Part shown: positions 1 to 64,000 of the stretch, one piece after another | Numbering within the stretch: position 1 is the first letter of the stretch | Layout of the letters: every line of letters begins with the position of its first letter | DNA from: Cryobacterium soli | GTDB taxonomy: Bacteria; Actinomycetota; Actinomycetes; Actinomycetales; Microbacteriaceae | DNA: 64,000 nt | Direction: 5' to 3' | Assembly (NCBI RefSeq): GCF_003611035.1 | Contig: NZ_CP030033.1 | Location: forward strand, 3,906,001 to 3,970,000 | Notes under the pieces: generated by a model | Database searches by the model: none | What the model was told of the DNA's origin: nothing | What the model saw: only the letters and a program-made list of their open reading frames with translations | Made by a program: the position numbers and the translations under genes

Positions 1-789
1 GGGGAGGGTGACCCGCCAGAAGCGCTGCCAGCCGTTGGCACCGTCCATCATGGCCGCTTCCACGACGTCGCCGCTGAGGTTCTGCAGCGCCGCGATGAAG
101 AGCAGCATGAACGTGCCGCTGGTGGTGAACACGGCCATCAGGATGAACGCGCTCATGGCCACGGATGGCCCGGCGAGCCACTCCCAGAAGGAGATGCCGA
201 GAAAGGAGTTGCCGGTGAGAGCCGCCGGGCCCGTCTGCACGCCGAAGACCCGGAGGATGTTGTGCAGCACGCCGCTGGGGTCGTTGAACCAGTTAGGCCC
301 GTTCACGCCGATGAAGGAGAGCAGCTTGTTCACCGCGCCGGTGGAGCTGAACAGGAACAGCCAGAGCACGGTGATGGCGACCGAGCTGGTGACCGACGGG
401 AAATAGAACGCGGTGCGGAAGAACCCGCGACCGCGCAGGATCGCCCGGTTCACCAGCACGGCCAGGAACAACGAGAGCATGGTCTGGATCGGCACGACCA
501 GGAGCACGTACCAGGCGTTGTTACGCAGGGCCGTGCCGAAGTCCTGCTCGGCCAGACCGCCGCCGCCCAGCAGGGCGGAGTAGTTGTCCATGCCCACGAA
601 CGACACCGTGCCGGCGAAGGGGCTGCCGCGGCCGTTCCAGTCGGAGAAGCTCACCCAGAGGGCCATCAGCACCGGGATGACCAGGAACATGCCGAGGAGG
701 ATGATCATCGGGGCGGTGAACAGCCACCCCGAGGCGGCCTCGCCGCCCCGGATTCCGGAGCGGCGAGACGTGCGAGCAGGTGTCGTCAT
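1..789 (-). CDS. Sugar ABC transporter permease (MalF/UgpA type), 3' end outside window
   Basis: Inner-membrane permease of a carbohydrate ABC importer. The visible 263 residues begin with a short basic tail and then a hydrophobic segment (about residues 20-45: FTAPMIILLGMFLVIPVL), followed by further membrane helices. Near the cut end lies a classic EAA loop (EAAMMDGANGWQRFWRVTLP), which docks with the cytoplasmic ATPase. The ATG at 787-789 is only 6 nt after the stop of the upstream binding-protein gene, so the two are co-transcribed. The C-terminus, and probably a second permease gene, lie beyond base 1. The substrate cannot be read from the sequence. The family (binding-protein-dependent transport, MalFG-like) is secure. 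Confidence 0.93.
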   Translation of the reverse strand, partial: MTTPARTSRRSGIRGGEAASGWLFTAPMIILLGMFLVIPVLMALWVSFSDWNGRGSPFAGTVSFVGMDNYSALLGGGGLAEQDFGTALRNNAWYVLLVVPIQTMLSLFLAVLVNRAILRGRGFFRTAFYFPSVTSSVAITVLWLFLFSSTGAVNKLLSFIGVNGPNWFNDPSGVLHNILRVFGVQTGPAALTGNSFLGISFWEWLAGPSVAMSAFILMAVFTTSGTFMLLFIAALQNLSGDVVEAAMMDGANGWQRFWRVTLP

Positions 790-795
790 GGCGAA

Positions 796-2055
796 CTACT
801 TCAGCAGTGCTTCGAGGTTCTTCTGCGTGGAGTCGAGGATGGTCTGCGCATCCCCGGTCTTGAGCGACTCGAGCTGTGCGTTGAGGTCACTCACGACATC
901 CGCTGAACCCTGCAGGTTGGGCACGCCCTTGGCGTAGTCGGCCCCGGCAAGGAAGGGCACCAGGGTGGGGTTGGCGCTCTTCCACTCCTCGGCGGCGGAC
1001 TGGATGGACGGCATCGGGCCGAACTCCTCGGAGAAGGTCAGCTGGGCGTCCTTGCTGGTGAGCTGTTCGACGAGGTCGAGCGCGGCGGCCTGGTTGGGGC
1101 TGTCGGCGGCGATGCCCCAGCAGTTGGTGAACTGCAGGGTGCCCTTGCCCTCCGGGCCCGCGGGGAGCTCGGCGACCGTGTAGTTCACGTCGGGGAAGTC
1201 GTTCGTCATGGCCCCGGTGATCCAATTGCCCTCGATGGTCATGGCGGACAGCTGCTTACCGAACGCCTCGCCGCCCCAGCCCGCGCCGAGCTCGGTGGCG
1301 TACTTCATCACGCCGTCTTTGAGCAGGGTCTGCGCGTACTCGAGTCCTTCGACGCTCTCCGGGCTGTTCGCGGTGGCCTCGGTGCTGTCCTCGTTCATCA
1401 GGTTGCCGCCGGCCTGGGCCATGAAGGCGCCGAGACGGGCGTATTCGCCGCCGATGCCCAGGCCCACCTGGGTGTCGGTGGTGAGGGTCTTGGCCACGGT
1501 GGCGAGTTCATCCCAGGTGGTGGGGATGTCGGCATCCGTGAGGCCGGCCGCCGCCCAGAGGTCGGTGTTGATGATCAGCTGCAGGGTGGAGAAGTCCTTC
1601 GGGGCGCAGTAGAACTCGCCGTCGTAGGTGAAGGAGCTGACCAGGCTCGGATAGAAGTCGTCCTTGTTGGCCAGGTCGTCGCCGTAGGGGAGCAGCGAGC
1701 CGTTCGACGCGTAGCCGGCGAGGGCATCCGTGGAAAGGTAGAAGACGTCGGCCGGCTTCTGCGCGGCGAAGCCCTGGGCGAGCTGCTGGTTGAGGTCGCT
1801 GGCGACACTGACCTTCGCCTCGGTGCCCGAGTCCTTGGACCAGGCGGCGACGGCCTCGTTGACTGCGGCGGTCTCGGCGTCGCCGCTCGAGCCGATCAAA
1901 ACCGTGAGGCCCTTCGAGGAATCGCTGGTGAGTTCGCCGTCGGTGGAGCCGGCGCTGTCGCCGAAACCCGACCCGGAACCACATGCGCTGAGAGTGAGGG
2001 CGCCGACCACGGTGAGGCCTGCGCCGATCAACCAGCGGGAGTTGCGTCGTTGCAT
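796..2055 (-). CDS. Sugar ABC transporter substrate-binding lipoprotein (family 1)
   Basis: This 419-residue extracellular solute-binding protein of family 1 captures a sugar for the permease encoded just downstream. It has a lipoprotein signal with basic n-region, hydrophobic core and lipobox LSAC at about residues 22-25, followed by a Gly/Ser-rich linker. The mature part has the usual SBP length, with family features such as WDELATVAKTL and the Trp-rich MTIEGNWITG stretch. It is the first gene of the operon and is divergent from the LacI regulator. Operator-like palindromes lie 67-164 bp upstream of its start, so induction by the transported sugar through that regulator is likely. The sugar itself is unknown. 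Confidence 0.93.
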   Translation of the reverse strand: MQRRNSRWLIGAGLTVVGALTLSACGSGSGFGDSAGSTDGELTSDSSKGLTVLIGSSGDAETAAVNEAVAAWSKDSGTEAKVSVASDLNQQLAQGFAAQKPADVFYLSTDALAGYASNGSLLPYGDDLANKDDFYPSLVSSFTYDGEFYCAPKDFSTLQLIINTDLWAAAGLTDADIPTTWDELATVAKTLTTDTQVGLGIGGEYARLGAFMAQAGGNLMNEDSTEATANSPESVEGLEYAQTLLKDGVMKYATELGAGWGGEAFGKQLSAMTIEGNWITGAMTNDFPDVNYTVAELPAGPEGKGTLQFTNCWGIAADSPNQAAALDLVEQLTSKDAQLTFSEEFGPMPSIQSAAEEWKSANPTLVPFLAGADYAKGVPNLQGSADVVSDLNAQLESLKTGDAQTILDSTQKNLEALLK

Positions 2056-2121
2056 CTTGATGCTCCTTCTGTCGCGCTACGGTGCGCGCTTGCTTGTGTA
2101 GTGGTCACAGTAGCTGAATTA

Positions 2122-2219
2122 ATTTGATCGATCAAATGTTTTCTTGGATCGATCAAATAATGGGTATTTTGTGGGAGCAAACGCGGTACTCTGTGGGAGA
2201 TCGGTGTTGGATCGATCCA
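2122..2219. promoter_or_regulatory. Three GATCGATC-centred operator palindromes for the LacI regulator
   Basis: Three palindromes share the core GATCGATC. Site 1 (2122-2137) is the perfect 16-mer ATTTGATCGATCAAAT. Site 2 (2143-2158) is CTTGGATCGATCAAAT. Site 3 (2208-2219) is TGGATCGATCCA. Their centres are 21 and 63 bp apart, i.e. 2 and 6 helical turns, so all face the same side of the DNA. A central CG is typical of LacI-family operators. They sit between the divergent binding-protein gene (start 2055) and the lacI-family gene (start 2271), which fits control of both. Assignment to this regulator is inference. Confidence 0.72.
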
Positions 2220-2270
2220 TTGGCGGGCACCTAAGTGCCGGCCGATGCGGGACTCGGGGGAGGAGCGGCC

Positions 2271-3326
2271 ATGACTACGTTTCCGACCGTGACGGATGTC
2301 GCGCTGGCCGCCGGCGTCTCCCGCCAGACCGTCTCGAACGTGATGAACTCGCCCGACATCGTGCGCGCCGACACCCGGGAGCGGGTGCAGGCCGCGATCG
2401 CCGAGCTGGGCTACCGCCCGCACGCGTCGGCGAGGCGGCTCCGCACCCGGCGGAGCTCCACCATCGGCATCCGGCTCGACCCCATGATCGACGGCATCTC
2501 CGGCTCGGTGCTCGACAGCTTCCTGCACGCCCTCACCGAGCAGGCGGACCGGCAGGGCCTGCGGGTGCTGTTGTTCACCGCGACCGGCCCCGAGGACGAG
2601 ATCACCCAGCTCAAACGCCTCAACGACGGCGCTGATGTGGACGGCTTCGTGCTCACCTCGACGTTCGCCGGCGACCCCCGCACGACCTGGCTGCTCGAGA
2701 ACGGGATCTCGTTCGTGACCTTCGGCCGCCCGTGGGGCGTGGACGACATGGACGACCCGCAGCATCTCTGGGTGGACGTGGACGGCTGGACCGGCCTGCA
2801 CGAGGCCACCCGCGCGCAGCAGGATGCCGGTGCCCGCCGCATCGGGTACATCGGCTGGCCGAGCCCGTCCGGCACGGGCGACGACCGCCGGCGCGGCTGG
2901 CGCGACGCGATGCTCGAGCGCGGCGACGTCACCGAGGACGAACTGGCCCAGCTCGAGGTGGTCACCGTGGACGGCGTGGCCGAGGGAACCGCGGCCATGC
3001 AGGAGTTGCGCCGCACCGCCGGGCGGCTCGACGCGGTGCTCTGCGCGAGCGACTCCCTCGCCCTGGGTGCCATGATCGCCAACCCCGAGCGGGTTCCGGT
3101 CACCGGCTACGACAACACACCCGTCGCCGCGGCGATCGGGCTCTCCAGCGTCGATCAGTCCGTGGACGAGGTGGCCGCCGGGGTGCTCGAGTTGCTGACG
3201 GGCGAGTTCGGCGGCAAGGTGCACGGCGCCCCGGAGTCGGTGGAGCCTCGGCACCGCATGGTGAAGCCTCGGCTGGTGGTGCGCGAGTTCGCCGCCATCC
3301 CCATGGAGGCCCCGGCGCCGGCCTGA
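2271..3326 (+). CDS. LacI family transcriptional regulator
   Basis: This 351-residue repressor has an N-terminal LacI helix-turn-helix (TVTDVALAAGVSRQTVSNVM, about residues 6-25) and hinge region. A periplasmic-binding-protein-like effector domain runs to the end, with the usual GYDNTPVAAA stretch near residue 280. The ATG at 2271 was chosen over the in-frame GTG at 2235 because a strong GGGGGAGGAG Shine-Dalgarno lies 6-7 nt before it and the HTH then starts at the normal distance. It is divergent from the sugar ABC operon and probably represses it, and possibly itself, in the absence of the imported sugar. The effector is unknown. Confidence 0.92.
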   Translation: MTTFPTVTDVALAAGVSRQTVSNVMNSPDIVRADTRERVQAAIAELGYRPHASARRLRTRRSSTIGIRLDPMIDGISGSVLDSFLHALTEQADRQGLRVLLFTATGPEDEITQLKRLNDGADVDGFVLTSTFAGDPRTTWLLENGISFVTFGRPWGVDDMDDPQHLWVDVDGWTGLHEATRAQQDAGARRIGYIGWPSPSGTGDDRRRGWRDAMLERGDVTEDELAQLEVVTVDGVAEGTAAMQELRRTAGRLDAVLCASDSLALGAMIANPERVPVTGYDNTPVAAAIGLSSVDQSVDEVAAGVLELLTGEFGGKVHGAPESVEPRHRMVKPRLVVREFAAIPMEAPAPA

Positions 3327-3345
3327 GCGGCGTGAGTTGCCCGAG

Positions 3346-3500
3346 CGCGGGTGCGGCGCCGCTTCGCGGGTGGCGCGCATCAAGCGCAGCGGCGCCTGGC
3401 CCGCGCGTGTCCGAGGGTGGATGTGGTGCGCGGGTGCGGCGCCGCTTCGCGGTGGCGCGCCCCGCGGCCCTTGCGAGCGGCCCGATGTGTGCCGTCCCCC
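3346..3500. repeat. GC-rich hairpin repeat family, two copies
   Basis: This noncoding stretch lies between the convergent LacI and NmrA-type genes. It carries the core GGCGCCGCTTCGCGGGTGGC at 3355 and a near copy from about 3437. Copy 1 can fold: GGCGCCGCT (3355-3363) pairs perfectly with AGCGGCGCC (3388-3396). Related elements occur at 7048-7252, 43036-43086 and 43625-44075. No open reading frame here looks coding. It is probably an interspersed palindromic element, and may also act as a terminator. Confidence 0.65.
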
Positions 3501-3519
3501 GGCGGAGCGGCGAGCAGCC

Positions 3520-4383
3520 TCAGCGGTCGGCGAGGAGCTGCCGCAGCGTGTGCTCGACCGGGGTTGTGGCGTGCCCGATGACGGTCTCCAAGGTGGGGTC
3601 GGTGACGGCGAACTCACCGCGCCGGGCGGCCTGGAACATGCCCAGGGAGAAGTCCGCCACCATGGGCGGCAGCCCGCGCTCAATCGCCGAGGCCCGCCAC
3701 TCGTCGTCGCTCACGGTGACACGGGTGACGGTCTGACCGGTGAGGGTGCTCAGGATGCCCGCCACCTGCCCGAGGTCGAGGGCGACCGACGCGGTGAGCG
3801 GGGCGGAGATGCCGTCAAGAGTGCCGCCGTCGGTGAGCGCGATCGCGGCCGCCTCGGCGAGGTCCTGGTGGGCGGTCCACGACACCGGACCGTCTTCGGG
3901 CACCACGATGCGGCCCGTGCTCAGCGCGCTGTCCAGGTGGATGCCGAGCGCAGTGGCGTAGAACCCGTTGCGCAGCGCGGTGAACGGCACGCCCTGCCCG
4001 GCCAGATGGGTCTGGGTGGCGGCGTGCACGAGCTGCGGAGGAAAAAGCGAGTCGGGCGCGGCTGCCTGGTGGCTCGTGTAGAGCACCCGCCCCGCCCCGG
4101 CCGCCTTCGCCGCGTCGATGGCGACCCGGTTGGCGTCGAACGCGCCGCCGCCGCGGATGGCCGCCGAGATCACGAGCACCTGGTCCGCGCCCTCGAAGGC
4201 GTGCGCGAGCGACCCGGGGTCGGTGAAGTCCCCGGCACGCACCCGCACGCCGCGGTCGGACAGCCCGCGGGCCTTGGCCGGGTCCCGCACGCTGACCCCA
4301 ACGGAGGCGGCCGGCACCCGCTCCAGGAGGCGGTCGACGATTTGGGCTCCGAGGTGCCCGGTGGCACCGGTGACGATTATCAT
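3520..4383 (-). CDS. NmrA-family NAD(P)-binding oxidoreductase (QorB-like)
   Basis: This 287-residue atypical short-chain dehydrogenase of the NmrA/QorB group has a Rossmann fingerprint at the very N-terminus (VTGATGHLG, residues 4-12), an early arginine for NADP (SVRDPAKARGL), and no YxxxK catalytic pair at the classical place. Family members reduce quinones with NAD(P)H or act as redox sensors. The start is the ATG at 4381-4383. It is divergent from a TetR regulator 87 bp away, which is the usual arrangement for an inducible quinone or xenobiotic reductase. The actual substrate is unknown. Confidence 0.85.
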   Translation of the reverse strand: MIIVTGATGHLGAQIVDRLLERVPAASVGVSVRDPAKARGLSDRGVRVRAGDFTDPGSLAHAFEGADQVLVISAAIRGGGAFDANRVAIDAAKAAGAGRVLYTSHQAAAPDSLFPPQLVHAATQTHLAGQGVPFTALRNGFYATALGIHLDSALSTGRIVVPEDGPVSWTAHQDLAEAAAIALTDGGTLDGISAPLTASVALDLGQVAGILSTLTGQTVTRVTVSDDEWRASAIERGLPPMVADFSLGMFQAARRGEFAVTDPTLETVIGHATTPVEHTLRQLLADR

Positions 4384-4398
4384 TGATTCGCTCCATTC

Positions 4399-4447
4399 GT
4401 TTCCAGTGATTCTCGCTCGAGGTTAGCACCGAAGTTCCGTTGGAAAC
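4399..4447. promoter_or_regulatory. Possible TetR operator between the NmrA-type and tetR genes
   Basis: The 87-bp divergent spacer holds GTTTCCA (4399-4405) and its inverted copy TGGAAAC (4441-4447). The second also forms a compact TTCC-GTT-GGAA dyad (4435-4445). Such dyads next to a divergent tetR gene are typical autoregulatory sites. The match is short and the assignment is inference. Confidence 0.35.
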
Positions 4448-4470
4448 AATTACGCGATATCGTTGACCTC

Positions 4471-5190
4471 ATGACCGAACTTGCCGCAGCATCCGTCAGC
4501 GACGATCAGCGCACCCGCATCGTCGAGGTGGCCGCCCGGCTGCTGCGCGAACGGGGTGCCGCCGGGCTCACCACCCGCGGGGTGGCGGATGCCGCGGATG
4601 TGCAGCCGCCGGCCATCTACAGGCTGTTCGGCGACAAGGACGGCCTGATCGAGGCGGTCGCCGAGCACGTCATGGCCGAACACGTCGCCGCGAAGTCGAC
4701 GGTGGGCGACCCCGGCGATCCTGTGGCCGCCCTGCGGTCGGGCTGGCAGCTGCAGATCGACTTCGGGCTGGCGAACCCCGATCTGGGCGCCCTGCTGACC
4801 GCGCCGGGGCGGGCGGGGCGATCACCCGCCATCGAGGCCGGCATCAAGGTGCTGCGCGCGCGAGTGCGGGCGCTCGCCGAAGCCGGGCTGCTCCGGGTGA
4901 GCGAGCGGCGCGCGGTCGATCTGATTCACGCTGCCGGCGCCGGGGTCGTTCTGGCGCTCCTGGAGGCTGCGCCGGAGGAGCGCGATCCCGGGCTGTCCGA
5001 TGCTCTGCTCGACGCCGTGTTGCAGCAGATCCTCGAGCTCCACTCGGACGGGAGCCAGGGCGTCAGCTCCAGCGCGGCGATCGCCGTCACCTTCGCCGCG
5101 CACATTCCCGCCCTGCCGGCGCTCACCTCGGCCGAGCGGAGTCTGCTCACGGAGTGGGTGGGCCGGTCGATCGACGCCGCGGAGCGCTAA
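4471..5190 (+). CDS. TetR/AcrR family transcriptional regulator
   Basis: This 239-residue TetR-type repressor has an N-terminal helix-turn-helix (about residues 16-62, including GLTTRGVADAADVQPPAIYRL followed by FGDKDGLIEAV). The rest is a helical ligand-binding domain of unknown specificity. Start ATG at 4471. It is divergent from the NmrA-family oxidoreductase, its most probable target. Its stop overlaps the stop of the convergent proline dehydrogenase by 4 bp (5187-5190), leaving no room for a separate terminator. Confidence 0.9.
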   Translation: MTELAAASVSDDQRTRIVEVAARLLRERGAAGLTTRGVADAADVQPPAIYRLFGDKDGLIEAVAEHVMAEHVAAKSTVGDPGDPVAALRSGWQLQIDFGLANPDLGALLTAPGRAGRSPAIEAGIKVLRARVRALAEAGLLRVSERRAVDLIHAAGAGVVLALLEAAPEERDPGLSDALLDAVLQQILELHSDGSQGVSSSAAIAVTFAAHIPALPALTSAERSLLTEWVGRSIDAAER

Positions 5191-6146
5191 GGAACGATCG
5201 GCGCCCGAAGGTCGGCGAGCGCCGTGATCGCCCGCTCGGGGTGTTCAGCGATTCGGTTGAGGACGTAGAGCCACCACTCGCCACCGAAAATCGCGTACTC
5301 CCGCGTCCGGTACCCCTCGTCGTGCAGGGTGTCCAAGAGGGCGGGCGCAAGGCCGCGCAGCATCTCGAACTCGACGCCGGCACGCAGCAGCCGGCTGCCG
5401 TAACGCTCTTTCAGCAGGTCGATCAGCTCGGGATCATGGGTGGCGAACGACACCGCATGATCGGCATCGAGGATGCGCCCGGCCAGGGTCAGATAGCTCT
5501 CGAGGAGCGCGGCCTGCCCGCGCCGGATGGCGACCTCGTCGCTTTCGAGAAAAGCGCCCTTGACCAGACGGATGGGACCGGGGTGGCGGAGGAGCCGGTC
5601 GAGGTCGTGGGGACTGCGGTGCAGGCGCGCCTGGAGGGTGATGCCGACGTGGGGGAAGTACGACGCCACCGCGTCGTACAGATCGAGCACCAGATCGGTG
5701 CGGTCCGAGCCCTCGGCGGAGATCATGAGCGCCGAGCCCGACGCCCGGGTGGCCGCGGCCAGCTCCCGCGCGTGGGCGAGGCCCAGGTCGTAACTCACGG
5801 TCGAGCCGATGTGGGAGAGGTCGAAGGACACCGTGGTCGGAACCGGAAAATCGGTCAGCGCGGCCGCGAGGTTCAGGAAGACGTCAGTCTCCGCTCGGGC
5901 GATGTCGGCATCTCGCACGCTCTCGCCCGCGTATTCGATGCTGCCCAGATGACCGCGGGCGGCCGCCCCGGTGACCGCGGCGAGCGCCTCGTCGATGGTC
6001 TCGCCGGCGGTGTACCGACTCGCGACCTGGCGGGCGAGTGGGGACAGCGCGGGGTTCGCCATGACGCGTGCCTTCAGGTCTTCGTCCAGTGCCCACGCCC
6101 GGAGGGTGTCGGCGGCTCGTTCGTACTCGGTTTCGTTCGTGGGCAT
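5187..6146 (-). CDS. Proline dehydrogenase family protein
   Basis: This 319-residue monofunctional PRODH-type (beta/alpha)8 flavoprotein oxidises L-proline to pyrroline-5-carboxylate, passing electrons through FAD to the respiratory chain. Family signatures are present: RLVKGAFLE, the FATHDPELI strand, VEFEMLRGLAP and, near the C-terminus, GEWWLYVLNRIAEHP in place of the usual substrate-carboxylate-binding RRxxE helix. The ATG at 6144-6146 starts the protein at MPTNETEYE, the normal length for the Gram-positive short form; an upstream in-frame extension to 6332 has no family resemblance. No pyrroline-5-carboxylate dehydrogenase is adjacent, so the second step must be encoded elsewhere. Confidence 0.88.
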   Translation of the reverse strand: MPTNETEYERAADTLRAWALDEDLKARVMANPALSPLARQVASRYTAGETIDEALAAVTGAAARGHLGSIEYAGESVRDADIARAETDVFLNLAAALTDFPVPTTVSFDLSHIGSTVSYDLGLAHARELAAATRASGSALMISAEGSDRTDLVLDLYDAVASYFPHVGITLQARLHRSPHDLDRLLRHPGPIRLVKGAFLESDEVAIRRGQAALLESYLTLAGRILDADHAVSFATHDPELIDLLKERYGSRLLRAGVEFEMLRGLAPALLDTLHDEGYRTREYAIFGGEWWLYVLNRIAEHPERAITALADLRAPIVP

Positions 6147-6211
6147 GGGACAGAACTGTATTGCATCCAGGCCCCTCACATCACGTCCGGGGCGGGACCG
6201 GCCGTCCATTA

Positions 6212-6230
6212 CTATCGACGATAGATATTT
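6212..6230. promoter_or_regulatory. CTATCG-type operator upstream of the alpha/beta hydrolase
   Basis: The 13-mer CTATCGACGATAG (6212-6224) is a perfect odd palindrome. Together with the following ATATTT it gives CGATAGATATTT (6219-6230), found again exactly at 9509-9520 in front of the transporter operon. The site lies 29 nt before the GTG of the hydrolase gene. It probably binds the TetR regulator at 7399-8151; this is inference from the repeated motif and position. Confidence 0.6.
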
Positions 6231-6259
6231 GCGCCCATCGGGCCGGTTGGGAGCACCAC

Positions 6260-6949
6260 GTGTCAGGTACCGTTCTTCTCGTCCACGGGGCAAACCACCG
6301 GGGTTCAAGCTGGCGTGCGCTGCAGGGCGCACTGGCCGGGCGCGGCATCCACTCGGTGACGGTCGACCTGCCCAGCGCGTCGCCCGCGCTGGCTGATCTG
6401 CATGCCGATGCTCAGGTCATCCGCGGGGCGGTGGCCCGGCACAGCGCCACCGTCGTGGTCTGTCACTCCTACGGCGGGATGCCCACCACCGAGGCGTTGG
6501 TGGGCAACACCAGCGTGGAGCGCATCGTGTACCTCACGGCCTGGATGCCGCGCCCGGGCATGTCGCTGCTCGACCTCTCCGGCAACGGGGGCGACGACCC
6601 TGAGGGCGAGGATCTCTGGCAGGTGTCGGCCGACGGCGCCACCATCGGCGCGCCGGACCCGACGACCCTGTTCTACAACCGCTGCACGCCGGATGTGGCG
6701 GAGGCCGCCATGCGTGATCTCACCCCGCAGTCGTTCGCCTCGTTCACGCAGGGGGTGACTGGCGCGGCGTGGCACACCATCCCCGCCACCTACATAGTCT
6801 GCGAAGACGACAACGCCATCGCGCCGGACCTGCAGCGGGCGATGGCCGCGCAGGCCGACGAGGTGTTCGTGCTCGACAGCGACCACTCGCCGTTCCTGTC
6901 GTACCCGGAGCGCACGGCAGCGCTGGTCGCCACTCTCGTCGATCACTGA
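6260..6949 (+). CDS. Alpha/beta fold hydrolase (esterase/amidase-like)
   Basis: This 229-residue cytoplasmic alpha/beta hydrolase has the oxyanion-hole segment LVHGANHRGSSW near residue 7, a nucleophile elbow CHSYGG (Ser near residue 71), and the acid and histidine in the C-terminal half (CEDDNAIAP and DSDHSPFL). The layout resembles the small methylesterase/hydroxynitrile-lyase-like branch. The start is taken as GTG at 6260, with GGGAG seven nt upstream and the first beta strand directly after it. The same CTATCG operator stands before this gene and before the amidohydrolase/transporter pair, so it may hydrolyse an ester or amide of the compound that operon degrades. The substrate is unknown. 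Confidence 0.85.
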   Translation: MSGTVLLVHGANHRGSSWRALQGALAGRGIHSVTVDLPSASPALADLHADAQVIRGAVARHSATVVVCHSYGGMPTTEALVGNTSVERIVYLTAWMPRPGMSLLDLSGNGGDDPEGEDLWQVSADGATIGAPDPTTLFYNRCTPDVAEAAMRDLTPQSFASFTQGVTGAAWHTIPATYIVCEDDNAIAPDLQRAMAAQADEVFVLDSDHSPFLSYPERTAALVATLVDH

Positions 6950-7027
6950 GCCGAGCCCCTCGGCGGCCGCCGAGCCCAGTGGTTACCCGGCAAGCTTGAG
7001 CCGGCGGATGCGTCGCACCTGGCCGGC

Positions 7028-7262
7028 GGGAGGTGGTGCGCGGGTGCGGCGCCGCTTGGCGGGTGGCGCGCCGAGGGCGCAGCGGCGTGTGACCAGCGCT
7101 TCGCCGACCGCGGGCGTGGCGCCGTTTCGCGGGTGGGGCGTGCGGTTGGCGGGCATCCCGCGTGGCGGCCTGCGGCCCGCGCTTCGCCGTTCGCGGGGGC
7201 GGCGCCCATTCGCGGGTGGCGCGCCGAGAGCGCAGCGGCGTGTGACCAGCGCGTCGCCGTGA
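7028..7262. repeat. GC-rich hairpin repeat family, at least three degenerate copies
   Basis: This lies between the convergent hydrolase and TetR genes. A 39-bp block beginning GGGTGGCGCGCCGAG occurs at 7061-7099 and 7214-7252 with one mismatch, and a diverged copy (GGCGCCGTTTCGCGGGTGG) starts near 7119. In the first copy GCGCCGCT pairs with AGCGGCG as in the element at 3355. The rest of 6950-7398 shows no credible gene. Confidence 0.65.
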
Positions 7263-7308
7263 GTCAGGCGTGCACGGGGCCGTGCCGGGGCCGAGAACGG
7301 GTATGGAG

Positions 7309-7388
7309 CTCCCGCCGGGTCAGGCCGGCTCCCGCCGGGTCAGGCCGACTCCCGCCGGGTCAGGCCGACTCCCGCCGGGTCAGGCCGG
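7309..7388. repeat. Four tandem copies of a 20-bp repeat
   Basis: The unit CTCCCGCCGGGTCAGGCCGG, or the same with a final A, is repeated four times head to tail, with a decayed fifth copy (CTCCCCTCGGTCACGCC) running into the end of the tetR gene. The repeat lies immediately 3' of tetR and the units are contiguous without spacers. It is a VNTR-like array of unknown function. Confidence 0.85.
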
Positions 7389-7398
7389 CTCCCCTCGG

Positions 7399-8151
7399 TC
7401 ACGCCGGGTAGGCCGCGATGGCGCGCTGGGCGATGTCGAAGATGGTCGGGAAGGACGATTCGGGCACTCGCACCAGGCGCAGGCAGCCGCGGGCGATCGA
7501 GTCCGCGTAGGCGTGTCGGGCCGCGCCGCCGCCCCAGTCGCGCTGCACGAGGATGCTCTCGACCAGGCCGAAGACCAGGTGCAGGTCGTCGGTCACGGCC
7601 TGCGGGTCGGTGCCGGCAGCCGCGGCGGCCGTGGCGAAGCGGAGGTAGTGCTCCTGCAGGGCGGCCTGCATGGTGTCGCCGCGCTCGGCCTTGGCGTCGG
7701 GCAGACGGTAGAGCACGTGCAGGTTCCAGCGGTCCTGCAGGATCACGTCGAGGTCGTACTTCGCCAGCGCGTAGAGCTTGGTGGGCGCGTCGAGCGGCTG
7801 GGTGTCGAGCCACTCGGCGAAGTGCACCGCCGGCTCGACGGTTCCGGTGAGCAGGGCGCCCAGGATGCTGCCCTTGTCGGCGAAGTGGTAGTACAGCGAG
7901 GCCTGGCGGATGCCCACCACCGACGCGATCTGCCGGGTGGTGGTGTCGGTGTAGCCCTGCTCGGTGAACAGCGTGGCGGCGGCCTCGAGGATCTCGTCGC
8001 GGGTGCTCAGGCCCGCGCGCTGCTTGCCCTCGGCGCGGGGGCGGCCGGCGGTGCGCTTGGGCGTGGTCGGCGCATCCGTCTGGGCATCCGTCGGGGAGGT
8101 CGCCGTGGTGCCAGAGGTGCCACTCGCGTCGGTGTCGGGTGTCGAGGTCAT
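7399..8151 (-). CDS. TetR family regulator, probable controller of the nitrogen-scavenging cluster
   Basis: This 250-residue TetR-type regulator has a low-complexity Thr/Ser/Asp-rich N-terminus of about 35 residues, then KRTAGRPRAEGK and the helix-turn-helix (about residues 52-95: TTRQIASVVGIRQASLYYHF, then ADKGSILGALL). The remainder is the helical ligand domain. Its ATG overlaps the stop of the amidohydrolase gene by 4 bp (8148-8151), so both are one transcriptional unit divergent from the ABC transporter operon. The CTATCG motifs at 6212-6224, 9434-9443 and 9505-9514 are its likely binding sites. The inducer is presumably the transported compound or a breakdown product. Confidence 0.9.
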   Translation of the reverse strand: MTSTPDTDASGTSGTTATSPTDAQTDAPTTPKRTAGRPRAEGKQRAGLSTRDEILEAAATLFTEQGYTDTTTRQIASVVGIRQASLYYHFADKGSILGALLTGTVEPAVHFAEWLDTQPLDAPTKLYALAKYDLDVILQDRWNLHVLYRLPDAKAERGDTMQAALQEHYLRFATAAAAAGTDPQAVTDDLHLVFGLVESILVQRDWGGGAARHAYADSIARGCLRLVRVPESSFPTIFDIAQRAIAAYPA

Positions 8152-9413
8152 GCGCTCTGGGGCTCCGTGCTCTCGAGGGGGAGGGTGGACGAGTGGATGC
8201 GGCCGGACTGCACGATCAGCCGCATCGCGCCGGGTTCGGCCAGGGCGTTGAGCTGGGCAAGCGGATCGACCAGAGTTGCCACCAGATCGGCCCTTTTACC
8301 CGGCTCGATGGTGCCGACTTCGTCCAGTATGCCGCTCATGCGGGCGGCGGACGACGTGCCGGCCAGGATCGCCTGCATCGGGGTGAGGCCGAACTCCACG
8401 AGCAGGGCTAGTTCGCGCAGATTGGCGCCGTGCTCCACGATGCCGGCGTCGGTGCCGAGCGCCACATTCACGCCGGCACGGATGGCGGCGCCGACCCGTT
8501 CACGGGCGTTCTGCACCGTGCGGCGACGTTTGGCCACGGTCCAAGGGGCTGCGGTGGGGGAGACCGGGCGGGTGAGCGTGGACAGGGTGGGTACCAGGAA
8601 GGTGCCCTGCTCGCCCATCAGCTCGATGGTGGCGTCGTCGATGAGGTAGCCGTGCTCGATGCTGCGCACGCCCGCGCGCACGGCCGCGGCGATGCCCGCG
8701 GTGCCGATGGAGTGCGCGGCGACGCCGATGTGGCCGTGCCGGGCGGCCTCCTCCACGACGGCACGGAGCTCGGCCTCGCTCAGGCCGCCGCCCTCCGGGT
8801 TGCTGCGTGGGCTGCCCATGCCGCCCGTGGCGGCCACCTTGATCCAGTCGGCGCCCTCGCGGATCACCTCGCGGGTGAGCCGCACGAAGTCGGCGGGGGA
8901 GTCGCCCACCACTCCGGCGCCGGGGCCGGTGTCCAGCGGGGTGCCGCCCACCGTGCGCCAGTCGCCGTGCCCGCCGCTGACGCTGAGGATGCGGATGGCC
9001 AGTTGCAGCGCCGGCCCGACGATGACGCCGTCGGCGAGGGCATCGCGAAAGCCGGAGTCCGCGCCGGCCAGGTCTCGGGCGCTGGTGACTCCGGCGTCGA
9101 GCGTGGCGCGCAGGGCCGGCACCGCCCGCAGGGTCTTGGCGCTCTCCGGTTCGGTGATGCTCGTGAGGGTGTCGGTGGCGGGGGAGGTGCTCACGTGCAC
9201 GTGGCAGTCGAAGAAGCCCGGCAGCACGGTGTGGCCGGTGCCGTCGAGAACCGTGAGGGCATCCCGGTTGATCACCTGAGGCAGCGGCAGGGAGCCGGTG
9301 GGGGAGATCGACGCGAAGACCCCGTCGGTGACGAGCACATCGAGGGCGGGCCGCGGGGCGCCGCCGAGGCCGTCGATCACGGTGACATTGCGCAGCAGCA
9401 GGCTCGGGGTCAT
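8148..9413 (-). CDS. Metal-dependent amidohydrolase
   Basis: This 421-residue amidohydrolase of the imidazolonepropionase/prolidase-like branch of the superfamily would hydrolyse a C-N bond in a cyclic or linear amide. The metal-binding residues are visible: HxH in FDCHVHV (His71, His73), the bridging-lysine strand DWIKVAATGG, histidines in GVAAHSIG and SIEHGYLID, and the catalytic Asp in LGTDAG. N- and C-terminal beta-sandwich strands (VTVIDGLGG; IEPGKRADLV) complete the fold. It is co-transcribed with the TetR gene and shares a regulatory region with the operon for ABC import and ureido/guanidino breakdown. It may therefore open or trim the imported substrate, but its specificity is not readable. 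Confidence 0.9.
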   Translation of the reverse strand: MTPSLLLRNVTVIDGLGGAPRPALDVLVTDGVFASISPTGSLPLPQVINRDALTVLDGTGHTVLPGFFDCHVHVSTSPATDTLTSITEPESAKTLRAVPALRATLDAGVTSARDLAGADSGFRDALADGVIVGPALQLAIRILSVSGGHGDWRTVGGTPLDTGPGAGVVGDSPADFVRLTREVIREGADWIKVAATGGMGSPRSNPEGGGLSEAELRAVVEEAARHGHIGVAAHSIGTAGIAAAVRAGVRSIEHGYLIDDATIELMGEQGTFLVPTLSTLTRPVSPTAAPWTVAKRRRTVQNARERVGAAIRAGVNVALGTDAGIVEHGANLRELALLVEFGLTPMQAILAGTSSAARMSGILDEVGTIEPGKRADLVATLVDPLAQLNALAEPGAMRLIVQSGRIHSSTLPLESTEPQSA

Positions 9414-9430
9414 GGCCCCAGTCTACCGAA

Positions 9431-9520
9431 TACCTATCGCTGATCGAATTTACGTGATCGAAACATGCGGCAATCAGGCCGAAACAGGGTCGGGATAGTT
9501 TTTGTCAGCGATAGATATTT
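9431..9520. promoter_or_regulatory. Inverted pair of CTATCGCTGA operator sites in the divergent promoter
   Basis: CTATCGCTGA (9434-9443) and its reverse complement TCAGCGATAG (9505-9514) face each other in the 148-bp spacer between the amidohydrolase and the binding-protein genes. Outside the 10-bp match the left copy reads TAC and the right TAT, so the consensus is TAYCTATCGCTGA. The right copy continues into CGATAGATATTT, identical to the site at 6219-6230. A site near each start suits joint repression by the adjacent TetR protein. Confidence 0.65.
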
Positions 9521-9561
9521 AGGTTCCCCCTGGCCCACCCTGTTCCGAGAGGTTCGACCCG

Positions 9562-11178
9562 ATGTCCCCAACTCCCCTCCACCGCCCCGTGCGGTCCGCC
9601 TTCTCCCGCCCCCGCACATCCGTTCTGCTCACCGGCCTCGCCGCCGTCACCGCGATCGCGCTCGCCGGCTGCTCCAGCTCCAGCTCGACCGACAGCTTCG
9701 GCTCCGACGCATCCGACAGCCTCACCGTCGTGATCACCCAGACCTACACCACCCCGCCCGACCCCGACACGAACTACGACGGCCCGGGCCTGAACATCAT
9801 CGAGAGCACCTACGAGGGGCTCGTCGCCTACCAGGACGGCTCGGACACCGCCGAGATCGTGCCCGAACTCGCCACCGACTGGACTCTCTCCGACGACGGC
9901 CTCACCTACACCTTCACCCTGCGCGAGGGCGTCACCTTCCACGACGGCACCGAATTCACCGCCGAGGCCGTGGTGGCTTCGTTCGAGCGTCGCACCGCCG
10001 TCGACGGCGGCCCGGCCTACATGGTCGGCGACGTCACGGCCGTCACCCCGGTCGACGACTACACGGTCGACGTGACCCTCGCCGCACCGAACTCGGCGTT
10101 CGTGGACTACCTCGCCTCGCCGTTCGGCCTCAAGATGGTCAGCCCCACCGTGCTCACCGAGGAGGCCGGCGACGACTTCGCGCAGACCTACCTCACCACG
10201 CACGACGCCGGCACCGGCCCCTACGAACTGACGGATGTCGAAACCGGCGTCTCATACACGCTCACCGCCGCCGACGACTATTGGGGCGACACCCCCGAGT
10301 TCAGCACCGTGAACATCGAGATCAGCGACAACGCCTCGGCCGCCCAGCTGCGCCTGGAGCGCGGCGAGATCGACGCGATCCTCGGCAACCTGAACAAGAC
10401 CACCTTCGCGTCGCTGGCGAGCAACGACGAGCTCGACGCGTCGACGTTCCCCAACTTCACCACCCAGATGGTCTACGTGAACCCGGCCTCCGCCATCTTC
10501 ACCACGCTGGAGGACCGCACCGCACTGTTCGCGGGCCTCGACACCGAGACCATCATCGACGCGTCGATGGGCGAGCTCGAGGTGCCCACCAGTCAGCTGT
10601 TCCCGGCCGGCATGCTCGACGCCGCAGCGGATGACCAGGGTGTCACCTATGACCCCGCGGCCCTGCAGGGCATCGTGGATTCCGGGATCGCCGCAGGAAA
10701 GACCATCCGCATCGGCTACCCGGCGTCGAGCTCCGACGCCGCGGCCGTGGCCCAGGAGATGGGCGCCACGCTCAGCTCCGCCGGCCTGCCCGCCGAGGCC
10801 GTGTCGCTCGGCAGCGGATCGGTGTACTCCCTGACCGACGACCTGGCCGCAGCCCCCGACCTGGTGATCATGGCCGCGTTCCCCGACGCCGGCCACGTGG
10901 ACGCCTGGGCCCGCATCATCTACACGCCCACCGGTGGCCTCGACGTGCTGGGCGCCGAGGTGCCCGGCCTGAACGACGACCTCGACGCGGCCCTGGCCAC
11001 GGAGGGCAACGACGCGTACGCCGCCATCGCCCAGAAGATCATCGCGGCCAAGTACTGGTTCTCGATCGGCTCGCTGCAGACCACGACCATCGCCCGCACC
11101 GGTCTGACCGGCCTGGACGACGCCCGCAACCTGCTCGAGTACAACGTGCTGCACTTCGCAGCGCTCGGCAACGAGTAG
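9562..11178 (+). CDS. ABC transporter substrate-binding lipoprotein, family 5 (Dpp/Opp type)
   Basis: This 538-residue extracellular solute-binding protein of family 5 has a signal peptide ending in the lipobox LAGC (about residues 33-36) and a Ser-rich linker. It then carries family features such as YEGLVAYQDGSD, the segment LREGVTFHDGTEFTAEAVV and the later TGPYELTDVE. Members bind peptides, nickel, opines or other small polar compounds for import. It is the first gene of the operon: fused ATPase, two permeases, then catabolic enzymes. By context it should deliver a nitrogen-rich substrate such as a guanidino or ureido compound. The start ATG follows GAGAGG at a good distance. Confidence 0.92.
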   Translation: MSPTPLHRPVRSAFSRPRTSVLLTGLAAVTAIALAGCSSSSSTDSFGSDASDSLTVVITQTYTTPPDPDTNYDGPGLNIIESTYEGLVAYQDGSDTAEIVPELATDWTLSDDGLTYTFTLREGVTFHDGTEFTAEAVVASFERRTAVDGGPAYMVGDVTAVTPVDDYTVDVTLAAPNSAFVDYLASPFGLKMVSPTVLTEEAGDDFAQTYLTTHDAGTGPYELTDVETGVSYTLTAADDYWGDTPEFSTVNIEISDNASAAQLRLERGEIDAILGNLNKTTFASLASNDELDASTFPNFTTQMVYVNPASAIFTTLEDRTALFAGLDTETIIDASMGELEVPTSQLFPAGMLDAAADDQGVTYDPAALQGIVDSGIAAGKTIRIGYPASSSDAAAVAQEMGATLSSAGLPAEAVSLGSGSVYSLTDDLAAAPDLVIMAAFPDAGHVDAWARIIYTPTGGLDVLGAEVPGLNDDLDAALATEGNDAYAAIAQKIIAAKYWFSIGSLQTTTIARTGLTGLDDARNLLEYNVLHFAALGNE

Positions 11179-11257
11179 TAGCACCCACCCGGCCGGCGGC
11201 GGCTCTCCCGAGCCCCGCCGGCCACCCCTCTCCAGCCCCCGAACCCCCGAGGCGAAC

Positions 11258-13042
11258 ATGACCTTCCCCACTGCACAGACCGGAGCGGCCCAGCCCGGCA
11301 CAGCACAGCCCGGCTCCGGCGCCGACGCGTCCGACGCATCCTCCCCCGTCGCCCGCGTTCGCGACCTGCGCATCACCCTGCACCGTGAGGGCGCGGCCAT
11401 CGAGGCCGTGCGCGGCGTGAGCTTCGACGTGATGCCCGGCGAGATCCTCGGCCTGGTCGGCGAATCCGGCTCCGGCAAGAGCGTGCTGGGCCTGAGCATG
11501 ATGGGGCTGCTGCCCGACTACGCCAAGCCGAAGGTCACCGGCTCGATCCAGATTCAGGGCACCGACATCGTGGGCACCACCGCCGAAGCCGACCGGCTCG
11601 TGCGCAAGGAACACATCGGCGCCGTCTTCCAGGACCCGATGACGTCCCTGGATCCCACCATGACCATCGGGCACCAGCTCGCCGAGGTCGCCCGCGACAA
11701 GGCCCATGTGCTCGCGCTGCTGGCGGATGTGGGCATCCCCGACCCGGCCACCCGGCTCGGCGCCTACCCGCACCAGCTCAGTGGGGGCCTCCGCCAACGG
11801 GTGATGATCGCCCTCGCCCTGGCCCGCAACCCGTCGCTGATCATCGCCGACGAACCCACCACGGCGCTCGACGTGACGGTGCAGGCGCAGATCCTCGACC
11901 TGCTGCTCACCCTGCGCGACGAACACGGCTGCAGCGTCATCTTCGTCACCCACGACCTCGGCGTGGCCGCGCAGATCAGCGACCGCATCGCCGTGATGTA
12001 CCGCGGCGAGATCGTCGAATCCGGCACGGTCACCAGCGTGCTCGGCACGCCCCAGCACGACTACACCAAGGGTCTGTTGGCCTCCCGCATCGACCTGAAC
12101 ACCCCCACCGACCGGCCCATCGTGAGCGCCCACGGCGCCGGCGCGGCCGACCACCTGCCCGATCGCTGGCCCGCCGTGATCCCCGGCGGCCCGGCCGTGA
12201 CCATCACGGATGTGCGCCGCAGCTTCGTCAGCGGCCCGCTCTGGAAGCGCCGCAGCCTCGACGCCGTCCGAGGCGTCAGCCTCACCATCGCGCAGGGTGA
12301 GTCGGTCGCACTCGTGGGGGAGAGCGGCTGCGGCAAGTCCACCCTGCTGCGCATGGTCGCAGGCCTCGACACCCCCACCTCCGGCACCGTCACCGTAGCC
12401 GGCACGACCCGCCCGCAGATGGTGTTCCAGGACGCAGGGTCCTCGCTCACCCCGTGGCTGAGCGTGGGCGAACTGCTCCGCGAACGCCTCACCGCCACCA
12501 CCCCGGGCCTCACCCGCACCCAGGTGCGCGACCGCATCGAGGAGGCCCTTGAGCGCGTGGGCCTGCCCGCCGACGTGGCCCGGGTGCGCGGCGACAGCCT
12601 CTCCGGCGGCCAGCGCCAGCGCGTGGCCATCGCCCGCGCCGTGATCGTGCCGCCCGCCGTGCTGCTCTGCGACGAACCCACCAGCGCCCTGGACGTGTCC
12701 CTGGCCGCCACCGTGCTCAACCTGCTCGGTCGGCTGCGCCGGGAACTGAACATGTCGCTGCTCTTCGTCACCCACGACCTCGCCGCCGCCCGCGTCATCT
12801 CCGACCGCATCGCCGTGATGAACCGCGGCGAGATCGTGGAGCTCGGCGCCGCGTCCGAGGTGTGCGCCAACCCGATCAAGCCGTACACCCGGTCGCTGCT
12901 CGCGGCGATTCCCGGCCAGCACCTGCGAGTGGCGCCGCAACGGCCGCCCACCAGCACCATCCCCACGGTCACGACTGCCGACACCTTCGACATCGACCTG
13001 GATCTCGACCTCGACCTCGACCTCGGAGAGGCCCGCGCATGA
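11258..13042 (+). CDS. Fused double ABC ATPase (DppD-DppF-like)
   Basis: This 594-residue cytoplasmic ATPase carries two complete nucleotide-binding domains in one chain. Domain 1 has Walker A GESGSGKS, signature LSGGLRQR and Walker B LIIADEP. Domain 2 (from about residue 305) has Walker A GESGCGKS, signature LSGGQRQR and Walker B VLLCDEP. The peptide transporter family usually has two separate ATPases; fused versions are common in Actinobacteria. The C-terminus is odd: a run of alternating Asp-Leu (DIDLDLDLDLDLGEARA) encoded by GACCTC-like hexamers, probably from slippage. Its stop overlaps the next start (ATGA, 13039-13042), so it is translationally coupled to the permease. Confidence 0.93.
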   Translation: MTFPTAQTGAAQPGTAQPGSGADASDASSPVARVRDLRITLHREGAAIEAVRGVSFDVMPGEILGLVGESGSGKSVLGLSMMGLLPDYAKPKVTGSIQIQGTDIVGTTAEADRLVRKEHIGAVFQDPMTSLDPTMTIGHQLAEVARDKAHVLALLADVGIPDPATRLGAYPHQLSGGLRQRVMIALALARNPSLIIADEPTTALDVTVQAQILDLLLTLRDEHGCSVIFVTHDLGVAAQISDRIAVMYRGEIVESGTVTSVLGTPQHDYTKGLLASRIDLNTPTDRPIVSAHGAGAADHLPDRWPAVIPGGPAVTITDVRRSFVSGPLWKRRSLDAVRGVSLTIAQGESVALVGESGCGKSTLLRMVAGLDTPTSGTVTVAGTTRPQMVFQDAGSSLTPWLSVGELLRERLTATTPGLTRTQVRDRIEEALERVGLPADVARVRGDSLSGGQRQRVAIARAVIVPPAVLLCDEPTSALDVSLAATVLNLLGRLRRELNMSLLFVTHDLAAARVISDRIAVMNRGEIVELGAASEVCANPIKPYTRSLLAAIPGQHLRVAPQRPPTSTIPTVTTADTFDIDLDLDLDLDLGEARA

Positions 13043-13920
13043 GCGTTTTCGCCCCCACGCCCACCCGAGCCCTGCCCGGCCGTGGCGCCCGCAAGTTCCA
13101 GCGGGTCACCGCGCTGCGGCACCGCTCCACGATCGTGAACCTCATCGGCCTCACCGGCCTGGTGCTGCTGGTGCTCCTGGCCCTGCTCGCCCCGGTGCTC
13201 GCGCCCTACAGCCCGATCCTGCGCGCCGGTACCCCATTCCAGCCGCCGCTCAGCCCCGGCTTCCTGCTCGGCACGGATGCCCTCGGCTACGACATCTTCT
13301 CCCGTCTGCTCTTCGGCCTGCGCGCCAGCATCACCGCCGCGGCCATCGTGATCGCCTCCGGCGTGATCATCGGCGGCCTCGTCGGTGTCGTCGCCGGCGC
13401 CCTCGGCGGCTGGGCGGACGGCCTGCTCATGCGGGTCACCGACCTGTTCCTCGCCCTGCCGGGCATCCTCATCGCCATGGTCGTGGCTGCGGCCCTCGGC
13501 GCCAGCTTCACCAGCTCGCTGATCGGCGTGGCCGTGGTGTGGTGGCCGATGTACGCCCGGCTGGTGCGCGGCGAGGTGCGCTCCTGGGCGGCCCGGCCGC
13601 ACCTGGAGGCCGCGACCCTGGCCGGCGTGGGCTGGAGCCGCCGAGTGGCCCGGCACCTGCTGCCCGGCGTCACCTCCACAGTGGTGATCGCGGCGAGCCT
13701 GGACGTGGGCGGCCTCGTGGTGGCCATGTCGGGCCTGTCCTTCATCGGCCTCTCCTCGCCGGCCCCGGCGCCCGAGCTCGGCGCCATGGCCGCCCAGGGC
13801 ATGCAGTACCTGCTGCAGTTCTGGTGGGTGCCCGTGGTGCCGGGACTTGCCGTGATGCTGCTGGCCCTCTGCGCCAACCTCGCCGGCGACGGCATCCGCG
13901 ACCTGCTGGCCCGCCGATGA
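13039..13920 (+). CDS. ABC transporter permease (DppC type)
   Basis: This 293-residue inner-membrane permease has a cytoplasmic N-terminus and a first helix at about residues 36-57. The DppC/OppC signature GTDALGYDIFSRLLFG sits near residues 80-95, and an EAA-like loop (EAATLAGVGWSRRVARHLLP) contacts the ATPase. About six transmembrane helices are visible. The ATG overlaps the stop of the fused ATPase. With the second permease encoded from 13973 it forms the translocation channel of the importer. The RxLFG and EAA motifs make the family assignment firm; the substrate is given only by context. Confidence 0.92.
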   Translation: MSVFAPTPTRALPGRGARKFQRVTALRHRSTIVNLIGLTGLVLLVLLALLAPVLAPYSPILRAGTPFQPPLSPGFLLGTDALGYDIFSRLLFGLRASITAAAIVIASGVIIGGLVGVVAGALGGWADGLLMRVTDLFLALPGILIAMVVAAALGASFTSSLIGVAVVWWPMYARLVRGEVRSWAARPHLEAATLAGVGWSRRVARHLLPGVTSTVVIAASLDVGGLVVAMSGLSFIGLSSPAPAPELGAMAAQGMQYLLQFWWVPVVPGLAVMLLALCANLAGDGIRDLLARR

Positions 13921-13972
13921 CCCCCGCATCCGCCCCCGCCCTTCACTCACCAACTTCAGAACGGATGCCGAC

Positions 13973-14971
13973 ATGCTGATGTTCATCCTTAAGCGCATCG
14001 TCGCCATGGCCGGCGTGCTCCTGGCCCTCACCGTGGCCCTGTTCACCCTGCAGGAGCTCAGCGGGGTCGACCCGGCCAAGGCCTACGTGGGCGCCAACGC
14101 CTCGGCCGAGGCCCTCGAACGGGCCCGCGAACGCCTGGGCCTCGACCAGAGCGCCATCGTGCGGTACTTCGACTACCTCGGCGGCCTGCTGCACGGCGAC
14201 CTGCAGAACTCGCTGCGCACCCGCACCCCGGTCGCCGACGGCCTGGCCGCGGCGTTCCCGGCCACGCTCGAACTGGCGCTGTGGACCCTGGGCTTCGCGC
14301 TCATTCTCGGCGCGTTCTTCGCCCTGCTCACCGTGGTGCGCTGGAAGGGCGCCGCCGTGGTGCGGTTCGTGCTGCTCTCCGGAGCCGCAGCGCCCACCTT
14401 CCTGCTCGCCATGGTGGGGCTGCTCGTGTTCTACGGGTCGCTCGGCCTTATCCCCGCCGGCGGCCGGTCCAGCTTCAGCGGCGGCTCATCCAGCCCCACC
14501 GGCCTGCTCGTGCTCGACGCGCTGCTGGCCGGGCGCATGGACGTGGCCGGCGACGCAGTGTGGCATCTGCTCTTGCCCGCCGCCTGCGCTGCGATCAGCC
14601 CGGCGGTGGCCATCGGCCGGGTGCTCGTGGACGGCCTCAAGGTCAACCTCGGCTCCGACCACGCCCGCACCGCCCGCTCGGCCGGCATGAAGGAGTCCGC
14701 CGTGCTCGTACGGCACGCGCTGCGCAACTCCCTCGGCGCCACCCTCTCGATGATCGGCATCCAGACCGGGCTGCTGCTCGGCGGGCTCGTGGTGGTGGAG
14801 AAGATCACCGGCTGGCCGGGCCTCGGCAGCTACCTGGAGAAGTCGGTCAACGTGAGCGACTTCCCCGGCATCGCCGGCGTCGCCCTGCTGCTCGGCATCA
14901 CCTACGTGCTGCTGAACACCATCGTCGACGTGCTGCAGGTCGTGGCCGACCGGCGTATCTCCCTCACCTGA
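13973..14971 (+). CDS. ABC transporter permease (DppB type)
   Basis: This 332-residue inner-membrane permease of the DppB/OppB branch starts with the canonical helix LKRIVAMAGVLLALTVALF. A periplasmic loop follows with LGLDQSAIVRYFDYLGGLLHGDL, then further helices and an EAA loop (ARTARSAGMKESAVLVRHAL). The C-terminal KITGWPGLGSYL stretch is typical of the branch. The order is reversed (DppC before DppB) compared with the E. coli dpp operon. The gene starts 52 bp after the DppC-type gene. It pairs with that permease and the fused ATPase. Confidence 0.92.
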   Translation: MLMFILKRIVAMAGVLLALTVALFTLQELSGVDPAKAYVGANASAEALERARERLGLDQSAIVRYFDYLGGLLHGDLQNSLRTRTPVADGLAAAFPATLELALWTLGFALILGAFFALLTVVRWKGAAVVRFVLLSGAAAPTFLLAMVGLLVFYGSLGLIPAGGRSSFSGGSSSPTGLLVLDALLAGRMDVAGDAVWHLLLPAACAAISPAVAIGRVLVDGLKVNLGSDHARTARSAGMKESAVLVRHALRNSLGATLSMIGIQTGLLLGGLVVVEKITGWPGLGSYLEKSVNVSDFPGIAGVALLLGITYVLLNTIVDVLQVVADRRISLT

Positions 14972-15092
14972 CCCGCGGATGCGGCCGGCCGGGTCGCATC
15001 CGCCCCCAACCTTCACCCCCGACCGGCGCTGCTGCCGGCTTGTTCGAACTGCCCCGGCGGGCCCTGCGCCCGCCACCACGAAAGGAACCACC

Positions 15093-15749
15093 ATGACTGC
15101 CGCCGAGACTCTAGACATCGTCGGAAACACCGTGCTCATCGTCGTCGACATCCAGGGCGGCGAGATTCCCCGCGAGGACTCCCGCACCGAGATCCCCTAC
15201 ATGGGCGGCCGCACCGAACGGGCCCCGCGGGTGCGTGAAGTGATCCGGCACTGCCGGGAGAAGGGCATCCCGGTGGTGTTCATCCAGGAGGTGCACAAGC
15301 CGTCGCTCGTCGACATCGGCCGTGAGCTCGACGGCTCCGAGGGCCCGCACTGCCTCGAGGGCTGGGAAGAGACCGAGCTGGCCCCGGGCATCGACCCGCG
15401 CCCCGAGGAATTCCTGATCAAGAAGCGCCGCTACTCCGCGTTCTTCGGCACCGAGCTGGAGATCGTGCTCAAGGGCTACAAGGCCGAGACCCTGCTGCTC
15501 GTCGGCGGCCTCACCGACGTCTGCGTGCACTACACCGCGGTGGATGCGCACCAGCACGACTACCGCTTCCGGGTGCTCACCGACTGCGTCGGCGGCTCCA
15601 CCCAGCAGGCGCACGACAACGCCCTGCAGGCCATGCACTACCTGCAGCGCGACGCCCTTGTCACCGCCGCGCAGACCAACGCCTGGCTGGCCACCCTGCC
15701 CACCCCGGAGCCGGTGAACCCCGTGCACGAACTGGTGCGCAACGCGTGA
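15093..15749 (+). CDS. Isochorismatase-like cysteine hydrolase (guanylurea/biuret hydrolase candidate)
   Basis: This 218-residue cytoplasmic hydrolase of the isochorismatase/nicotinamidase superfamily has the D-K-C triad visible as Asp19 (IVVDIQGG), Lys111 (KKRRYSAFFGT) and Cys144 (GGLTDVCVHYTAVDAHQHDY). Members in this kind of setting release ammonia from biuret, triuret, guanylurea or N-carbamoyl compounds. The start ATG follows GAAAGGA at 7 nt. Its stop overlaps the next gene (GTGA), so it is coupled to the two DUF1989 proteins and allophanate hydrolase. With those partners and no carboxylase, hydrolysis of guanylurea to carboxyguanidine plus ammonia is the best-fitting role. Biuret hydrolase is the main alternative, but it would leave the DUF1989 pair unexplained. 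Confidence 0.8.
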   Translation: MTAAETLDIVGNTVLIVVDIQGGEIPREDSRTEIPYMGGRTERAPRVREVIRHCREKGIPVVFIQEVHKPSLVDIGRELDGSEGPHCLEGWEETELAPGIDPRPEEFLIKKRRYSAFFGTELEIVLKGYKAETLLLVGGLTDVCVHYTAVDAHQHDYRFRVLTDCVGGSTQQAHDNALQAMHYLQRDALVTAAQTNAWLATLPTPEPVNPVHELVRNA

Positions 15750-16624
15750 GCGAGACCACTGAGCTGACCTCTGCTACCGCGGCAACGGCAGTCTCGGCGT
15801 CGACGGCCTCACCCGCCGGCGCCCGGGCGCACGCCCGAGCGCAGGGCGGCACGCGGGTCACGACCATGCCCACCGTTCCGGCCGCCACGGCCGGCGGCTG
15901 GCCCGCCGGGCTCGCCGAGGACGACCGCTTCGTCGCCGAGACGGTTGCGGGCGGCAACTACACGACCCTCGCCGTGCAACGCGGCACGATCGTGGAGTTC
16001 ACCGACCTCGACGGCGACGCCTGCGCGCACCTGGCGATCTTCAACCAGGCGCAACTCGACGAACGCCTCAACGTCGCCGACACCGTGAAGATCCAGTGGC
16101 AGGCCTACCTCGGCGAGGGTGCCATGCTGCTCTCCGACCGCGGCCGGGTGCTCGCCACCATCGTGTCGGACAACTCCGGCACCCACGACACCTTCGCGGG
16201 CACCTCCACCCGCGCGGTGAACGAGGCCCGCTACGGCGACGGCTCCGCGCACAGCGGCACCCCCGCCGGCCGCGAACTGTTGATCCTCGGCGCCGCCAAG
16301 CACGGCCTCACCCCGCGCGACCTGCCGCCTACCGTCGCCCTGTTCCAGGGCGTGCGGGTGGCGGAGGACGGCGCGCTGGTGTTCACCGGCTCCACCGGCC
16401 CCGGCGCCGTCGTGCGGCTGCGATTCGAGCTGCCCGCCGTGCTGCTCGTGGCCAATGTGCCCTCCCCGGTGGACCCGCGACCGGAGTACACCAGCACGCC
16501 GGTGCGCATCCGGGCCTGGCGTGGCGAGGCCGCGAACCTCCAGTCGCCCGAGGCCACCGCAACCCCCGAGGCCGCCCGCGCCTTCGGCAACACCATTGAC
16601 TACGCCAGAACGAGAGGACTGTGA
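15746..16624 (+). CDS. DUF1989 protein, urea-carboxylase-associated type 1 (carboxyguanidine deiminase subunit candidate)
   Basis: This 292-residue DUF1989 protein begins with an Ala/Thr-rich N-terminus of about 55 residues that is not part of the domain. The conserved core includes FTDLDGDACAHLAIFN, ERLNVADTVKIQWQAYL, LSDRGRVLATIVSD, HDTFAGTSTRAVNEARYG and a C-terminal SPVDPRPEYTSTPVRI. In guanidine-degrading bacteria two such paralogues form the carboxyguanidine deiminase that makes allophanate. The GTG start overlaps the preceding stop (GTGA), and the 3' end overlaps the next start (16621-16624). It most resembles the UAAP1 branch; which of CgdA or CgdB it corresponds to I cannot say. Confidence 0.83.
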   Translation: MSETTELTSATAATAVSASTASPAGARAHARAQGGTRVTTMPTVPAATAGGWPAGLAEDDRFVAETVAGGNYTTLAVQRGTIVEFTDLDGDACAHLAIFNQAQLDERLNVADTVKIQWQAYLGEGAMLLSDRGRVLATIVSDNSGTHDTFAGTSTRAVNEARYGDGSAHSGTPAGRELLILGAAKHGLTPRDLPPTVALFQGVRVAEDGALVFTGSTGPGAVVRLRFELPAVLLVANVPSPVDPRPEYTSTPVRIRAWRGEAANLQSPEATATPEAARAFGNTIDYARTRGL

Positions 16625-17331
16625 TGGGCCGCACCGACAGCACGCAGACCGGCAGCGACAGCAGCACCGGCCCGGTCGCCGGCACGACGCCGGCCGCCGT
16701 GCCCGAGCGGCTCGCCGGCCGCGAGATCGTGCTCGACGAGGTCGTGGGCCGCCGCGGCCCGTGGTCCCACGTCGTGGCCGCCGGCGACGAGCTCACCATC
16801 GTCGACCTCGAGGGCAACCAGGCCGTCGACTTCCTGCTCTACGACTCCGCAGACACCGCCGTGCGTTACAGCGCGCCCGACACCATCAGCGCCCAGGGCA
16901 ACGTCTACCTCAGCCAGGGGTCGGTGCTGCGCGCCAACACCGGCGACGCCCTGATGACCCTCGTGCACGACGAGGTCGGCCGGCACGACACCATCGGCGG
17001 CGCCTGCAGCAAGGAGTCCAACTCCCTGCGGTACGGCCACCACACCGTGCACCAGCACGCCTGCGTCGAGAACTTCCTCGCCGAGGGCGCCCTGTGGGGA
17101 CTGGGCAAACGCGACCTGGTCAGCAACATCAACTTCTACATGAACGTGCCCGTCGAGGCGGATGGCGCGCTCGGCATCGTCGACGGCCTCTCGGCCCCCG
17201 GGCTCTCGCTCACACTTCGCGCCGAACGTGACGTGCTCGTGCTGGTGTCGAACTGCCCGCAGATCAACAACCCCTGCAACGGGTTCAACCCCACCCCGGT
17301 GCGGATGCTCGTGACCCGGGCCGCCCGATGA
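16621..17331 (+). CDS. DUF1989 protein, urea-carboxylase-associated type 2 (carboxyguanidine deiminase subunit candidate)
   Basis: This 236-residue second DUF1989 paralogue is of the UAAP2 branch. Its hallmarks are RGPWSHVVAAGDELTIVDLE, GNQAVDFLLYDSADTAVRYS, RHDTIGGACSKESNSLRYG, GLGKRDLVSNINFYMNVPV and the Cys-rich NCPQINNPCNGFNPTPVR near the end. Conserved Cys and His residues suggest a metal site. It overlaps both neighbours by 4 bp (16621-16624 and 17328-17331), so stoichiometric production with its paralogue and with allophanate hydrolase is likely. Expected role: deimination of carboxyguanidine to allophanate and ammonia together with the protein at 15746. This follows from the family's known function, not from direct evidence. 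Confidence 0.85.
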   Translation: MMGRTDSTQTGSDSSTGPVAGTTPAAVPERLAGREIVLDEVVGRRGPWSHVVAAGDELTIVDLEGNQAVDFLLYDSADTAVRYSAPDTISAQGNVYLSQGSVLRANTGDALMTLVHDEVGRHDTIGGACSKESNSLRYGHHTVHQHACVENFLAEGALWGLGKRDLVSNINFYMNVPVEADGALGIVDGLSAPGLSLTLRAERDVLVLVSNCPQINNPCNGFNPTPVRMLVTRAAR

Positions 17332-19253
17332 CCCCGGCCGACCTCCCCACGCCCGGCACGCCGACCGGTCGCGTCGCCGAGGTCTACGCGGCGATCGCCG
17401 CCGCGGACCGGCCCGAGGTGTGGATCACCCTTCGCGCCGAGGCCGAGGTGCAGGCCGAGGTCGACGAGGTGCTCGCCCGGGCCGCCATCGCGTGGGAACC
17501 GCTGCCCCTGGCCGGGCTGCTGTTCGCCGTGAAGGACAACATCGACGTGGCGGGCCTGCCCACCACAGCGGCCTGCCCCGGCTTCGCCTACCCCGCCAAA
17601 GAGGACGCCACGGCCGTGGCCCGGCTGCGCGCCGCCGGCGCCGTGGTGCTCGGCAAGACCAACCTCGACCAGTTCGCCACCGGCCTGGTCGGCACCCGCA
17701 GCCCCTACGGCGCGGTGCGGAGCGTCCTGCGGCCCGACCGTATCTCCGGCGGCTCGTCCTCCGGGTCGGCTGTGGCCGTGGCCCTCGGCCTGGTGGACTT
17801 CGCCCTCGGCACCGACACCGCCGGCTCTGGCCGGGTGCCCGCCGCCCTGCAGGGGCTCGTCGGGGTCAAGGGCACCGTGGGTCTGGTGCCCACCACGGGC
17901 GTCGTACCGGCCTGCCGCAGCCTCGACTGCGTCACCGCGTTCGCCCGCGACCTCGACACCGCCGAGTCGGTGCTGAGGGTGATGGCCGGACCGGATGGCC
18001 GTGACGCCCTCGCGGCCCTGCCGCCGGAATCCGCCCCGCTCGCCGCCCCGGCGGCCCCCGTGATCGCCGTGCCCCGCCCCGACGACCTCACCGCGCTCGC
18101 GCCGCTCTGGCGGAGCGCCTTCGACGCCCACCTGGCCCGGTTGCGTGACGCCGGCGTCACCCTGGTAGAGATGGACATCTCCCCGTTCCTCGAGGCCGCC
18201 GCGTTGCTGTACAACGGCGCCTTCGTGGCCGAGCGTTACGCCGCCGTCGGTGCGGCGATCGATTCAGCACCTGCGGGGCTCGACCCTGTCGTTGCCGGCA
18301 TCGTCACCGCCGCCGGGCACCTGCCCGCGCACCGGTACGCGGCCGACCTGGTGCGCTTGGCCGAGCTGAAGCTCGCCGGGGAACTCGCCTTCGCCGGCGC
18401 CGACGCCATGCTGCTGCCCACCACCACGCACCACCCCACCCTGGCCGAGGTGGCGGCGGAGCCCATCGCCGTGAACTCCCGGCTAGGCACCTTCACCAAC
18501 TTCGCCAATCTGTTCGGCTACCCCGCGTACGCGGTGCCGATCGATGCGGGCGCGGCAGACGAGAACGTGGGCGTGCAGGTGCTCGCCCGCCCCTTCGCCG
18601 ACGCCGTCGCCCGTGACGTGGCCGCCCTGCTGCTGCGTGTCGAATCGCGAGACGTCGTTTCGCGAGAGCGGTCAAACGGTCACCTGGGCACTCGCGAAGC
18701 AACCATTTCACCGCTTTCGCGGGATGGGGTTTTGCGAGAGCGGTCTAACGGTCACCTGGGTGCTCGCGAAGCAACCATTTCACCGCTTTCGCGGGAGGTG
18801 ATCTCGCGGGAGGACGTGGGGGAGCGGAGGGTCGCGGGAAGCCAGCTGCGCTTGGACCTCGATGGGGGAGTGCACCTGCTCGTGGTGGGTGCGCACCTGT
18901 CCGGGCTGCCGCTGCACGACCGGATGCGTCGGCACGGCGCACTGTTCGCCGACGACGTGCGCACCGCGCCCGGCTACACCCTCGTGGCCCTCGGCGACCC
19001 GCTGAACCGGCCCGGCATGATCCGCACGCCCGACTCCGACTCCAGCGTGCTCGGCGAACTGTGGCGGGTACCCGAGACCGCCCTCTCGGCACTGCTGCTC
19101 GAGGCCGCGGCCCCGCTCGGCCTCGGCCGGGTCACCCTGGCCGACGGCCGCGAGGTGGTGGGCTACCTCTGTGAGGCCACCGCCGCTGCGGGCAAGCCCG
19201 TGGTCGCGGACGGCGACTGGCGTGCACACGTGAACGGAGCCGATCGTGCCTGA
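17328..19253 (+). CDS. atzF: Allophanate hydrolase with in-frame palindromic repeat insertion
   Basis: This 641-residue allophanate hydrolase cleaves allophanate; the C-terminal domain decarboxylates the N-carboxycarbamate product, giving ammonia and CO2. The amidase-signature domain shows the Ser-cisSer-Lys triad as Lys69 (AVKDNID), Ser143 (GGSSSGS) and Ser167 (GTDTAGSG), with the same spacing as in Pseudomonas AtzF. The C-terminal gamma-glutamylcyclotransferase-like domain runs from about residue 505 (VAGSQLRLDL). The linker at about residues 440-495 contains two 24-residue repeats (RERSNGHLGTREATISPLSR type) encoded by a palindromic DNA element, so the protein is longer than usual. It overlaps the DUF1989 and MFS genes. 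Confidence 0.93.
   Translation: MTPADLPTPGTPTGRVAEVYAAIAAADRPEVWITLRAEAEVQAEVDEVLARAAIAWEPLPLAGLLFAVKDNIDVAGLPTTAACPGFAYPAKEDATAVARLRAAGAVVLGKTNLDQFATGLVGTRSPYGAVRSVLRPDRISGGSSSGSAVAVALGLVDFALGTDTAGSGRVPAALQGLVGVKGTVGLVPTTGVVPACRSLDCVTAFARDLDTAESVLRVMAGPDGRDALAALPPESAPLAAPAAPVIAVPRPDDLTALAPLWRSAFDAHLARLRDAGVTLVEMDISPFLEAAALLYNGAFVAERYAAVGAAIDSAPAGLDPVVAGIVTAAGHLPAHRYAADLVRLAELKLAGELAFAGADAMLLPTTTHHPTLAEVAAEPIAVNSRLGTFTNFANLFGYPAYAVPIDAGAADENVGVQVLARPFADAVARDVAALLLRVESRDVVSRERSNGHLGTREATISPLSRDGVLRERSNGHLGAREATISPLSREVISREDVGERRVAGSQLRLDLDGGVHLLVVGAHLSGLPLHDRMRRHGALFADDVRTAPGYTLVALGDPLNRPGMIRTPDSDSSVLGELWRVPETALSALLLEAAAPLGLGRVTLADGREVVGYLCEATAAAGKPVVADGDWRAHVNGADRA
18658..18796 (+). repeat. 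Two palindromic repeat units (72-bp period) inside atzF
   Basis: Copy 1 (18658-18724) and copy 2 (18730-18796) are near identical over 67 bp. Each starts with CGCGAGAGCGGT-like and ends with ACCGCTTTCGCG, an inverted pair with one mismatch. The period of 72 bp keeps the reading frame, so the element is translated as two 24-residue repeats in the interdomain linker. It is unlike the surrounding codon usage and was probably inserted, then duplicated. Confidence 0.85.
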
Positions 19254-20529
19254 CGTCGGGCGGGTGGGGTCACCCCGCACCGACGCGCTGCCGGTGCCCG
19301 GACTCGAGCCCGTGTCGTCCACCGTCTCGGCGGCAGCCGGCGGCGCGTCCGTGCCGCGGCTCAGCCCTCGCACCAGGCCCCGGCTCTGGCCGCTGGCGCT
19401 GGGCACGTTCGCGATCGGGTTCGGCTCGAACATCGTGACGGGGCTGCTGCCCACCATGTCCGCCGACCTGGGCGTGACCGTGCCGGAGATCGGCCGGCTC
19501 GTGAGCGTGTACGGCTTCACCTACGCCGTGACCACGCCACTCGTGGCGCTGGCCGGCAACAGGCTGCCCCGGCGGCTGCTGATGCTCACCGCACTGGCGC
19601 TGTTCGCGTTGGCCTGCGTGGGCACCGCGTTCGCCGAGGACTACGACACCGTGGCGCTGCTGCGAGGCCTGGCCGCGTTCGCCGCCGGCGGCTTCACGCC
19701 CACGGCCACGGTGCTGGCGTCCCGGCTAGCGGCTCCGGGGGAGCGCGGCCGGGCCCTGGCGACGGTGTTCGGTGGTCTCACCACGGCGACCGTCGTGGCC
19801 GCACCGGTGGGCAATCTGCTCGGCCCAACGCTCGGATACCGCGGCGTCTACGCGCTCACCGCGGGCCTGGCGGTGCTGGCCTTCGTGGCGGTGCTCACCC
19901 TCGTGCCGAGGCCGTCGCGCGAGTCGCTCGAGGCCGCGGTCGTTGCCCGGCCCGGCCGGGGCTGGCCGTCACCGATCGTGCTCGTGGTGCTGCTGGTCTC
20001 GATGCTCGAGACCGCTGCCGCGCTCATGGTGCAGACCTACGCATCCCCGTTGCTCACGGCGATGTCGGGCGTGGACGGCATCGGCCTCAGCGTGCTGCTG
20101 CTCTGCTACGGTGCGGCCGGGGTGCTCGGCAACATCGTGGGTGGCCGGCTGGCCGACCGTTGGGGTGCCTCGCGCACCCTCTGGCTGAGCTTCGCCGTGT
20201 GCGGGGCTGCGCTGGTCCTGCTCCCGATTGCGAGCCGGTCGATCGTGGGCGCCGGCCTGGTGTTCGCTGTGTGGGGGTTCGCCGCCTGGGCGGCAAACTC
20301 GCCGCTGCAGGGGATCCTACTCGGCCTGGCCGGACGCCACGGGCAGCTCGTCGTGGCGCTGAACTCCTCGGTGATCGCGCTGGGCACGGGCCTGGGCGCC
20401 CTGGCCGGTGGCGCCATCATCGCCGGCGGCGGCATGCTCGTGATCGCATATTGGGGCGCGGGAGTCATGGCCGTGGTGGTAGCCCTGGTGCTCGCGGTGT
20501 CGGCGCGCGGGCGGGTGGCCGCGTTCTGA
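19246..20529 (+). CDS. MFS transporter (DHA1-like)
   Basis: This 427-residue major facilitator has about 12 transmembrane helices after a 45-residue cytoplasmic N-terminus. The motif-A-like loop is reduced in the first half (GNRLPRRLLM) and clear in the second (GGRLADRWGASRTL). It belongs to the drug:H+ antiporter/arabinose-efflux-like group. The GTG start at 19246 overlaps the atzF end by 8 bp and has GGAG upstream, so it is the last gene of the nitrogen-scavenging operon. It may export a product or the toxic parent compound, or act as a second importer. The sequence does not say which. Confidence 0.88.
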   Translation: MPDVGRVGSPRTDALPVPGLEPVSSTVSAAAGGASVPRLSPRTRPRLWPLALGTFAIGFGSNIVTGLLPTMSADLGVTVPEIGRLVSVYGFTYAVTTPLVALAGNRLPRRLLMLTALALFALACVGTAFAEDYDTVALLRGLAAFAAGGFTPTATVLASRLAAPGERGRALATVFGGLTTATVVAAPVGNLLGPTLGYRGVYALTAGLAVLAFVAVLTLVPRPSRESLEAAVVARPGRGWPSPIVLVVLLVSMLETAAALMVQTYASPLLTAMSGVDGIGLSVLLLCYGAAGVLGNIVGGRLADRWGASRTLWLSFAVCGAALVLLPIASRSIVGAGLVFAVWGFAAWAANSPLQGILLGLAGRHGQLVVALNSSVIALGTGLGALAGGAIIAGGGMLVIAYWGAGVMAVVVALVLAVSARGRVAAF

Positions 20530-20608
20530 AACCGCCCGAGCCGCGCACCGTCCCGGCGGCGCCCGGCCCGCGTGTGCCCCGCCCATAGCCCGCCCGGCGC
20601 CTGGGGGC

Positions 20609-21190
20609 TCAGTCCCGAAGCGCCGTCACCGAGCCCAAGAACTCGGGGTAGCTCGCGTAGTAGGTGATGCCGTCGCTGTGGGCCACCACGGGCAGGTAGT
20701 TCGGGTCGTGGTCGGACGGCGCCTGCAACACGCCCTCGACGGGAACATCCGTGTGAGTCCAGCCATCGTCGATCAGTCGTTGTTCCTCACTGGCCCAGGT
20801 GTCGTCATTCTGGCTGGCTTGGGCGTACCAGACGCGCACATCGCCGCCGCTTCGCGTCCAGTAGCAGCCGAATCCCGCGTCCAGAACCGACTGCATTGTG
20901 TCGTCCAACACATAGATGTCCGGGTTCAGGGCGAGACCGTCCTCCTCCAACGACGCGTATTCCTCGTCGGTCAGCACGGTGTCGCAGCTGTCTGTGACAG
21001 CGGATGCCTCCGGCTCCGGCTCCGGCGAAGACGCGGTCGCGGTCGCGGTCGGCGTCGGCGTCCGCATGGCGGTGGGCACCGGGGTCGCGGTTGAGCTTGC
21101 CGTCGGCGACGGTTGAGCACCGTTTCCGGCCGCGCATCCGGTCAGCACGACGACAAGGGCCACACACGCGGGGACTACGGATCGTCTCAT
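20609..21190 (-). CDS. Hypothetical lipoprotein
   Basis: This 193-residue secreted lipoprotein of unknown function has a signal peptide with lipobox LTGC at about residues 16-19. A Pro/Thr/Ser-rich linker (about residues 25-65) built of short PTPTATATA-like runs suggests a wall-spanning stalk. The small globular domain that follows has two cysteines (DSCDTVLTDEEY and GFGCYWTR) that could form a disulfide. The gene is convergent with the MFS gene and ends 80 bp from it. No family recognised. Confidence 0.8.
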   Translation of the reverse strand: MRRSVVPACVALVVVLTGCAAGNGAQPSPTASSTATPVPTAMRTPTPTATATASSPEPEPEASAVTDSCDTVLTDEEYASLEEDGLALNPDIYVLDDTMQSVLDAGFGCYWTRSGGDVRVWYAQASQNDDTWASEEQRLIDDGWTHTDVPVEGVLQAPSDHDPNYLPVVAHSDGITYYASYPEFLGSVTALRD

Positions 21191-21263
21191 GCCACCAACC
21201 TAACGACTGGCGAGGCCGCCGACGCGCTCTTGCCTCGCGCATCGCACAGCCCGAGCGGGCGGC

Positions 21264-24200
21264 CTACCCCGCCGGAGAGGTCCAGGGGGCAGGCCCACCG
21301 AAGAGGTAACCCTGACCGTGTTGCCAGCCCTGGTCGCGCAGCGTCGCGGCCTCTTCTTCGGTTTCGATGCCCTCCGCCACCCCGGTGAGACCGAGGTGCG
21401 CCACCAGACCGGCCAGCCCCGCGGCGAGGGCCTCGGCACCGCCGCCCTGGCTGCCGGAGCTGAGGGCGTCTTCAGCCGCATGTCCGGCGCCGAGGCCGTG
21501 GCCGAGACCGGCGACAAAGCTGGCGTCGAGCTTGAGCCCGGTCACCGGCAGGTCGCGCAGCAGCGAGATCGACGAGAAGCCGGTGCCGAAGTCGTCGACG
21601 TGCAGGCCCACGCCGAGCGCCCGTACGGCGCTCAGCCCGCCGACGGTGTGGGCACCGAGCGAGAGCACCGCGGTTTCGGTGACCTCCACGATGAGCCGCC
21701 CCGGGTCCACGCCGTGCAGGGTCATCGCCGCGACGAAGGTCTCGGCCCAGTCGTCACGGCTCAGTTCGACGGCCGAGACATTGACGCTGATCGTGCCGGT
21801 GGCATCCGGCTGGGCCGCGAGCACGGCACAGGCCTGGTCGAGCACGGCCCGACCGATTCCCACGATCAGGCCGGACTCCTCGGCGACGGCGAGGAAGTCC
21901 ACCGGCCCCAGGAGCCCCCGATGCGGATGCTGCCAGCGCACGAGAGCTTCGTGCCCCACCACGCTGCCGTCGGACAGGTCCACGACGGGCTGGTAGTGCA
22001 CGACGAAGTCCCCGGCCTGCAGGGAGCTCCGGATCTCGTCTTCGATGGTGAGCCGGGTCATGGCCTGGGAGTGCATGGTCTCGTCGAAGAACTGCCAGCG
22101 CGCCCGCCCCTTGCGCTTGGCGCGGAACAGAGCGGAATCGGTGTCCCGCAGCAGGCTCGCGGCGGTCGAGTCCGGTGTGGACAGGGCGATGCCCATCGAC
22201 ACGGTCGGCACGATCCGGTGCCCGTGGATGGTCAGTTCGGTACCGAGGGCGTCCGCGATGCGCTCGGCCACCTGCTCGATCTCCGCCGCGTCAGTCACCT
22301 GAGGCACGACGACCACGAACTCGTCGCCGCCGAAACGCCCCACCCGGTCCTGGGCGCGCAGGGCCCCCATGATGCGCTCGGCGATCACGGTGAGCACCTC
22401 GTCTCCGGCCACATGGCCGAGCGAGTCGTTGACGAGCTTGAAGTTGTCCAGGTCGATGAACAGCACCCCGACGACGCCGGCAGACCGGTGGGCGTCTGCG
22501 AGGTCGAGCTCGAGGGTGTTGAGGATCCAGGCCCGGTTGTGCATGCCGGTCAGCCTGTCGTTGAAGGCCTGGAACAGCAGCTCCTGCCGGGCGTCGTGCT
22601 CCGCCGTGACATCCTCCAGCTGGATGAGCAGCCGCTCGGCCGCACCCGCCGCCGTGCGGATCAGCGACGACGACCGGCGTGCCCAGATAGTCACCCCGTC
22701 CGCGCGGGTGAGGCGCACCTCCATCACCGACGGCCCGTGTCCGGCCAGCGTGTCCTGTCGCGCCTGCTGTAGGACGGCCCGGTCCTCCGGGTGCACCAGA
22801 TCGCCCGTGGACAGCCCGTGCAGCGACGCCTCGTCGCGTTGCAGCATCCGGCACAGTGCGGCATTGACCACCTGGATGCGCCCGCTCGAGTCGCAGAGGA
22901 CCATGCCCGTCGACGACGAGGTGAGCACCGCGCGGAACAGCTCCTCGGACGCCTCCAGCGCACGCAGCGCCACGGTCTCCCGGTGTACGTCGCGCACCGA
23001 CACGATGCGGCCGATCATCTCGCCGCTGTCGTCGAAGACGTCACGGATGCCCGCGGAGACCCAGCGGTAGTCGCCGCTCTTGTGCCGGATCCGGAAGGGC
23101 GCAAGCACCAGGGAACCGTCACCGGGTTGGTCCCGTCCCACGAGAACGTCGGCACTGTCATCGGGGTGCACATGTTCCATCGAGGGATGCAGCACGAGTT
23201 CGGCCGAATGCCAGCCCCAGGCATCCTCGGAGGACGGCGACACCCAGGCGATCCGGTCGTCGGGGCTGACCATCAGCACCACATCGGAGGCGTTCTCGGC
23301 GAGCATCCGATACCGCTGCTCGGAGTCCAGCACCGACTGGTTGTCCAGGTGACGACTGGTCACGTCGCGGAGCAGGATCGAGACTCCGGCACCCACCGGG
23401 GAGATCCTGAAGTCGTACCACCGTCTCTGCCCGGAGCCCTCGGAGGGCGCGTCATCAAGGTCTTGCGGCACCCCGCTGTCGAGTACCTCGGCGCAGATGC
23501 GGGCCAGGCGCTGGGAGATTCCGCGCAGGGAAGGGTCGAACAGGGCGTGGCCGATGACGAGGTCCCGAGGCTCGTTGAGGAACGAGCAGGCGGCAGGGTT
23601 GACCTCGGTGACCGTGAAGTGCAGCACGGCACCCCGCTCATCGCGGACGGCCTCCAGAACCACGTACGGGTCGGCCAGACTGTCCAGCGCAGCCCGCAGA
23701 AGACCCCGCTCGGCATTCGCGAGGGTTTCCGCTTCGACAAGGGAGTCGATGCTGGTGAAGCCGTGCACGCCGCCGCTGACCGTTCCGTCGTGCGCCAGGA
23801 TGGGGCCGGACGATCTGAAGAACCACCGGTAGGCGCCATCCGCGCAACGAACCCGGCAGCGGGCGGAGTACCGCTCACCGGACCGGAGCTGCCGGGCTGT
23901 CTCGCCGACCATGGGCAGGTCGTCCGGGTGCCAGAAATCCAGCGCCGACTGCCCGGCCACGGCGTCCAGCAGCCACCCCGTTGCCGCGGTGACCGACGGC
24001 GACGCCCACTGCACGATGCCGTCGACGGTGGTTCGCAGGACGAAGTCGGTGACGTTGTTGGCCAGGTCCCGATAACCGGCCAGAACCCGCACGGTCGCGG
24101 CGCGAGCCCGGGGGCTGTCGGTCTGGTCGTCGAACAGGGAGATCGCGGCCATCGGCTCGCCCGCCTCGTCGTGGATCGGGTAGGAGCTCAGGCTCACCCA

Positions 24201-24593
24201 GGCGAGGCTGGCGGATGTGCCGCCGACGGCCGGCAGGGACAGGCCGACAAGCAATCCGTCAGTGCACCGGCCCGTGCGGAGGGTCGCGGCCGTCGGCTGG
24301 TTCTCCGCGGAGATCGGCGTGCCCCACTCGTCGATGGGGTTCCAGCGCGGGTCGCCCGGCTTGTTCGCGATGAGCTCGGCCCAGGACGCGCGCAGGATCC
24401 GGCACGCCTCGAGGTTGCCACCGATGATCTGTCCGTCAACGTCCCGCACGACCACGCCGACGCCGGGGTCGCGAGGTGGGAGCCGGTCGGCGAGGCCGTC
24501 GGGAGCGGTGCCGACCCAGCGGATGTCGGTGAGCGGGGTGGCGTCGTCCGGATTCTCGCCGGATGAACCATCCGCGGCCACTGCCAGTGTCAT
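21264..24593 (-). CDS. Multi-PAS GGDEF-EAL c-di-GMP signalling protein
   Basis: This 1109-residue soluble sensor has several PAS/PAC modules in series (about residues 1-660, e.g. WASPSVTAATGWLLDAVAG and WVSPSSEDAWGWHSAEL). A GGDEF domain follows (GRFGGDEFVVVVP, with DLDNFKLVNDSLGH), then an EAL domain (HEALVRW, VEVTETAVLSL, VDDFGTGFSS, VAEGIETEEEA). Both active-site signatures are intact, so it could make and degrade cyclic di-GMP. The EAL domain carries a Gly/Ala-rich insertion of about 20 residues after KLDASFV. The start at 24593 was chosen for its GGGGGC Shine-Dalgarno; an in-frame ATG at 24656 lacks one. No membrane helix is seen, so the signal is probably cytosolic. Confidence 0.93.
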   Translation of the reverse strand: MTLAVAADGSSGENPDDATPLTDIRWVGTAPDGLADRLPPRDPGVGVVVRDVDGQIIGGNLEACRILRASWAELIANKPGDPRWNPIDEWGTPISAENQPTAATLRTGRCTDGLLVGLSLPAVGGTSASLAWVSLSSYPIHDEAGEPMAAISLFDDQTDSPRARAATVRVLAGYRDLANNVTDFVLRTTVDGIVQWASPSVTAATGWLLDAVAGQSALDFWHPDDLPMVGETARQLRSGERYSARCRVRCADGAYRWFFRSSGPILAHDGTVSGGVHGFTSIDSLVEAETLANAERGLLRAALDSLADPYVVLEAVRDERGAVLHFTVTEVNPAACSFLNEPRDLVIGHALFDPSLRGISQRLARICAEVLDSGVPQDLDDAPSEGSGQRRWYDFRISPVGAGVSILLRDVTSRHLDNQSVLDSEQRYRMLAENASDVVLMVSPDDRIAWVSPSSEDAWGWHSAELVLHPSMEHVHPDDSADVLVGRDQPGDGSLVLAPFRIRHKSGDYRWVSAGIRDVFDDSGEMIGRIVSVRDVHRETVALRALEASEELFRAVLTSSSTGMVLCDSSGRIQVVNAALCRMLQRDEASLHGLSTGDLVHPEDRAVLQQARQDTLAGHGPSVMEVRLTRADGVTIWARRSSSLIRTAAGAAERLLIQLEDVTAEHDARQELLFQAFNDRLTGMHNRAWILNTLELDLADAHRSAGVVGVLFIDLDNFKLVNDSLGHVAGDEVLTVIAERIMGALRAQDRVGRFGGDEFVVVVPQVTDAAEIEQVAERIADALGTELTIHGHRIVPTVSMGIALSTPDSTAASLLRDTDSALFRAKRKGRARWQFFDETMHSQAMTRLTIEDEIRSSLQAGDFVVHYQPVVDLSDGSVVGHEALVRWQHPHRGLLGPVDFLAVAEESGLIVGIGRAVLDQACAVLAAQPDATGTISVNVSAVELSRDDWAETFVAAMTLHGVDPGRLIVEVTETAVLSLGAHTVGGLSAVRALGVGLHVDDFGTGFSSISLLRDLPVTGLKLDASFVAGLGHGLGAGHAAEDALSSGSQGGGAEALAAGLAGLVAHLGLTGVAEGIETEEEAATLRDQGWQHGQGYLFGGPAPWTSPAG

Positions 24594-24912
24594 GCTGCCC
24601 CCGCCTGTGAGCCGGACGGGCCGCTCTATTGCGCTAATTCTGGCATAAAACCGCACTCGAGGGCACCCGTTGTGGGGGCAGTGCGAGTGCCGTCGCCGCC
24701 CCGGCGTTCGGGGATGACGCAGACTTCTGCACTGGAATTGCCGAGGGCGCGCCTGCTCGCCCGTGCGGCCCTGGCCAGCTGGGCCTGACTCCCGACATGC
24801 GGGGAGCGCGCACCCCGCGGCTCTCCGGCGTTCTCGGCGGCACCTGACCCCTTGATGAGTGACAGGCGCGCGGATACGGTTTCAGCGTGCACGTCCGACG
24901 AAGGAGGTTCCC

Positions 24913-25617
24913 ATGCCCGCCACAGCGCTGCCGTCCAGCGGTGATACTCCCGACAACGAGGCCGGCGCCGGCGCCGTGAAGACGTGCGACGCCCGCGGCA
25001 TGGCGGAGATCCACCGACTGTTCCGGGCCGGCTTCGGTGAGTCGCCCGGGCTCGTCGGCGGCGTCGCCGACGGCGATTCCGGCCGGGCCGACACCGTCGG
25101 CGACTACCTGGCGATGCTCTCGACCGCGCTGCACGCCCATCACGAGGGCGAAGACACCATGCTCTGGGGCCGCCTTGAACGTCGTGCGCCGTCGTGCGCG
25201 GCTCACGTCGCACGGATGAAGCAGCAGCACGCCGAGATGCTCGTGCACCTCGGTGAGCTCGACGCACGCCTGCCGGCCTGGCGGGGGAGCGGCAGCGCGA
25301 CGGATGCCGCATCTGTCACGGCCGCCCTCGCCGGAATCAACGCCGCCCTGGCCGTGCACCTGCCCGACGAGGAGACGAACATCGTGCCCGTGATGGAGAC
25401 CGTCATCACGCCGCGCGAGGTCGACGCGCTCGCCGAGCACGGGCGCAAAGCCACGCCCAAGGGCAAGATGTTCATCCAGTTGGGCACGATCCTCGCCGCG
25501 CAACCGGATGGCGGAACCGACTGGCAGCACGAGCACCTGCCCGCTCCGGTGCGGCTGCTCTGGCGGCTGATCGGCCGGCCGCGGTACGAGCGGTATCGCG
25601 CGGAACTGGTGCGCTGA
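24913..25617 (+). CDS. Hemerythrin-like (HHE cation-binding) domain protein
   Basis: This 234-residue protein has a helical hemerythrin/HHE domain. Metal-ligand motifs are HAHHEGEDTMLW (about residue 77), a central QQHAEML and HLPDEETNIVP (about residue 152). A diiron or other metal centre for O2/NO sensing or storage is the family role. The ATG at 24913 follows a perfect AAGGAGG at 6 nt; the upstream in-frame start lacks one. The C-terminal 60 residues contain a basic amphipathic end (LLWRLIGRPRYERYR). No operon partner; the actual function is unknown. Confidence 0.86.
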   Translation: MPATALPSSGDTPDNEAGAGAVKTCDARGMAEIHRLFRAGFGESPGLVGGVADGDSGRADTVGDYLAMLSTALHAHHEGEDTMLWGRLERRAPSCAAHVARMKQQHAEMLVHLGELDARLPAWRGSGSATDAASVTAALAGINAALAVHLPDEETNIVPVMETVITPREVDALAEHGRKATPKGKMFIQLGTILAAQPDGGTDWQHEHLPAPVRLLWRLIGRPRYERYRAELVR

Positions 25618-25665
25618 CCCAGGCGCCGGGCTGCGCGCTGAGCCGCCGCGGCAGCCCAGCGCGGG

Positions 25666-25905
25666 CTACGGCAGGGGCATGTTCTGCACGGCCGGCCAAA
25701 GCAGCGACACGAACAGTACGACCACCACCACTACGAGCACCGCGAGGCCGAGGATCACGGCATAGGTGAGCACCACCGCCAGCAACTGCAACCCCATCAC
25801 GCCGGCGGGTGGACTGGCCACGTCGTGCTCATTGTCGAAGATCGCCAGGCCGTCGACGAGGCCGGCCTCCTCCGCCGCGGTCGTGCTCTGCTCTGGTGTG
25901 CTCAT
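25666..25905 (-). CDS. Small single-pass membrane protein
   Basis: This 79-residue hypothetical protein has an acidic N-terminal tail of about 35 residues and then one long hydrophobic helix (about residues 39-70, with LAVVLTYAVILGLAVLVVV followed by more valines). It ends WPAVQNMPLP. The codon bias is strong and the start is a clean ATG. It is convergent with the hemerythrin-like gene. No family recognised. Confidence 0.72.
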   Translation of the reverse strand: MSTPEQSTTAAEEAGLVDGLAIFDNEHDVASPPAGVMGLQLLAVVLTYAVILGLAVLVVVVVVLFVSLLWPAVQNMPLP

Positions 25906-25962
25906 CTGTACCCCCGGGGGAAGACTACCGGTGCCTGATCATGGCGGGCCGGCCGGCCGGGC

Positions 25963-26031
25963 TCACGCGGCCGGGTGGTCGTCGAGAGCGGCGCGGGTGT
26001 TGGTGCGCGAGGACTGGGTGACGGTGGTCAT
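25963..26031 (-). CDS. Possible 22-residue micropeptide
   Basis: A tiny ATG-TGA frame encodes MTTVTQSSRTNTRAALDDHP plus two alanines. 21 of 22 sense codons end in G or C, as in the real genes nearby. There is no Shine-Dalgarno, but TACCGTAT lies about 8 nt upstream of the ATG, which could serve as a -10 for a leaderless transcript. It sits in a 324-bp gap (25906-26229) otherwise without a gene. Low confidence; chance occurrence is possible in such GC-rich DNA. Confidence 0.3.
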   Translation of the reverse strand: MTTVTQSSRTNTRAALDDHPAA

Positions 26032-26229
26032 GGCGCATACGGTACCCCGGCCGCAGGTGCGGTTCAACGGGCATCCGTGGTGCGGCGGAGGTGAGCTGGC
26101 CGGCAGGGTCGGGGTGAGCGATGACGGCGCACGGGGCTTTCGGGCAGCGGATGCGCGGGCGTACCGTGGATGGCACAGGCGGTGGCGGTTACACCCAGCG
26201 TCGGGGGCCGTCACCGATCGGGAGCTCAG

Positions 26230-26703
26230 ATGGCCGTCAGGGATGCGTTCAGCACAGCGGAGTGGCGCACGGTCGGCGCCGCGCCGTTCCTGGTCGGCCT
26301 GTACCTGGTCGGGGCGTCGCAAAGCTCTCCGATGGGGATCGTCACCGAGATGCTGGCCGCGGAGAAGGCGGTCACCCTCGAGGCGTCCCAGCCCGACGGG
26401 CTGCCCATCGTGAAGGAGATCGAGGCCGACCTCGTGGCGGAGGTGCTGACGAGGGATTTCGGCCTGATCGACGGCGCCGAGGAGACCCAGGCCCGGGTGC
26501 TCGGCGAGCTGACCCTGGCGCTGGCACTCGTGAAGACCCAGGCACCGGGCCTGGATTCCGCGTTCCGGGCCTGGCTCTTCCGGGTCGCCGAGCATGTGGC
26601 GCGGGCGTCGGCCGAGGGACAGCCGGGTGGCCGGCGGCTCATCGGAGACCACGAACTCGACGCGCTGCACACCCTGGCCGGCCTGCTCGGGGTGCCCCGG
26701 TAG
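26230..26703 (+). CDS. Hypothetical protein (157 residues)
   Basis: The protein is soluble and predicted helical, with AVRDAFSTAEWRTVGAAPFL at the N-terminus and an alternating acidic/hydrophobic pattern after it. Its layout resembles actinobacterial proteins of unknown function that look distantly TerB-like, but I cannot name the family. The ATG at 26230 follows CGGGAGCTC and beats the in-frame upstream start at 26170, which has no ribosome site. It ends 15 bp before the acyltransferase gene and is probably co-transcribed with it. Confidence 0.7.
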   Translation: MAVRDAFSTAEWRTVGAAPFLVGLYLVGASQSSPMGIVTEMLAAEKAVTLEASQPDGLPIVKEIEADLVAEVLTRDFGLIDGAEETQARVLGELTLALALVKTQAPGLDSAFRAWLFRVAEHVARASAEGQPGGRRLIGDHELDALHTLAGLLGVPR

Positions 26704-26718
26704 GTATACCGTCGAGGC

Positions 26719-28068
26719 GTGCGCACGCCGCCATCGATCGACCGGGTGAGCGCCGACGACCTCATGTCGCTGGTCGCCGAACACGGATCCACGCCTATGC
26801 AGGTCGGCGCGGTGCTGCTGCTCGACACGACGCCCGGCCTGGACCCCACCCGGCTGGTCACTGAGCTGGGCCGCCGGGTCGCCGGCATACCGCGGCTGCG
26901 CCAACGGCTCGAGACGGTGCCGGTGGGATGCGGCCGGCCGATCTGGGTGGACGACCCCGGTTTCGACATGTCCCGGCACGTGCGGGTGAGAGTGCTGGGC
27001 GACCCGCTGGCCGAGCAGGAGGTGCTCGACATTGCCGCGACCCTGCTGGGCACGCCCCTGCCGCGCAGCCGGCCGCTCTGGACGGCCACCCTGGTGGTCA
27101 CCCCGGCCGGCACCGAGGCCGCCCTCATCGTGGTGTTCCATCACGTGCTCGCTGACGGCATCGGCGGCCTCGCGGTGCTGGCCGGCCTGGTCGACGGCGC
27201 CCCCGGGCCGACGGTGCCGACCGCACCATTTCCCCGGCCGCGTCCGTCGCCCCGGCAGATCGCCGCGGACATGCTGCGGCTGCGCCTGCGCGCTCTCCGC
27301 CGGTTGCCGCAGGACCTGCTGCGCCTGGCGGCGGCGGCCGGCCAGCTGCGGCTCGTGGGCGGCAGCCGCCTGCCGAGCACCTCCCTCAACGTGCCGACGG
27401 GACCCCGTCGCCGGTTCCTCGAGATCAGGGTCGACCTGCCGCAGATTCTGAGTGCGGCCCGGGCCCGCCAGGCCACCGTGAACGATGTGTTGCTCGTGGC
27501 TATCGCCGGCGCCCTGCACACCCTTCTCCTGAGCCGCGGCGAACGCGTCGACGAGGTCGTGGTGTCGGTGCCGTTCTCGGCCCGGCTGCAGGCCAGCGCC
27601 GGGCAGCTCGGCAACGCGAGCGGCGTCATCCCGCTGCGCATCCCCGCCGTGGGCGACCCCGATGAGCGGCTGCGCCGGGTGGCGGCGCTCACCCGCACCG
27701 CCAAGCGCACCGCGCGCGGCGCATCCACAGCCCTGATCGGCCCGCTCTTCCGGCTGCTGGCCCGGCTGGGGCTCTACCGACGGTTCATCGACGGCCAACG
27801 GCTCATCCACACCTTCACGAGCAACGTGCGCGGGCCGGCCGAGCCGCTCACCCTCGTGGGCTGCCCGATCACCGCACTGCTGCCGCTGAGCGCGGCGACG
27901 GGCAATGTCACCGTCGCGTTCGCTGCGCTCTCCTACGCGGGCACTCTGGTGATCACGATTGTCGCCGACCCGGATGCCTGCCCCGACCTGCAGGCGCTCC
28001 GGGAGGCGCTCGTGACCGAACTCGCCGCACTGGGCCTCACCGCCATAGGAGGGGTCAGACCGGCCTGA
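26719..28068 (+). CDS. Wax ester synthase/diacylglycerol acyltransferase (WS/DGAT family)
   Basis: This 449-residue acyltransferase moves acyl groups from acyl-CoA to diacylglycerol or a fatty alcohol, giving storage lipid. The active-site motif HHVLADG is at residues 141-147. The preceding PLPRSRPLW (about 113-121) is the conserved PLW element, and the NDVLL motif (about residue 255) is also seen. Length and motif spacing match actinobacterial WS/DGATs. The start is GTG at 26719 with GAGGC upstream, 15 bp after the hypothetical gene. The acceptor (sterol, alcohol or DAG) cannot be inferred. Confidence 0.88.
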   Translation: MRTPPSIDRVSADDLMSLVAEHGSTPMQVGAVLLLDTTPGLDPTRLVTELGRRVAGIPRLRQRLETVPVGCGRPIWVDDPGFDMSRHVRVRVLGDPLAEQEVLDIAATLLGTPLPRSRPLWTATLVVTPAGTEAALIVVFHHVLADGIGGLAVLAGLVDGAPGPTVPTAPFPRPRPSPRQIAADMLRLRLRALRRLPQDLLRLAAAAGQLRLVGGSRLPSTSLNVPTGPRRRFLEIRVDLPQILSAARARQATVNDVLLVAIAGALHTLLLSRGERVDEVVVSVPFSARLQASAGQLGNASGVIPLRIPAVGDPDERLRRVAALTRTAKRTARGASTALIGPLFRLLARLGLYRRFIDGQRLIHTFTSNVRGPAEPLTLVGCPITALLPLSAATGNVTVAFAALSYAGTLVITIVADPDACPDLQALREALVTELAALGLTAIGGVRPA

Positions 28069-28198
28069 CTCGATGGGTATCACACCGGCCTGACCGGCTG
28101 CTCACTGCGATACGCCCCTAGCGAAATCCCTGTTGATAGCGTGTTTATCTCGGGACAACGCAGGCGAGGGCCACAAGCTCACACGCCTCGCACCCGCC

Positions 28199-28256
28199 AA
28201 GGAGGACACCCATCACGGTGTCCACCGCACTGACAGGAATAGGGGAATCACCATGA
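28199..28256 (+). promoter_or_regulatory. Leader with hairpin and possible 12-residue leader peptide before the SDR gene
   Basis: AAGGAGG (28199-28205) overlaps a perfect 7-bp hairpin, GGACACC (28204-28210) with GGTGTCC (28217-28223). A short frame from GTG at 28218 encodes MSTALTGIGESP. Its TGA at 28254-28256 overlaps the ATG of the SDR gene (ATGA). This could be a coupled leader peptide, or simply chance; AGGGG just before the SDR ATG also serves as a ribosome site. Confidence 0.35.
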
Positions 28257-29038
28257 CCGTCACCAACAAAGTCGCACTCGTCACCGGAGCCGGCCAGGGC
28301 ATCGGACGCGGCATCGCTCTGAGGCTCGCCCAGGACGGCTTCGATATCGCCGTGGCCGACCTCGCGGTGCAGGCCGAGAAGGCCGCGGGCGTCATCACAG
28401 AGATCGAGGCGTTGGGCCGCGCTGCGGTGTTCGTCAGCGTGGATGTCTCCCAGCGCGACGACGTCTTCGCCGCCGTCGACGCCGCGGCACAGCGCCTGGG
28501 CGGGTTCGACGTGATCGTCAACAACGCCGGCATCGCCCAAGTCACTCCGTTGTCGGAGATCACCGAAGACGAGCTCGACTCGATCTTCCGGATCAACGTG
28601 AACAGCGTGATCTGGGGCATCCAGGCCGCCGTGGCCAAGTTCGACGAGCTGGGACACCCCGGCAAGATCATCAACGCGGCGTCGATCGCGTCCATCCAGG
28701 GATTCCCGATCCTCGGTGCGTACTCGGCGTCCAAGTTCGCCGTGCGCGGCATCACCCAGGTCGCCGCACAAGAGCTGGCGCCGAAGAAGATCACCGTCAA
28801 CGCCTACGCGCCCGGAATCGTCGGTACGGGGATGTGGGACCTCATCGATGAGAAGCTCAGCGCGATCAATGGCAAGCCCCGTGGACAGAACCTCAAGGAG
28901 AACGTCGACGGCATCGCCCTCGGGCGTATCGAAACCCCGGAAGACGTGGCCAAGGTGGTGTCATTCTTCGCCGGGCCCGACTCCGATTACGTCACCGGGC
29001 AGGTGCTGCTGGTCGACGGCGGCATGCTCTATAACTGA
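28253..29038 (+). CDS. SDR oxidoreductase, acetoin/diacetyl reductase-like
   Basis: This 261-residue classical short-chain dehydrogenase has coenzyme motif TGAGQGIG (residues 11-18), NNAG (90-93) and catalytic Ser144, Tyr157 and Lys161 (YSASK). The sequence GYxxNxxAxGIVGTGMW-like end region (YAPGIVGTGMWDLIDEKL) and LVDGGMLYN tail match the acetoin(diacetyl) reductase/2,3-butanediol dehydrogenase group. It interconverts diacetyl, acetoin and butanediol with NAD(H). An Asp at the end of beta-2 (AVADLAVQ) indicates NAD preference. The gene stands alone, followed by a strong terminator. GC content is a little lower than in its neighbours. Confidence 0.88.
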   Translation: MTVTNKVALVTGAGQGIGRGIALRLAQDGFDIAVADLAVQAEKAAGVITEIEALGRAAVFVSVDVSQRDDVFAAVDAAAQRLGGFDVIVNNAGIAQVTPLSEITEDELDSIFRINVNSVIWGIQAAVAKFDELGHPGKIINAASIASIQGFPILGAYSASKFAVRGITQVAAQELAPKKITVNAYAPGIVGTGMWDLIDEKLSAINGKPRGQNLKENVDGIALGRIETPEDVAKVVSFFAGPDSDYVTGQVLLVDGGMLYN

Positions 29039-29055
29039 GTCGCGTCTCTTCAGCC

Positions 29056-29082
29056 GGGCGGTTCCCTTCGCGGGAGCCGCCC
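29056..29082. terminator. Hairpin terminator between convergent SDR and glutaredoxin genes
   Basis: An 11-bp stem, GGGCGGTTCCC (29056-29066) with GGGAGCCGCCC (29072-29082), has one G-T pair and loop TTCGC. It lies 18 bp past the SDR stop and 8 bp past the stop of the opposite glutaredoxin gene. There is no long T-run, as is common in high-GC Actinobacteria. It could work in both directions. Confidence 0.7.
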
Positions 29083-29090
29083 GCTTGTGC

Positions 29091-29363
29091 CTAGATCGTG
29101 CCGAGCGCGAGGAGTTTGGCGCGCACATCCGCGTCGCTGGGCTCGACCATGTGGCTGTTGTCGGCGAACACGAGCACAGGAATCTGGGTGCGGCCGCTGA
29201 TGGCGCGGGCCCGGTCGGCGCCGTCCTCGACGGTCTCCAGGTCCACGTAGTCGTAGGCCACGCCCAGGCCGTCGAGTAGCTTCTTGGAGCGGCGGCAGTC
29301 CTTGCACCACTCGGCGCCGAACATGGTCAAGTCAGCGGCGGCGGGCGTTGCGGGTGTGGTCAT
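29091..29363 (-). CDS. Glutaredoxin-like protein (mycoredoxin type)
   Basis: This 90-residue thioredoxin-fold protein has dithiol active site C20-K-D-C23 (FGAEWCKDCRRSKKLL), cis-proline in RTQIPVLVF, and the family tail EPSDADVRAKL. Short actinobacterial proteins of this kind use mycothiol to reduce mixed disulfides (mycoredoxin-like); the usual mycoredoxin motif is CxYC, so CKDC is a variant. Start at ATG 29361-29363. Stand-alone gene. Confidence 0.87.
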   Translation of the reverse strand: MTTPATPAAADLTMFGAEWCKDCRRSKKLLDGLGVAYDYVDLETVEDGADRARAISGRTQIPVLVFADNSHMVEPSDADVRAKLLALGTI

Positions 29364-29474
29364 GGGTCGAGCTTACGGGCGGGCCGGCTTAGAGAACCCT
29401 GGGCACCCCGGACTGCGCCGGCCGTCGCCGGCCGGGCGCTCCCGGCGATCAACCGGAGCGAAAGTGCGAAACGC

Positions 29475-30737
29475 TCAGCTCGCTGAGGTGAGTTCCGGTT
29501 CGTCGGAGGGCGTCACATCCGCCGCGCCCGGCCGCACGCGGGTGGCCAGCACCGGTGCGAACAACACCACGAGAAGCCCCGCCAGCGGAACCACGAGGAG
29601 CCCGTAGCGCAGCGTGGTGAGGTCGGCGATGGCGCCCACGATGGGCGGCGACACCAGGAAGCCGAGCCGCAGCAGCCACGCGACGATGGTGAGCCCGGTG
29701 CCGGCGCGGAAGCCGGGCAACTCGTCGGCCGCGTGCATGGCCGCGGGGATCAGCGTGGCCACGCCCAGCCCGGCGAGGCCGAAGCCCACGATGGTGCCCG
29801 GGATGGACGGGAACGCGAGGGCGCTGCCCATGCCGAGAAAGACGATGGCGCCGCCGGCGCGGGCCACGGCGCGCTGGCCGAACCTGTCGACCAGAGAGTC
29901 GCCGAGCATCCGGCCGATGAACTGCATGCCCTGCAGTGCGATGAAGCCCAGTCCGGCCACCAGAGCGGATGTCTCGAGCGTGTCGGTGAGGTAGATGGCC
30001 GACCACGAGGCCCCGGCGTCTTCCACGACGGCGCCCGACGCGGCGATCACCACGAGGGCCCCGAGCACCAGCCACTTGCCCAACCGGGCGGGGGAGCGGG
30101 TGGGTACCGTGGTGGCGATCGGCGCGGCGGCCTCGGGTTCAAGCGGCTCTGGGCCGGCCAGCAGGAACCGGTAGGTGTAGAGCGCGAACAGGCTGAACGT
30201 GACCGCCGAGACCACGAGGTGGGTGCCGCGCGGAACGTCGAGCTGGGCCGCCGCGGCGCCGAGCAGACCGCCCGTGACGGCGCCGATGCTCCACACCGCG
30301 TGGAAGGAGTTGAGGATGCTCCTCTTGTACAGCCGCTGCACGCGCAGTCCGTGCGAGTTCTGGGCCACGTCGGTGATGGAGTCCATGGCGCCGGCGAGGA
30401 AGATGCCGGCCGCCAGCGCGATCCAGCTCGGCGCGATACCCGCCACGATCAGCCCTACCGAGGTGAGGATGGTGGAGGCGATGGCCACCCGGGACGAGCG
30501 GAACCGGCGGATGAGCATGCCCGCGGCGAGTCCGGCGATGAGGGCTCCCAGCGGGAACGCCGCGACGGCCAGCCCGAACTCGGCGTTGCTCAGGCCCAGC
30601 TCCGACTTGATCGCGGGATACCGGGGGATCAGGTTCGCGAACAGCGCGCCGTTGGTGAAGAACAAAACAGCGACGGCTACGCGCGCACGGCGCACCTCCA
30701 CGGCGGGGCGGATGCTGGAGCGAGCGGGAGGCGTCAT
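29475..30737 (-). CDS. MFS transporter
   Basis: This 420-residue integral membrane transporter has about 12 helices. It starts TNGALFANLIPRYPAIKSEL (about residue 32), a signature of the YbjJ/Fsr-like MFS group. A motif-A loop (GMLIRRFRSSRV) follows helix 2, and DSLVDRFGQRAV lies in the second half. The ATG at 30735-30737 has GGAAAG upstream. The longer reading frame to 31247 runs antisense to the next gene and is not used. The substrate is unknown, and there is no obvious partner gene. Confidence 0.88.
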   Translation of the reverse strand: MTPPARSSIRPAVEVRRARVAVAVLFFTNGALFANLIPRYPAIKSELGLSNAEFGLAVAAFPLGALIAGLAAGMLIRRFRSSRVAIASTILTSVGLIVAGIAPSWIALAAGIFLAGAMDSITDVAQNSHGLRVQRLYKRSILNSFHAVWSIGAVTGGLLGAAAAQLDVPRGTHLVVSAVTFSLFALYTYRFLLAGPEPLEPEAAAPIATTVPTRSPARLGKWLVLGALVVIAASGAVVEDAGASWSAIYLTDTLETSALVAGLGFIALQGMQFIGRMLGDSLVDRFGQRAVARAGGAIVFLGMGSALAFPSIPGTIVGFGLAGLGVATLIPAAMHAADELPGFRAGTGLTIVAWLLRLGFLVSPPIVGAIADLTTLRYGLLVVPLAGLLVVLFAPVLATRVRPGAADVTPSDEPELTSAS

Positions 30738-30939
30738 TGCGTCAGGGGTCTTTCCGGTGGAGGTCGCGAATCCGGTGCGGGGCACAGGGTTCAAGCTTGG
30801 CACGGATGCCGGCGCCGGTGGGTGCGCCACCGGCCCGGGCGGCCCTTTCCGGCGACCGGGTGGCTGCCTATGCTGGCAGGGTCGCGCGCAGGCCGGCGGT
30901 GCTTCCGCGGTCCGCCTGCCCGGAGCCAGGGAGGAACCC

Positions 30940-31593
30940 ATGACGTTCACCGATCTCGACGGGCGCCCCGAGAAACCACCGCTCAAGGTGGGCCCGGCGG
31001 TGCGGGCGCTGGCCGGCTGCGTGGCCCGCACCGCCCTGCTGCTGGCCGAGCGGCGCATCCACCTGCCCCGGGAGAACACCGGCCGGCTGCTGAGTTTCGG
31101 CGACGGCAGCCGGGCGGTGGTGTACCGCGAGACCGTAGTGGACCGCGGGGTCACCCACGACCCGGCGGTGCTCGTGGTGGGGTTCCGGTTACGGGTGCTG
31201 CGGGGCCGGGCGCACCGCTGGTTCCGGGTGCAGAGCATCCTCAACACGCCACTCTTCGTCGGGTTTCCCGGCTACGTGTCCAAGCTCTGGATGACCCACG
31301 ACGAACACGGCGTGTACCGAGGCATCTATGAGTGGGACGGCCCCGACCGCGCCGAGACGTACGCGCGCACCCTGTGGCGGGTGCTTGCGCTGGGCAGTGT
31401 GCCCGGGTCGATCCACTACCGGGTGCTGACCGGGGTGCACCGGGACGAGTTACTCGCCGATCCGGCGGCCTACCTGCCGGGGACCGGGCCGGCAGTGGAC
31501 GGGCCGCCGGCCGTGACGGTGATCGGTCCTGCGGGGTGGTGGCGTCCGGCCAGGCCGATGCAGCCCAAAGCCCGGCTGCGCGAACCGGTATGA
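30940..31593 (+). CDS. Hypothetical protein coupled to an FAD monooxygenase
   Basis: This 217-residue soluble protein has no family I can name. It contains HDPAVLVVGFRLRVLRGRAH and the conserved-looking stretch GFPGYVSKLWMTHDEHGVYR, then YEWDGPDRAETYA, which recall small antibiotic-biosynthesis-monooxygenase-like or YdhR-like ferredoxin folds. The ATG has GGGAGGAA upstream. Its TGA overlaps the ATG of the monooxygenase gene (31590-31593), so the two proteins very probably work together. Confidence 0.8.
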   Translation: MTFTDLDGRPEKPPLKVGPAVRALAGCVARTALLLAERRIHLPRENTGRLLSFGDGSRAVVYRETVVDRGVTHDPAVLVVGFRLRVLRGRAHRWFRVQSILNTPLFVGFPGYVSKLWMTHDEHGVYRGIYEWDGPDRAETYARTLWRVLALGSVPGSIHYRVLTGVHRDELLADPAAYLPGTGPAVDGPPAVTVIGPAGWWRPARPMQPKARLREPV

Positions 31594-33194
31594 CCGGTTT
31601 CGACACGGATGTGCTCGTGGTGGGCGCCGGCACCACGGGGCTCACCCTGGCGTTGCAGGCGCACGACCACGGTGCCCGGGTGCGAATCGTGGAGCGCCGC
31701 CCGGAGCCGTTCCGGCCGTCACGGGCGATGGTGATGCATCCGCGCACGCTGGAGCTGCTGCGTCCGCTGGGGGTGACGGATGCCCTGCTCGGCCGCGGCG
31801 ACACGTCCCCGTCCGTGCGGCTGCACCTGGGCTCGCGCGAGGTCCTGGTGTCGGTGGACCGGTTCGACCTGCCGGGCACGGCCTTCCCGCACCTGCTGCT
31901 GATCCGGCAGGCGGATGTGGAGGCGGTGCTGGCCGCGGCGCTCGCCGAGCGGGGCGTACTCGTGGAGCGCGGCACCGAGGTGGTGCGGGTGGCCCGGTTG
32001 GGCGGCGGCGGTGCGCGGGCCGTGCTGCGCGGGGATGACCGGCCCGAGCAGGAGGTGCGCTGCCGGTACCTGGCCGGCTGCGACGGACCGGCCAGTCTGG
32101 TGCGCCGGTCGGTGGGCGGTTGGCTGGGCGGCGACTACGCACAGGAGGTGGTGCTGGCCGACCTGGAACTGGAAGCATCCGCGTCGCTCGAGCCGGGGGT
32201 GGCGCAGGTGGTCGTTGGGCGGCGCGGCCTGGTCTTCCTGTTCAACATCGGGGAGCGGGCCGGCTGGCGCATGCTCGCCACCCGCCCCGCCGGCGCGGAC
32301 CGGCAGCCGTTCGGCCAGCCGGGACCGACGGTGCCGGCCACGGCCCTGCAGAGCCTGCTCGACGCGGCCGGACTGCCGGCACGGATCGCGTCCGTGGCCT
32401 GGTCCGCCCAGGTGCGGCTGCAACACCGCCTCGCCAGCCGGTTCAGCCGCGGGCCTCTGTTCCTGGCCGGCGACGCCGCTCACGCGCACTCGCCGGCGGG
32501 AGCGCAGGGCATGAACGCGGGCATCCACGACGCCGTCAACCTCGGCTGGAAACTGGCGCTCGCCTCCAGTGCCGGCTCGGCCGGATCCCTGGCCGGCCTG
32601 CCCGGCTCCGCGCTGCTGGATTCGTACGCCGCGGAGCGCCGCCGCGCGGATGCCGCTGTGCTGCGCCTGACACACGCCATCTATTGGGCGGAGGCGAGCC
32701 TCAATCCGGTGGCCCAGCTGGCCCGCGGAGTGCTCGTGCCGCTGGCTGCACCGCTGGTGCCCTGGCTGCTTCGGCGCCGCCGGCTCACCGCTGCGGTGGT
32801 GCGCACGCTGGCCCAGTTCCGGCTGCGGTACCGGCACAGTCCGCTGTCGGTGGAGGTGCAGGCCTCGCTGGTGCCGGTGCGCGGCGGGCTGGCCCGGCGC
32901 GGGCTGCGGCCCGGGTCACGCGTGGCCGACACCCTGGTGCGCTGCGAGGGCCGCCGCGTGCGGTTACACGAGCTGCTTGCGGGGCCGGGGGTGCATATTC
33001 TGCTGCAGGCGGATGCCCGCCCGGTGCCGGAGCGTCTGCTCGGTGCGCTGACGCACGCCTACCGGCTCGACGACCGGCCGGGCACCGGCATGCTCGTCGT
33101 GCGACCTGACGGATACGTGGCGCTGCGTGCGCCCGTTGTCGACGAGCCGAACCTGGCCGCGTGGTTGCGGATGGTGGGCCTGCTCGTCGGCTGA
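31590..33194 (+). CDS. FAD-dependent aromatic monooxygenase (PheA/TfdB, UbiH-like)
   Basis: This 534-residue flavoprotein hydroxylase has dinucleotide motif VVGAGTTGLTLA (residues 9-20), the arginine strand IVERRPEPFRPSRAM, the DG motif AGCDGPASLVRRS and the second FAD motif LAGDAAHAHSPAGAQGMNAG. The C-terminal third carries the thioredoxin-like extension usual in phenol or polyketide hydroxylases (residues about 470-534). It uses NAD(P)H and O2 to hydroxylate an aromatic or polyketide-like substrate. It is translationally coupled to the unknown protein upstream. No further pathway genes adjoin it. Confidence 0.9.
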   Translation: MTGFDTDVLVVGAGTTGLTLALQAHDHGARVRIVERRPEPFRPSRAMVMHPRTLELLRPLGVTDALLGRGDTSPSVRLHLGSREVLVSVDRFDLPGTAFPHLLLIRQADVEAVLAAALAERGVLVERGTEVVRVARLGGGGARAVLRGDDRPEQEVRCRYLAGCDGPASLVRRSVGGWLGGDYAQEVVLADLELEASASLEPGVAQVVVGRRGLVFLFNIGERAGWRMLATRPAGADRQPFGQPGPTVPATALQSLLDAAGLPARIASVAWSAQVRLQHRLASRFSRGPLFLAGDAAHAHSPAGAQGMNAGIHDAVNLGWKLALASSAGSAGSLAGLPGSALLDSYAAERRRADAAVLRLTHAIYWAEASLNPVAQLARGVLVPLAAPLVPWLLRRRRLTAAVVRTLAQFRLRYRHSPLSVEVQASLVPVRGGLARRGLRPGSRVADTLVRCEGRRVRLHELLAGPGVHILLQADARPVPERLLGALTHAYRLDDRPGTGMLVVRPDGYVALRAPVVDEPNLAAWLRMVGLLVG

Positions 33195-33207
33195 GTCGGC
33201 TGCGAGC

Positions 33208-33645
33208 TCAGTGCTCGGCCGGTGCGAAGACCAGGGCGCACGGGTCGAGCCGGAAGATCGGATGGTCCGCCACGTCCGGCAGCTCGGCGAGGAAGGCGTC
33301 GGCCCGCCGGCCGAGCCGCTTGAGGTATGCAGCCGCGATCCGGGCATGTTCGTCGCCGCGCAGTTCCGTGGCCCGGTACGGGTACCGGCGCCAGCGGATA
33401 CGCAGCTCGCAGCGTCCGGCGACACGGAGGTTGCGCACCCACTGGGTTTCCCCGCGGCCGGCGATCACGTAGCGGTCGCCCTCGATGTCGAACGGGGCGA
33501 CGGGGGTGCCGATCTCGCGTCCGCTGGTGCGGCCGCGCACGATGAGCGTGGGTGCGCCGAGGGTGCGCGCGACAGGGTTGACGACGTGCTGCAGGAACGG
33601 GCTGGGCGGTAGGTAGCCGCCCTGACGAACGTGGGTGGTGCTCAC
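33208..33645 (-). CDS. Deazaflavin (F420)-dependent nitroreductase family protein
   Basis: This 145-residue split-barrel flavoprotein is of the DDN/nitroreductase type found in Actinobacteria. Features are TLIVRGRTSGREIGTPVAPF with the family RxSG motif, then DRYVIAGRGETQWVRNLRVAG. These enzymes bind F420H2 and reduce quinones or nitro compounds. The GTG at 33645 follows AAAGGAGCCTCCA, a strong ribosome site; the longer frame to 33789 is not needed. It is convergent with the FAD monooxygenase. Confidence 0.86.
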   Translation of the reverse strand: MSTTHVRQGGYLPPSPFLQHVVNPVARTLGAPTLIVRGRTSGREIGTPVAPFDIEGDRYVIAGRGETQWVRNLRVAGRCELRIRWRRYPYRATELRGDEHARIAAAYLKRLGRRADAFLAELPDVADHPIFRLDPCALVFAPAEH

Positions 33646-34020
33646 TGGAGGCTCCTTTCTCAAAGCGAGGCGCGCATCCGCCCCTCGCCGCACACGGTAC
33701 TGCCGGCGCCGCGGCCGCGGAAGTGCTGCCCGAGGCGGCCTGTCTGAGAACTCTCGAATCATCCGCTGTGTTGGCGTGACCCGGCCCAACCGACGCCGGC
33801 AGGAAGACCGATCGCCTTTCCGCAGATTAAGACGCTGCCCGTCTGCCTGTCATTGACCCAGAGTACGTACGCACAGCACCGTGCGCGAGAGGCTGCGGCA
33901 GCCGAGCGTTTCCAGGAAGAGCGTGGTCGCATGAGCGATCGAGGTGTCTCGGCACCGAGGTGCCCGAACAGGGCGGGACCGCGCCGACGCGACGGACCCG
34001 CCTGCTCCTGGCTGACCCGC
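33646..34020. other. 375-bp gap without a convincing gene
   Basis: Open frames exist on both strands, e.g. a TTG-started plus-strand frame from 33853 that runs antisense into the SnoaL-like gene. None has a ribosome site or a recognisable domain. It may hold decayed sequence. Confidence 0.5.
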
Positions 34021-34521
34021 TCAGGAGATCCGTGCCTGTGCACGTTCCATCGCTTGGGCGGGTGCGTCTGTGTTGCCGTCGAGCCAGCTGACGTGCTGCA
34101 CGAGGCGCTCGATCTTCCAGCCGTGCTCGGTGCGGACCATGTGGTTGTCGTACGAGCCGCGCATGAGGTAGAACTCCCCGCCCTCCGCGCCCTCGAGGTA
34201 GTGCTGGGCGTACATGTACGACGAGCAGACGGCGCGGTCTGAGTCGTTCTCGTCGAAGGTGATGACGTGATTCGGGCTGATGTGCTGGCGAGCCGTGAAC
34301 CCGCCCAGACCCACGGCCGCGAATCCCACAAACTGGTCGCGGTCGAAGTCAGCGGCAGGCATGCCGCCTTCGGAGAAGTCGATGTGCACGGGGTTGGTGA
34401 AGCAGTCCGCGTACGCGTCCCAGTCGCCTCGGTCGATCGAGGTCGCGTAGGTGATGACGCGTTCGCTGATCGCGGTGCGGTCTTCGAGCTTCTGGATGCG
34501 GGCGGCAATATCGGTGGTCAT
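34021..34521 (-). CDS. SnoaL-like/NTF2-like protein
   Basis: This 166-residue protein has an NTF2-like alpha+beta cone. It has family traits of SnoaL_4/scytalone-dehydratase-type proteins: EDRTAISERVITYATSIDRG, DWDAYADCFTNPVHIDFSEG, ARQHISPNHVITFD and NHMVRTEHGWKIERL. Members act as small-molecule isomerases, dehydratases or binding proteins. The ATG at 34521 was chosen because GAGAGGGTC stands before it. It is divergent from a MarR-type regulator and probably under its control. The substrate is unknown. Confidence 0.86.
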   Translation of the reverse strand: MTTDIAARIQKLEDRTAISERVITYATSIDRGDWDAYADCFTNPVHIDFSEGGMPAADFDRDQFVGFAAVGLGGFTARQHISPNHVITFDENDSDRAVCSSYMYAQHYLEGAEGGEFYLMRGSYDNHMVRTEHGWKIERLVQHVSWLDGNTDAPAQAMERAQARIS

Positions 34522-34565
34522 GGTGACCCTCTCATTCATCGGGGCGGATGCCTCGCTCTGACCGT

Positions 34566-34582
34566 AGACGGTAAGACCGTCT
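34566..34582. promoter_or_regulatory. MarR operator candidate
   Basis: AGACGGT-AAG-ACCGTCT is a perfect inverted repeat with 7-bp arms. It is placed in the 123-bp divergent spacer between the SnoaL-like gene and the MarR gene, 45 bp upstream of the former. Size and position fit an autoregulatory MarR site. Confidence 0.55.
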
Positions 34583-34644
34583 CATGCAAGACGATCTCCG
34601 ACTGGATCAAAACGTCGATCATGCTGTACTGTCGGGGAGTGCCT

Positions 34645-35148
34645 GTGACTCCCACCCGTGACGCCCTACCCGACGGGGTATGCGAGATCGTCGCGTCGCC
34701 GGAAACCGCCGACCTGACCTGGCTGACTCTCCAGGCTGCAACGGCCTTGGGGAGTGCGTTCGATGCTGTCGCGCGCGAACACGGACTGGTCGACCTCCGC
34801 GATTGGCTTGTGCTGACCCTCACGGGCGACGGCAAGCTGCGCACCCAGCTCGAAATCGCGTCCCAGTTGAAGATCGACAAGAGCACCATGGTGCTCATCC
34901 TCGACCGCCTGCAGCGTGACGAACTCATCGTCCGCACGACCTCGGCCGCAGACCGCCGCGTGAAGATTCCGGAGTCGACGCCACGAGGTCGAGCGGTCCA
35001 GGCGGCTGTGGATACGGCACGCAACCGGTCCGTCGACGCCATGCTCGGCGACACGACCCCGCACGACCGCGAGCTCCTCCGTTCGACGCTGTGGCGCATC
35101 GCGATGACCGCGACCCCGGCGACAGCGTCAACGCCGCGAGTCAGCTGA
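34645..35148 (+). CDS. MarR family transcriptional regulator
   Basis: This 167-residue MarR-type winged helix has recognition region LRTQLEIASQLKIDKSTMVL and ILDRLQRDELIVRTTSAADR. The wing and the C-terminal dimer helix follow. The start is uncertain: GTG at 34645 has GGGGAG five nt upstream, while the in-frame ATG at 34621 lacks a ribosome site. It is divergent from the SnoaL-like gene, with a perfect inverted repeat between them, and probably represses that gene and itself. Effector unknown. Confidence 0.84.
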   Translation: MTPTRDALPDGVCEIVASPETADLTWLTLQAATALGSAFDAVAREHGLVDLRDWLVLTLTGDGKLRTQLEIASQLKIDKSTMVLILDRLQRDELIVRTTSAADRRVKIPESTPRGRAVQAAVDTARNRSVDAMLGDTTPHDRELLRSTLWRIAMTATPATASTPRVS

Positions 35149-35234
35149 GATCGTCTCCGCCCGCTCTGTGTCCAGGCCCGTGCGTGACCATGTCTTCGCC
35201 GCGCTCGGCCGACCAGGTGAGACTGCTCCGGGAG

Positions 35235-35453
35235 TCAATTTCGCGTACGTCGCCGGTCAGTACCTTGCACTGCCGCTAGACCCACGCGGGTCCGCACGGG
35301 TGCGGGTTGTTGTCGATTCGGGCCAGTGGCGTTACCGAGGAGGGGACGTTCAGGATTCGGCTTGACCTTGTGCTCTGCGGAGAGGACGAGAACCAGGCCC
35401 GCCATCGCCAGCCACACGATTGCGAAGGCCACTGTGCAGATGATCATGAACAT
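35235..35453 (-). CDS. Possible small membrane protein
   Basis: This 72-residue frame starts MFMIICTVAFAIVWLAMAGL and continues as a clear transmembrane helix (residues 1-26). A basic, low-complexity tail follows that looks less protein-like. There is no good Shine-Dalgarno. It lies in the 467-bp gap 35149-35615. An opposite frame (35168-35365) overlaps it; the membrane helix makes this one the better candidate. Confidence 0.4.
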   Translation of the reverse strand: MFMIICTVAFAIVWLAMAGLVLVLSAEHKVKPNPERPLLGNATGPNRQQPAPVRTRVGLAAVQGTDRRRTRN

Positions 35454-35615
35454 GGTCTGAATCTAACCCTGAATCTCAGCGGGGTGTGCCTCACCCATCG
35501 ATCGAGATCGACCGGCATGCCACTTCGGCCCAACCAACCAGATGGTGCCGCAACATTGCTCGGGGTGGTCTGGGGCGACGCCGGTGGCCCGCGCGGGTCA
35601 GCGCAGCCGCCGCGG

Positions 35616-36158
35616 TCAGTGCAATCCGCCGACGGGGCGGATAGCGAAGATCTCGGGGTCGTTCTCACCCGGGCCCGGCACGATGGCGATGTCCTCCGGC
35701 GCGATCACGCTGCCCGCGGCGGTGACGAAGGCGATCGAGACCGCCTCGCCGGTATCGGCGTACTGGTACAGGCGGCTCGGGCCGTGCCCCGAGGGCCGGT
35801 ACACGTTGCCCCACTGGGCGAGCGCACCGAGCACGGGCAGCAGCGCGTCGCCGGCCGAGGTCAGGTGGTAGTCGAAGCGTTCCCGGGCGCCTGGCTCCCG
35901 GTAGCCGCGCCGCTCAAGCACACCAGCATCCACGAGGCCGCACAGCCGCGACGTGAGGATGTCGGTGGGGATGCCGAGGATCCGGCGAAAGTCGCTGAAC
36001 CGGCTGTGGCCGCGAAACGCTTCCCGCACGATCAGCACGGTCCACTTGTCTCCGAGCACCTGCATGGTGCGGGCAATGGAGCAGCGAGAGTCGATGCCGG
36101 GGCGGTGGGTCGGGCCGGGGGACAGTGCGTGGGGAGCATCGGAACGATCCGTTGTCAT
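35616..36158 (-). CDS. HxlR-type winged-helix regulator
   Basis: This 180-residue protein has the HxlR/YodB signature CSIARTMQVLGDKWTVLIVR, then FSDFRRILGIPTDILTSRLC and GVLERRGYREPGARERFDYH. The C-terminal 60 residues extend beyond the minimal HxlR domain into a small beta-rich region (SRLYQYADTGEAVSIAFVTA). The ATG at 36156-36158 follows GATGAGGG; a longer frame to 36428 would overlap the divergent gene start. Regulators of this type often sense quinones or aldehydes through the N-terminal Cys. The target may be the divergent PAP2 gene or something elsewhere. Confidence 0.87.
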   Translation of the reverse strand: MTTDRSDAPHALSPGPTHRPGIDSRCSIARTMQVLGDKWTVLIVREAFRGHSRFSDFRRILGIPTDILTSRLCGLVDAGVLERRGYREPGARERFDYHLTSAGDALLPVLGALAQWGNVYRPSGHGPSRLYQYADTGEAVSIAFVTAAGSVIAPEDIAIVPGPGENDPEIFAIRPVGGLH

Positions 36159-36333
36159 GCCCTCATCTTGGCACCACCGCTCCTGGGCGAGTCGAGTGGA
36201 TTTCATCTTTGCCGCTGTGTAACGTCGATCTCCGGCCAACCACGATCCGCACCACGACCGAACGGCGGCCGGCACCCGCACCTGAAAGGCTCCACATGCA
36301 CCGACGCATCCGCATCTCGTTCGGCTCAGCCCG

Positions 36334-37107
36334 GTGAGCGAATCATCGCTCGGCAAGCGGGAGCGCCTGCGGGCGTTGCACGACAAGTTCATCGTGGAGG
36401 ACCGGTGGCGCACGGCCGACGAACGCACCCGGCTCTACCTGCTGTCGGCGGCCCTGGTGGTTATCGGGGTGGCCGTATTCCTGATCATCCTCGCCGACAT
36501 CGTGCAGCGGGACGACGTGGCCGGCATCGACATCCCGATGAACGCCTGGCTCATGCAGACCCGCACCGGTGCCATGACCGCGATCATGATCGGCCTGGCC
36601 ATCGGGTTCGGACCGGTGGCGCTGCCCGTGATCATCCTCGGCACCATCGTTGTCTGGGGCGTGCTCGCCAAACACCTGTGGCGGCCGGTGCTGCTGGCCC
36701 TGGGCACCCTCACCGGCCTGGTCCTGGTGCAGGTGATCACCAGGCTCGTCGAGCGGCACCGCCCGCCGGTGGAACTCATGCTCTTCGGCGTCGACACCAC
36801 CTACTCATTCCCCTCCGGGCATGTGTCGGGTGCCACGAATTTCCTGCTGCTGCTCACCTACCTCATCTACTCCCGGCGCGCAGCGAACCGACGAGCGGTC
36901 ATCGTCGTGCAAGTGCTGCTAGTGATTGCCGTGGGCCTGGCCGCCATCAGCAGGGTCTACCTCGGGTATCACTGGCCAACGGATGCGCTGGCCTCCATCG
37001 CCCTTGCCCTTGCGATCCTCGGCGGCATCATCGCTCTCGACACCTGGCGCACCGTGCGGGTGCGGGCGGGCGGGCGGCTGGGCGCAGACGCATCCGCAGA
37101 TAGATAG
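36334..37107 (+). CDS. PAP2 superfamily phosphatase (membrane)
   Basis: This 257-residue membrane phosphatase of the phosphatidate/undecaprenyl-diphosphate phosphatase type has the three motifs visible: RLVERHRPP (about residue 148), PSGHVSGAT (about 167) and SRVYLGYHWPTD (about 210). Around six helices are seen. It dephosphorylates lipid phosphates at the outer membrane face. Start GTG at 36334. A 10-bp hairpin follows 12 bp after the stop. Stand-alone, divergent from the HxlR gene. Confidence 0.9.
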   Translation: MSESSLGKRERLRALHDKFIVEDRWRTADERTRLYLLSAALVVIGVAVFLIILADIVQRDDVAGIDIPMNAWLMQTRTGAMTAIMIGLAIGFGPVALPVIILGTIVVWGVLAKHLWRPVLLALGTLTGLVLVQVITRLVERHRPPVELMLFGVDTTYSFPSGHVSGATNFLLLLTYLIYSRRAANRRAVIVVQVLLVIAVGLAAISRVYLGYHWPTDALASIALALAILGGIIALDTWRTVRVRAGGRLGADASADR

Positions 37108-37119
37108 GCAATAGTGAGG

Positions 37120-37154
37120 TTATGAGGACGCCCTGCGCCAAAAGGTCCTCATAA
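37120..37154. terminator. Inverted repeat, probable terminator
   Basis: TTATGAGGAC (37120-37129) and GTCCTCATAA (37145-37154) form a perfect 10-bp stem with a 15-nt loop. It is placed between the convergent PAP2 and DUF1801 genes. The stem is less GC-rich than usual for terminators in this genome and there is no T-tract, so a protein-binding site is an alternative. Confidence 0.5.
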
Positions 37155-37206
37155 GCTTCCGAAGTCCTTTTCGTGCGACCTAGTCACCCTGGCCGGATGA
37201 CCGGGG

Positions 37207-37611
37207 TCAGCTCGCGATGCCCGCCGGCGCGAGCCAGGCCCGCACGACCTCCACGGCCGCGGCGCGTTTCGCCGCGAAGTCGGCCGGATCCGTCACGAGC
37301 AGGCTCGCCCGAATGTCGGAGTGCCAGGTGAGCAGGCCCTGCGGGTCGCCGGTGAAGGCGGATGCGGCTTCCGTGTTCTCGGCCGTCGTCGCGCCCCTGT
37401 GCAGCACCAGGCGCACACCGTCCTTGCCCTGAGCGCTGATCGTGGCCTGGTCGACACCGTCGATCACGTAGCTGGGGGAGTTCCACTTGATGTGTTCCCG
37501 CGCGGCCGGGTTCGCCTCGTGCACGAGCGTCCGCAGCGCCTCGATCACCGGGAGGCGGGCCGCGGTCTGGGCGGCGAGGAACTGCTGAACCGAGCCGTAG
37601 CGATCAACCAT
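37207..37611 (-). CDS. DUF1801 (YdhG-like) domain protein
   Basis: This 134-residue small cytoplasmic protein contains the DUF1801 pattern: ALRTLVHEANPAAREHIKWN, then SPSYVIDGVDQATIS and a C-terminal helix with AKRAAAVEVVRAWL. The fold is related to the iron chaperone YdhG/frataxin-like group, but the function is not established. The ATG at 37609-37611 lacks a clear Shine-Dalgarno. Stand-alone gene. Confidence 0.85.
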   Translation of the reverse strand: MVDRYGSVQQFLAAQTAARLPVIEALRTLVHEANPAAREHIKWNSPSYVIDGVDQATISAQGKDGVRLVLHRGATTAENTEAASAFTGDPQGLLTWHSDIRASLLVTDPADFAAKRAAAVEVVRAWLAPAGIAS

Positions 37612-37744
37612 GCGGCAGATTGTAGCGCGAGGGCTGCAGGGTGCGCGTAATTGACGGCACCGCGAGTAAGCGGTAGACACGATGGAAGGCCCGGCCGGCC
37701 CGTGTGACCCGTCCGTCGGCCGGATCGCAACCTTTGGAGGACTC

Positions 37745-37948
37745 ATGTCCGACACGCTCACCCTCATCCTCGGTACCGCACTTGTGCTGGGAGCCATCGC
37801 CGTTGCGGTGTTCCTCTACGTGTCTTCCCGCCGCCCGCGTTCGGCGCCGCTCTCTGCCCGGGAGCAGGCCGAACGCGACGCCCGCACCCAACTCGAAGAC
37901 GCCCAGGGCACCAAGATTCGTAACATCGGCAGGGGCGCCGGTCTCTAG
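37745..37948 (+). CDS. Small single-pass membrane protein
   Basis: This 67-residue hypothetical protein has an N-terminal transmembrane helix (LTLILGTALVLGAIAVAVFL) and a charged cytoplasmic tail (SAREQAERDARTQLEDAQGT). The ATG at 37745 follows GGAGGA at the ideal distance; the upstream start at 37682 has none. It lies 31 bp before the aldo/keto reductase gene and may be co-transcribed with it. No family recognised. Confidence 0.75.
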   Translation: MSDTLTLILGTALVLGAIAVAVFLYVSSRRPRSAPLSAREQAERDARTQLEDAQGTKIRNIGRGAGL

Positions 37949-37979
37949 CCGACCGGCTGCCGCACCCGAAAGGAACACC

Positions 37980-38957
37980 ATGAAATACACCCGCTTGGGC
38001 ACCACCGGCCTCGAGGTATCGGCGATCACGCTGGGCTGTATGAGCTTCGGCAACCCGATGCGCGGCAACCACGCCTGGACCCTGCCCGAGGAACAGAGCC
38101 GCCCGCTGATCCGGCAGGCGCTGGAGGCCGGCGTCACCACATTCGACACCGCCAATGTGTATTCCGACGGCAGCAGCGAGGAGATCCTCGGCCGGGCGCT
38201 GCGGGACTTCAGCAGCCGCGACGACTACGTGCTGGCCACCAAGGTGCACGGGCGGATGCGGCCGGGCCCGAACGGTGCCGGGCTCTCGCGCCGCGCCATC
38301 CTGGCCGAGATCGACCATAGTCTCACCCGGCTCGGCACCGATCACGTCGATCTGTACCAGATCCACCGCTGGGACCCGCTGACGCCCATCGCGGAGACCA
38401 TGGAGGCCCTGCACGACGTGGTCAAGGCCGGGAAGGCCCGCTACATCGGAGCGTCGTCGATGTACGCCTGGCAGTTCGCGAAGGCGCAGTACACCGCCGA
38501 CCTGGGCGGGTTCACCCGTTTCGTGTCGATGCAGGACCAGTACAACCTGATCAACCGGGAGGAGGAGCGGGAGATGCATCCGTTCTGCCTCGACCAGGGC
38601 GTGGGCGTGCTGCCCTGGAGTCCGTTGGCGCGGGGCAAGCTCACCCGCGACTGGGATGCCTCGACCAGCCGCTCCGAGACCGACACCTTCGGCCAGACCC
38701 TCTACAAACAGCAGGAGTCGGACGACCGCGAGATCGCCGAGACCGTCGCCCAGGTGGCGGCTGAACGCGGGGTGCCGCGGGCGCAGGTGGCCCTGGCGTG
38801 GGTGCGGCAGCAGCCCGCCGTGACCTCGCCGATAGTGGGCGCCACGCAGGCCCACCACCTCACGGATGCTGTCGCCTCGGTCGACCTCACCCTCACCGAT
38901 GACGAGCTGGCGCGGTTGGCCGCCCCGTACCGTCCGCATGCCCCCGAGGGGTTCTAG
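37980..38957 (+). CDS. Aldo/keto reductase
   Basis: This 325-residue NADPH-dependent (beta/alpha)8 oxidoreductase has the catalytic tetrad visible as Asp56 and Tyr61 (FDTANVYSDGSSEE), Lys88 (LATKVHG) and the His in YQIHRWD. It belongs to the large group of K+-channel-beta/AKR11-14-like enzymes that reduce aldehydes and ketones; the physiological substrate is unknown. The ATG follows GAAAGGA, 31 bp downstream of the small membrane-protein gene. Confidence 0.92.
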   Translation: MKYTRLGTTGLEVSAITLGCMSFGNPMRGNHAWTLPEEQSRPLIRQALEAGVTTFDTANVYSDGSSEEILGRALRDFSSRDDYVLATKVHGRMRPGPNGAGLSRRAILAEIDHSLTRLGTDHVDLYQIHRWDPLTPIAETMEALHDVVKAGKARYIGASSMYAWQFAKAQYTADLGGFTRFVSMQDQYNLINREEEREMHPFCLDQGVGVLPWSPLARGKLTRDWDASTSRSETDTFGQTLYKQQESDDREIAETVAQVAAERGVPRAQVALAWVRQQPAVTSPIVGATQAHHLTDAVASVDLTLTDDELARLAAPYRPHAPEGF

Positions 38958-39027
38958 CCGCCTTTCCGTCGAGCGCCTCGCCGGATGTCGGTGGTGCCGT
39001 CTAGCCTGAGGCCACCTACTCACTCAC

Positions 39028-39040
39028 CCTCGTGCCGAGA
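39028..39040 (+). promoter_or_regulatory. Conserved 13-mer leader motif (copy 1)
   Basis: CCTCGTGCCGAGA ends 14 nt before the ATG of the small protein at 39055. The identical 13-mer stands 13 nt before the ATG of its paralogue (43184-43196). The surrounding leader is not otherwise conserved. It could be a promoter element or an RNA-level site shared by the pair. Confidence 0.5.
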
Positions 39041-39054
39041 TAACGGAGCAGATC

Positions 39055-39459
39055 ATGAGGGTATTCGTGGCGACATCGGCGACCCAAGGCACCAGGGCCA
39101 GCGATTCGACACAGTGTGTCGACGGTGAGCTGGTCTGGCTGCGGGATGTCTGTCCGGCCAGTCGGCGGCGACCCGACGGCCCCTGCGAGTGCGGGCGTTC
39201 GTTCTCCGGACTGAGTTCGGACAAGTACACGACAACGGCAGCCGTCCGGGATATCCCCGGGCTCACCCGCACCGAGTACGAGGCGGCTTTGACGGCGAGC
39301 TTCGACGAACAGGAATGGTGTCCGTGCTGCACCAGTCGGCCAGTTGCGGCGATCATCGACGAGCTCATCGCCTGGGCCGGGGTGTTCCCAGCGGGGGCAG
39401 TGGTGGAACGGCGCATCGACGCCTTGAATCTGAGGGGGTCGCTAGGCTCGGAGGCGTGA
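39055..39459 (+). CDS. Small Cys-rich protein, DUF7715-like (paralogue 1)
   Basis: This 134-residue cytoplasmic protein of unknown function resembles a family found in Actinobacteria, which I believe is catalogued as DUF7715. It starts MRVFVATSATQGTRASD, continues GELVWLRDVCPASRR and has a Cys cluster (CECGRSFSGLSS). A second CPCC-containing cluster (EQEWCPCCTSRP) suggests metal binding. A paralogue lies at 43210. The 3' end overlaps the DUF2207 gene by GTGA (39456-39459), so the two are coupled. Confidence 0.8.
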   Translation: MRVFVATSATQGTRASDSTQCVDGELVWLRDVCPASRRRPDGPCECGRSFSGLSSDKYTTTAAVRDIPGLTRTEYEAALTASFDEQEWCPCCTSRPVAAIIDELIAWAGVFPAGAVVERRIDALNLRGSLGSEA

Positions 39460-41555
39460 CTCGTCTTCTGAAGGTCCTGTCCTCCCTTGCCGTAACCGCC
39501 GTGCTCGCTCTCGGTGGGCCGCTGGCGGCGAGCGCCGTTGCGCCGGCTCCCGTCGAGGCCGGATGGTCGGCCTCGACGGCGCCGAATGGTGTGTCCAGCC
39601 TGGTCGGGAGCGCGCGTGCCGCCGTGCCCGCCGACACCTCGGACTTCAGCTTCGCGCTCTATGCGGGGGAGTACTACCTCGACCGGGATGCGGCCGGTCA
39701 CTCCACGCTGCGCACCGTCGAGACCTTCGTGGCCGAGTTCCCCGACTTCGACCAGAACCGGGGCATCATCCGGGCCATCCCCAACGACTACGACGGTGTG
39801 CCACTGAACACCACGGTCGAGTCCGTCACCGACGCCGAGGGAGCGCCGGTCTACTTCGAGTCCACGGACACCGGCGGATTCACCGAGCTCGCCCTCGGCA
39901 CCGACGAGTTCGTGCGCGGTACCCAGACCTATGTCATCAGCTACACCCAACAGAACGTCGTGCGCGCCTTCGCCGACACGAACGACGACGAGCTCTACTG
40001 GGATACCAACGGCACCGGTTTCGACCAATCGTTCGGCTCCGTCGCCGCCCGGGTGCACGTGGCCCCGGCTATCGCCGGGTTCCTCACGGGCAACAACGCC
40101 TGCTACACCGGTGCGCAGGGCGAGAGCGACGCCTGCACCATCCTGCAGGAGGACGATCCGGATGCGCCGGCCACCGCGGCCGGCGACCCCGCCGCTGCCG
40201 AACCCGCCCCGACCGACCCCGCCGTGACCGACCCATCCGGTGCTCTCCCGGCCGGCCAGATGTTCACCGCCGAGGCCACCGACCTGGGCCCGGGCGAGAA
40301 CCTCACGGTAGCCATCGGATTCACGGCAGGAACCTTCGTGCAGGTGCCCGCCGATTACCAGTCGGGGTCCGGCTACCAGCCCGGGTTCAGCGCTCCGATC
40401 GACGCCAGCGGCATCCCGTTCGGCCTGCTCGGCCTGGCCCTGCTCGGCGGAGTCTTCGTGCTCGCCCGCGTCTTCGTGTACCCCCGCGAGCCGAGGGGCC
40501 GGGGCACGATCATCGCCCAGTACAGCGTGCCCGCCGGCTACAACCTGCTCGAGGCGGCCGACCTCATCGGGCGTACCCGCGCAGCCGTCGCCGCGGAGAT
40601 CGTGAGTCTGGCGGTGCGCGGCAAGGTGCGCATCCTGGACTACCCGGTCAGCGCCTCTGGCGGCGACTTCACCCTGCAACTGTTGCGTACCGACGGCGTC
40701 GACGACCAGGAGCTGACCCTGCTGGCCACGTTCTTCCCCGGGCTCGCCGAGGGCGCCGTGTGTGCGCTCGGAGTGACCAACGACCCGCTGGCGCGGGGCC
40801 TGGCCGCCGCGACCGCGGATGCGCGACGACGCAACACTGCACGCGGCTGGCGCACGCGGCCCACCATGTCGCCCGCTCGCAAGCGTCTGGTCATCGGCCT
40901 TGGCGCCTTCGCACTGCTCAGCCTGGGAGCGTTGGGAATCCTCCAGCCGCCCGCCGGCTGGTGGTTCTCGGTACTCATTCTCGCCGTTGCCGCGGCGATC
41001 GTGGCTGTCGTCGCGGCCCAGCGGCCTGTGCAGCTCAGCGCAGCGGGGGTGGAGCAGCGCGACTACCTCACCGGCATGAAGGTCTACCTCGACCTGGCCG
41101 AGGCCGACCGGTTCCGCATGCTGCAGAGCCCGGATGGCGCGTTGCGGGTCACCGTTCCCAGGGTGGTTCCCGCCTCCGCCCCTAACGCCGCGAACGGCTC
41201 GGCGGCTGCGGGCAGCGCCGACGGTGTCGACACCGTGGAGCTCGTGAAGCTCTACGAGAAGCTATTGCCCTATGCGGTGCTCTGGGGCGTCGAACGGGAG
41301 TGGGCGGCCGAGCTGGCGGTCTACTACGAGCAGGACGCCGCAGCGCCGGGCTGGTTCGTCTCCCACAACAGTTTCAACGCCATCTACCTCGCCTCGGCTC
41401 TGAACGGCATCGTCAATTCGGTGCACACCACCGAGACGCCCACGCCCCCGCCGTCGTCCTGGACGGGCAGCAGCGGCGGAAGCTTCTCCGGCGGCTCTTT
41501 CGGCGGCGGTTTCTCCGGCGGCGGCGGCGGCGGCGGTGGCGGAGGCGGACGCTAG
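39456..41555 (+). CDS. DUF2207 membrane protein
   Basis: This 699-residue membrane-anchored protein has an N-terminal signal (LSSLAVTAVLALGGPLAASA). An extracytoplasmic DUF2207 beta domain follows (about residues 55-300; FALYAGEYYLDRDAAGHS, FPDFDQNRGIIRAIPNDYDG). Next come a transmembrane helix near residue 320, a cytoplasmic region, and two further helices near residues 485-520. The C-terminus is almost pure Gly/Ser (GGSFSGGSFGGGFSGGGGGG), as is usual for the family. The function is unknown; an envelope role is presumed. GTG start at 39456. Its stop overlaps that of the convergent GNAT gene by 4 bp. Confidence 0.88.
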   Translation: MTRLLKVLSSLAVTAVLALGGPLAASAVAPAPVEAGWSASTAPNGVSSLVGSARAAVPADTSDFSFALYAGEYYLDRDAAGHSTLRTVETFVAEFPDFDQNRGIIRAIPNDYDGVPLNTTVESVTDAEGAPVYFESTDTGGFTELALGTDEFVRGTQTYVISYTQQNVVRAFADTNDDELYWDTNGTGFDQSFGSVAARVHVAPAIAGFLTGNNACYTGAQGESDACTILQEDDPDAPATAAGDPAAAEPAPTDPAVTDPSGALPAGQMFTAEATDLGPGENLTVAIGFTAGTFVQVPADYQSGSGYQPGFSAPIDASGIPFGLLGLALLGGVFVLARVFVYPREPRGRGTIIAQYSVPAGYNLLEAADLIGRTRAAVAAEIVSLAVRGKVRILDYPVSASGGDFTLQLLRTDGVDDQELTLLATFFPGLAEGAVCALGVTNDPLARGLAAATADARRRNTARGWRTRPTMSPARKRLVIGLGAFALLSLGALGILQPPAGWWFSVLILAVAAAIVAVVAAQRPVQLSAAGVEQRDYLTGMKVYLDLAEADRFRMLQSPDGALRVTVPRVVPASAPNAANGSAAAGSADGVDTVELVKLYEKLLPYAVLWGVEREWAAELAVYYEQDAAAPGWFVSHNSFNAIYLASALNGIVNSVHTTETPTPPPSSWTGSSGGSFSGGSFGGGFSGGGGGGGGGGGR

Positions 41556-42061
41556 AGCCGCTTGACCATCTCGATTTCCTCCGACGCGGCATCCAGCACG
41601 TACCGCACCCGATGCCCGGTTTCGGTGAACCCGCGACGCAGGTAGGCGGCGCGAGCGCGAGCATTGTCCTCGTGCACGTGCAGGGTCAGCACCTCGCCCT
41701 CGCCGCGCGCCCACTCCTCGATCGCGCCGAGCAGGCTGTCGAAGACCCCGACCTCACGGCCGCGGTGCTCCGGCGTGACGTACACGCCCACGAGTAGCGC
41801 GCCCGCGCCGGGATCCGGCACGTAGCCGCCCATCGTGCCCACCCAGTTACCGGCCGGGTCGATCGCGACCAGCACGGTCCCGTGCTCGGCGGTGCCGCGC
41901 GCGGCGCGCATCCGCCACTCGCTCTCGGTGTGGGTCAGGGCGTCCTGCAGGGTCTCACCGAAGGCGATCGGGGTGTCGCGCAGCATCTCCAGGCGGAGGG
42001 AGCGCACCTCGCGCCAATCGCTCGCGACCGTGCGGCGAATGCGGTACCCCTCTGTAACCAT
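41552..42061 (-). CDS. GNAT family N-acetyltransferase
   Basis: This 169-residue GNAT fold starts YRIRRTVASDWREVRSLRLE. The acetyl-CoA loop VYVTPEHRGREVG shows the R/Q-x-x-G-x-G/A motif, and it ends with HEDNARARAAYLRRGF, a typical motif B. It would acetylate a small molecule or protein N-terminus; the substrate is unknown. ATG at 42059-42061. Its stop abuts the convergent DUF2207 gene. Confidence 0.9.
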   Translation of the reverse strand: MVTEGYRIRRTVASDWREVRSLRLEMLRDTPIAFGETLQDALTHTESEWRMRAARGTAEHGTVLVAIDPAGNWVGTMGGYVPDPGAGALLVGVYVTPEHRGREVGVFDSLLGAIEEWARGEGEVLTLHVHEDNARARAAYLRRGFTETGHRVRYVLDAASEEIEMVKRL

Positions 42062-42118
42062 TCGCCGAGCATACCGACTCCTCGCGCCCCGGTGCCGCCG
42101 GACGAGGTCGAGCAGAAG

Positions 42119-42853
42119 TTATGCCACGCCGCGGGTGCTGACGGGGCGGGTGCTCGGGTAACGGAACGAGAGCAGGTCGGGCAGGTCGAGCACGGAGGCG
42201 ACCCGGCGGGTCTCCGGAACGCCGTCCCGCGGGTCGGCGGCCACCAGCACGGCTTCCATGCCGTGCGCGCGTGGGCCGTCGAAGTCGGCGTCCCAGGTAT
42301 CGCCGACGAAGATCACCCGGGCCGGGTCGGCTTCTGCCCGGTCGAGGGCCGCCTGGTAGATCGCGGTGTGCGGCTTGCGATAGCCCACCTCGAGCGACGT
42401 CACGATGTGCGCGATGTGGTCGGTCGCGCCCATCGCCGCGAGTTGGCGCGGCACGACGGATGCGCTGTGCGTGTTGGACACGATGGTGAGGGTGAACGTC
42501 TGTCCCAGTTCCTGCAGCGTCTCGGCCATGCCGGGAATGAGCACCACGCCCCGCTCCCAGTCCGCCATGTTGCTCTCGGCGCCGTCGGCGATCTCCGCGG
42601 CATCGGGTTCGCGGCCGAGCAGCTGCACGATCGCGCGGCGGGACAACTCCTCCATGGTGAACTCGCGGTGGTCCACATCAGACTCCGTGTTCAGCTGGTG
42701 GAAGGCATCCAGCCACGCCGTTGCGGTTTCCGCCTCGGTTCCGCGGGCGCCCAGTGCGAGCATGCTCGCGTGGGTGGCGGCGTAGCCCTGCCCGGCGCGG
42801 GAGTCCGCGTAGTTGACGAGGGTGCCGAAGAAGTCGAGGAACAGATGACGCAT
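42119..42853 (-). CDS. HAD-like hydrolase
   Basis: This 244-residue haloacid-dehalogenase-superfamily hydrolase has nucleophile motif FLDFFGTL (Asp7), motif II VSNTHS, the lysine in GYRKPHTAIY, and motif IV VGDTWDADFDGPRAHG. The residue two after the nucleophile is Phe rather than the usual Asp, as in dehalogenase-type DxY/F variants, so phosphatase activity is not assured. A mobile cap lies between motifs I and II. The ATG at 42853 has no strong ribosome site. Substrate unknown. Confidence 0.87.
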   Translation of the reverse strand: MRHLFLDFFGTLVNYADSRAGQGYAATHASMLALGARGTEAETATAWLDAFHQLNTESDVDHREFTMEELSRRAIVQLLGREPDAAEIADGAESNMADWERGVVLIPGMAETLQELGQTFTLTIVSNTHSASVVPRQLAAMGATDHIAHIVTSLEVGYRKPHTAIYQAALDRAEADPARVIFVGDTWDADFDGPRAHGMEAVLVAADPRDGVPETRRVASVLDLPDLLSFRYPSTRPVSTRGVA

Positions 42854-42904
42854 GCCCCCAGCTTGGCAGCACCCGGACCATGTGCCCCGCAACGACCCGA
42901 CTAG

Positions 42905-42966
42905 CCGCATCCGCCGCATCCGCCGCATCCGCCGCATCCGCCGCATCCGCCGCATCCGCCGCATCT
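42905..42966. repeat. 9-bp tandem repeat (CCGCATCCG)n, seven copies
   Basis: Seven consecutive units of the CCGCATCCG type, the last ending GCATCTGC, lie 52 bp upstream of the HAD gene start. It is a minisatellite that may vary in copy number. Nearby genes show many GCATCC and GGATGC words, so the unit is a common word of this genome. Confidence 0.88.
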
Positions 42967-43035
42967 GCGGCCGGCCGAGCGCGTGTGCGGTCCCGACCGC
43001 CGCAGCGCGCGCCACGCGCCATCGAAATTCGGATG

Positions 43036-43086
43036 CGCGGGTGGCGCGCCGCACCGCGGGTGGCGCGCCATCTGCGCAGCGGCGCC
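43036..43086. repeat. GC-rich hairpin repeat family, short copy
   Basis: CGCGGGTGGCGCGCC occurs at 43036-43050 and again at 43055-43069, followed by GCGCAGCGGCGCC (43074-43086). These are the same parts, in the same order, as in the element at 3355-3396, but lacking the first arm. It lies in the 356-bp divergent gap between the HAD gene and the second small Cys-rich paralogue. Confidence 0.6.
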
Positions 43087-43183
43087 CACCCCGCGTTCTG
43101 GGCATTCACCGTGCCGGTTGGTCGCGCGGCGGATGCGCTCGCCTGGGGCGGTGTCAGGGGTGGCAGTTACCGTGGCGGAATCT

Positions 43184-43196
43184 CCTCGTGCCGAGA
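43184..43196 (+). promoter_or_regulatory. Conserved 13-mer leader motif (copy 2)
   Basis: CCTCGTGCCGAGA is identical to 39028-39040 and stands 13 nt before the ATG of the paralogous gene. GGAG lies downstream of it as the ribosome site in both leaders. Confidence 0.5.
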
Positions 43197-43209
43197 GATG
43201 GAGTTACCC

Positions 43210-43623
43210 ATGCAGGTATTCGTGGCAACGGAGGCGACCCAGGGCGCCCATGCGCACGATCGAATGAACGGCATCGGCGGTGAGCTGGTGTGGTTGCTGG
43301 AACCGTGCCGGGCATGCTGGTGTTATCCCGACGGTCGATGCACGTGTGGCCGCATGTTCTCGGGTCTGAGCTCGTTCCGGGAAACATCCACCGCGGTCGT
43401 CTCGGAGGTTCCCGGCCTGACTCGGGAGGATCTCGAACGAGCGATGCGGGGCTTCGTCCGGGCCAGGCGCGACCTGTTCTGCTGCGATGAGCACTCGTAC
43501 ACCACCGCGATCGACAACCTCATCGGGCAGGCCGCGCTCTGGCCCGTCGGCACCGTGCTTGGACGCCGGGGGCACGTGCTGTTGCCGAGGGGCATCGTCC
43601 CGGCGGATTCGGCGAGGCTGTGA
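43210..43623 (+). CDS. Small Cys-rich protein, DUF7715-like (paralogue 2)
   Basis: This 137-residue paralogue of the protein at 39055 shares the start (MQVFVATEATQGAHAHDRM) and the core GELVWLLEPCRACW, CTCGRMFSGLSS and VPGLTREDLERAM. It has an extra CRACWC cluster and a CCDEH motif, so potential metal ligands are richer than in paralogue 1. Function unknown. The start ATG at 43210 has GGAG upstream and the shared 13-mer before it. It is flanked on both sides by GC-rich repeats. Confidence 0.8.
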   Translation: MQVFVATEATQGAHAHDRMNGIGGELVWLLEPCRACWCYPDGRCTCGRMFSGLSSFRETSTAVVSEVPGLTREDLERAMRGFVRARRDLFCCDEHSYTTAIDNLIGQAALWPVGTVLGRRGHVLLPRGIVPADSARL

Positions 43624-43624
43624 A

Positions 43625-44075
43625 ACGCGATCCCGCAGGTGCGCGGGTCACGCGCCCGTCCGCGGGCGGCGCGCCACCCGCGAAACGGCGCCTACCCCGC
43701 GCCACCGCGTTACGCGGGGTATGCGCCGTTTCGCGGCACTGCCGCGCGGGTGGCGGCACTGCCGCGCGGGTGGCGGCCCACCCGCGCAGCGGCGCGGTGC
43801 CCGCGCTCACCCTCGTCGCCGTTGAGCGCGGGTCACGCGCCGCTTCGCCCGGGGCGCGCCGCCCGCGTAGTGGCGCCGCTCCCGCGCAGCGCGGCCCGAC
43901 GAGGTGCGCGGGTCACGCGCCGCTTCGCCCGGGGCGCGCCGCCCGCGTAGTGGCGCCGCTCCCGCGTAGCGCGGTCCCGACGAGGTGCGCGGGTCACGCG
44001 CCGTTTCGCGGGGGTTGTGCCATCGGGGCATGCCACCCGCGCAGCGGCGCCGATCCCGCGCGGCACCCGGCAACC
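43625..44075. repeat. Dense block of GC-rich hairpin repeats with an 80-bp tandem duplication
   Basis: This block fills the gap between the second small Cys-rich gene and the LLM oxidoreductase. Inverted versions of the core appear (GCGCGCCACCCGCGAAACGG near 43664). GCGCGGGTGGCGGCACTGCC is duplicated near 43744 and 43762. Two 80/81-bp units start GCGCGGGTCACGCGCCGCTT at 43826 and 43906, and a partial third starts at 43987. Units 1 and 2 differ by very few bases, implying recent duplication. No frame here looks like a gene. Confidence 0.8.
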
Positions 44076-44140
44076 CGCAGCGCACCAGAACCGCGGATGC
44101 GGGCGGGAATAGCTGGGCGTCGGGAAACGCTAGCCCGGGT

Positions 44141-45160
44141 ATGAAACACATCGGGTTCCTCTCCTTCGGCCACTACCAGGCGGTGCCGGGGTCGCTGGTG
44201 CGCACCGCACAAGACGCCCTCCTGCAGACCGTGGAGCTCGCGGTGGCCGCCGAGGAACTCGGCGTCGACAGCGCCTCCGTGCGCGTGCACCACTTCGCCC
44301 GGCAGCTGGCGTCGCCGTTCCCGCTTCTGGCAGCCATGGCCGCTCGCACCAGCCGCATCGAGCTGGGCACCGGCGTCATCGACATGCGCTACGAGAACCC
44401 GCTCTACATGGCCGAAGAGGCCGCGATCACCGACCTGATCAGCAACGGCCGGTTGCAGCTCGGCCTGAGCCGCGGCTCACCCGAGACCGCGCTGCGCGGC
44501 GCGGAGGCGTTCGGCCACGTGCCGGCACCGGGGCAGACCGACGCGGATGACGCCCGCGAGCGCACCGCGCGCTTCCGCCTGGCCATCGCCGGGGCCGGTA
44601 TGGCGAACGCCAACCCCCAGTTCACCGGACACAGCGGTCCGCTGGCCATCGAGCCGCAGTCGCCCGGACTCTCCGAGCGCATCTGGTGGGGCTCCGGCAC
44701 CCGTGCCACCGCGAAGTGGACCGGCGAGCAGGGCATGCACCTAATGAGTTCCACTCTGCTCACCGAAGACACCGGAGCGGACTTCGGCGACCTGCAGGCC
44801 GAGCAGATCGCCATCTTCCGCACAGCGTGGGCGGAGGCCGGGCACCCCGGCACCCCGCGAGTGGCGGTGAGCCGCAGCATCCTGCCCCTGGTCACCGATG
44901 AGGACCGCCGCTACTTCGGGCTGCGCGCCCAGGCCGACAACCGCGACCAGGTGGGTCATCTCGACGGCGGCCTGGCCCGCTTCGGCAAGAGCTACATCGG
45001 CGAACCGGATGCGCTCGTCGAGCAACTGGCCCAGGATGCCGCGGTACAGGCCGCCGACACCGTGCACATCACCGTGCCCAATCAGCTCGGCGTCGACTAC
45101 AACGCCCGGTTGCTCGATTCGGTGCTGCGATTCGTGGCGCCCGGCCTGGGGTGGCGCTGA
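44141..45160 (+). CDS. LLM class flavin-dependent oxidoreductase (luciferase-like)
   Basis: This 339-residue bacterial-luciferase-like (beta/alpha)8 monooxygenase or F420-dependent oxidoreductase shows SVRVHHFARQLASPFPLLAA, then RIELGTGVIDMRYENPLYMA and LQLGLSRGSPE, all family landmarks of flavin binding. FMN or F420 use cannot be decided by eye. The ATG at 44141 begins at MKHIGFLSFGHY, the standard start of the group. There is no strong ribosome site. Stand-alone gene downstream of repeats. Confidence 0.88.
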   Translation: MKHIGFLSFGHYQAVPGSLVRTAQDALLQTVELAVAAEELGVDSASVRVHHFARQLASPFPLLAAMAARTSRIELGTGVIDMRYENPLYMAEEAAITDLISNGRLQLGLSRGSPETALRGAEAFGHVPAPGQTDADDARERTARFRLAIAGAGMANANPQFTGHSGPLAIEPQSPGLSERIWWGSGTRATAKWTGEQGMHLMSSTLLTEDTGADFGDLQAEQIAIFRTAWAEAGHPGTPRVAVSRSILPLVTDEDRRYFGLRAQADNRDQVGHLDGGLARFGKSYIGEPDALVEQLAQDAAVQAADTVHITVPNQLGVDYNARLLDSVLRFVAPGLGWR

Positions 45161-45205
45161 CCGCCCTCCACCCATCGCCGCCCCACCCCTCGCTGCCCGA
45201 CCGGC

Positions 45206-45502
45206 TCAAGCGCCGAAGTGCCACTGGCTGAGTGACCGGAGGTCTGTGGCGTGCACCCAGCTGCCGTCCTCCGGCCGGGGGCGGTCTGCGTGAGGTGCAG
45301 GCGCCTGCTGGGCGATTCGCCGCACCCACGGCGTCTTCTCCAACGTCTTCGGGTGCGCGGGGGCGAGCGAGCGTACCCGTGCGGCGAGTCCGCCGTCGAT
45401 GGTGTCCCGGACGGCCTGTCGCAGCCCCTGCCAGTCGGCGAGCTTGTCGCGGGCGGCCGTGTCGTTCGTGACGGGGATGGACCAGGGATCGGCGGGACTC
45501 AT
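45206..45502 (-). CDS. Small hypothetical protein
   Basis: This 98-residue soluble frame contains DKLADWQGLRQAVRDTIDGG and HPKTLEKTPWVRRIAQQAPA. Codon bias is consistent with coding. No family recognised. The ATG at 45500-45502 has no Shine-Dalgarno on its strand, so the start or leaderless translation is uncertain. It is convergent with the LLM gene. Confidence 0.55.
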   Translation of the reverse strand: MSPADPWSIPVTNDTAARDKLADWQGLRQAVRDTIDGGLAARVRSLAPAHPKTLEKTPWVRRIAQQAPAPHADRPRPEDGSWVHATDLRSLSQWHFGA

Positions 45503-45635
45503 GGAGGGGAATGCGAGTCGAGCTTCCCAGACCGCAGAGTCGAGTCATCCCACCGCTTCGCGCCGCGCACGCGCTGTGGGTACGCTGTGGGGATGCCATG
45601 AGAGCGCGATCATTCCAGGTGAGAATTACCCGCTA

Positions 45636-45709
45636 ACGGGGTGTAGCCGGATCGGCCGAAGCCCCGTGGCGGCCAGCCGGACGCTGCTAGGTTCGAAGGC
45701 AACGAGCAG
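45636..45709 (+). ncRNA. Candidate structured leader upstream of the GGDEF gene
   Basis: ACGGGG (45636-45641) pairs with CCCCGT (45662-45667) and encloses a smaller hairpin, GCCG-GAT-CGGC (45646-45656). A second hairpin follows, CTGCT (45684-45688) with AGCAG (45705-45709). The inner text AGCCGGATCGGCCGAAGC resembles the P3 arm of class I cyclic-di-GMP riboswitches (AGCCGGGUUGCCGAAGC type). The conserved GGGCAAACC and GCAAAGCC elements of that riboswitch are absent, so it is at most a diverged or different RNA. Confidence 0.35.
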
Positions 45710-45724
45710 TTTGGGGACTGAGCC

Positions 45725-45871
45725 GTGATCGCATTTGGCGCACCATCACTTCGCTTCCCGCCGAGACGAGCGGGCGGTGCGCTCAGCCTGTCCTCATCTG
45801 CCCCCTCCCGCTCGAGGACGCACCGGCGTCCGCCGCGGATCGACCCCGACGCCCCACCGGCCGTCCGATGA
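45725..45871 (+). CDS. Possible 48-residue leader ORF coupled to the GGDEF gene
   Basis: GTG at 45725 after TTTGGGGACTGAGCC opens a frame (VIAFGAPSLRFPPRRAGGAL at its start). It ends in TGA at 45869-45871, overlapping the GGDEF gene's ATG as ATGA. The product is Arg/Pro/Ser-rich and looks unlike a folded protein, so a translational-coupling leader or a misread start of the main gene are both possible. Confidence 0.35.
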   Translation: MIAFGAPSLRFPPRRAGGALSLSSSAPSRSRTHRRPPRIDPDAPPAVR

Positions 45872-47742
45872 CGCCCCCGAGCGGTTCCGTCGCCCCTCTT
45901 CCGTCTGGAACGACAGTGGCCGCCGAGGCCTCCACGCCCGATGCGGCGTTGGCCGCGGCCGACGCGCTCGCCGACGGCATCGCCGACCTGGTGCCGGCCG
46001 ACGGGGGCCGGAACGTGGACCTGCCCGGCGGCTTCGTCGAGCTGGCCGACCTGCCGCTCCCGGCCGATCCCACCGCCCAACCGGCCGCGGTGCCGCCGGC
46101 TCCCGGGCTCGCCACGGCGCCGGCCCGCCGCCTGGCGATCGATCGGCTGTTGGACGAGAGCGCAACGGCCAACCGGGACGGCCAGCACATCGTGGGTGCC
46201 GCCCAGGCCGAAGAGGTTCTCACCGACCCCTTCATCACTCCCGCGCAGGAGGCCAAAGCCCGGCAACTGCTCTCCGGACACCGGTTGCGGCTGGGCGAGT
46301 TCGAGGCATCCGTACGTCACGGTCTGCTGGCCCTGGACTACCTCACGGCCAGCGCGGACCTGCTGGGCCAGTCGAACGTGCACTGCACCCTGGCGCTGGC
46401 CTTCCACGAGACCGCTCTGGAGGAGCCGGCGCTCGGCCATGTTCTCGGCGCGCTCGAGGCCGCGCGCGCCTGTGGCAGCCGAACGGCGGAGTTCTGGGCG
46501 CTCTCGCGATCGTCGATGGTGCACCAGGCGCTCGGCGACGCTGAGCGCAGTCTCGAGCTCGGCCGGCAGGCCATCGAGCTGGCCGACACCCTGGACGACC
46601 CCGAGGCCGGCTTCGCGTCGCGCAACAACCTCGGCGACGCCTGCCTAGAGATCGCCCGGGTGCAGCGGACCAAGGGCGAGGACACGACGGTGGCCCTGCA
46701 GGACGGCCTTGCCCTCACCCTCGCCGCCGTGGCCCTGGCCGTCGAGCAGCGCCACGCGTTCTACGAGACCATCGCGCGCACCAACCTCGTGGGCATCCTG
46801 ATCGAACTCGGTGAGTACGCCGATGCGCGCCGGCAGGCCGTGCGGTCCAAGACGATCGCCACCACCAACGGCTACCGCAATCTCGCGGTCAACAACGACG
46901 TGCAGCTGGCCGAGGTCGCCCGCGCCGAGGGGCGACTCGACCTCGCCTGCGACATGATGAACGCCCAGCTCGCCGACCCGTCGATAGCCGAGGATGCCGC
47001 CCTCAACGTTCGGCTACACCGGGAGCTCTACGAGATGCACCGCAATGCCGGCCGGTTCCAGGAGGCACTGCAGCATCACGAGGAGCTGCACGTGCTGATG
47101 CTGGGCCTCACCCGGCAGACCGCCGGGCTGCAGTCGCGCATGCTGATCAACTCCCTCGAGATCGAACAGGCCCGCCACGAGGCGCAACGCTCGCAGCTCG
47201 AGGCCGACATGCAACGAATCCGCGCCGAAGAACTCGACGAACAGGCCAACACCGACCCCCTCACCCGGCTGCCCAACCGCCGGGCGCTCGACCGGCAGCT
47301 GCCCGCCATGATGCACAGCGCTCTCGAGCAGGCGGAGCCGCTCTGCGCGGTCATGATCGACATGGACCACTTCAAGGAGGTCAACGACGAGTACGGTCAT
47401 GCGGCCGGCGACCGGGTGCTCACGACCATGGCCGGGATCCTCGGTGCAGCCACCCGGGAAACCGACCTGGCTGTGCGGGTGGGCGGCGAGGAGTTCCTGC
47501 TCGTGCTCGGCAACACCTCGATCGAGCAGGCCGTACAGATCTGCGAGCGGCTCCTCGGCGAGGTGCGCAGTCACCCGTGGGGCGTCGTAACCAGCGGGCT
47601 GCGCTGCACCGCCAGCGTGGGCGTCGCCCTGCTCAAGCGCGGCGAGAGCGTGTCCCGCTGGCTCGGCCGCGCCGACGCCGCCCTCTACGAGGCCAAGGCC
47701 GCCGGCCGCAACCGGGTGGAACTGGCCGCGACCGTCGCTTGA
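45868..47742 (+). CDS. TPR-containing GGDEF diguanylate cyclase
   Basis: This 624-residue soluble protein has an Ala/Pro-rich N-terminus, then a long helical region with TPR-like repeats (about residues 90-430; e.g. SSMVHQALGDAERSLELGRQ and YEMHRNAGRFQEALQHHEEL). A coiled-coil follows (EQARHEAQRSQLEADMQRIR), then a C-terminal GGDEF domain with intact RVGGEEFLLVLG, DMDHFKEVNDEYGHAAGD and NTDPLTRLPNRR. It should synthesise c-di-GMP, regulated by protein contacts through the TPR part. The ATG at 45868 lacks a Shine-Dalgarno but overlaps the stop of a short upstream frame. It is convergent with the quinone oxidoreductase gene. Confidence 0.9.
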   Translation: MTPPSGSVAPLPSGTTVAAEASTPDAALAAADALADGIADLVPADGGRNVDLPGGFVELADLPLPADPTAQPAAVPPAPGLATAPARRLAIDRLLDESATANRDGQHIVGAAQAEEVLTDPFITPAQEAKARQLLSGHRLRLGEFEASVRHGLLALDYLTASADLLGQSNVHCTLALAFHETALEEPALGHVLGALEAARACGSRTAEFWALSRSSMVHQALGDAERSLELGRQAIELADTLDDPEAGFASRNNLGDACLEIARVQRTKGEDTTVALQDGLALTLAAVALAVEQRHAFYETIARTNLVGILIELGEYADARRQAVRSKTIATTNGYRNLAVNNDVQLAEVARAEGRLDLACDMMNAQLADPSIAEDAALNVRLHRELYEMHRNAGRFQEALQHHEELHVLMLGLTRQTAGLQSRMLINSLEIEQARHEAQRSQLEADMQRIRAEELDEQANTDPLTRLPNRRALDRQLPAMMHSALEQAEPLCAVMIDMDHFKEVNDEYGHAAGDRVLTTMAGILGAATRETDLAVRVGGEEFLLVLGNTSIEQAVQICERLLGEVRSHPWGVVTSGLRCTASVGVALLKRGESVSRWLGRADAALYEAKAAGRNRVELAATVA

Positions 47743-47751
47743 CCGGTCGCT

Positions 47752-48729
47752 CTACGGCACCAGCACGATCTTGCCCACGTGGGCGGATGCCTCGAGTCGC
47801 CGGTGCGCATCCGCCGCGTCGGCGAAGGAGTACCGGCTGTCGACCACCGGGCGCAGCCCGCCGGACTCGAGCCACGGCCACACCAGGGCCTGCAGCTCGG
47901 CCATGATGGCCGCCTTCTCCACCGCGGGGCGAGCCCGCAGCGTCGTGCCCCAGTACCGACCGCGCTTCTGCATGAGGTGGAACGGATTGAACACCGCATC
48001 TTCGCCGCTCTGGTTCGCGATCACCATGATGGTGCCGCCCAGAGCCAATGCGGCCACATTGCGGGCGGCGTAGGAGCCGCCCATGATGTCCAGGATCACG
48101 TCGGCGCCGTGCCCGCCGGTGGCCGCGAGCACCTCGGTCACAAAATCCTGCTCCCGGTAGTTGATCAGTACCTCCGCGCCCAGGTCGCCGCACACCGCGA
48201 GCTTCTCCGCCGAACCCGCTGTGACCAGCACCCGGGCTCCGGCCAGTCGGGCCAGCTGGATGGCCGTGGTGCCGATGCCGCTTGCGCCACCGTGCACGAG
48301 GAGCGTCTGCCCCGCCGTGAGGCCGGCACTCATGAAGACGTTCGACCACACCGTGGCCAGCGCCTCGGGCAGAGCTGCGGCATCGACCAGGTCGAGACCG
48401 TCCGGAACCGGCAGGGCCAGGTCCTGGTGCACCACGGCCTCTGAGGCGTATCCGCCGCCGGCCAGCAGCGCACAGACCCGGTCGCCCACGGCGAAACGCG
48501 TCACGGCCGCCCCGATCTCGCTGACGATGCCCGACACCTCCAGGCCGGGCCAGGCGGGAGCGCCCGCCGGGGAGGGGTAGAGCCCCAGACGCTGTTGCAC
48601 GTCGGCCCGGTTCACCCCCGCCGCGGCAACCTCGATCCGGATATCCCCGGCGCCGACGGTGAGGTCGGGAACGGTGTGCAGGGTGAGGGCCTCCGGGCCC
48701 CCGGGAACGGTGACGACAAGTGCGCGCAT
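47752..48729 (-). CDS. Quinone oxidoreductase, zinc-free MDR family
   Basis: This 325-residue NAD(P)H:quinone oxidoreductase/zeta-crystallin-like protein has MDR N-terminal domain landmarks AGVNRADVQQRLGLYPSPAG and PGLEVSGIVSEIG, and the coenzyme loop VHGGASGIGTTAIQLA. The catalytic-zinc and structural-zinc cysteines of alcohol dehydrogenases are absent. It is of the TP53I3/PIG3-like type (GRYWGTTLRARP near the end). It reduces quinones in the cytosol. The ATG at 48727-48729 gives the standard length. Stand-alone. Confidence 0.92.
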   Translation of the reverse strand: MRALVVTVPGGPEALTLHTVPDLTVGAGDIRIEVAAAGVNRADVQQRLGLYPSPAGAPAWPGLEVSGIVSEIGAAVTRFAVGDRVCALLAGGGYASEAVVHQDLALPVPDGLDLVDAAALPEALATVWSNVFMSAGLTAGQTLLVHGGASGIGTTAIQLARLAGARVLVTAGSAEKLAVCGDLGAEVLINYREQDFVTEVLAATGGHGADVILDIMGGSYAARNVAALALGGTIMVIANQSGEDAVFNPFHLMQKRGRYWGTTLRARPAVEKAAIMAELQALVWPWLESGGLRPVVDSRYSFADAADAHRRLEASAHVGKIVLVP

Positions 48730-48835
48730 CCCGCCATCCTATGCACGTCCCCTGCACGCCTCCCCACCCGCGACCTGTGACTTGCGCACCAGAAACGACG
48801 AGATTCTGGGGCCTTCTCACCGTTCGCGGAGGGGG

Positions 48836-49084
48836 TTAGGGGGTGGTGGCGCGCATGCGCTCCAGGAGCAGGGCGAACAGCATGTTGGAGCGCTGGTCGT
48901 CGGTGGTGACCTCGAGCAGCTGCAGCAACGCCGACTGGTCGTCGACGGGGGAGTTCACGACCTCGATCGCGTTGATGCTCTCGATGGCGGCCATCAGGCG
49001 CGCCACGCTGGTGGATGCCTCGGCCTGGGCCGCCTGGTCGGCGGGCTGGTGGTCGGTCGGGGTGGTCTCATCTGAAGTGGGCAT
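48836..49084 (-). CDS. Small hypothetical protein
   Basis: This 82-residue acidic protein has a disordered Thr/Gln/Ala-rich N-terminus and a helical second half (ARLMAAIESINAIEVVNSPV and SALLQLLEVTTDDQRSNMLF). Codon bias supports coding. No family recognised; the C-terminal helices could form a dimer. Start ATG at 49082-49084 without a strong ribosome site. Confidence 0.68.
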   Translation of the reverse strand: MPTSDETTPTDHQPADQAAQAEASTSVARLMAAIESINAIEVVNSPVDDQSALLQLLEVTTDDQRSNMLFALLLERMRATTP

Positions 49085-49353
49085 CTTTTAACGCTACTCC
49101 AGGAGCGCAACCCGCGCACGCACCACGGGCCCCCTCAGATCGCCAGCTGACCAGGCATTCGATGCTCTTCGTTGGCCGTTGGGCGGCCCTGGCGAGCCGA
49201 TGCGTTCACATGGGTTTGCCAGAACTATATGAGGATTCATGCAGAAACTTTGTGCAAGCTAGGCGACTTGCCTGCGCCGACCCGCGCGCGTGGGCCCCAC
49301 CTCTCCGTGATTCTGCCGCCCATCCGGCGCGCACTCACCCGACCCGGAAGCTT

Positions 49354-50238
49354 ATGCGCCCCACAAATTCAGCGAACTCCATGCCCGAAAACAGCACACC
49401 CGAGAACACCAGCACCTCCGCGAACCTCGCTACACTGCCCACCCGCGCCGCCCGGAAGACCCGCCGGCTGCGCTCCAAGCGCCTCACTCTCCTCGCCGGC
49501 GGGCTTGTGCTCGCCGGGGTTGTCGCCGGCACCGGTTTCACCGTGCAGTCGGCGGTGGCCGAGCAGGAACAGCAGGCCCAGCAGGTGCGCGACGAACGCG
49601 CCGCCGCCCAGGCCGCAGAGGTCAGCAAGACCCACCTCGCTGCATCCGTCGCCCTCTACGAAGCCGACAGCACGCTCGAGGCGGCCGCGGACAAGGTGGA
49701 TGCGTCTGCCCTGTCCAGCACATCGGCCTCCCTGGCTGAGTACATCTCGCTGCCGCTCGATGACGTCTCCCAGCTCACGTCCCAGGTCAAGGAGCAGGCC
49801 GCCGCCGTGCAGGCCGCCACCGCCGAGGCCGACCGGGCCGCCGTGGAAGCCGCAGCCGCCCAGGCTGCCGCCGAGGCACAGGCCGCTGCGGAAGCCCAGG
49901 CCGCCGCCGAGGCTCTCGCCGCCGGCAACACGCCCTCGGGCGCCAAGGCGACCGCCGCCAGCCTCGCGGCCTCCCGCTACGGCTGGGGTGACGCCCAGTT
50001 CTCCTGCCTGAGCCAGCTCTGGCAGAAGGAATCCGGCTGGTCGTACACGGCCTACAACAACAGCGGCGGTGCCACCGGTATCCCGCAGGCGCTGCCCGGT
50101 AGCAAGATGGCCTCGGCCGGTTCCGACTGGGCCACCAACGCCACCACCCAGATCTCCTGGGGCCTGGACTACATCAATTCCACCTACGGCACGCCGTGCT
50201 CCGCCTGGTCGCACTCGCAGGCCGTGAACTGGTACTGA
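49354..50238 (+). CDS. Secreted cell-wall protein with transglycosylase-like C-terminal domain
   Basis: This 294-residue protein has a long basic N-region and a signal or anchor helix (LTLLAGGLVLAGVVAGTGFT, about residues 48-67). A long Ala/Gln/Glu-rich coiled-coil follows (to about residue 195). The C-terminal domain of about 85 residues (GWGDAQFSCLSQLWQKESGW, ATGIPQALPGSKMASAGSDW) is a small lysozyme/transglycosylase SLT-like fold common in Actinobacteria; Glu in QKESGW is the expected catalytic residue. It acts in peptidoglycan turnover outside the cell. The ATG at 49354 follows GGAAG. The 269-bp upstream gap shows a possible promoter but no clear riboswitch. Confidence 0.86.
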   Translation: MRPTNSANSMPENSTPENTSTSANLATLPTRAARKTRRLRSKRLTLLAGGLVLAGVVAGTGFTVQSAVAEQEQQAQQVRDERAAAQAAEVSKTHLAASVALYEADSTLEAAADKVDASALSSTSASLAEYISLPLDDVSQLTSQVKEQAAAVQAATAEADRAAVEAAAAQAAAEAQAAAEAQAAAEALAAGNTPSGAKATAASLAASRYGWGDAQFSCLSQLWQKESGWSYTAYNNSGGATGIPQALPGSKMASAGSDWATNATTQISWGLDYINSTYGTPCSAWSHSQAVNWY

Positions 50239-50266
50239 TCCGGTTCCGCCCAGGCCGACGCATCCG

Positions 50267-50599
50267 CTACTGCCAGTAGTTGCTCTGGTATGCCCAGATG
50301 ATGACCGCCAGTTCGAGGGCGATCAGCACGTAGCCCACCCACAGGGCCGCGTAGGCGAACGCCCGGCCGCTGGCCCGGCCCTCGGCGATGCGCGCGAGCG
50401 TGACGTGCGCCAGGATCACCCCGATCACCGGCAAGATCAGAGCCAAGATAAAGCTCAGCACTGACAGCGCGCCGGTGGCGTCGGGGTCGGGGTCGACCGC
50501 CGCCGCCGCGGCGTTCTGCCGGATGCCCAGCCTCAGCAGGAAGACCATGCCGATGGCACCGGCGAGGATGACGATGATGGTGATCGGGTACACGCCCAT
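50267..50599 (-). CDS. DUF4190 membrane protein
   Basis: This 110-residue membrane protein has three helices: one at the N-terminus (ITIIVILAGAIGMVFLLRLG) and a pair around the family core GALSVLSFILALILPVIGVI, then HVTLARIAEGRASGRAFAYA. It fits DUF4190-like small membrane proteins of unknown function. The ATG at 50597-50599 follows GAGGAAAGGAACG, a strong ribosome site. It is downstream of the META-domain gene on the same strand (39 bp) and probably co-transcribed. Confidence 0.82.
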   Translation of the reverse strand: MGVYPITIIVILAGAIGMVFLLRLGIRQNAAAAAVDPDPDATGALSVLSFILALILPVIGVILAHVTLARIAEGRASGRAFAYAALWVGYVLIALELAVIIWAYQSNYWQ

Positions 50600-50638
50600 C
50601 GTTCGTTCCTTTCCTCAGTGACCGGGGCCGCCCGCGCC

Positions 50639-51382
50639 TCACCGGGCGGTCAGCTGCCCGATCGTGGTGCCGTCGGCGGATTGCAAGGTCATCACCCCGG
50701 CCTGCACCCGGCCCTGGGCGGCTTGGCTCAGCCACTGGTCCACACCCTCGCAGGCCCGCAGCGTCTGCGCGCCTCCGGTGAAGCGGATGGCGTCGTCGTC
50801 GGCCTGCTCCCAGCTGCCGGTGAGTGCGTTGCAGCCGTCGTTGCCCGAGTAGGTGCCGTCGGCCTGAATCGACAGGAACGGCGCCGTGGGGGTGTTGGAT
50901 TCGACCCAGTAACCGATCGGCAGCCCCTGCGGGCCCACGGTCGAATCGGTTGATCGCACCAGCGTGGTCTCGGTCGAGTCGAACGAGCTGTGGATGACGA
51001 GGGTGTCGCCGTCCACCTCCACCCGGGTGCCGCGGCTGACCGCCAACGGCAGCTGGGCTCCATCGCAGGCCATCATCGTCTGTGGACCCGACGTCGTGCT
51101 GAGGCTCCCGTCGGCTGCGAGCGTCCAGGTACCCTGCACCCGATTGCAGCCGTCAGAGGCGCTCCAGGTGTTGTCCTGCACGAACGACACGTAGGGCTGC
51201 TCAGGGCTGTCGAACGTGCGGTCGAGCACCCAGGTGCCCACGAGGGCGCCGGGCTGCACCGAGCCGGACTGTCCTGGGCTGGGTGACGACGACGGGCTGG
51301 GCGTGAGCACGGTGCATCCGGCCAGAACCAGGAGCACGGCCGCCGCGGTCAGCAGCTGTCGCACGGGGGAGTGCATGGCCAT
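50639..51382 (-). CDS. META-domain lipoprotein (two META domains)
   Basis: This 247-residue surface lipoprotein has lipobox LAGC at about residues 20-23, a Ser/Pro stalk and two META repeats. The first is GTWVLDRTFDS... followed by SDGCNRVQGTW; the second is GYWVESNTPTAPFLSI and GNDGCNALTGSW. META domains (HslJ-like) are linked to envelope stress and novobiocin resistance in E. coli. The ATG at 51382 follows GAGGTGATCCC; the longer frame to 51460 adds only Arg-rich residues. Probably in an operon with the DUF4190 gene. Confidence 0.87.
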   Translation of the reverse strand: MAMHSPVRQLLTAAAVLLVLAGCTVLTPSPSSSPSPGQSGSVQPGALVGTWVLDRTFDSPEQPYVSFVQDNTWSASDGCNRVQGTWTLAADGSLSTTSGPQTMMACDGAQLPLAVSRGTRVEVDGDTLVIHSSFDSTETTLVRSTDSTVGPQGLPIGYWVESNTPTAPFLSIQADGTYSGNDGCNALTGSWEQADDDAIRFTGGAQTLRACEGVDQWLSQAAQGRVQAGVMTLQSADGTTIGQLTAR

Positions 51383-51573
51383 GGGATCACCTCTTCGACG
51401 TATGTGGACGGGCACAGCTCTCCGCCGCGGGTGCTGCCGAGGGCGGCGCTCGCCGCACAACGCAATCTAGTGCGACCCGCACGCCCAGGCAACGCACGTC
51501 GCCCGCGCGCGGGCCGAGGAGGTGTACGTTCACGTCGAGTCACCCTGATGCGTCACGGCCACGGAGGGAGCGG

Positions 51574-53028
51574 ATGGTGGATGTCGAGGCCGGAGCACTG
51601 ATCCTCGTGGCACTGCACGCCGTGATCGTGTTCATCGCCACGGTCTATCTCTCCGCCAACCGGCGGCCCTCCGCGGCCATCGCCTGGGTGCTGGCGATCA
51701 TCTTCATCCCGTATCTGGGCGCTCTGGTCTTCCTGCTGATCGGGGTGGGCCGGTTGCCGCGCTCCCGGCGCCAAAAGCAGCGTGAAGTCAACGAGTTGAT
51801 CCTGGCGCGCACCGATGGCCTCGACCAGGTCAGCCATCGCGATCAGTGGCCGGAGTGGCTGGGCTCCGCGGCCCGTCTCAACCGCAACCTCGGCGCCCTG
51901 CCGATGGTGGGCGGCAACCGCATCGAGCTGCTGCCCGACTACGAAGGGTCGATCGCCCGCATGGTGGCGGCCGTCGACGAGGCGACCGAGTTCGTGCACG
52001 TGCAGTTCTACATCCTGGTGCTCGACACCGTCACTCAGCCGTTCTTCGACGCCTTGGCCCGGGCTATCCAGCGCGGCGTCGCGGTGCACGTGCTCTCCGA
52101 CTACCTGGCCTGCCTGATGCTGCCGCGCCGCAAGGAGACCATCGCCGCGTTCGCGGAGATGGGCGCCGAGTGGCGGGCACTGCTGCCGCTGCGGTTCTGG
52201 CGCGGCCAGTGGCGCCGCCCCGACATGCGCAACCACCGCAAGCTGCTCGTGGTGGACGGCCGGGTGGGCTTCACGGGCTCGCAGAACATGATCGACTCCA
52301 CCTACCTCAAGCCCGGCAACCTCAAGCGCGGGCTGCACTGGCACGAGCTGATGATGCGGCTGGAGGGGCCGGCCGTGCGGGAGCTCAACGCGGTCTTCCT
52401 CGCCGACTGGTACAGCGAGACCGACGAGATGCTGCCCATCGACACCAGCCCGGTGGTGCTGCCCGCCGCCACCGACCTGCTCGACGCCCAGATGTTGCCG
52501 AGCGGACCGAGCTTCGACAATGACAACAACCTCAAGCTGTACGCCATGCTCATCCATAAGGCCGAACGCCGGGTGAGCATCACCAGCCCCTACTTCGTGC
52601 CCGAGGAGTCCACCATGTTGGCCATCGTCACGGCAGCGGCACGCGGGGTGCAGGTCGAGCTGTTCGCGTCGGCCATCGGCGATCAGGCGCTGGTGTACCA
52701 CGCCCAGCGCTCCTACTACGAGGAGCTGCTGCGGGCGGGCGTGGCGATCTACCTGTACCGGGAGCCGACGGTGCTGCACGCCAAGCACTTCACCATCGAC
52801 GACGACGTGTCGGTGGTGGGGTCGAGCAATATGGACATCCGCTCGTTCAGCTTGAACATGGAGGTGTCTGTGCTCGTGCACGGCGCCGAATTCGTGCAGC
52901 GGATGCGGGCGGTGCAGGATGAATACCGGGCCAACAGCCGCCGGGTCGAGCTGGCCGACTGGCTCGACCGGCCCACCGGCGCCAAGGTTTTCGACAACCT
53001 GGCCCGGCTGACCTCGTCGCTGCAATAA
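51574..53028 (+). CDS. cls: Cardiolipin synthase (phospholipase D family)
   Basis: This 484-residue membrane enzyme makes cardiolipin from phosphatidylglycerol. Two N-terminal helices form the PLDc_N anchor (LILVALHAVIVFIATVYLSA and IAWVLAIIFIPYLGALVFLL). Two HKD motifs follow: His221-x-Lys223...Asp228 (NHRKLLVVDG) and His402-x-Lys404...Asp409 (HAKHFTIDDD). Both are complete, so it should be active. The start ATG has GGAGGGAGCGG upstream. It is followed after 19 bp by the GAP-family gene, probably in one transcript. Confidence 0.93.
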   Translation: MVDVEAGALILVALHAVIVFIATVYLSANRRPSAAIAWVLAIIFIPYLGALVFLLIGVGRLPRSRRQKQREVNELILARTDGLDQVSHRDQWPEWLGSAARLNRNLGALPMVGGNRIELLPDYEGSIARMVAAVDEATEFVHVQFYILVLDTVTQPFFDALARAIQRGVAVHVLSDYLACLMLPRRKETIAAFAEMGAEWRALLPLRFWRGQWRRPDMRNHRKLLVVDGRVGFTGSQNMIDSTYLKPGNLKRGLHWHELMMRLEGPAVRELNAVFLADWYSETDEMLPIDTSPVVLPAATDLLDAQMLPSGPSFDNDNNLKLYAMLIHKAERRVSITSPYFVPEESTMLAIVTAAARGVQVELFASAIGDQALVYHAQRSYYEELLRAGVAIYLYREPTVLHAKHFTIDDDVSVVGSSNMDIRSFSLNMEVSVLVHGAEFVQRMRAVQDEYRANSRRVELADWLDRPTGAKVFDNLARLTSSLQ

Positions 53029-53047
53029 AGGCCGGTGAGGAGTGCGC

Positions 53048-53734
53048 ATGACCGAGTGGGGGCAGCTGCTGCCGCTGGCGTTGACCATCGCGCTCAGCCC
53101 GCTGCCGCTGGCCGCCCTGCTCTTGATGCTGCTCGCGCCGGACGGGTTCAAGGCCGCGGCGGGGTTCAGTATCGGCTGGTTCCTCGGTGTGCTCTTCTCG
53201 GCCACTCTGTTGGCGCTGCTGTCGTCGCTGCTGCCGCACGACAGGTCGGCCGGAACCCGGTTGCTGCAGGTGGTGGTGCCGCTGCTGCTCGGCATCGCCC
53301 TGATCGTGCTGGGCATCGTGCAGTGGCACGACCGGCCCGAACGCGGCGCGGAGGTGCCGCTGCCGCGTTGGCTGATGGCGCTCGACCGGCTGAGCCCGGC
53401 CCGGGCCACCCTCATCGGCGTGGGTTATGCCGCGTTCCGGCCGAAGAATCTGGTGATGGCGGCGGCGGCCGGTGTGGTGATCCTCGGGGCGCATACCGAT
53501 CCCACCGGGATCCTGCTCTCGGTGGGAGTGTTCACCGCGCTGGCCTCCATCACCATGCTCGGGCCCGTGCTCGCCTATGCGTTCGGCGGCGCCGCAGTGC
53601 GGGGCCGGCTGGTGCGGCTGCGCGAATGGCTGGTGCGCAACATGCCCGTGATCACGGTGTTCACGGTGCTGGTGCTGGGCGTGTTCCTGGTGCTCGCCGG
53701 CGCGGGCACGCTGCTCACTCAGATCCTGTCCTGA
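53048..53734 (+). CDS. GAP-family (LysE-like) membrane protein
   Basis: This 228-residue integral membrane protein has about six helices. It fits the actinobacterial GAP/Sap family (sulfolipid-1-addressing or glycolipid transport-related, LysE-like fold). Typical stretches are LPLALTIALSPLPLAALLLM, AGFSIGWFLGVL and GVGYAAFRPKNLVMAAAAG. The ATG at 53048 was preferred over GTG 53042 because GAGGAG ends 5 nt before it. Located directly after cardiolipin synthase, a lipid-envelope role is plausible but unproven. Confidence 0.84.
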   Translation: MTEWGQLLPLALTIALSPLPLAALLLMLLAPDGFKAAAGFSIGWFLGVLFSATLLALLSSLLPHDRSAGTRLLQVVVPLLLGIALIVLGIVQWHDRPERGAEVPLPRWLMALDRLSPARATLIGVGYAAFRPKNLVMAAAAGVVILGAHTDPTGILLSVGVFTALASITMLGPVLAYAFGGAAVRGRLVRLREWLVRNMPVITVFTVLVLGVFLVLAGAGTLLTQILS

Positions 53735-53821
53735 ACACACCGCGCTCTGCTCCGAGAGAATGAGCGCCGCCGCGCTATCTGGGCTTTAGTCTGGCAAGGA
53801 CCAGATGAGAAGAGAGATTCA

Positions 53822-54325
53822 ATGACGTCAGCCGAGCAAAACAGCCGCCTCGCTACTCGCCGCACGGCCTCCGGCGAGTTCATCGAACGGTTGGAGCGCC
53901 CGGCGCTCGCCGTGGAGCTCGGTCTCGAACCGCATCCGGAGGGCGGCTGGTACCGGCGCACCTGGACGTCACCGGTTCCGGTGACGCTGACGGATGCCGA
54001 CGGCTCCGAGCGCACCCGCCCGGCGGCCACGCTCATCCACTTCCTGCTGCCGGCGGGGGAGTCCTCCGCGTGGCACCGGGTCGCCTCCAGCGAGATCTGG
54101 ATCTGGAACGGCCAGGGCGCCGTGGAGCTCGAATTGGGCGGCGACGGCGACGAGCCGGAAACGGACGAGACCGCCATCCTGGGTGGCCGACTGCTGCGCG
54201 GCGAACGCAGCCAGGTGATCATCCCCGAGAACGTCTGGCAGCGCACGATGCCGAGCGACGAGGACGCCCTGGTGAGCTGCGTCGTGTCGCCCGGCTTCGA
54301 CTTCGCCGATTTCTCGATGGAGTGA
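53822..54325 (+). CDS. Cupin (DUF985-like) protein
   Basis: This 167-residue cupin of the DUF985/Cupin_5 type has EPHPEGGWYRRTWTS, IHFLLPAGESSAWHRVASSE, IWIWNGQGAVELEL and a closing QVIIPENVWQRTMP. The metal-binding His/Glu set is mostly present. The function of the family is not settled; it is annotated as a possible sugar or metabolite epimerase-like cupin. The ATG has GAGAAGAGAG upstream. Stand-alone. Confidence 0.88.
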   Translation: MTSAEQNSRLATRRTASGEFIERLERPALAVELGLEPHPEGGWYRRTWTSPVPVTLTDADGSERTRPAATLIHFLLPAGESSAWHRVASSEIWIWNGQGAVELELGGDGDEPETDETAILGGRLLRGERSQVIIPENVWQRTMPSDEDALVSCVVSPGFDFADFSME

Positions 54326-54350
54326 TCGCCAGGGATGCTGACCGGGCAGG

Positions 54351-54806
54351 TCAGCGCCCGAAGAGCCCCCGGTAGTACTCGTAGGTCCAGCCGACCAGCG
54401 CGATGACGGCGACGCCCGCGCCGATGAAGCAGAGCCAGAAGCCGACGGCGAGTCCGAGGAAGACCGTGGCGATGGAGGCGGCGAGGATGATCGGCCACCA
54501 GCTGAACGGGCTGAAGAACCCCATCTCCGGGTCGTCATCGTCGATGTTCGCCGTCATGATGTCCTGTGGCAGCTCACCGCCCTGGGCCTTGTGCACCCGA
54601 CCGAGGTAGAACGCTATGAAAGCGGCCAGCACGCAGGTGAGTCCGAGCACGACCGTTCCCACCCACTCGACCGGTGCCCCGGGCGGCGCGATGGTTCCCG
54701 CGGAGACATGCTGCGCGTTGACGATGAGGTTCCACACCGTGTACGCGATGTCCGCCACCAGGAAGAAGCCCGCGAGTACCCAGAACAGCCTGATGTTGGC
54801 TCCCAT
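54351..54806 (-). CDS. ctaF: Cytochrome c oxidase subunit IV, actinobacterial type (lone copy)
   Basis: This 151-residue membrane protein has four helices. The signature MGFFSPFSWWPIILA (about residues 95-109) is characteristic of actinobacterial CtaF, a small accessory subunit of the aa3 oxidase in the bcc-aa3 supercomplex. The start ATG at 54806 has GGAAGGGAG upstream; the longer frame to 54962 is not needed. Normally ctaF sits beside ctaC/ctaD and qcrCAB. Here its neighbours are a cupin and a DarT-like gene, so it is either a second copy or a displaced one. Confidence 0.88.
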   Translation of the reverse strand: MGANIRLFWVLAGFFLVADIAYTVWNLIVNAQHVSAGTIAPPGAPVEWVGTVVLGLTCVLAAFIAFYLGRVHKAQGGELPQDIMTANIDDDDPEMGFFSPFSWWPIILAASIATVFLGLAVGFWLCFIGAGVAVIALVGWTYEYYRGLFGR

Positions 54807-55054
54807 GACCGTGAACTCCCTTCCGTCGGCGCGCGCCGCGGCCGATTGAGCGGCTCGCAGCGGGAGGCATTCCCGTCGCCGTCTGCAGGCAAAGTACACC
54901 GAGATGCCCGATTGGGTCCGGATTGTCACCTGTTGGCCCTCGGATAGTCCCGGTTCGGTCACCGGTGGGACGCAAATGACCGTAACTTAGATAGGTAGGC
55001 ACGCTTCCGTCGAACCCGACGCGCAGCGAGCCCGCGCACACGAGAGGTTGAGTT

Positions 55055-55921
55055 GTGAACGAGGAATGCATCCACGGACTGGACGGGGAGCTCTGCGCCC
55101 TGTGTTTTCCACCCGCCGCCCCCGTCGCATCGACAGTTCCCGCCGTGCGTGCCCCGCGCGCCAGCCGCGCTCGCACGCCTGAGGCGCCCACGGCACTGCG
55201 CACCGTGGTCGCACCGATCACGACAGGCACCGCCAAGACCAAGCGCCACGACGACAACGTGGGCGAGCAGCGGATCTACCACCTCACCCACATCCGCAAC
55301 CTGCCCGGCATCCTCGCCACCGGCCGGCTGCTGGCCGACGACAGTGAAGCCTGGGAAGAGCGCCCGGTCGTCGACATCTCGTCGCCCGAGAACCGCCAGG
55401 CCCGCCGCGAGGCCCTGGTCGCCGGACCAGACAGCCCCGCCGTCGCCGGTCACGTGCCGTTCTTCCTGTCGCCGAACGCCCTGGTCTGGGAGAACATCCG
55501 GGCCCAGTCGCTCGACCCCCGCCTCTCCGACGACGCGCACGACGCCGCGGCCTTCGACTTCGTGATCCTGGTCTCCACGGTCAAGAAGGTGCTCGACCAG
55601 CAGGTCGCCCTGGCGGCCGACCCCACGGTCACCCACTTCGCGGTGACGGATGGCGATGCCGCCTTCGCGAGCACCCGCTTCGGCGCCACAGCCGACAGCG
55701 CCGACCGCCTGCTGCGCACCCTCCGTGCCGACCTGGATTCCGACGCGATCCTCAAGGCGGAGCTGCTGGTTCCCGGCGAAGTGCCCTTCGGGCTGATCAC
55801 CCTGATCGGTGTCGCCAACGACCGGGTGCGGGATGCGGTCAAGCCGATCCTCGCCGCGGCCAGCCACAAGCCCAAGGTCGCCGTCTACCCGCCGTGGTTC
55901 CACCCCACCGAAGAGCTCTAA
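55055..55921 (+). CDS. DarT-like DNA ADP-ribosyltransferase family protein with zinc-knuckle-like N-terminus
   Basis: This 288-residue protein has a small Cys/His knuckle at the N-terminus (Cys5-x-His7...Cys14-x2-Cys17 in CIHGLDGELCALC) and then a linker. A DUF4433/DarT-type domain spans about residues 72-275. Visible landmarks of the fold are His76 and Asn82 (YHLTHIRNLPGIL), the Arg pair 118-119 (NRQARREALV), HVPFFLSPNALVW, and Glu236 in KAELLVPGEVPF where DarT has its catalytic glutamate. DarT modifies thymidine in single-stranded DNA with NAD. No DarG antitoxin gene adjoins it. GTG start at 55055. Activity and target are inference from the family. Confidence 0.82.
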   Translation: MNEECIHGLDGELCALCFPPAAPVASTVPAVRAPRASRARTPEAPTALRTVVAPITTGTAKTKRHDDNVGEQRIYHLTHIRNLPGILATGRLLADDSEAWEERPVVDISSPENRQARREALVAGPDSPAVAGHVPFFLSPNALVWENIRAQSLDPRLSDDAHDAAAFDFVILVSTVKKVLDQQVALAADPTVTHFAVTDGDAAFASTRFGATADSADRLLRTLRADLDSDAILKAELLVPGEVPFGLITLIGVANDRVRDAVKPILAAASHKPKVAVYPPWFHPTEEL

Positions 55922-55945
55922 GCCGAATCCTCGACCGCCCCCGCC

Positions 55946-56010
55946 GGGTTTCGACAGGCTCAACCACCGGTGCGGGGCCCCTGGCGCCGGTCGAGTTCGT
56001 CGAGACCCGG
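55946..56010. repeat. Long hairpin built on GTTTCGACAGGCTCAACCACCGG-type repeat
   Basis: The left arm (55946-55970) begins GGGTTTCGACAGGCTCAACC, and the imperfect right arm (55987-56010) ends GTCGAGACCCGG. The TTTCGACAGGCTCAACCACC word is a widespread dispersed repeat in actinobacterial genomes. It lies between the convergent DarT-like and MOSC genes and may serve as terminator or REP. Confidence 0.7.
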
Positions 56011-56027
56011 GTGAGTCGCCTGCGGGG

Positions 56028-56582
56028 CTAGACCACGCCGAGAGGCCGGTGCTCGCCGGCGGGCAGTTCCACGCGCAGCTCGTCGCCCGGTGCCACCGTG
56101 CCGTCCACGACGACGATGCCCATGATGCCGGCCTTGCGCAGGATCCGGCCCGACGCATCCGTGGTCTTCAGGGTCTTCTTGAGGCCCTGCTGAAACTTGT
56201 CGATCATCGAGCACGGGTCGCGCATGCCGGTGACCTCGACGACAGCGTCGGCGCCCAGGTGCAGACGTGTGCCGACCGGCAGGGCGAGCAGGTCGATGCC
56301 CGCCGTGGTGATGTTCTCGCCGAGTTGCCCGGCCGACACCGTGAAACCCGCGGCGAGAAGCTCGTCGAACAGTTCGGAGCGCACCAGGTGCACCTGGGTG
56401 AGGTTCGCCCTGGTCGGGTCGGTGCGAATCAGGTAGCGGTGCTGGGTGGTGGCTCCGGCATGCGAATCGCCCTCGATGCCGTACCCGGCCAGCAGGGTGA
56501 TGCTCGGCACGACGGGCTTACTGAACCGGTGCTTGTCGTCCCGGCTCACGGCCACGACGGTTCCGGTCTGCTGCGCGCTCAT
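56028..56582 (-). CDS. MOSC domain protein
   Basis: This 184-residue MOSC (MoCo sulfurase C-terminal) domain protein has GIEGDSHAGATTQHRYLIRT near residue 35 and the conserved GQLGENITTAGIDLLALPVG. The cysteine stretch VTGMRDPCSMIDKFQQGLKK follows. Members are thought to move sulfur or bind molybdenum cofactor. The ATG at 56580-56582 begins the standard length. Stand-alone. Confidence 0.9.
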   Translation of the reverse strand: MSAQQTGTVVAVSRDDKHRFSKPVVPSITLLAGYGIEGDSHAGATTQHRYLIRTDPTRANLTQVHLVRSELFDELLAAGFTVSAGQLGENITTAGIDLLALPVGTRLHLGADAVVEVTGMRDPCSMIDKFQQGLKKTLKTTDASGRILRKAGIMGIVVVDGTVAPGDELRVELPAGEHRPLGVV

Positions 56583-56625
56583 GCCGCCATCCTGCCAGAT
56601 CTGCTCTGCCCGGTCGGAGCGGACG

Positions 56626-57426
56626 CTAGTCCAGGGCTTCTACGGTGACGGCGCCGTTGGTGGTCTCCGCGGTGATCGACCGGCGGGACGTGCTGTCGGA
56701 GGGCACCGCATCGGTGTTCACAGCGCCGTTGGTGGTGCGGGCGGAGACCAGGTAGCTCACACCGTCCACAGGCACCCGCACGGTGACCGCACCGTTCGTG
56801 CTGGACGCATCCACCGAGTACGGCGCGTCGGCGAACTCCAGGGTGACCGATCCGTTGGTGGTGACGGCCGCCACGATCTTCGAGGTGGCGCCGCTCTGCC
56901 GGATGTCGCCGTTCGTGGTCTGCATGGTGACCCGGCCCACGGTGCCGTCGGTCTCGATGGCGCCGTTCGTGGTGCTGAGGTCCACACGTCCGGTCAGGGC
57001 GGATGCGGTGATGCGGCCATTCTGCCCCGTCACGGTCACCGGCAGCGACCGGGGAAGCTGCACGGCCACGGTGATGGCGCAGCGCGAGAAGATCTGCGGC
57101 CGGCAGCCGCCCCGCACCTCGGTCACGCCTCCGGTGGTCGTGACATCCAAGGTGGGCTTGTTGCCGAAGAAGGAGCCCGCCATGCGCACGTGAACCTGGT
57201 CGTCCGAACTGGGTTCGAGGCTGATCGCCGCGTTGGGCACCTGCACGCTCAGGCTCGTGCCCGCGTCCAGGTCGGCCCTGAGGTTGACCGGCCCGCTGCG
57301 TCCGGAGAGCGCGAAGACGAACGCTGCGACGAGTAGGCCCAGGCCCACAATGGGCAGCAGGATGTACAGCAGCGTGCGCCAGAGGGGAGTGGGTCGTTTG
57401 CCGCCCGGCGGCTCGGTGTCGGACAT
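56626..57426 (-). CDS. Membrane-anchored DUF4097-type beta-repeat protein
   Basis: This 266-residue protein has one N-terminal helix (LLYILLPIVGLGLLVAAFVF, about residues 19-38). Its extracytoplasmic beta-solenoid-like domain holds repeated strands with the phrase TTNGAV/I: TTNGAIETDG, TTNGDIRQSG, TTNGSVTLEF, STNGAVTVRV, TTNGAVNTDA and TTNGAVTVEA. This is the DUF4097/DUF4098 putative adhesin pattern. A cysteine pair (GGCRPQIFSRCA) may form a disulfide. The ATG at 57426 follows GGGGAGACACGCC. The role is unknown, perhaps envelope sensing. Confidence 0.85.
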   Translation of the reverse strand: MSDTEPPGGKRPTPLWRTLLYILLPIVGLGLLVAAFVFALSGRSGPVNLRADLDAGTSLSVQVPNAAISLEPSSDDQVHVRMAGSFFGNKPTLDVTTTGGVTEVRGGCRPQIFSRCAITVAVQLPRSLPVTVTGQNGRITASALTGRVDLSTTNGAIETDGTVGRVTMQTTNGDIRQSGATSKIVAAVTTNGSVTLEFADAPYSVDASSTNGAVTVRVPVDGVSYLVSARTTNGAVNTDAVPSDSTSRRSITAETTNGAVTVEALD

Positions 57427-57572
57427 GGCGTGTCTCCCCAGGGTGACGGGCCGCCGCGACCGCCCGTCTGCAGGCCGGGGCGCGCGACGGACCTGATGCC
57501 GGGCACGGTAGCAGGCTTGCCGGTTGCCCGATACGCCGGGCCACCGTTGGGCTGCGTCAGTGGGGCAGCGGC

Positions 57573-57812
57573 TCAGCGCTTGGTGTTGTCCCGCTTGGTG
57601 ATGTCGCGGGAGCGGTAGCGCAGTACGCGGGCGCGCACCGAGAAGATCCCGCCCAGAACGAGAGCGCCGATGGCCACGGGCAGCAGCGTCGACAGCATCG
57701 AGTTGGCCGTTGCGGCGTTGAAGATCAAGAGAGCCACGGCCAGACCGCTGCAGGCGAACGCCGCAACCGTGTAGGTGGTGAACGTCCAGGGTTTCACGGG
57801 GCAAGCATCCAA
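57573..57812 (-). CDS. Small two-helix membrane protein
   Basis: This 79-residue hypothetical protein has two helices (TTYTVAAFACSGLAVALLIF and LSTLLPVAIGALVLGGIFSV) and a basic tail (RARVLRYRSRDITKRDNTKR). The start could be ATG 57812 or the in-frame GTG at 57797; neither has a clear ribosome site. It lies upstream of the DUF4097-type gene on the same strand, 146 bp apart. No family recognised. Confidence 0.68.
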   Translation of the reverse strand: MDACPVKPWTFTTYTVAAFACSGLAVALLIFNAATANSMLSTLLPVAIGALVLGGIFSVRARVLRYRSRDITKRDNTKR

Positions 57813-57991
57813 TCTGGCAGTCGGCGTTCGGGCGCCGGGTGACTGTGGCGTTCGGGCGCCGAGGTGACTACACGGTACCAGCGCGCTCCCCGCCGGCGCG
57901 TCTGACTCGCTCGGCGGCTTTCCGGATGTGCGTGTTCGGCCCCGGCGAACGTAGGCTTATTGTCTAGTCACCATTCAGAGATAGGTCTGAC

Positions 57992-58732
57992 GTGAAGGTC
58001 ATCAGCTACAACCTCCGCAAGAACCGTGCCAGCGGGGAGCTCATCGCCCTGGTCGAACAGTACGACCCCGACCTGCTGTGTCTGCAGGAATGCGACACCC
58101 TCGACCTGCCGGCCGAGGTCGGCCTGCTGCACCTGGCGGACTCCACCACCCGCAACCGGCTCGGCCTGGCCGTCTACTACCGGCGGGACCGGTTCACCGC
58201 GCGGAAGACGCAGACTTTCGCGCTGAAGAAGTCGCTGCACGACAGGGTGCTCACCCCGGCGCACGAACGCCTGATCGGCACGCTCCTGTATGACATGGCT
58301 GCGGAACGCGAATTGGTCGTGGCGTCGTTCCACGCCGCCCCGCTCACCGCGCTCAACTCCCTGCGACGCAATCAGATCCGGTCGGCGCACGCCGAGCTCA
58401 ATGTGCTCGGGCCCAACCTGCCGACCCTGATGGTGGGGGATTACAACTACCCCATCTTCAAGAAGCACCTCAGCAATGAGGTCAAGGAGTCCGGGTACGA
58501 CCTCACCCTGAGCGACAGCCGCACCTACACGCGGTACAAGTTCTTCCGCGGCCACTTCGACCTCGCCACGTCGGTGGGCCTCACCATCGACAACGTCGAG
58601 ACCCTGCCTCGCGGCACGTCCGACCACATGCCGATCATGGTCACGTCCTCCTACGGTGACGCGTCCGACGGCGACGCGATCCTACGTCCGGCTCAGACGG
58701 CCGGTTCCGATCTGGGCGAGTTCTCGATCTGA
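57992..58732 (+). CDS. Endonuclease/exonuclease/phosphatase (EEP) family protein
   Basis: This 246-residue EEP-fold metal-dependent phosphodiesterase has landmarks ISYNLRKNRASGEL, DLLCLQECDTLDLP (catalytic Glu), MVGDYNYPIFKKHL (catalytic Asp/Asn) and SDHMPIMV (catalytic Asp-His). It could cleave DNA, RNA, lipid or sugar phosphates; the substrate is unknown. No signal peptide. The GTG at 57992 gives the typical VISYN start strand. Short direct repeats (GGCGTTCGGGCGCCG) occur in the gap before it. Confidence 0.9.
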   Translation: MKVISYNLRKNRASGELIALVEQYDPDLLCLQECDTLDLPAEVGLLHLADSTTRNRLGLAVYYRRDRFTARKTQTFALKKSLHDRVLTPAHERLIGTLLYDMAAERELVVASFHAAPLTALNSLRRNQIRSAHAELNVLGPNLPTLMVGDYNYPIFKKHLSNEVKESGYDLTLSDSRTYTRYKFFRGHFDLATSVGLTIDNVETLPRGTSDHMPIMVTSSYGDASDGDAILRPAQTAGSDLGEFSI

Positions 58733-58740
58733 CCGAATGG

Positions 58741-59031
58741 TCAGCGGCGTGCCCGCAGCAGGCCGGCGCGCTCGGGATGCTTGTCGAACCATTTGGCCAC
58801 GTACCAGCAATCCGGTGAGACCGCCCGGTTGCTCGTGTTTTCGACGTCGTCCATGGCGAACGTCACGACCTGGCCGGCCAAGCCCTGGCCGCGTCGGGCC
58901 GGGTCGGTGAAGGTGTGGTTGAACGAGAGGATCTCGCCCTGGGCCACGTAGTCCGCCACTGCGGCCAGCTCGCCGTCGAGGTAGAGCGCGTAGCGGGAGG
59001 CATCCGGTTCGTGGGCGAGGACTGTGGTCAC
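58741..59031 (-). CDS. Small GNAT-type N-acetyltransferase
   Basis: This 96-residue minimal GNAT is of the YidJ/GNAT_CG type: RYALYLDGELAAVADYVAQG, then FNHTFTDPARRGQGLAGQVV with the acetyl-CoA-binding RRGQGLA, and a short CWYVAKWFDKHPE end. These small proteins are thought to act on proteins or small amines; target unknown. ATG at 59029-59031. Convergent with the EEP gene. Confidence 0.9.
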   Translation of the reverse strand: MTTVLAHEPDASRYALYLDGELAAVADYVAQGEILSFNHTFTDPARRGQGLAGQVVTFAMDDVENTSNRAVSPDCWYVAKWFDKHPERAGLLRARR

Positions 59032-59137
59032 CGGTCAATCGTAAACCCGCCCGGCGCCCGCAACCGGCGGCCAGCGCGCGCTGCGGTGTCGGTGCCGTCG
59101 GGTAACCTGACCCCATCCAAGCAGCCGGAGGCTCAGC

Positions 59138-62100
59138 GTGTTCTTGCTCGATTCCACAGTGATCTTCAGCGCCAGTGACCTCGGCGCCGCCGCGGGTTGC
59201 GAGTGGGCCGTGATGCGCACCCTCGACGCCAAGCTCGGCCGGGTGGAGGCCGTGCCCGACGCGGGTGACGCCATGCTGCGCCGGGCCGGTTCCCTCGGCG
59301 ACGAGCACGAGCTGCGCTACCTCGAGAAGCTGCGCGGCACCCGCCAGGTCGTCGAGTTCGCCCGGCCGTCGATGCGCGAGCTGCCACAGGCCGCCGCCCT
59401 CACCGCCGACGCGTTCCGGGCCGGCGCGGATGTGCTCTTCCAGGCCACCTTCTTCGACGGCCGGTTCGTGGGGTTCGCCGACTTCATCATGCGCACCGAG
59501 TCCGGCTCCTACGAGGTCTTCGACACCAAGCTGGCGCGCTCGGCCAAGATCACGGCGTTGCTGCAGGTGGCCGCGTACAGCGACCAGCTCGACAGGCTCG
59601 GCATCCCGACCGGGGAGAATGTGCACCTGCTCCTCGGCGACGGGCGCACGAGCACTCACCGGCTGCGTGACATCTTGCCGGTCTACCGCAAGCGCCGCGC
59701 CCGGCTCGAACGCGTCATCGACGAGAGGGTCGCCGACCCCGAGCCCACGGCGTGGGGCGACCCGCGCTATGCCGCCTGCGGGCGTTGTGCGGCGTGCGCC
59801 CTCGAGGTCGAGGCCCATCGCGATGTGCTCCTCGTCGCCGGGATGCGGCTCACCCAGCGGCGACACCTGCTCGAAGCCGGCATCGATACCGTCGAGCAGC
59901 TCGCCGCGAGCCGCGGCCCGGTCGACGGGCTCGTCGAGGCCACGGTCGACGCGCTCCGGGCGCAGGCGCGGCTGCAGCTGGTCTCCCGGCAACTCGCCAG
60001 CGGCGCGGCCGGTCACGCCGACGCCCCGGCCTTCGAGGTGTACAACCCGGTGGCGCTCGGCGCGCTGCCCCAACCGGATGCCGGCGACATCTTCTTCGAC
60101 TTCGAGGGCGACCCGCTCTACAGCGAGGCGGCCGTCGGCGACGACACCGTGGAGTGGGGCCTTGACTACCTGTTCGGACTCATCGAGCAGGACGGCACCT
60201 TCCGGGCGTTCTGGGCGCACGACTACGCCGAGGAACGCCAGGCCCTGATCGACTTCCTCGCCTACGTGGCCGCGCGCCGTGCCGCGCATCCGAACCTGCA
60301 CATCTACCACTACGCCGCCTACGAACGCACCCACCTGCTGTCCCTCGCTGCCCGGCACGGCGTGGGTGAAGACGCGGTCGACGACCTGCTGCGCGCCAAC
60401 GTGCTCGTGGATCTCTACCCGGTCGTCAAGAAGAGCCTGCGGGTGGGCTCGCACAGCTACTCGATCAAGAAGCTCGAGCCGCTGTACATGGGCGACGACC
60501 ACCGCGCGGGCGTCGACAACGCTGCGGACTCGATCACTGAATACGCCGACTCCCGCGCCCTGTTCCGCGACGGCGACCTCGCCGCGGCCCAGGCCAAACT
60601 CGATGCCATCGCCGACTACAACGAGTACGACTGCCTCTCCACCCTGCGGCTGCGCGACTGGCTTCTGGCCCGGGCCGACGAGGCGGGAGTGCCCCGCGCG
60701 GCGTCCCGCGACCTCGAGCTCGACATCCCGGTGCGGGAGCCCAGCCCGGTCTACCTGGCGTTGGCGGCGCAGGTGGCGGATGCGCCGCCCGGCGACCGCA
60801 CGCCCGACCAGACCGCGATCGCCCTGGCCGGCGCCGCCATCGACTATCACCGCCGCGAGGGCAAGAAGTTCTGGCAGGAGCACTTCGACAGGCTGCGGAA
60901 CCCCGCCGACGAGTGGTCGGCCACCCGCGACGTGCTGATCGTGCAGCACGCCACAGTCGACCGCGACTGGGCCCTGGTGGGCCGGGACCGCAACCTCTCC
61001 CGGGTGCTGCGCATCGAGGGCGAGGCCGCGCCGGGCAGCTCGCTCAAGCTCGGCCAGCGGCCGTTCCTGCTCTACGACGCGCCCTACCCGCCGCTCGCAC
61101 AGACCGGCGAGCCCGGCTCCCGGGTGGCCCACGAACGAACCGAGATCACCGGCCTCGTCGACGAGGCCACCGGTGAGGAGGTGCTCTACGTCACCGAGAA
61201 GCTCGGCCGCGGCGGAGAGCCCTACGACCAGCTGCCCATGGCGCTCGCGCCGGCCACGCCGCCGCCGCCGGGCACGCAGGTACCTGCGATCGCCGAATGG
61301 GGCCGGCAGGTGCTCGACGCGTTGCCGGCGATGCTGCCGGATGCGGCGCTGGACATCCTGCGTCGGGTTCCGCCGCGGCGCCGTGCCGGTGAGGCGCTTC
61401 CCGACGCGGGCGGGGATATCACCGCGGCCATCCGTGACAGCCTGCTCAGCATCGACCGCTCCTACCTGGCGGTGCAGGGCCCGCCCGGCACCGGCAAGAC
61501 CTACACAGGCTCCCGGGTCATCGCAGAACTCGTGCGCGACCACGGCTGGAAGATCGGCGTGGTGGCTCAGTCGCACGCGACCGTGGAGAACATGCTCTCC
61601 GCCGTCCTCAAGGCGGGCCTGGCGGCCGGGCACGTGGGCAAGAAGGCCAAGTCAGGGGAGGAAGCCCGGGACACCGGGTGGACGGCCCTGTCGCCCAGCC
61701 GGTTCGCCGAGTTCACCGGGCAGGCCGGCGGGTTCGTGCTCGGGGGCACGGCCTGGGACTTCAGCAACGCCCAGCGCATCGAACCGGGCTCGCTCGACCT
61801 CCTCGTGATCGACGAGGCCGGCCAGTTCTCGCTCGCCAGCACCATCGCCTCCGCCGTCGCGGCCCGGCGCCTGCTGCTGCTCGGCGACCCGCAGCAGCTG
61901 CCGCAGGTGAGCCAGGGCTCGCACCCCGAACCTGTCGACGTCTCGGCGCTCGGCTGGCTCACCGACGGCCACGACGTGCTGCCGAGCGAGTTCGGCTACT
62001 TCCTCGCCAAGAGCTGGCGTATGCATCCGGCCGTGTGCGCGCCGGTGTCGCGACTCTCCTACGAGGGCAAACTGGAATCCCGGGCCGCCGACCGGCACCT

Positions 62101-62590
62101 CGACGGCGTCCCGCCCGGCCTGCATCCGCTGCCCGTGCCGCACACCCTCAACTCCACCTCGTCGCCGGAGGAGGCCGACGCCGTGGTCGAACTCATCCGC
62201 TCGCTGCTGGGTCGCGCCTGGACCGTCGGCGGGGTGAGCACCCCGCTCGGGCAGGGGGATCTCATCGTGGTGGCGCCCTACAACGCCCAGGTCGAGGTGA
62301 TCCGCGAACGGCTCGCCCTTGCCGGATGCCACGACGTCAGCGTGGGCACGGTCGACAAGTTCCAGGGCCGCGAGGCCGCGGTGGCGATAGTGTCGCTCGC
62401 CGCGTCCAGCGCCGAAGAGGTGCCGCGGGGGCTGGAGTTCCTGCTCCTGGCCAACCGGCTCAACGTGGCCATCTCGCGGGCCCAGTGGGCGGCGTACCTG
62501 CTCTACTCGCCCGCGCTCACGGACGCCCTGCCGCACAACGCCGGCACGCTGGCGCAGCTGAGTGCCTTCATCGAGCTTGTCGAGGGCTGA
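59138..62590 (+). CDS. RecB-like nuclease - exonuclease-like - DNA2/UPF1-type helicase fusion (TM0106 family)
   Basis: This 1150-residue DNA processing enzyme has an N-terminal TM0106/RecB-like nuclease (about residues 1-230) with FVGFADFIMR and EVFDTKLARSAKITALLQVA as the catalytic D...D/ExK region. Cys21 and a Cys214-x2-Cys217-x2-Cys220 cluster recall the iron-sulfur ring of AddB/Cas4. An RNase-H-like domain follows (IFFDFEGDPL, about residue 315). From about residue 760 an SF1 helicase shows Walker A GPPGTGKT (781-788), VIDEAGQ near 890 and a GTVDKFQGREA motif. The GTG start has GGAGG upstream. Likely role: repair or end-processing, possibly defence. No partner genes adjoin. Confidence 0.87.
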   Translation: MFLLDSTVIFSASDLGAAAGCEWAVMRTLDAKLGRVEAVPDAGDAMLRRAGSLGDEHELRYLEKLRGTRQVVEFARPSMRELPQAAALTADAFRAGADVLFQATFFDGRFVGFADFIMRTESGSYEVFDTKLARSAKITALLQVAAYSDQLDRLGIPTGENVHLLLGDGRTSTHRLRDILPVYRKRRARLERVIDERVADPEPTAWGDPRYAACGRCAACALEVEAHRDVLLVAGMRLTQRRHLLEAGIDTVEQLAASRGPVDGLVEATVDALRAQARLQLVSRQLASGAAGHADAPAFEVYNPVALGALPQPDAGDIFFDFEGDPLYSEAAVGDDTVEWGLDYLFGLIEQDGTFRAFWAHDYAEERQALIDFLAYVAARRAAHPNLHIYHYAAYERTHLLSLAARHGVGEDAVDDLLRANVLVDLYPVVKKSLRVGSHSYSIKKLEPLYMGDDHRAGVDNAADSITEYADSRALFRDGDLAAAQAKLDAIADYNEYDCLSTLRLRDWLLARADEAGVPRAASRDLELDIPVREPSPVYLALAAQVADAPPGDRTPDQTAIALAGAAIDYHRREGKKFWQEHFDRLRNPADEWSATRDVLIVQHATVDRDWALVGRDRNLSRVLRIEGEAAPGSSLKLGQRPFLLYDAPYPPLAQTGEPGSRVAHERTEITGLVDEATGEEVLYVTEKLGRGGEPYDQLPMALAPATPPPPGTQVPAIAEWGRQVLDALPAMLPDAALDILRRVPPRRRAGEALPDAGGDITAAIRDSLLSIDRSYLAVQGPPGTGKTYTGSRVIAELVRDHGWKIGVVAQSHATVENMLSAVLKAGLAAGHVGKKAKSGEEARDTGWTALSPSRFAEFTGQAGGFVLGGTAWDFSNAQRIEPGSLDLLVIDEAGQFSLASTIASAVAARRLLLLGDPQQLPQVSQGSHPEPVDVSALGWLTDGHDVLPSEFGYFLAKSWRMHPAVCAPVSRLSYEGKLESRAADRHLDGVPPGLHPLPVPHTLNSTSSPEEADAVVELIRSLLGRAWTVGGVSTPLGQGDLIVVAPYNAQVEVIRERLALAGCHDVSVGTVDKFQGREAAVAIVSLAASSAEEVPRGLEFLLLANRLNVAISRAQWAAYLLYSPALTDALPHNAGTLAQLSAFIELVEG

Positions 62591-62608
62591 TATCCCCGCC
62601 GGAGCACC

Positions 62609-62968
62609 TCAGCGCCCCAGCTCCTGGGCGAAACGGGGCGGCAACACCACGTTGTCGCTCGCGCCGGCGAAGAATGGTGCGACCTCGGCGGGAGTGTAGC
62701 CGGCGATGCCGCAGCCGATCTCGGTCACGAGAAACCTGAACTCCGGATGCTGCGCGGCGAAGTCCACGAATCCGGCCACCTCGGCCTGCAGAATGGCCAA
62801 CCCGCTCATCGAGTTGATGGCGTAGGACTGTCCGTGCAGGCCGTGGCCCTGACCCCAGACCGCACCGAATCGTTCGTGCGCCATCGCGGCCGCCCCGGCG
62901 GCGTGCATCCCCGCCGCGTTCGACCCGAAGACGAAGACCTCGCCGGGCGCCAGCTGGGTGATGCGCAC
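62609..62968 (-). CDS. Phage-associated-type protein, possibly macro-like
   Basis: This 119-residue protein has the pattern VFVFGSNAAGMHAAGAAAMA, HERFGAVWGQGHGLHGQSYA and VTEIGCGIAGYTPAEVAPFF. The same pattern occurs in small proteins of phages and bacteria (A1S_2505-like). The glycine- and Asn-rich loops suggest a nucleotide- or ADP-ribose-type binding fold, but I am not certain of this. The ATG at 62968 is 2 nt after the MarR gene's stop, so it is co-transcribed with that regulator. Confidence 0.75.
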   Translation of the reverse strand: MRITQLAPGEVFVFGSNAAGMHAAGAAAMAHERFGAVWGQGHGLHGQSYAINSMSGLAILQAEVAGFVDFAAQHPEFRFLVTEIGCGIAGYTPAEVAPFFAGASDNVVLPPRFAQELGR

Positions 62969-62970
62969 GA

Positions 62971-63477
62971 TCAGGCTCCTTCGGGTGCCCCGGAGTTGAG
63001 GCGGTTGGTGGGGTCGAGCTTCTGCAGTAACTGGTTGGAGATGGCGTTGAGCTGGGCCACCTGTTCGTCGGTGAGCGGGTCGATGACGTTCTCGCGCACC
63101 GTGCGGATGTGCCCGGGTGCGGCCTCCTGCACGACGGCCCAGCCGTCAGCGGTGAGTGAGGCATTCGTGGCCCGGCGGTCGGTCGGGCAGGGGCTACGCT
63201 GCACCAGGCCGCGCTCTTCGAGGCGGCGCACCACGTGGGAGAGCCGGGGGAGGCTGGAGTTGGTCATCGACGAGAGCCCGGTCATCCTCAGTGTGCGGTT
63301 GGGCGCCTCGGAGAGCATGGCGAGCACGTAGTACTCGAAGTGGCTGAGGTCGGAGTCGCGCTGCAACTGGGAGTCCAGCAGGCCGGGGACGAGTTCCACT
63401 ACGGCCACAAAACGCATCCAGGCCTGCAATTGAGCCTGGTTGAGTCCCTGCACGGTGTCTGTCTCGTTCGTGTCCAT
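62971..63477 (-). CDS. MarR family transcriptional regulator
   Basis: This 168-residue MarR-type winged helix contains DLSHFEYYVLAMLSEAPNRT, RMTGLSSMTNSSLPRLSHVV and RRLEERGLVQRSPCPTDRRA (wing with the family DxR motif). It is divergent from an F420-dependent NADP reductase-like gene, with clear inverted repeats over that gene's promoter at 63519-63556, so repression of that gene and autoregulation are likely. Cys in RSPCPTD could be a redox sensor. The ATG is at 63475-63477; the downstream partner is the small protein at 62609. Confidence 0.9.
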   Translation of the reverse strand: MDTNETDTVQGLNQAQLQAWMRFVAVVELVPGLLDSQLQRDSDLSHFEYYVLAMLSEAPNRTLRMTGLSSMTNSSLPRLSHVVRRLEERGLVQRSPCPTDRRATNASLTADGWAVVQEAAPGHIRTVRENVIDPLTDEQVAQLNAISNQLLQKLDPTNRLNSGAPEGA

Positions 63478-63510
63478 GACTCCAGCTTAGCCAATGTCCG
63501 CACTGTTTGG

Positions 63511-63556
63511 TTGACGCGACAAGTAATCTGCGGTACATTACTTGTATCAACAACTA
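63511..63556 (+). promoter_or_regulatory. Promoter overlapped by MarR operator repeats
   Basis: TTGACG (63511-63516) and TACATT (63534-63539), spaced 17 bp, form a good -35/-10 promoter for the gene starting at 63589. ACAAGTAAT (63519-63527) and its inverted copy ATTACTTGT (63537-63545) cover the spacer and -10. A second 18-bp dyad, TACTTGT-ATCA-ACAACTA (63539-63556), has one mismatch and matches the size and TTGTATCAACAA style of MarR operators. Repression by steric block is the expected mechanism. Confidence 0.72.
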
Positions 63557-63588
63557 ATGAATCGCCGGAAGGCGAGAAGGAGTACGTC

Positions 63589-64000
63589 ATGACGAGCGTC
63601 AGCATCATCGGAGCAGGCAACATGGGCACGGCCATCGCAGCGATCGCGGCCACGGGAGGCGCAACCGTGCAGCTTCTCGCTCAGGACGCCGAGAAGACCG
63701 CCGCAGCCGCGGCGACCGCCGGGTCCACCGTCGTGTCGGGCGTGGCGGGCGACACCCTCACCGGCGACATCGTCGTTCTCGCACTGCCCTACCCGGCCGT
63801 GGCCGGGGTGCTCGCCCAGTACGCGGGCCAGCTCGACGGCAAGATCGTCGTGGACATCACCAACCCGCTCGACTTCGCCACCTTCGACTCGCTCGTCGTG
63901 CCGGCCGACGGCTCGGCCGCCCAGGTGATCGCCGAGACCATTCCCGGCGCCCGCGTGCTCAAGGCGTTCAACACAACCTTCGCCGCGACCCTGGCCACCG
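63589..64000 (+). CDS. NADPH-dependent F420 reductase-like oxidoreductase, 3' end outside window
   Basis: The visible part is 137 residues of a Rossmann-fold protein of the F420-dependent NADP oxidoreductase (NAD-binding_F420) family: VSIIGAGNMGTAIAAIAATG with GxGxxG at residues 8-13, DIVVLALPYPAVAGVL, VVDITNPLDFATFDS and VLKAFNTTFAATLA. The ATG at 63589 follows GAGAAGGAG, an excellent ribosome site. It is probably controlled by the divergent MarR regulator. The rest lies beyond base 64000. Confidence 0.9.
   Translation, partial: MTSVSIIGAGNMGTAIAAIAATGGATVQLLAQDAEKTAAAAATAGSTVVSGVAGDTLTGDIVVLALPYPAVAGVLAQYAGQLDGKIVVDITNPLDFATFDSLVVPADGSAAQVIAETIPGARVLKAFNTTFAATLAT

Follow-up and report, generated by a model that had tools for sequence, protein, structure and literature searches.

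Genes for carboxyguanidine deiminase are usually taken as a mark of guanidine carboxylation, and the question raised by the present locus is where carboxyguanidine may come from when such genes stand in an operon without a carboxylase. The window, which is the whole 64,000-nucleotide stretch of the Cryobacterium soli genome analysed here, contains the following features.

5187..6332, minus strand, proline dehydrogenase
6068..6949, plus strand, esterase-type alpha/beta hydrolase (Abhydrolase_6 99.6 bits; candidate start GTG at 6260)
6213..6227, plus strand, operator-like site differing from the site at 9503 at 3 positions
7399..8151, minus strand, TetR-family regulator, adjoining the amidohydrolase
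8148..9413, minus strand, amidohydrolase AmiH of the prolidase / Arg-carboxypeptidase / ochratoxinase type
9431..9445, minus strand, operator-like site 1 of the divergent promoter
9503..9517, plus strand, operator-like site 2 of the divergent promoter
9562..11178, plus strand, SBP5, family-5 solute-binding protein of a Dpp/Opp/Nik-type importer (ORF and profile matches)
11258..13042, plus strand, fused two-domain ATPase of the DppD-DppF type (Opp/Dpp; ORF and profile matches)
13039..13920, plus strand, permease of the DppC/NikC type (ORF and profile matches)
13973..14971, plus strand, permease of the DppB/NikB type (ORF and profile matches)
15093..15749, plus strand, IHL, isochorismatase-like cysteine hydrolase (D19/K111/C144) of a subfamily separate from BiuH/GuuH/TrtA
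15746..16624, plus strand, UAAP1, DUF1989 protein of the carboxyguanidine deiminase subunit type (TIGR03425 267.6 bits, cut-off 206)
16621..17331, plus strand, UAAP2, DUF1989 protein of the carboxyguanidine deiminase subunit type (TIGR03424 321 bits, cut-off 285)
17328..19253, plus strand, AtzF, allophanate hydrolase with K69/S143/S167 (TIGR02713 594 bits, cut-off 511)
19246..20529, plus strand, MFS transporter (Cmx/AraJ-like exporter families, scores under their cut-offs)

The nine genes from SBP5 to the MFS transporter, with the families assigned in the initial annotation, were all recovered on the plus strand at 9562-20529 by open reading frames and profile searches, and the catalytic residues named there for IHL and AtzF were found. 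The run had been described as unbroken and overlapping; five neighbouring pairs do overlap by 4-8 bases, and there are gaps between the remaining pairs. The reading frame of IHL is open from 14979, ahead of its start at 15093, and the TetR and amidohydrolase genes are divergent from the nine-gene run.

The carboxylase had been reported as missing, and this is true of the operon, since neither open reading frames nor profile searches gave a biotin-dependent guanidine or urea carboxylase within 9562-20529. It is false for the genome, in which a complete urea/guanidine carboxylase operon, including a UAAP pair and an AtzF of its own, is present at C1:2204576-2208157, with no match to the operator motif of the window. 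In trees, the two separate UAAP sets of this genome fall into different clades: UAAP1 and UAAP2 of the window each form a clade of their own with those of Cellulomonas (99/99 and 98/96, respectively), apart from the carboxylase-linked copies. Because of this second operon the cell could handle guanidine by the usual route, which counts against a carboxylase bypass.

For the operator search we used TGTCAGCGATAGATA, copied from the site at 9503 itself, and with up to 3 mismatches it gave 3 matches in the 64 kb (6213, 9431 and 9503) against 0.21 expected, a number reached by 1 of 100 shuffles. The sites at 9431 and 9503 lie between the amidohydrolase and SBP genes, and that at 6213 is flanked by the alpha/beta hydrolase gene, with 6260 as a candidate start, and by the opposite-strand proline dehydrogenase gene, in agreement with the shared operator motif proposed earlier. 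A similar operator-like site also precedes an alpha/beta hydrolase homologue (60%) in Agreia (L017), and sites of GTC-N3-GAC type were recognized by eye at the amidohydrolase/SBP promoter of Agreia, Cellulomonas and Streptomyces. Proline dehydrogenase was rejected as a member of the set, having 0 homologues in the compared loci against one (in Agreia) for the neighbouring alpha/beta hydrolase.

Homologues of the operon TetR adjoin the amidohydrolase in three loci (L017, L020 and L097), and homologues with 35-42% identity adjoin guanidine operons in L049, L105, L108, L112, L113 and L121. Among the 17 loci with a located UAAP1 outside a window-type operon, 6 have such a homologue and the other 11, including the own carboxylase operon (L005), have none at E<=1e-12; another TetR of the window gave no homologue beside those guanidine operons. 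Guanidine riboswitch control is common for the guanidine carboxylase pathway, and it is not universal. There was no Rfam match to a guanidine riboswitch at the gathering threshold in the window or in L005, and riboswitch control of the operon was rejected.

In a tree with one GuuH, the protein starting at 15093 lies outside the group of BiuH, GuuH and TrtA (group support 98/95), and its membership in the GuuH/BiuH clade was therefore rejected. The plasmid-type GuuH, to which it is 28% identical, was taken as L115:10475-11110 and named by gene context (a cytidine-deaminase-type neighbour in a metformin-degrading strain), not by accession, and the tree rows of Rhizobium TrtA and E. coli RutB were named from best PDB matches. 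Since IHL does not group with these enzymes, guanylurea is no more than one candidate substrate. An AlphaFold model of IHL (mean pLDDT 78.6) had a structural-genomics isochorismatase-like protein as its best fold match, followed at similar E-values by BiuH, isochorismatase, maleamate amidase, carbamoylsarcosine amidase and others, and because these values are similar the fold search does not decide the substrate. We found no description of an isochorismatase-like subfamily with the signature GRELDG-x-E-x-x-HC.

With a probability of about 0.5, we read the locus as a TetR-controlled nitrogen-scavenging operon whose hydrolase yields carboxyguanidine directly. The Dpp-type ABC importer would take up a guanidine-containing amide or conjugate, which the amidohydrolase and the alpha/beta hydrolase, judging from the shared operator sites, may trim. 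IHL would then cut a terminal amide by means of Cys144, Asp19 and Lys111, freeing ammonia and leaving carboxyguanidine, and its simplest substrate would probably be guanylurea or an N-carbamoylguanidine unit. From the known functions of their families, UAAP1 and UAAP2 would deiminate carboxyguanidine to allophanate and AtzF would convert allophanate to ammonia and CO2, so that biotin- and ATP-dependent carboxylation would be bypassed. The initial annotation had called the hydrolytic route known from Pseudomonas, which is inexact: in the portions of PMC9800807, PMC11647477 and PMC11399263 that describe GuuH, it yields guanidine, which is then carboxylated. Because the route published there uses a carboxylase, a pathway that employs carboxyguanidine without one would be a novelty.

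The operon is conserved in Cellulomonas, being alike from SBP or amidohydrolase to MFS in three genomes (L019-L021) and in part in a fourth (L018). UAAP1, UAAP2 and AtzF directly follow IHL in the three, and the contig of the fourth stops after UAAP2. Each of the four has one UAAP1 at E<=1e-50, which is the operon copy, and a search of these draft genomes at E<=1e-12 found biotin-carboxylase domains without any urea/guanidine carboxylase; in three of them it also gave a piece of about 150 bits over positions 444-756, presumably 5-oxoprolinase PxpC. Agreia has the same importer, an IHL with 91% identity and the MFS gene, which was matched in L017, L019-L021 and L049; UAAP and AtzF do not lie in between, and the UAAP pair of Agreia is 137 kb away, beside a carboxylase. 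The relatives' loci and genomes are largely draft contigs, with gene calls made mechanically by tblastn and ORF scripts.

Genome counts show a coupling of IHL with UAAP1, which is present in 6 of 13 IHL genomes versus 29 of 381 without IHL among 394 genomes of the class (p=3.5e-4) and in 5 of 5 versus 11 of 145 in the family draw (p=7e-6), these p-values being too small because related genomes are not independent. The window's own genome is included in both draws, and genomes were counted as lacking IHL when no match was found at E<=1e-50 (family) or 1e-40 (class), so that remote IHLs may remain among them. The 7 IHL genomes of the class draw without UAAP1 have IHLs of 47-60% identity. The 80 top-ranking loci out of at least 497 yielded 48 IHL genomes (49 loci, L017-L065, with L055 left out), 6 of which have no UAAP1. 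Of the other 42, 12 gave no carboxylase match at 1e-170, and removal of G581, in which a carboxylase piece lies at a contig edge beside UAAP2, left 11, the four Cellulomonas with this operon among them; the 10 carboxylase-less genomes rechecked at E<=1e-12 belong to Cellulomonas, Micromonospora, Streptomyces, Jiangella and Microbacterium. Among 40 genomes with UAAP1 and no IHL, the carboxyltransferase part was present in 39 (threshold 1e-160), and absence of the carboxylase in 10/42 versus 1/40 gives a Fisher p of 0.007, again too small for related genomes. The samples overlap, by identical coordinates, in G555=G338, G557=G260, G559=G045 and G537=G140.

These counts mean that UAAP1, UAAP2 and AtzF do occur where a carboxylase is missing, for the most part in genomes that have IHL, and they support the hydrolase, the DUF1989 pair and AtzF as a linked set needing no carboxylase. 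That the bypass is real is suggested by relatives which carry this set and in which a carboxylase could not be detected. The earlier proposal of hydrolytic carboxyguanidine formation from guanylurea is thus partly supported, by relatives and co-occurrence, as to a carboxylase-independent set, and is reduced by the tree to one candidate as to guanylurea.

The surroundings of IHL relatives also include transporters of other kinds, a nitrile hydratase or agmatinase-like genes. The nitrile hydratase was rejected as a general partner, since tblastn queries with its alpha subunit and accessory protein from Gloeocapsopsis gave none in the other compared loci, and a common neighbour theme of distant relatives was likewise rejected, no Pfam family exceeding 4 in 88 neighbouring ORFs chosen from 218 script-listed ones.

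These contexts bear on a reading, which we consider rather unlikely, in which IHL acts as amidase on a different small amide that is probably cationic, for instance 4-guanidinobutyramide or the product amide of a nitrile hydratase. UAAP and AtzF would then have been joined to it in certain lineages, as the parent compound would free guanidine-type nitrogen by a further step as well. It agrees with the six IHL genomes lacking UAAP1 and with a Streptomyces plasmid (L097), where two PTE-type hydrolases and RidA come after the same amidohydrolase, importer and IHL, and DUF1989 and allophanate hydrolase are absent among 19 annotated features. An agmatinase-family gene directly after IHL in L087 and nearby in L063 and L088, the nitrile hydratase adjoining IHL in Gloeocapsopsis (L102), and the Rieske oxygenase, GS-like ligase, amine oxidase and ALDH genes around IHL in Micromonospora (L024/L025) point the same way. 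By itself, however, this amidase would not explain why UAAP1-UAAP2-AtzF without a carboxylase occurs in IHL genomes and in 1/40 of IHL-less ones, and it leaves the shared guanidine-type TetR unexplained.

In a GuuH-like course, guanidine would arise from the IHL product by loss of CO2, carboxyguanidine would be formed again by the carboxylase encoded elsewhere in the genome, and UAAP and AtzF of the operon would be additional copies, in line with the pathway outlined in part of PMC9800807. Such a course would use the carboxylase operon that this genome contains, and a guanidine carboxylase operon also lies just upstream of the importer genes and IHL in L113 and near IHL in L049 and L064. We judge it improbable, as it would be impossible in the four Cellulomonas with the same operon if these draft genomes truly have no carboxylase, and the own genome holds two UAAP sets of different clades. 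The presence of AtzF in the operon, and the name biuret amidohydrolase given by some sources to homologues, would fit a biuret or triuret route with IHL making allophanate or carboxybiuret for AtzF. Such a route appears very improbable: the score of IHL with the NCBIfam BiuH model is 66.7 bits where the cut-off is 370, the tree puts IHL outside the BiuH/TrtA clade, Tyr114 stands in the alignment at the place of BiuH Lys145 (TrtA Lys132), the loss of which abolished BiuH activity according to the section of PMC7948467 on this residue, Gly-Glu takes the place of the Asp-Phe that follows the first catalytic motif, and the DUF1989 pair would be left without a function.

If direct formation of carboxyguanidine holds, with the hydrolase feeding the deiminase without ATP or biotin, genomes with UAAP and AtzF and no carboxylase would draw their nitrogen from a different compound, and guanylurea-like molecules would have to be available from some natural source. 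As a tentative extension, on which we would not insist, hydrolytic carboxyguanidine formation may be widespread in actinobacteria, with IHLs of the GRELDG-x-E-x-x-HC signature, a natural guanylurea-type or carbamoylguanidine substrate and a dedicated CgdAB/AtzF clade, the compound coming from Dpp-type import or from Rieske/amine-oxidase superclusters. The Cellulomonas strains offer a direct test ground, as interference from a carboxylase is not expected there.

Compared with Dpp/Opp/Nik-type ABC importers, the operon has the same full set of SBP5, two permeases and two ATPase domains, and differs in the fusion of the ATPases and in the SBP5, whose score falls far under the cut-off for each of the 11 NCBIfam models listed. 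With the guanidine carboxylase pathway (carboxylase, CgdAB and AtzF) it shares the UAAP1/UAAP2 and AtzF operon with an ABC importer and a TetR of the type found beside several guanidine operons of relatives, whereas a cysteine hydrolase is present instead of the carboxylase, which was found neither in the operon nor in the Cellulomonas relatives, the importer is of Dpp type and no riboswitch was matched in Rfam. The GuuH pathway of Pseudomonas mendocina likewise has an isochorismatase-like hydrolase upstream of CgdAB and AtzF, but GuuH is of a different clade and a guanidine carboxylase belongs to the Pseudomonas route as far as the sources above describe it. Compared with BiuH and TrtA, IHL is a separate subfamily with Tyr for Lys145 and no counterpart of BiuH Phe41, in which the isochorismatase-like fold, the Asp/Lys/Cys triad and the substrate-pocket Gln and Glu are kept.

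All nine genes that the initial annotation had placed in one unbroken run, from a family-5 binding protein (SBP) to an MFS transporter, were confirmed, together with the catalytic residues named by it, Asp19/Lys111/Cys144 in the isochorismatase-like cysteine hydrolase (IHL, 15093-15749) and Lys69/Ser143/Ser167 in the allophanate hydrolase (AtzF). The features are as follows.

9562-20529, + strand: nine-gene run of SBP5, fused two-domain ATPase, two permeases, IHL, UAAP1 and UAAP2 (DUF1989 pair, CgdAB type), AtzF and MFS transporter
8148-9413, - strand: amidohydrolase, divergent from the operon
7399-8151, - strand: TetR gene, divergent from the operon
6213, 9431 and 9503: operator-like sites, from a pattern search of the window with the site at 9503 as pattern

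The operator-like pattern was found at three sites against 0.21 expected, and only one of 100 shuffles reached as many. These putative operators link the operon to both the amidohydrolase and the alpha/beta hydrolase, in agreement with the shared motif previously proposed for the amidohydrolase, an esterase and the operon. Site 6213 has the alpha/beta hydrolase gene on one side and a proline dehydrogenase gene (5187-6332, - strand) on the other; the start region of the latter contains or adjoins the site, and this gene has no homologue in the relatives' loci compared. In Agreia (L017), an alpha/beta hydrolase homologue (60% identical) is preceded by a similar site, and GTC-N3-GAC sites were read by eye in the amidohydrolase/SBP promoter of Agreia, Cellulomonas and a Streptomyces plasmid (L097). 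The interval between the alpha/beta hydrolase and TetR genes (7021-7408) also contains about four tandem 20-base repeats (7309-7388) as well as two 86-base repeats that are 84% alike, and directly downstream of the operon a large PAS-GGDEF-EAL protein is encoded on the opposite strand (21264-24656, -).

The carboxylase had been described as missing. This holds for the window operon, but not for the genome (one contig, 4.39 Mb), in which a urea/guanidine carboxylase is encoded at C1:2204576-2208157 (1720 bits, cut-off 1304) in an operon having separate UAAP1, UAAP2 and AtzF genes, with identities to the window copies of 55, 69 and 48%, respectively. The window operon is thus a second, carboxylase-free set. 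Co-regulation of a carboxylase elsewhere, which would have spoken against the initial interpretation, was not found: the operator pattern had no match with up to three mismatches in 19 kb around the carboxylase operon. No Rfam family reached threshold there or in the window.

A scan of a genome collection provided the best 80 of at least 497 loci, and the 48 genomes of L017-L065 were searched. In three Cellulomonas loci (L019-L021) the gene order SBP-ATPase-permeases-IHL-UAAP1-UAAP2-AtzF-MFS is identical, with the amidohydrolase upstream in L019 and L020, while L021 begins at the SBP; a fourth (L018) is a 3.3 kb contig spanning permease through UAAP2. Each of these four genomes has a single UAAP1 at E<=1e-50, the operon copy, and no carboxylase match at E<=1e-170; at E<=1e-12 they gave biotin-carboxylase domains only, besides a piece of about 150 bits in three of them (positions 444-756), which we tentatively take to be the 5-oxoprolinase PxpC. 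AtzF of L019 (8549-9763) and L020 (12211-13428) matches the window AtzF in the amidase domain only, its C-terminal domain being apparently either missing or too divergent to match.

UAAP1 was present at E<=1e-50 in 42 of the 48 genomes (40 above cut-off), and in 12 of the 42 no carboxylase was matched at E<=1e-170. One of them (G581) has a carboxylase piece at a contig edge beside UAAP2 (L126); among the remaining 11, ten were rechecked and stayed negative, the eleventh being a MAG (G578). The order UAAP1-UAAP2-AtzF with no carboxylase match in between was found in L109, L121-L124 and L025. As a control, all UAAP1-positive, IHL-negative genomes of a class draw (29) and a family draw (11) were used, and the carboxyltransferase part was detected at E<=1e-160 in 39 of the 40; the sole exception (G316) is fragmented (390 contigs) and gave a biotin-carboxylase domain only. 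Comparison of the UAAP1 genomes without a detected carboxylase, 10/42 with IHL and 1/40 without, gave Fisher p=0.007, which overstates independence because the ten genomes represent five genera. Nine IHL- and UAAP1-positive genomes in the control's search had carboxylase in seven cases and lacked it in two, both Jiangella. Use of UAAP/AtzF with IHL independently of a carboxylase is likely.

IHL was associated with UAAP1 in the family draw (n=150: IHL 5 at E<=1e-50, UAAP1 16, both 5; Fisher 7e-6) and the class draw (n=394: IHL 13 at E<=1e-40, UAAP1 35, both 6; Fisher 3.5e-4), and all four class-draw genomes with IHL at least 65% identical have UAAP1, where the window genome is counted among the double positives of both draws and among these four. 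Agreia belongs to the same family, and G140 agrees with the L017 genome in all coordinates listed. For IHL and UAAP1 on a shared contig but in separate operons, the spacings calculated from coordinates, with length used to match contigs in some cases, include 7 kb in L025, 11 kb in G481, 12 kb in the L024 genome, 20 kb in the L052 genome, 26 kb in G466, 29 kb in G338 and G045, 137 kb in Agreia and about 340 kb in G143. Counted against coupling are the IHL genomes in which UAAP1 was absent: 6/48 at E<=1e-50 (G542, G547, G549, G580, G582, G584) and 7/13 of the class draw, all seven with IHL 47-60% identical. We consider functional coupling of IHL and UAAP/AtzF to be highly probable (roughly 0.85).

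Homologues of the window TetR (48-56%) adjoin the amidohydrolase or IHL in L017, L020, L097 and L029, and others (35-42%) adjoin guanidine operons in L105, L108, L112, L049 and L121 (near UAAP1) or sit between AtzF and importer in L113. Such kin occur at 6 of the 17 loci where UAAP1 was located outside a window-type operon and are absent at E<=1e-12 from 11, including the window genome's carboxylase operon; the second window TetR (4471-5190), a control, has no homologue at the same threshold in the loci compared. The subfamily beside guanidine operons (L049, L105, L108, L112, L113, L121) is a candidate guanidine-type sensor without a riboswitch.

Other contexts of IHL are diverse. The Agreia operon lacks UAAP/AtzF, with UAAP1 and a carboxylase elsewhere in the genome; the Streptomyces plasmid has two PTE-type hydrolases and RidA at that place; Curtobacterium, Rathayibacter and Promicromonospora loci have a different Opp-type importer and an amidohydrolase 42-46% identical; AtzF adjoins the importer/amidohydrolase set on the opposite strand in L034 and L036; and in L113 a UAAP1-UAAP2-carboxylase-AtzF operon is directly upstream of importer genes and IHL. 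In Micromonospora, Streptomyces, Jiangella and Microbacterium, IHL lies amid Rieske oxygenase, GS-like ligase, ALDH and PTE genes, often with a Cu amine oxidase gene, and AtzF-UAAP2-UAAP1 without carboxylase is 7 kb from IHL in L025. A Micromonospora supercluster (L024, L025, L123) combines Rieske oxygenase, reductase, GS-like ligase, Cu amine oxidase, aminotransferase V, ALDH, PTE hydrolases, IHL and carboxylase-free UAAP1/UAAP2/AtzF, with a GMC oxidoreductase type gene also matched in L123. Agmatinase-family genes are found by IHL relatives in L087 (3913-4782, directly after IHL), L063 (11372-12325) and L088 (12854-14269), the former two exceeding the TIGR01230 cut-off. On a Gloeocapsopsis (cyanobacterium) plasmid (L102 7983-10331), the IHL relative adjoins nitrile hydratase genes, which points to an amide substrate; conversion of cyanoguanidine to guanylurea may be one such case.

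The reactions of CgdAB and AtzF and cysteine-hydrolase chemistry are known for these families. In the proposed mechanism, the amidohydrolase, which has prolidase-like enzymes, Arg-carboxypeptidases and ochratoxinase among its relatives of solved structure, would act on an imported conjugate, and IHL would convert guanylurea or a carbamoylguanidine to carboxyguanidine. Guanylurea itself is a tentative choice, to which we give less than even odds.

The best PDB sequence matches of IHL (59-66 bits) were a carbamoylsarcosine-amidase-related protein, an isochorismatase-like protein and the biuret hydrolase BiuH, and its AlphaFold model did not discriminate among known amidases. In a 43-row tree with long branches among outgroups, one group (98/95) contains two BiuH structures, a guanylurea hydrolase (GuuH), Rhizobium BiuH and triuret hydrolase (TrtA, named by best PDB match) and a Pantoea protein. 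The window IHL falls outside it and belongs to another group (34 rows, 99/92) including Roseobacter and cyanobacterial plasmid members, so guanylurea is one of several candidate substrates. The GuuH row, to which IHL is 28% identical, is an isochorismatase-family protein of the KHPS2 plasmid adjoining a deaminase gene; the accessible part of PMC9800807 describes the enzyme assayed there with such a neighbour. In the group of IHL, the acidic signature GRELDG-x-E-x-x-HC is conserved with few exceptions and may be compatible with a cationic substrate.

The accessible text of PMC9800807, PMC11647477, PMC11399263, PMC11271267 and PMC12186494 describes GuuH as yielding guanidine (with ammonia), followed, where later steps are given, by guanidine carboxylase; hydrolytic formation of carboxyguanidine, earlier attributed to Pseudomonas, is at variance with this. 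A literature search based mainly on listings, which leaves absence from print unproven, gave no account of a CgdAB/AtzF operon that lacks a carboxylase. Tandem divergent IHL pairs by importer genes in L041, L049, L055 and L057 (62-65% and 52-58% identical to the window IHL) and in L023 (2521-3605; 51% and 40%) are reminiscent of TrtA plus BiuH pairs. Unlike BiuH and TrtA, in which Lys145 and Lys132, respectively, are active-site residues according to the accessible part of PMC7948467, IHL has Tyr114 at this position; since Tyr also occurs here in the GuuH row, in RutB and in every other member of the IHL group, it carries more weight as an argument against biuret than as proof of guanylurea.
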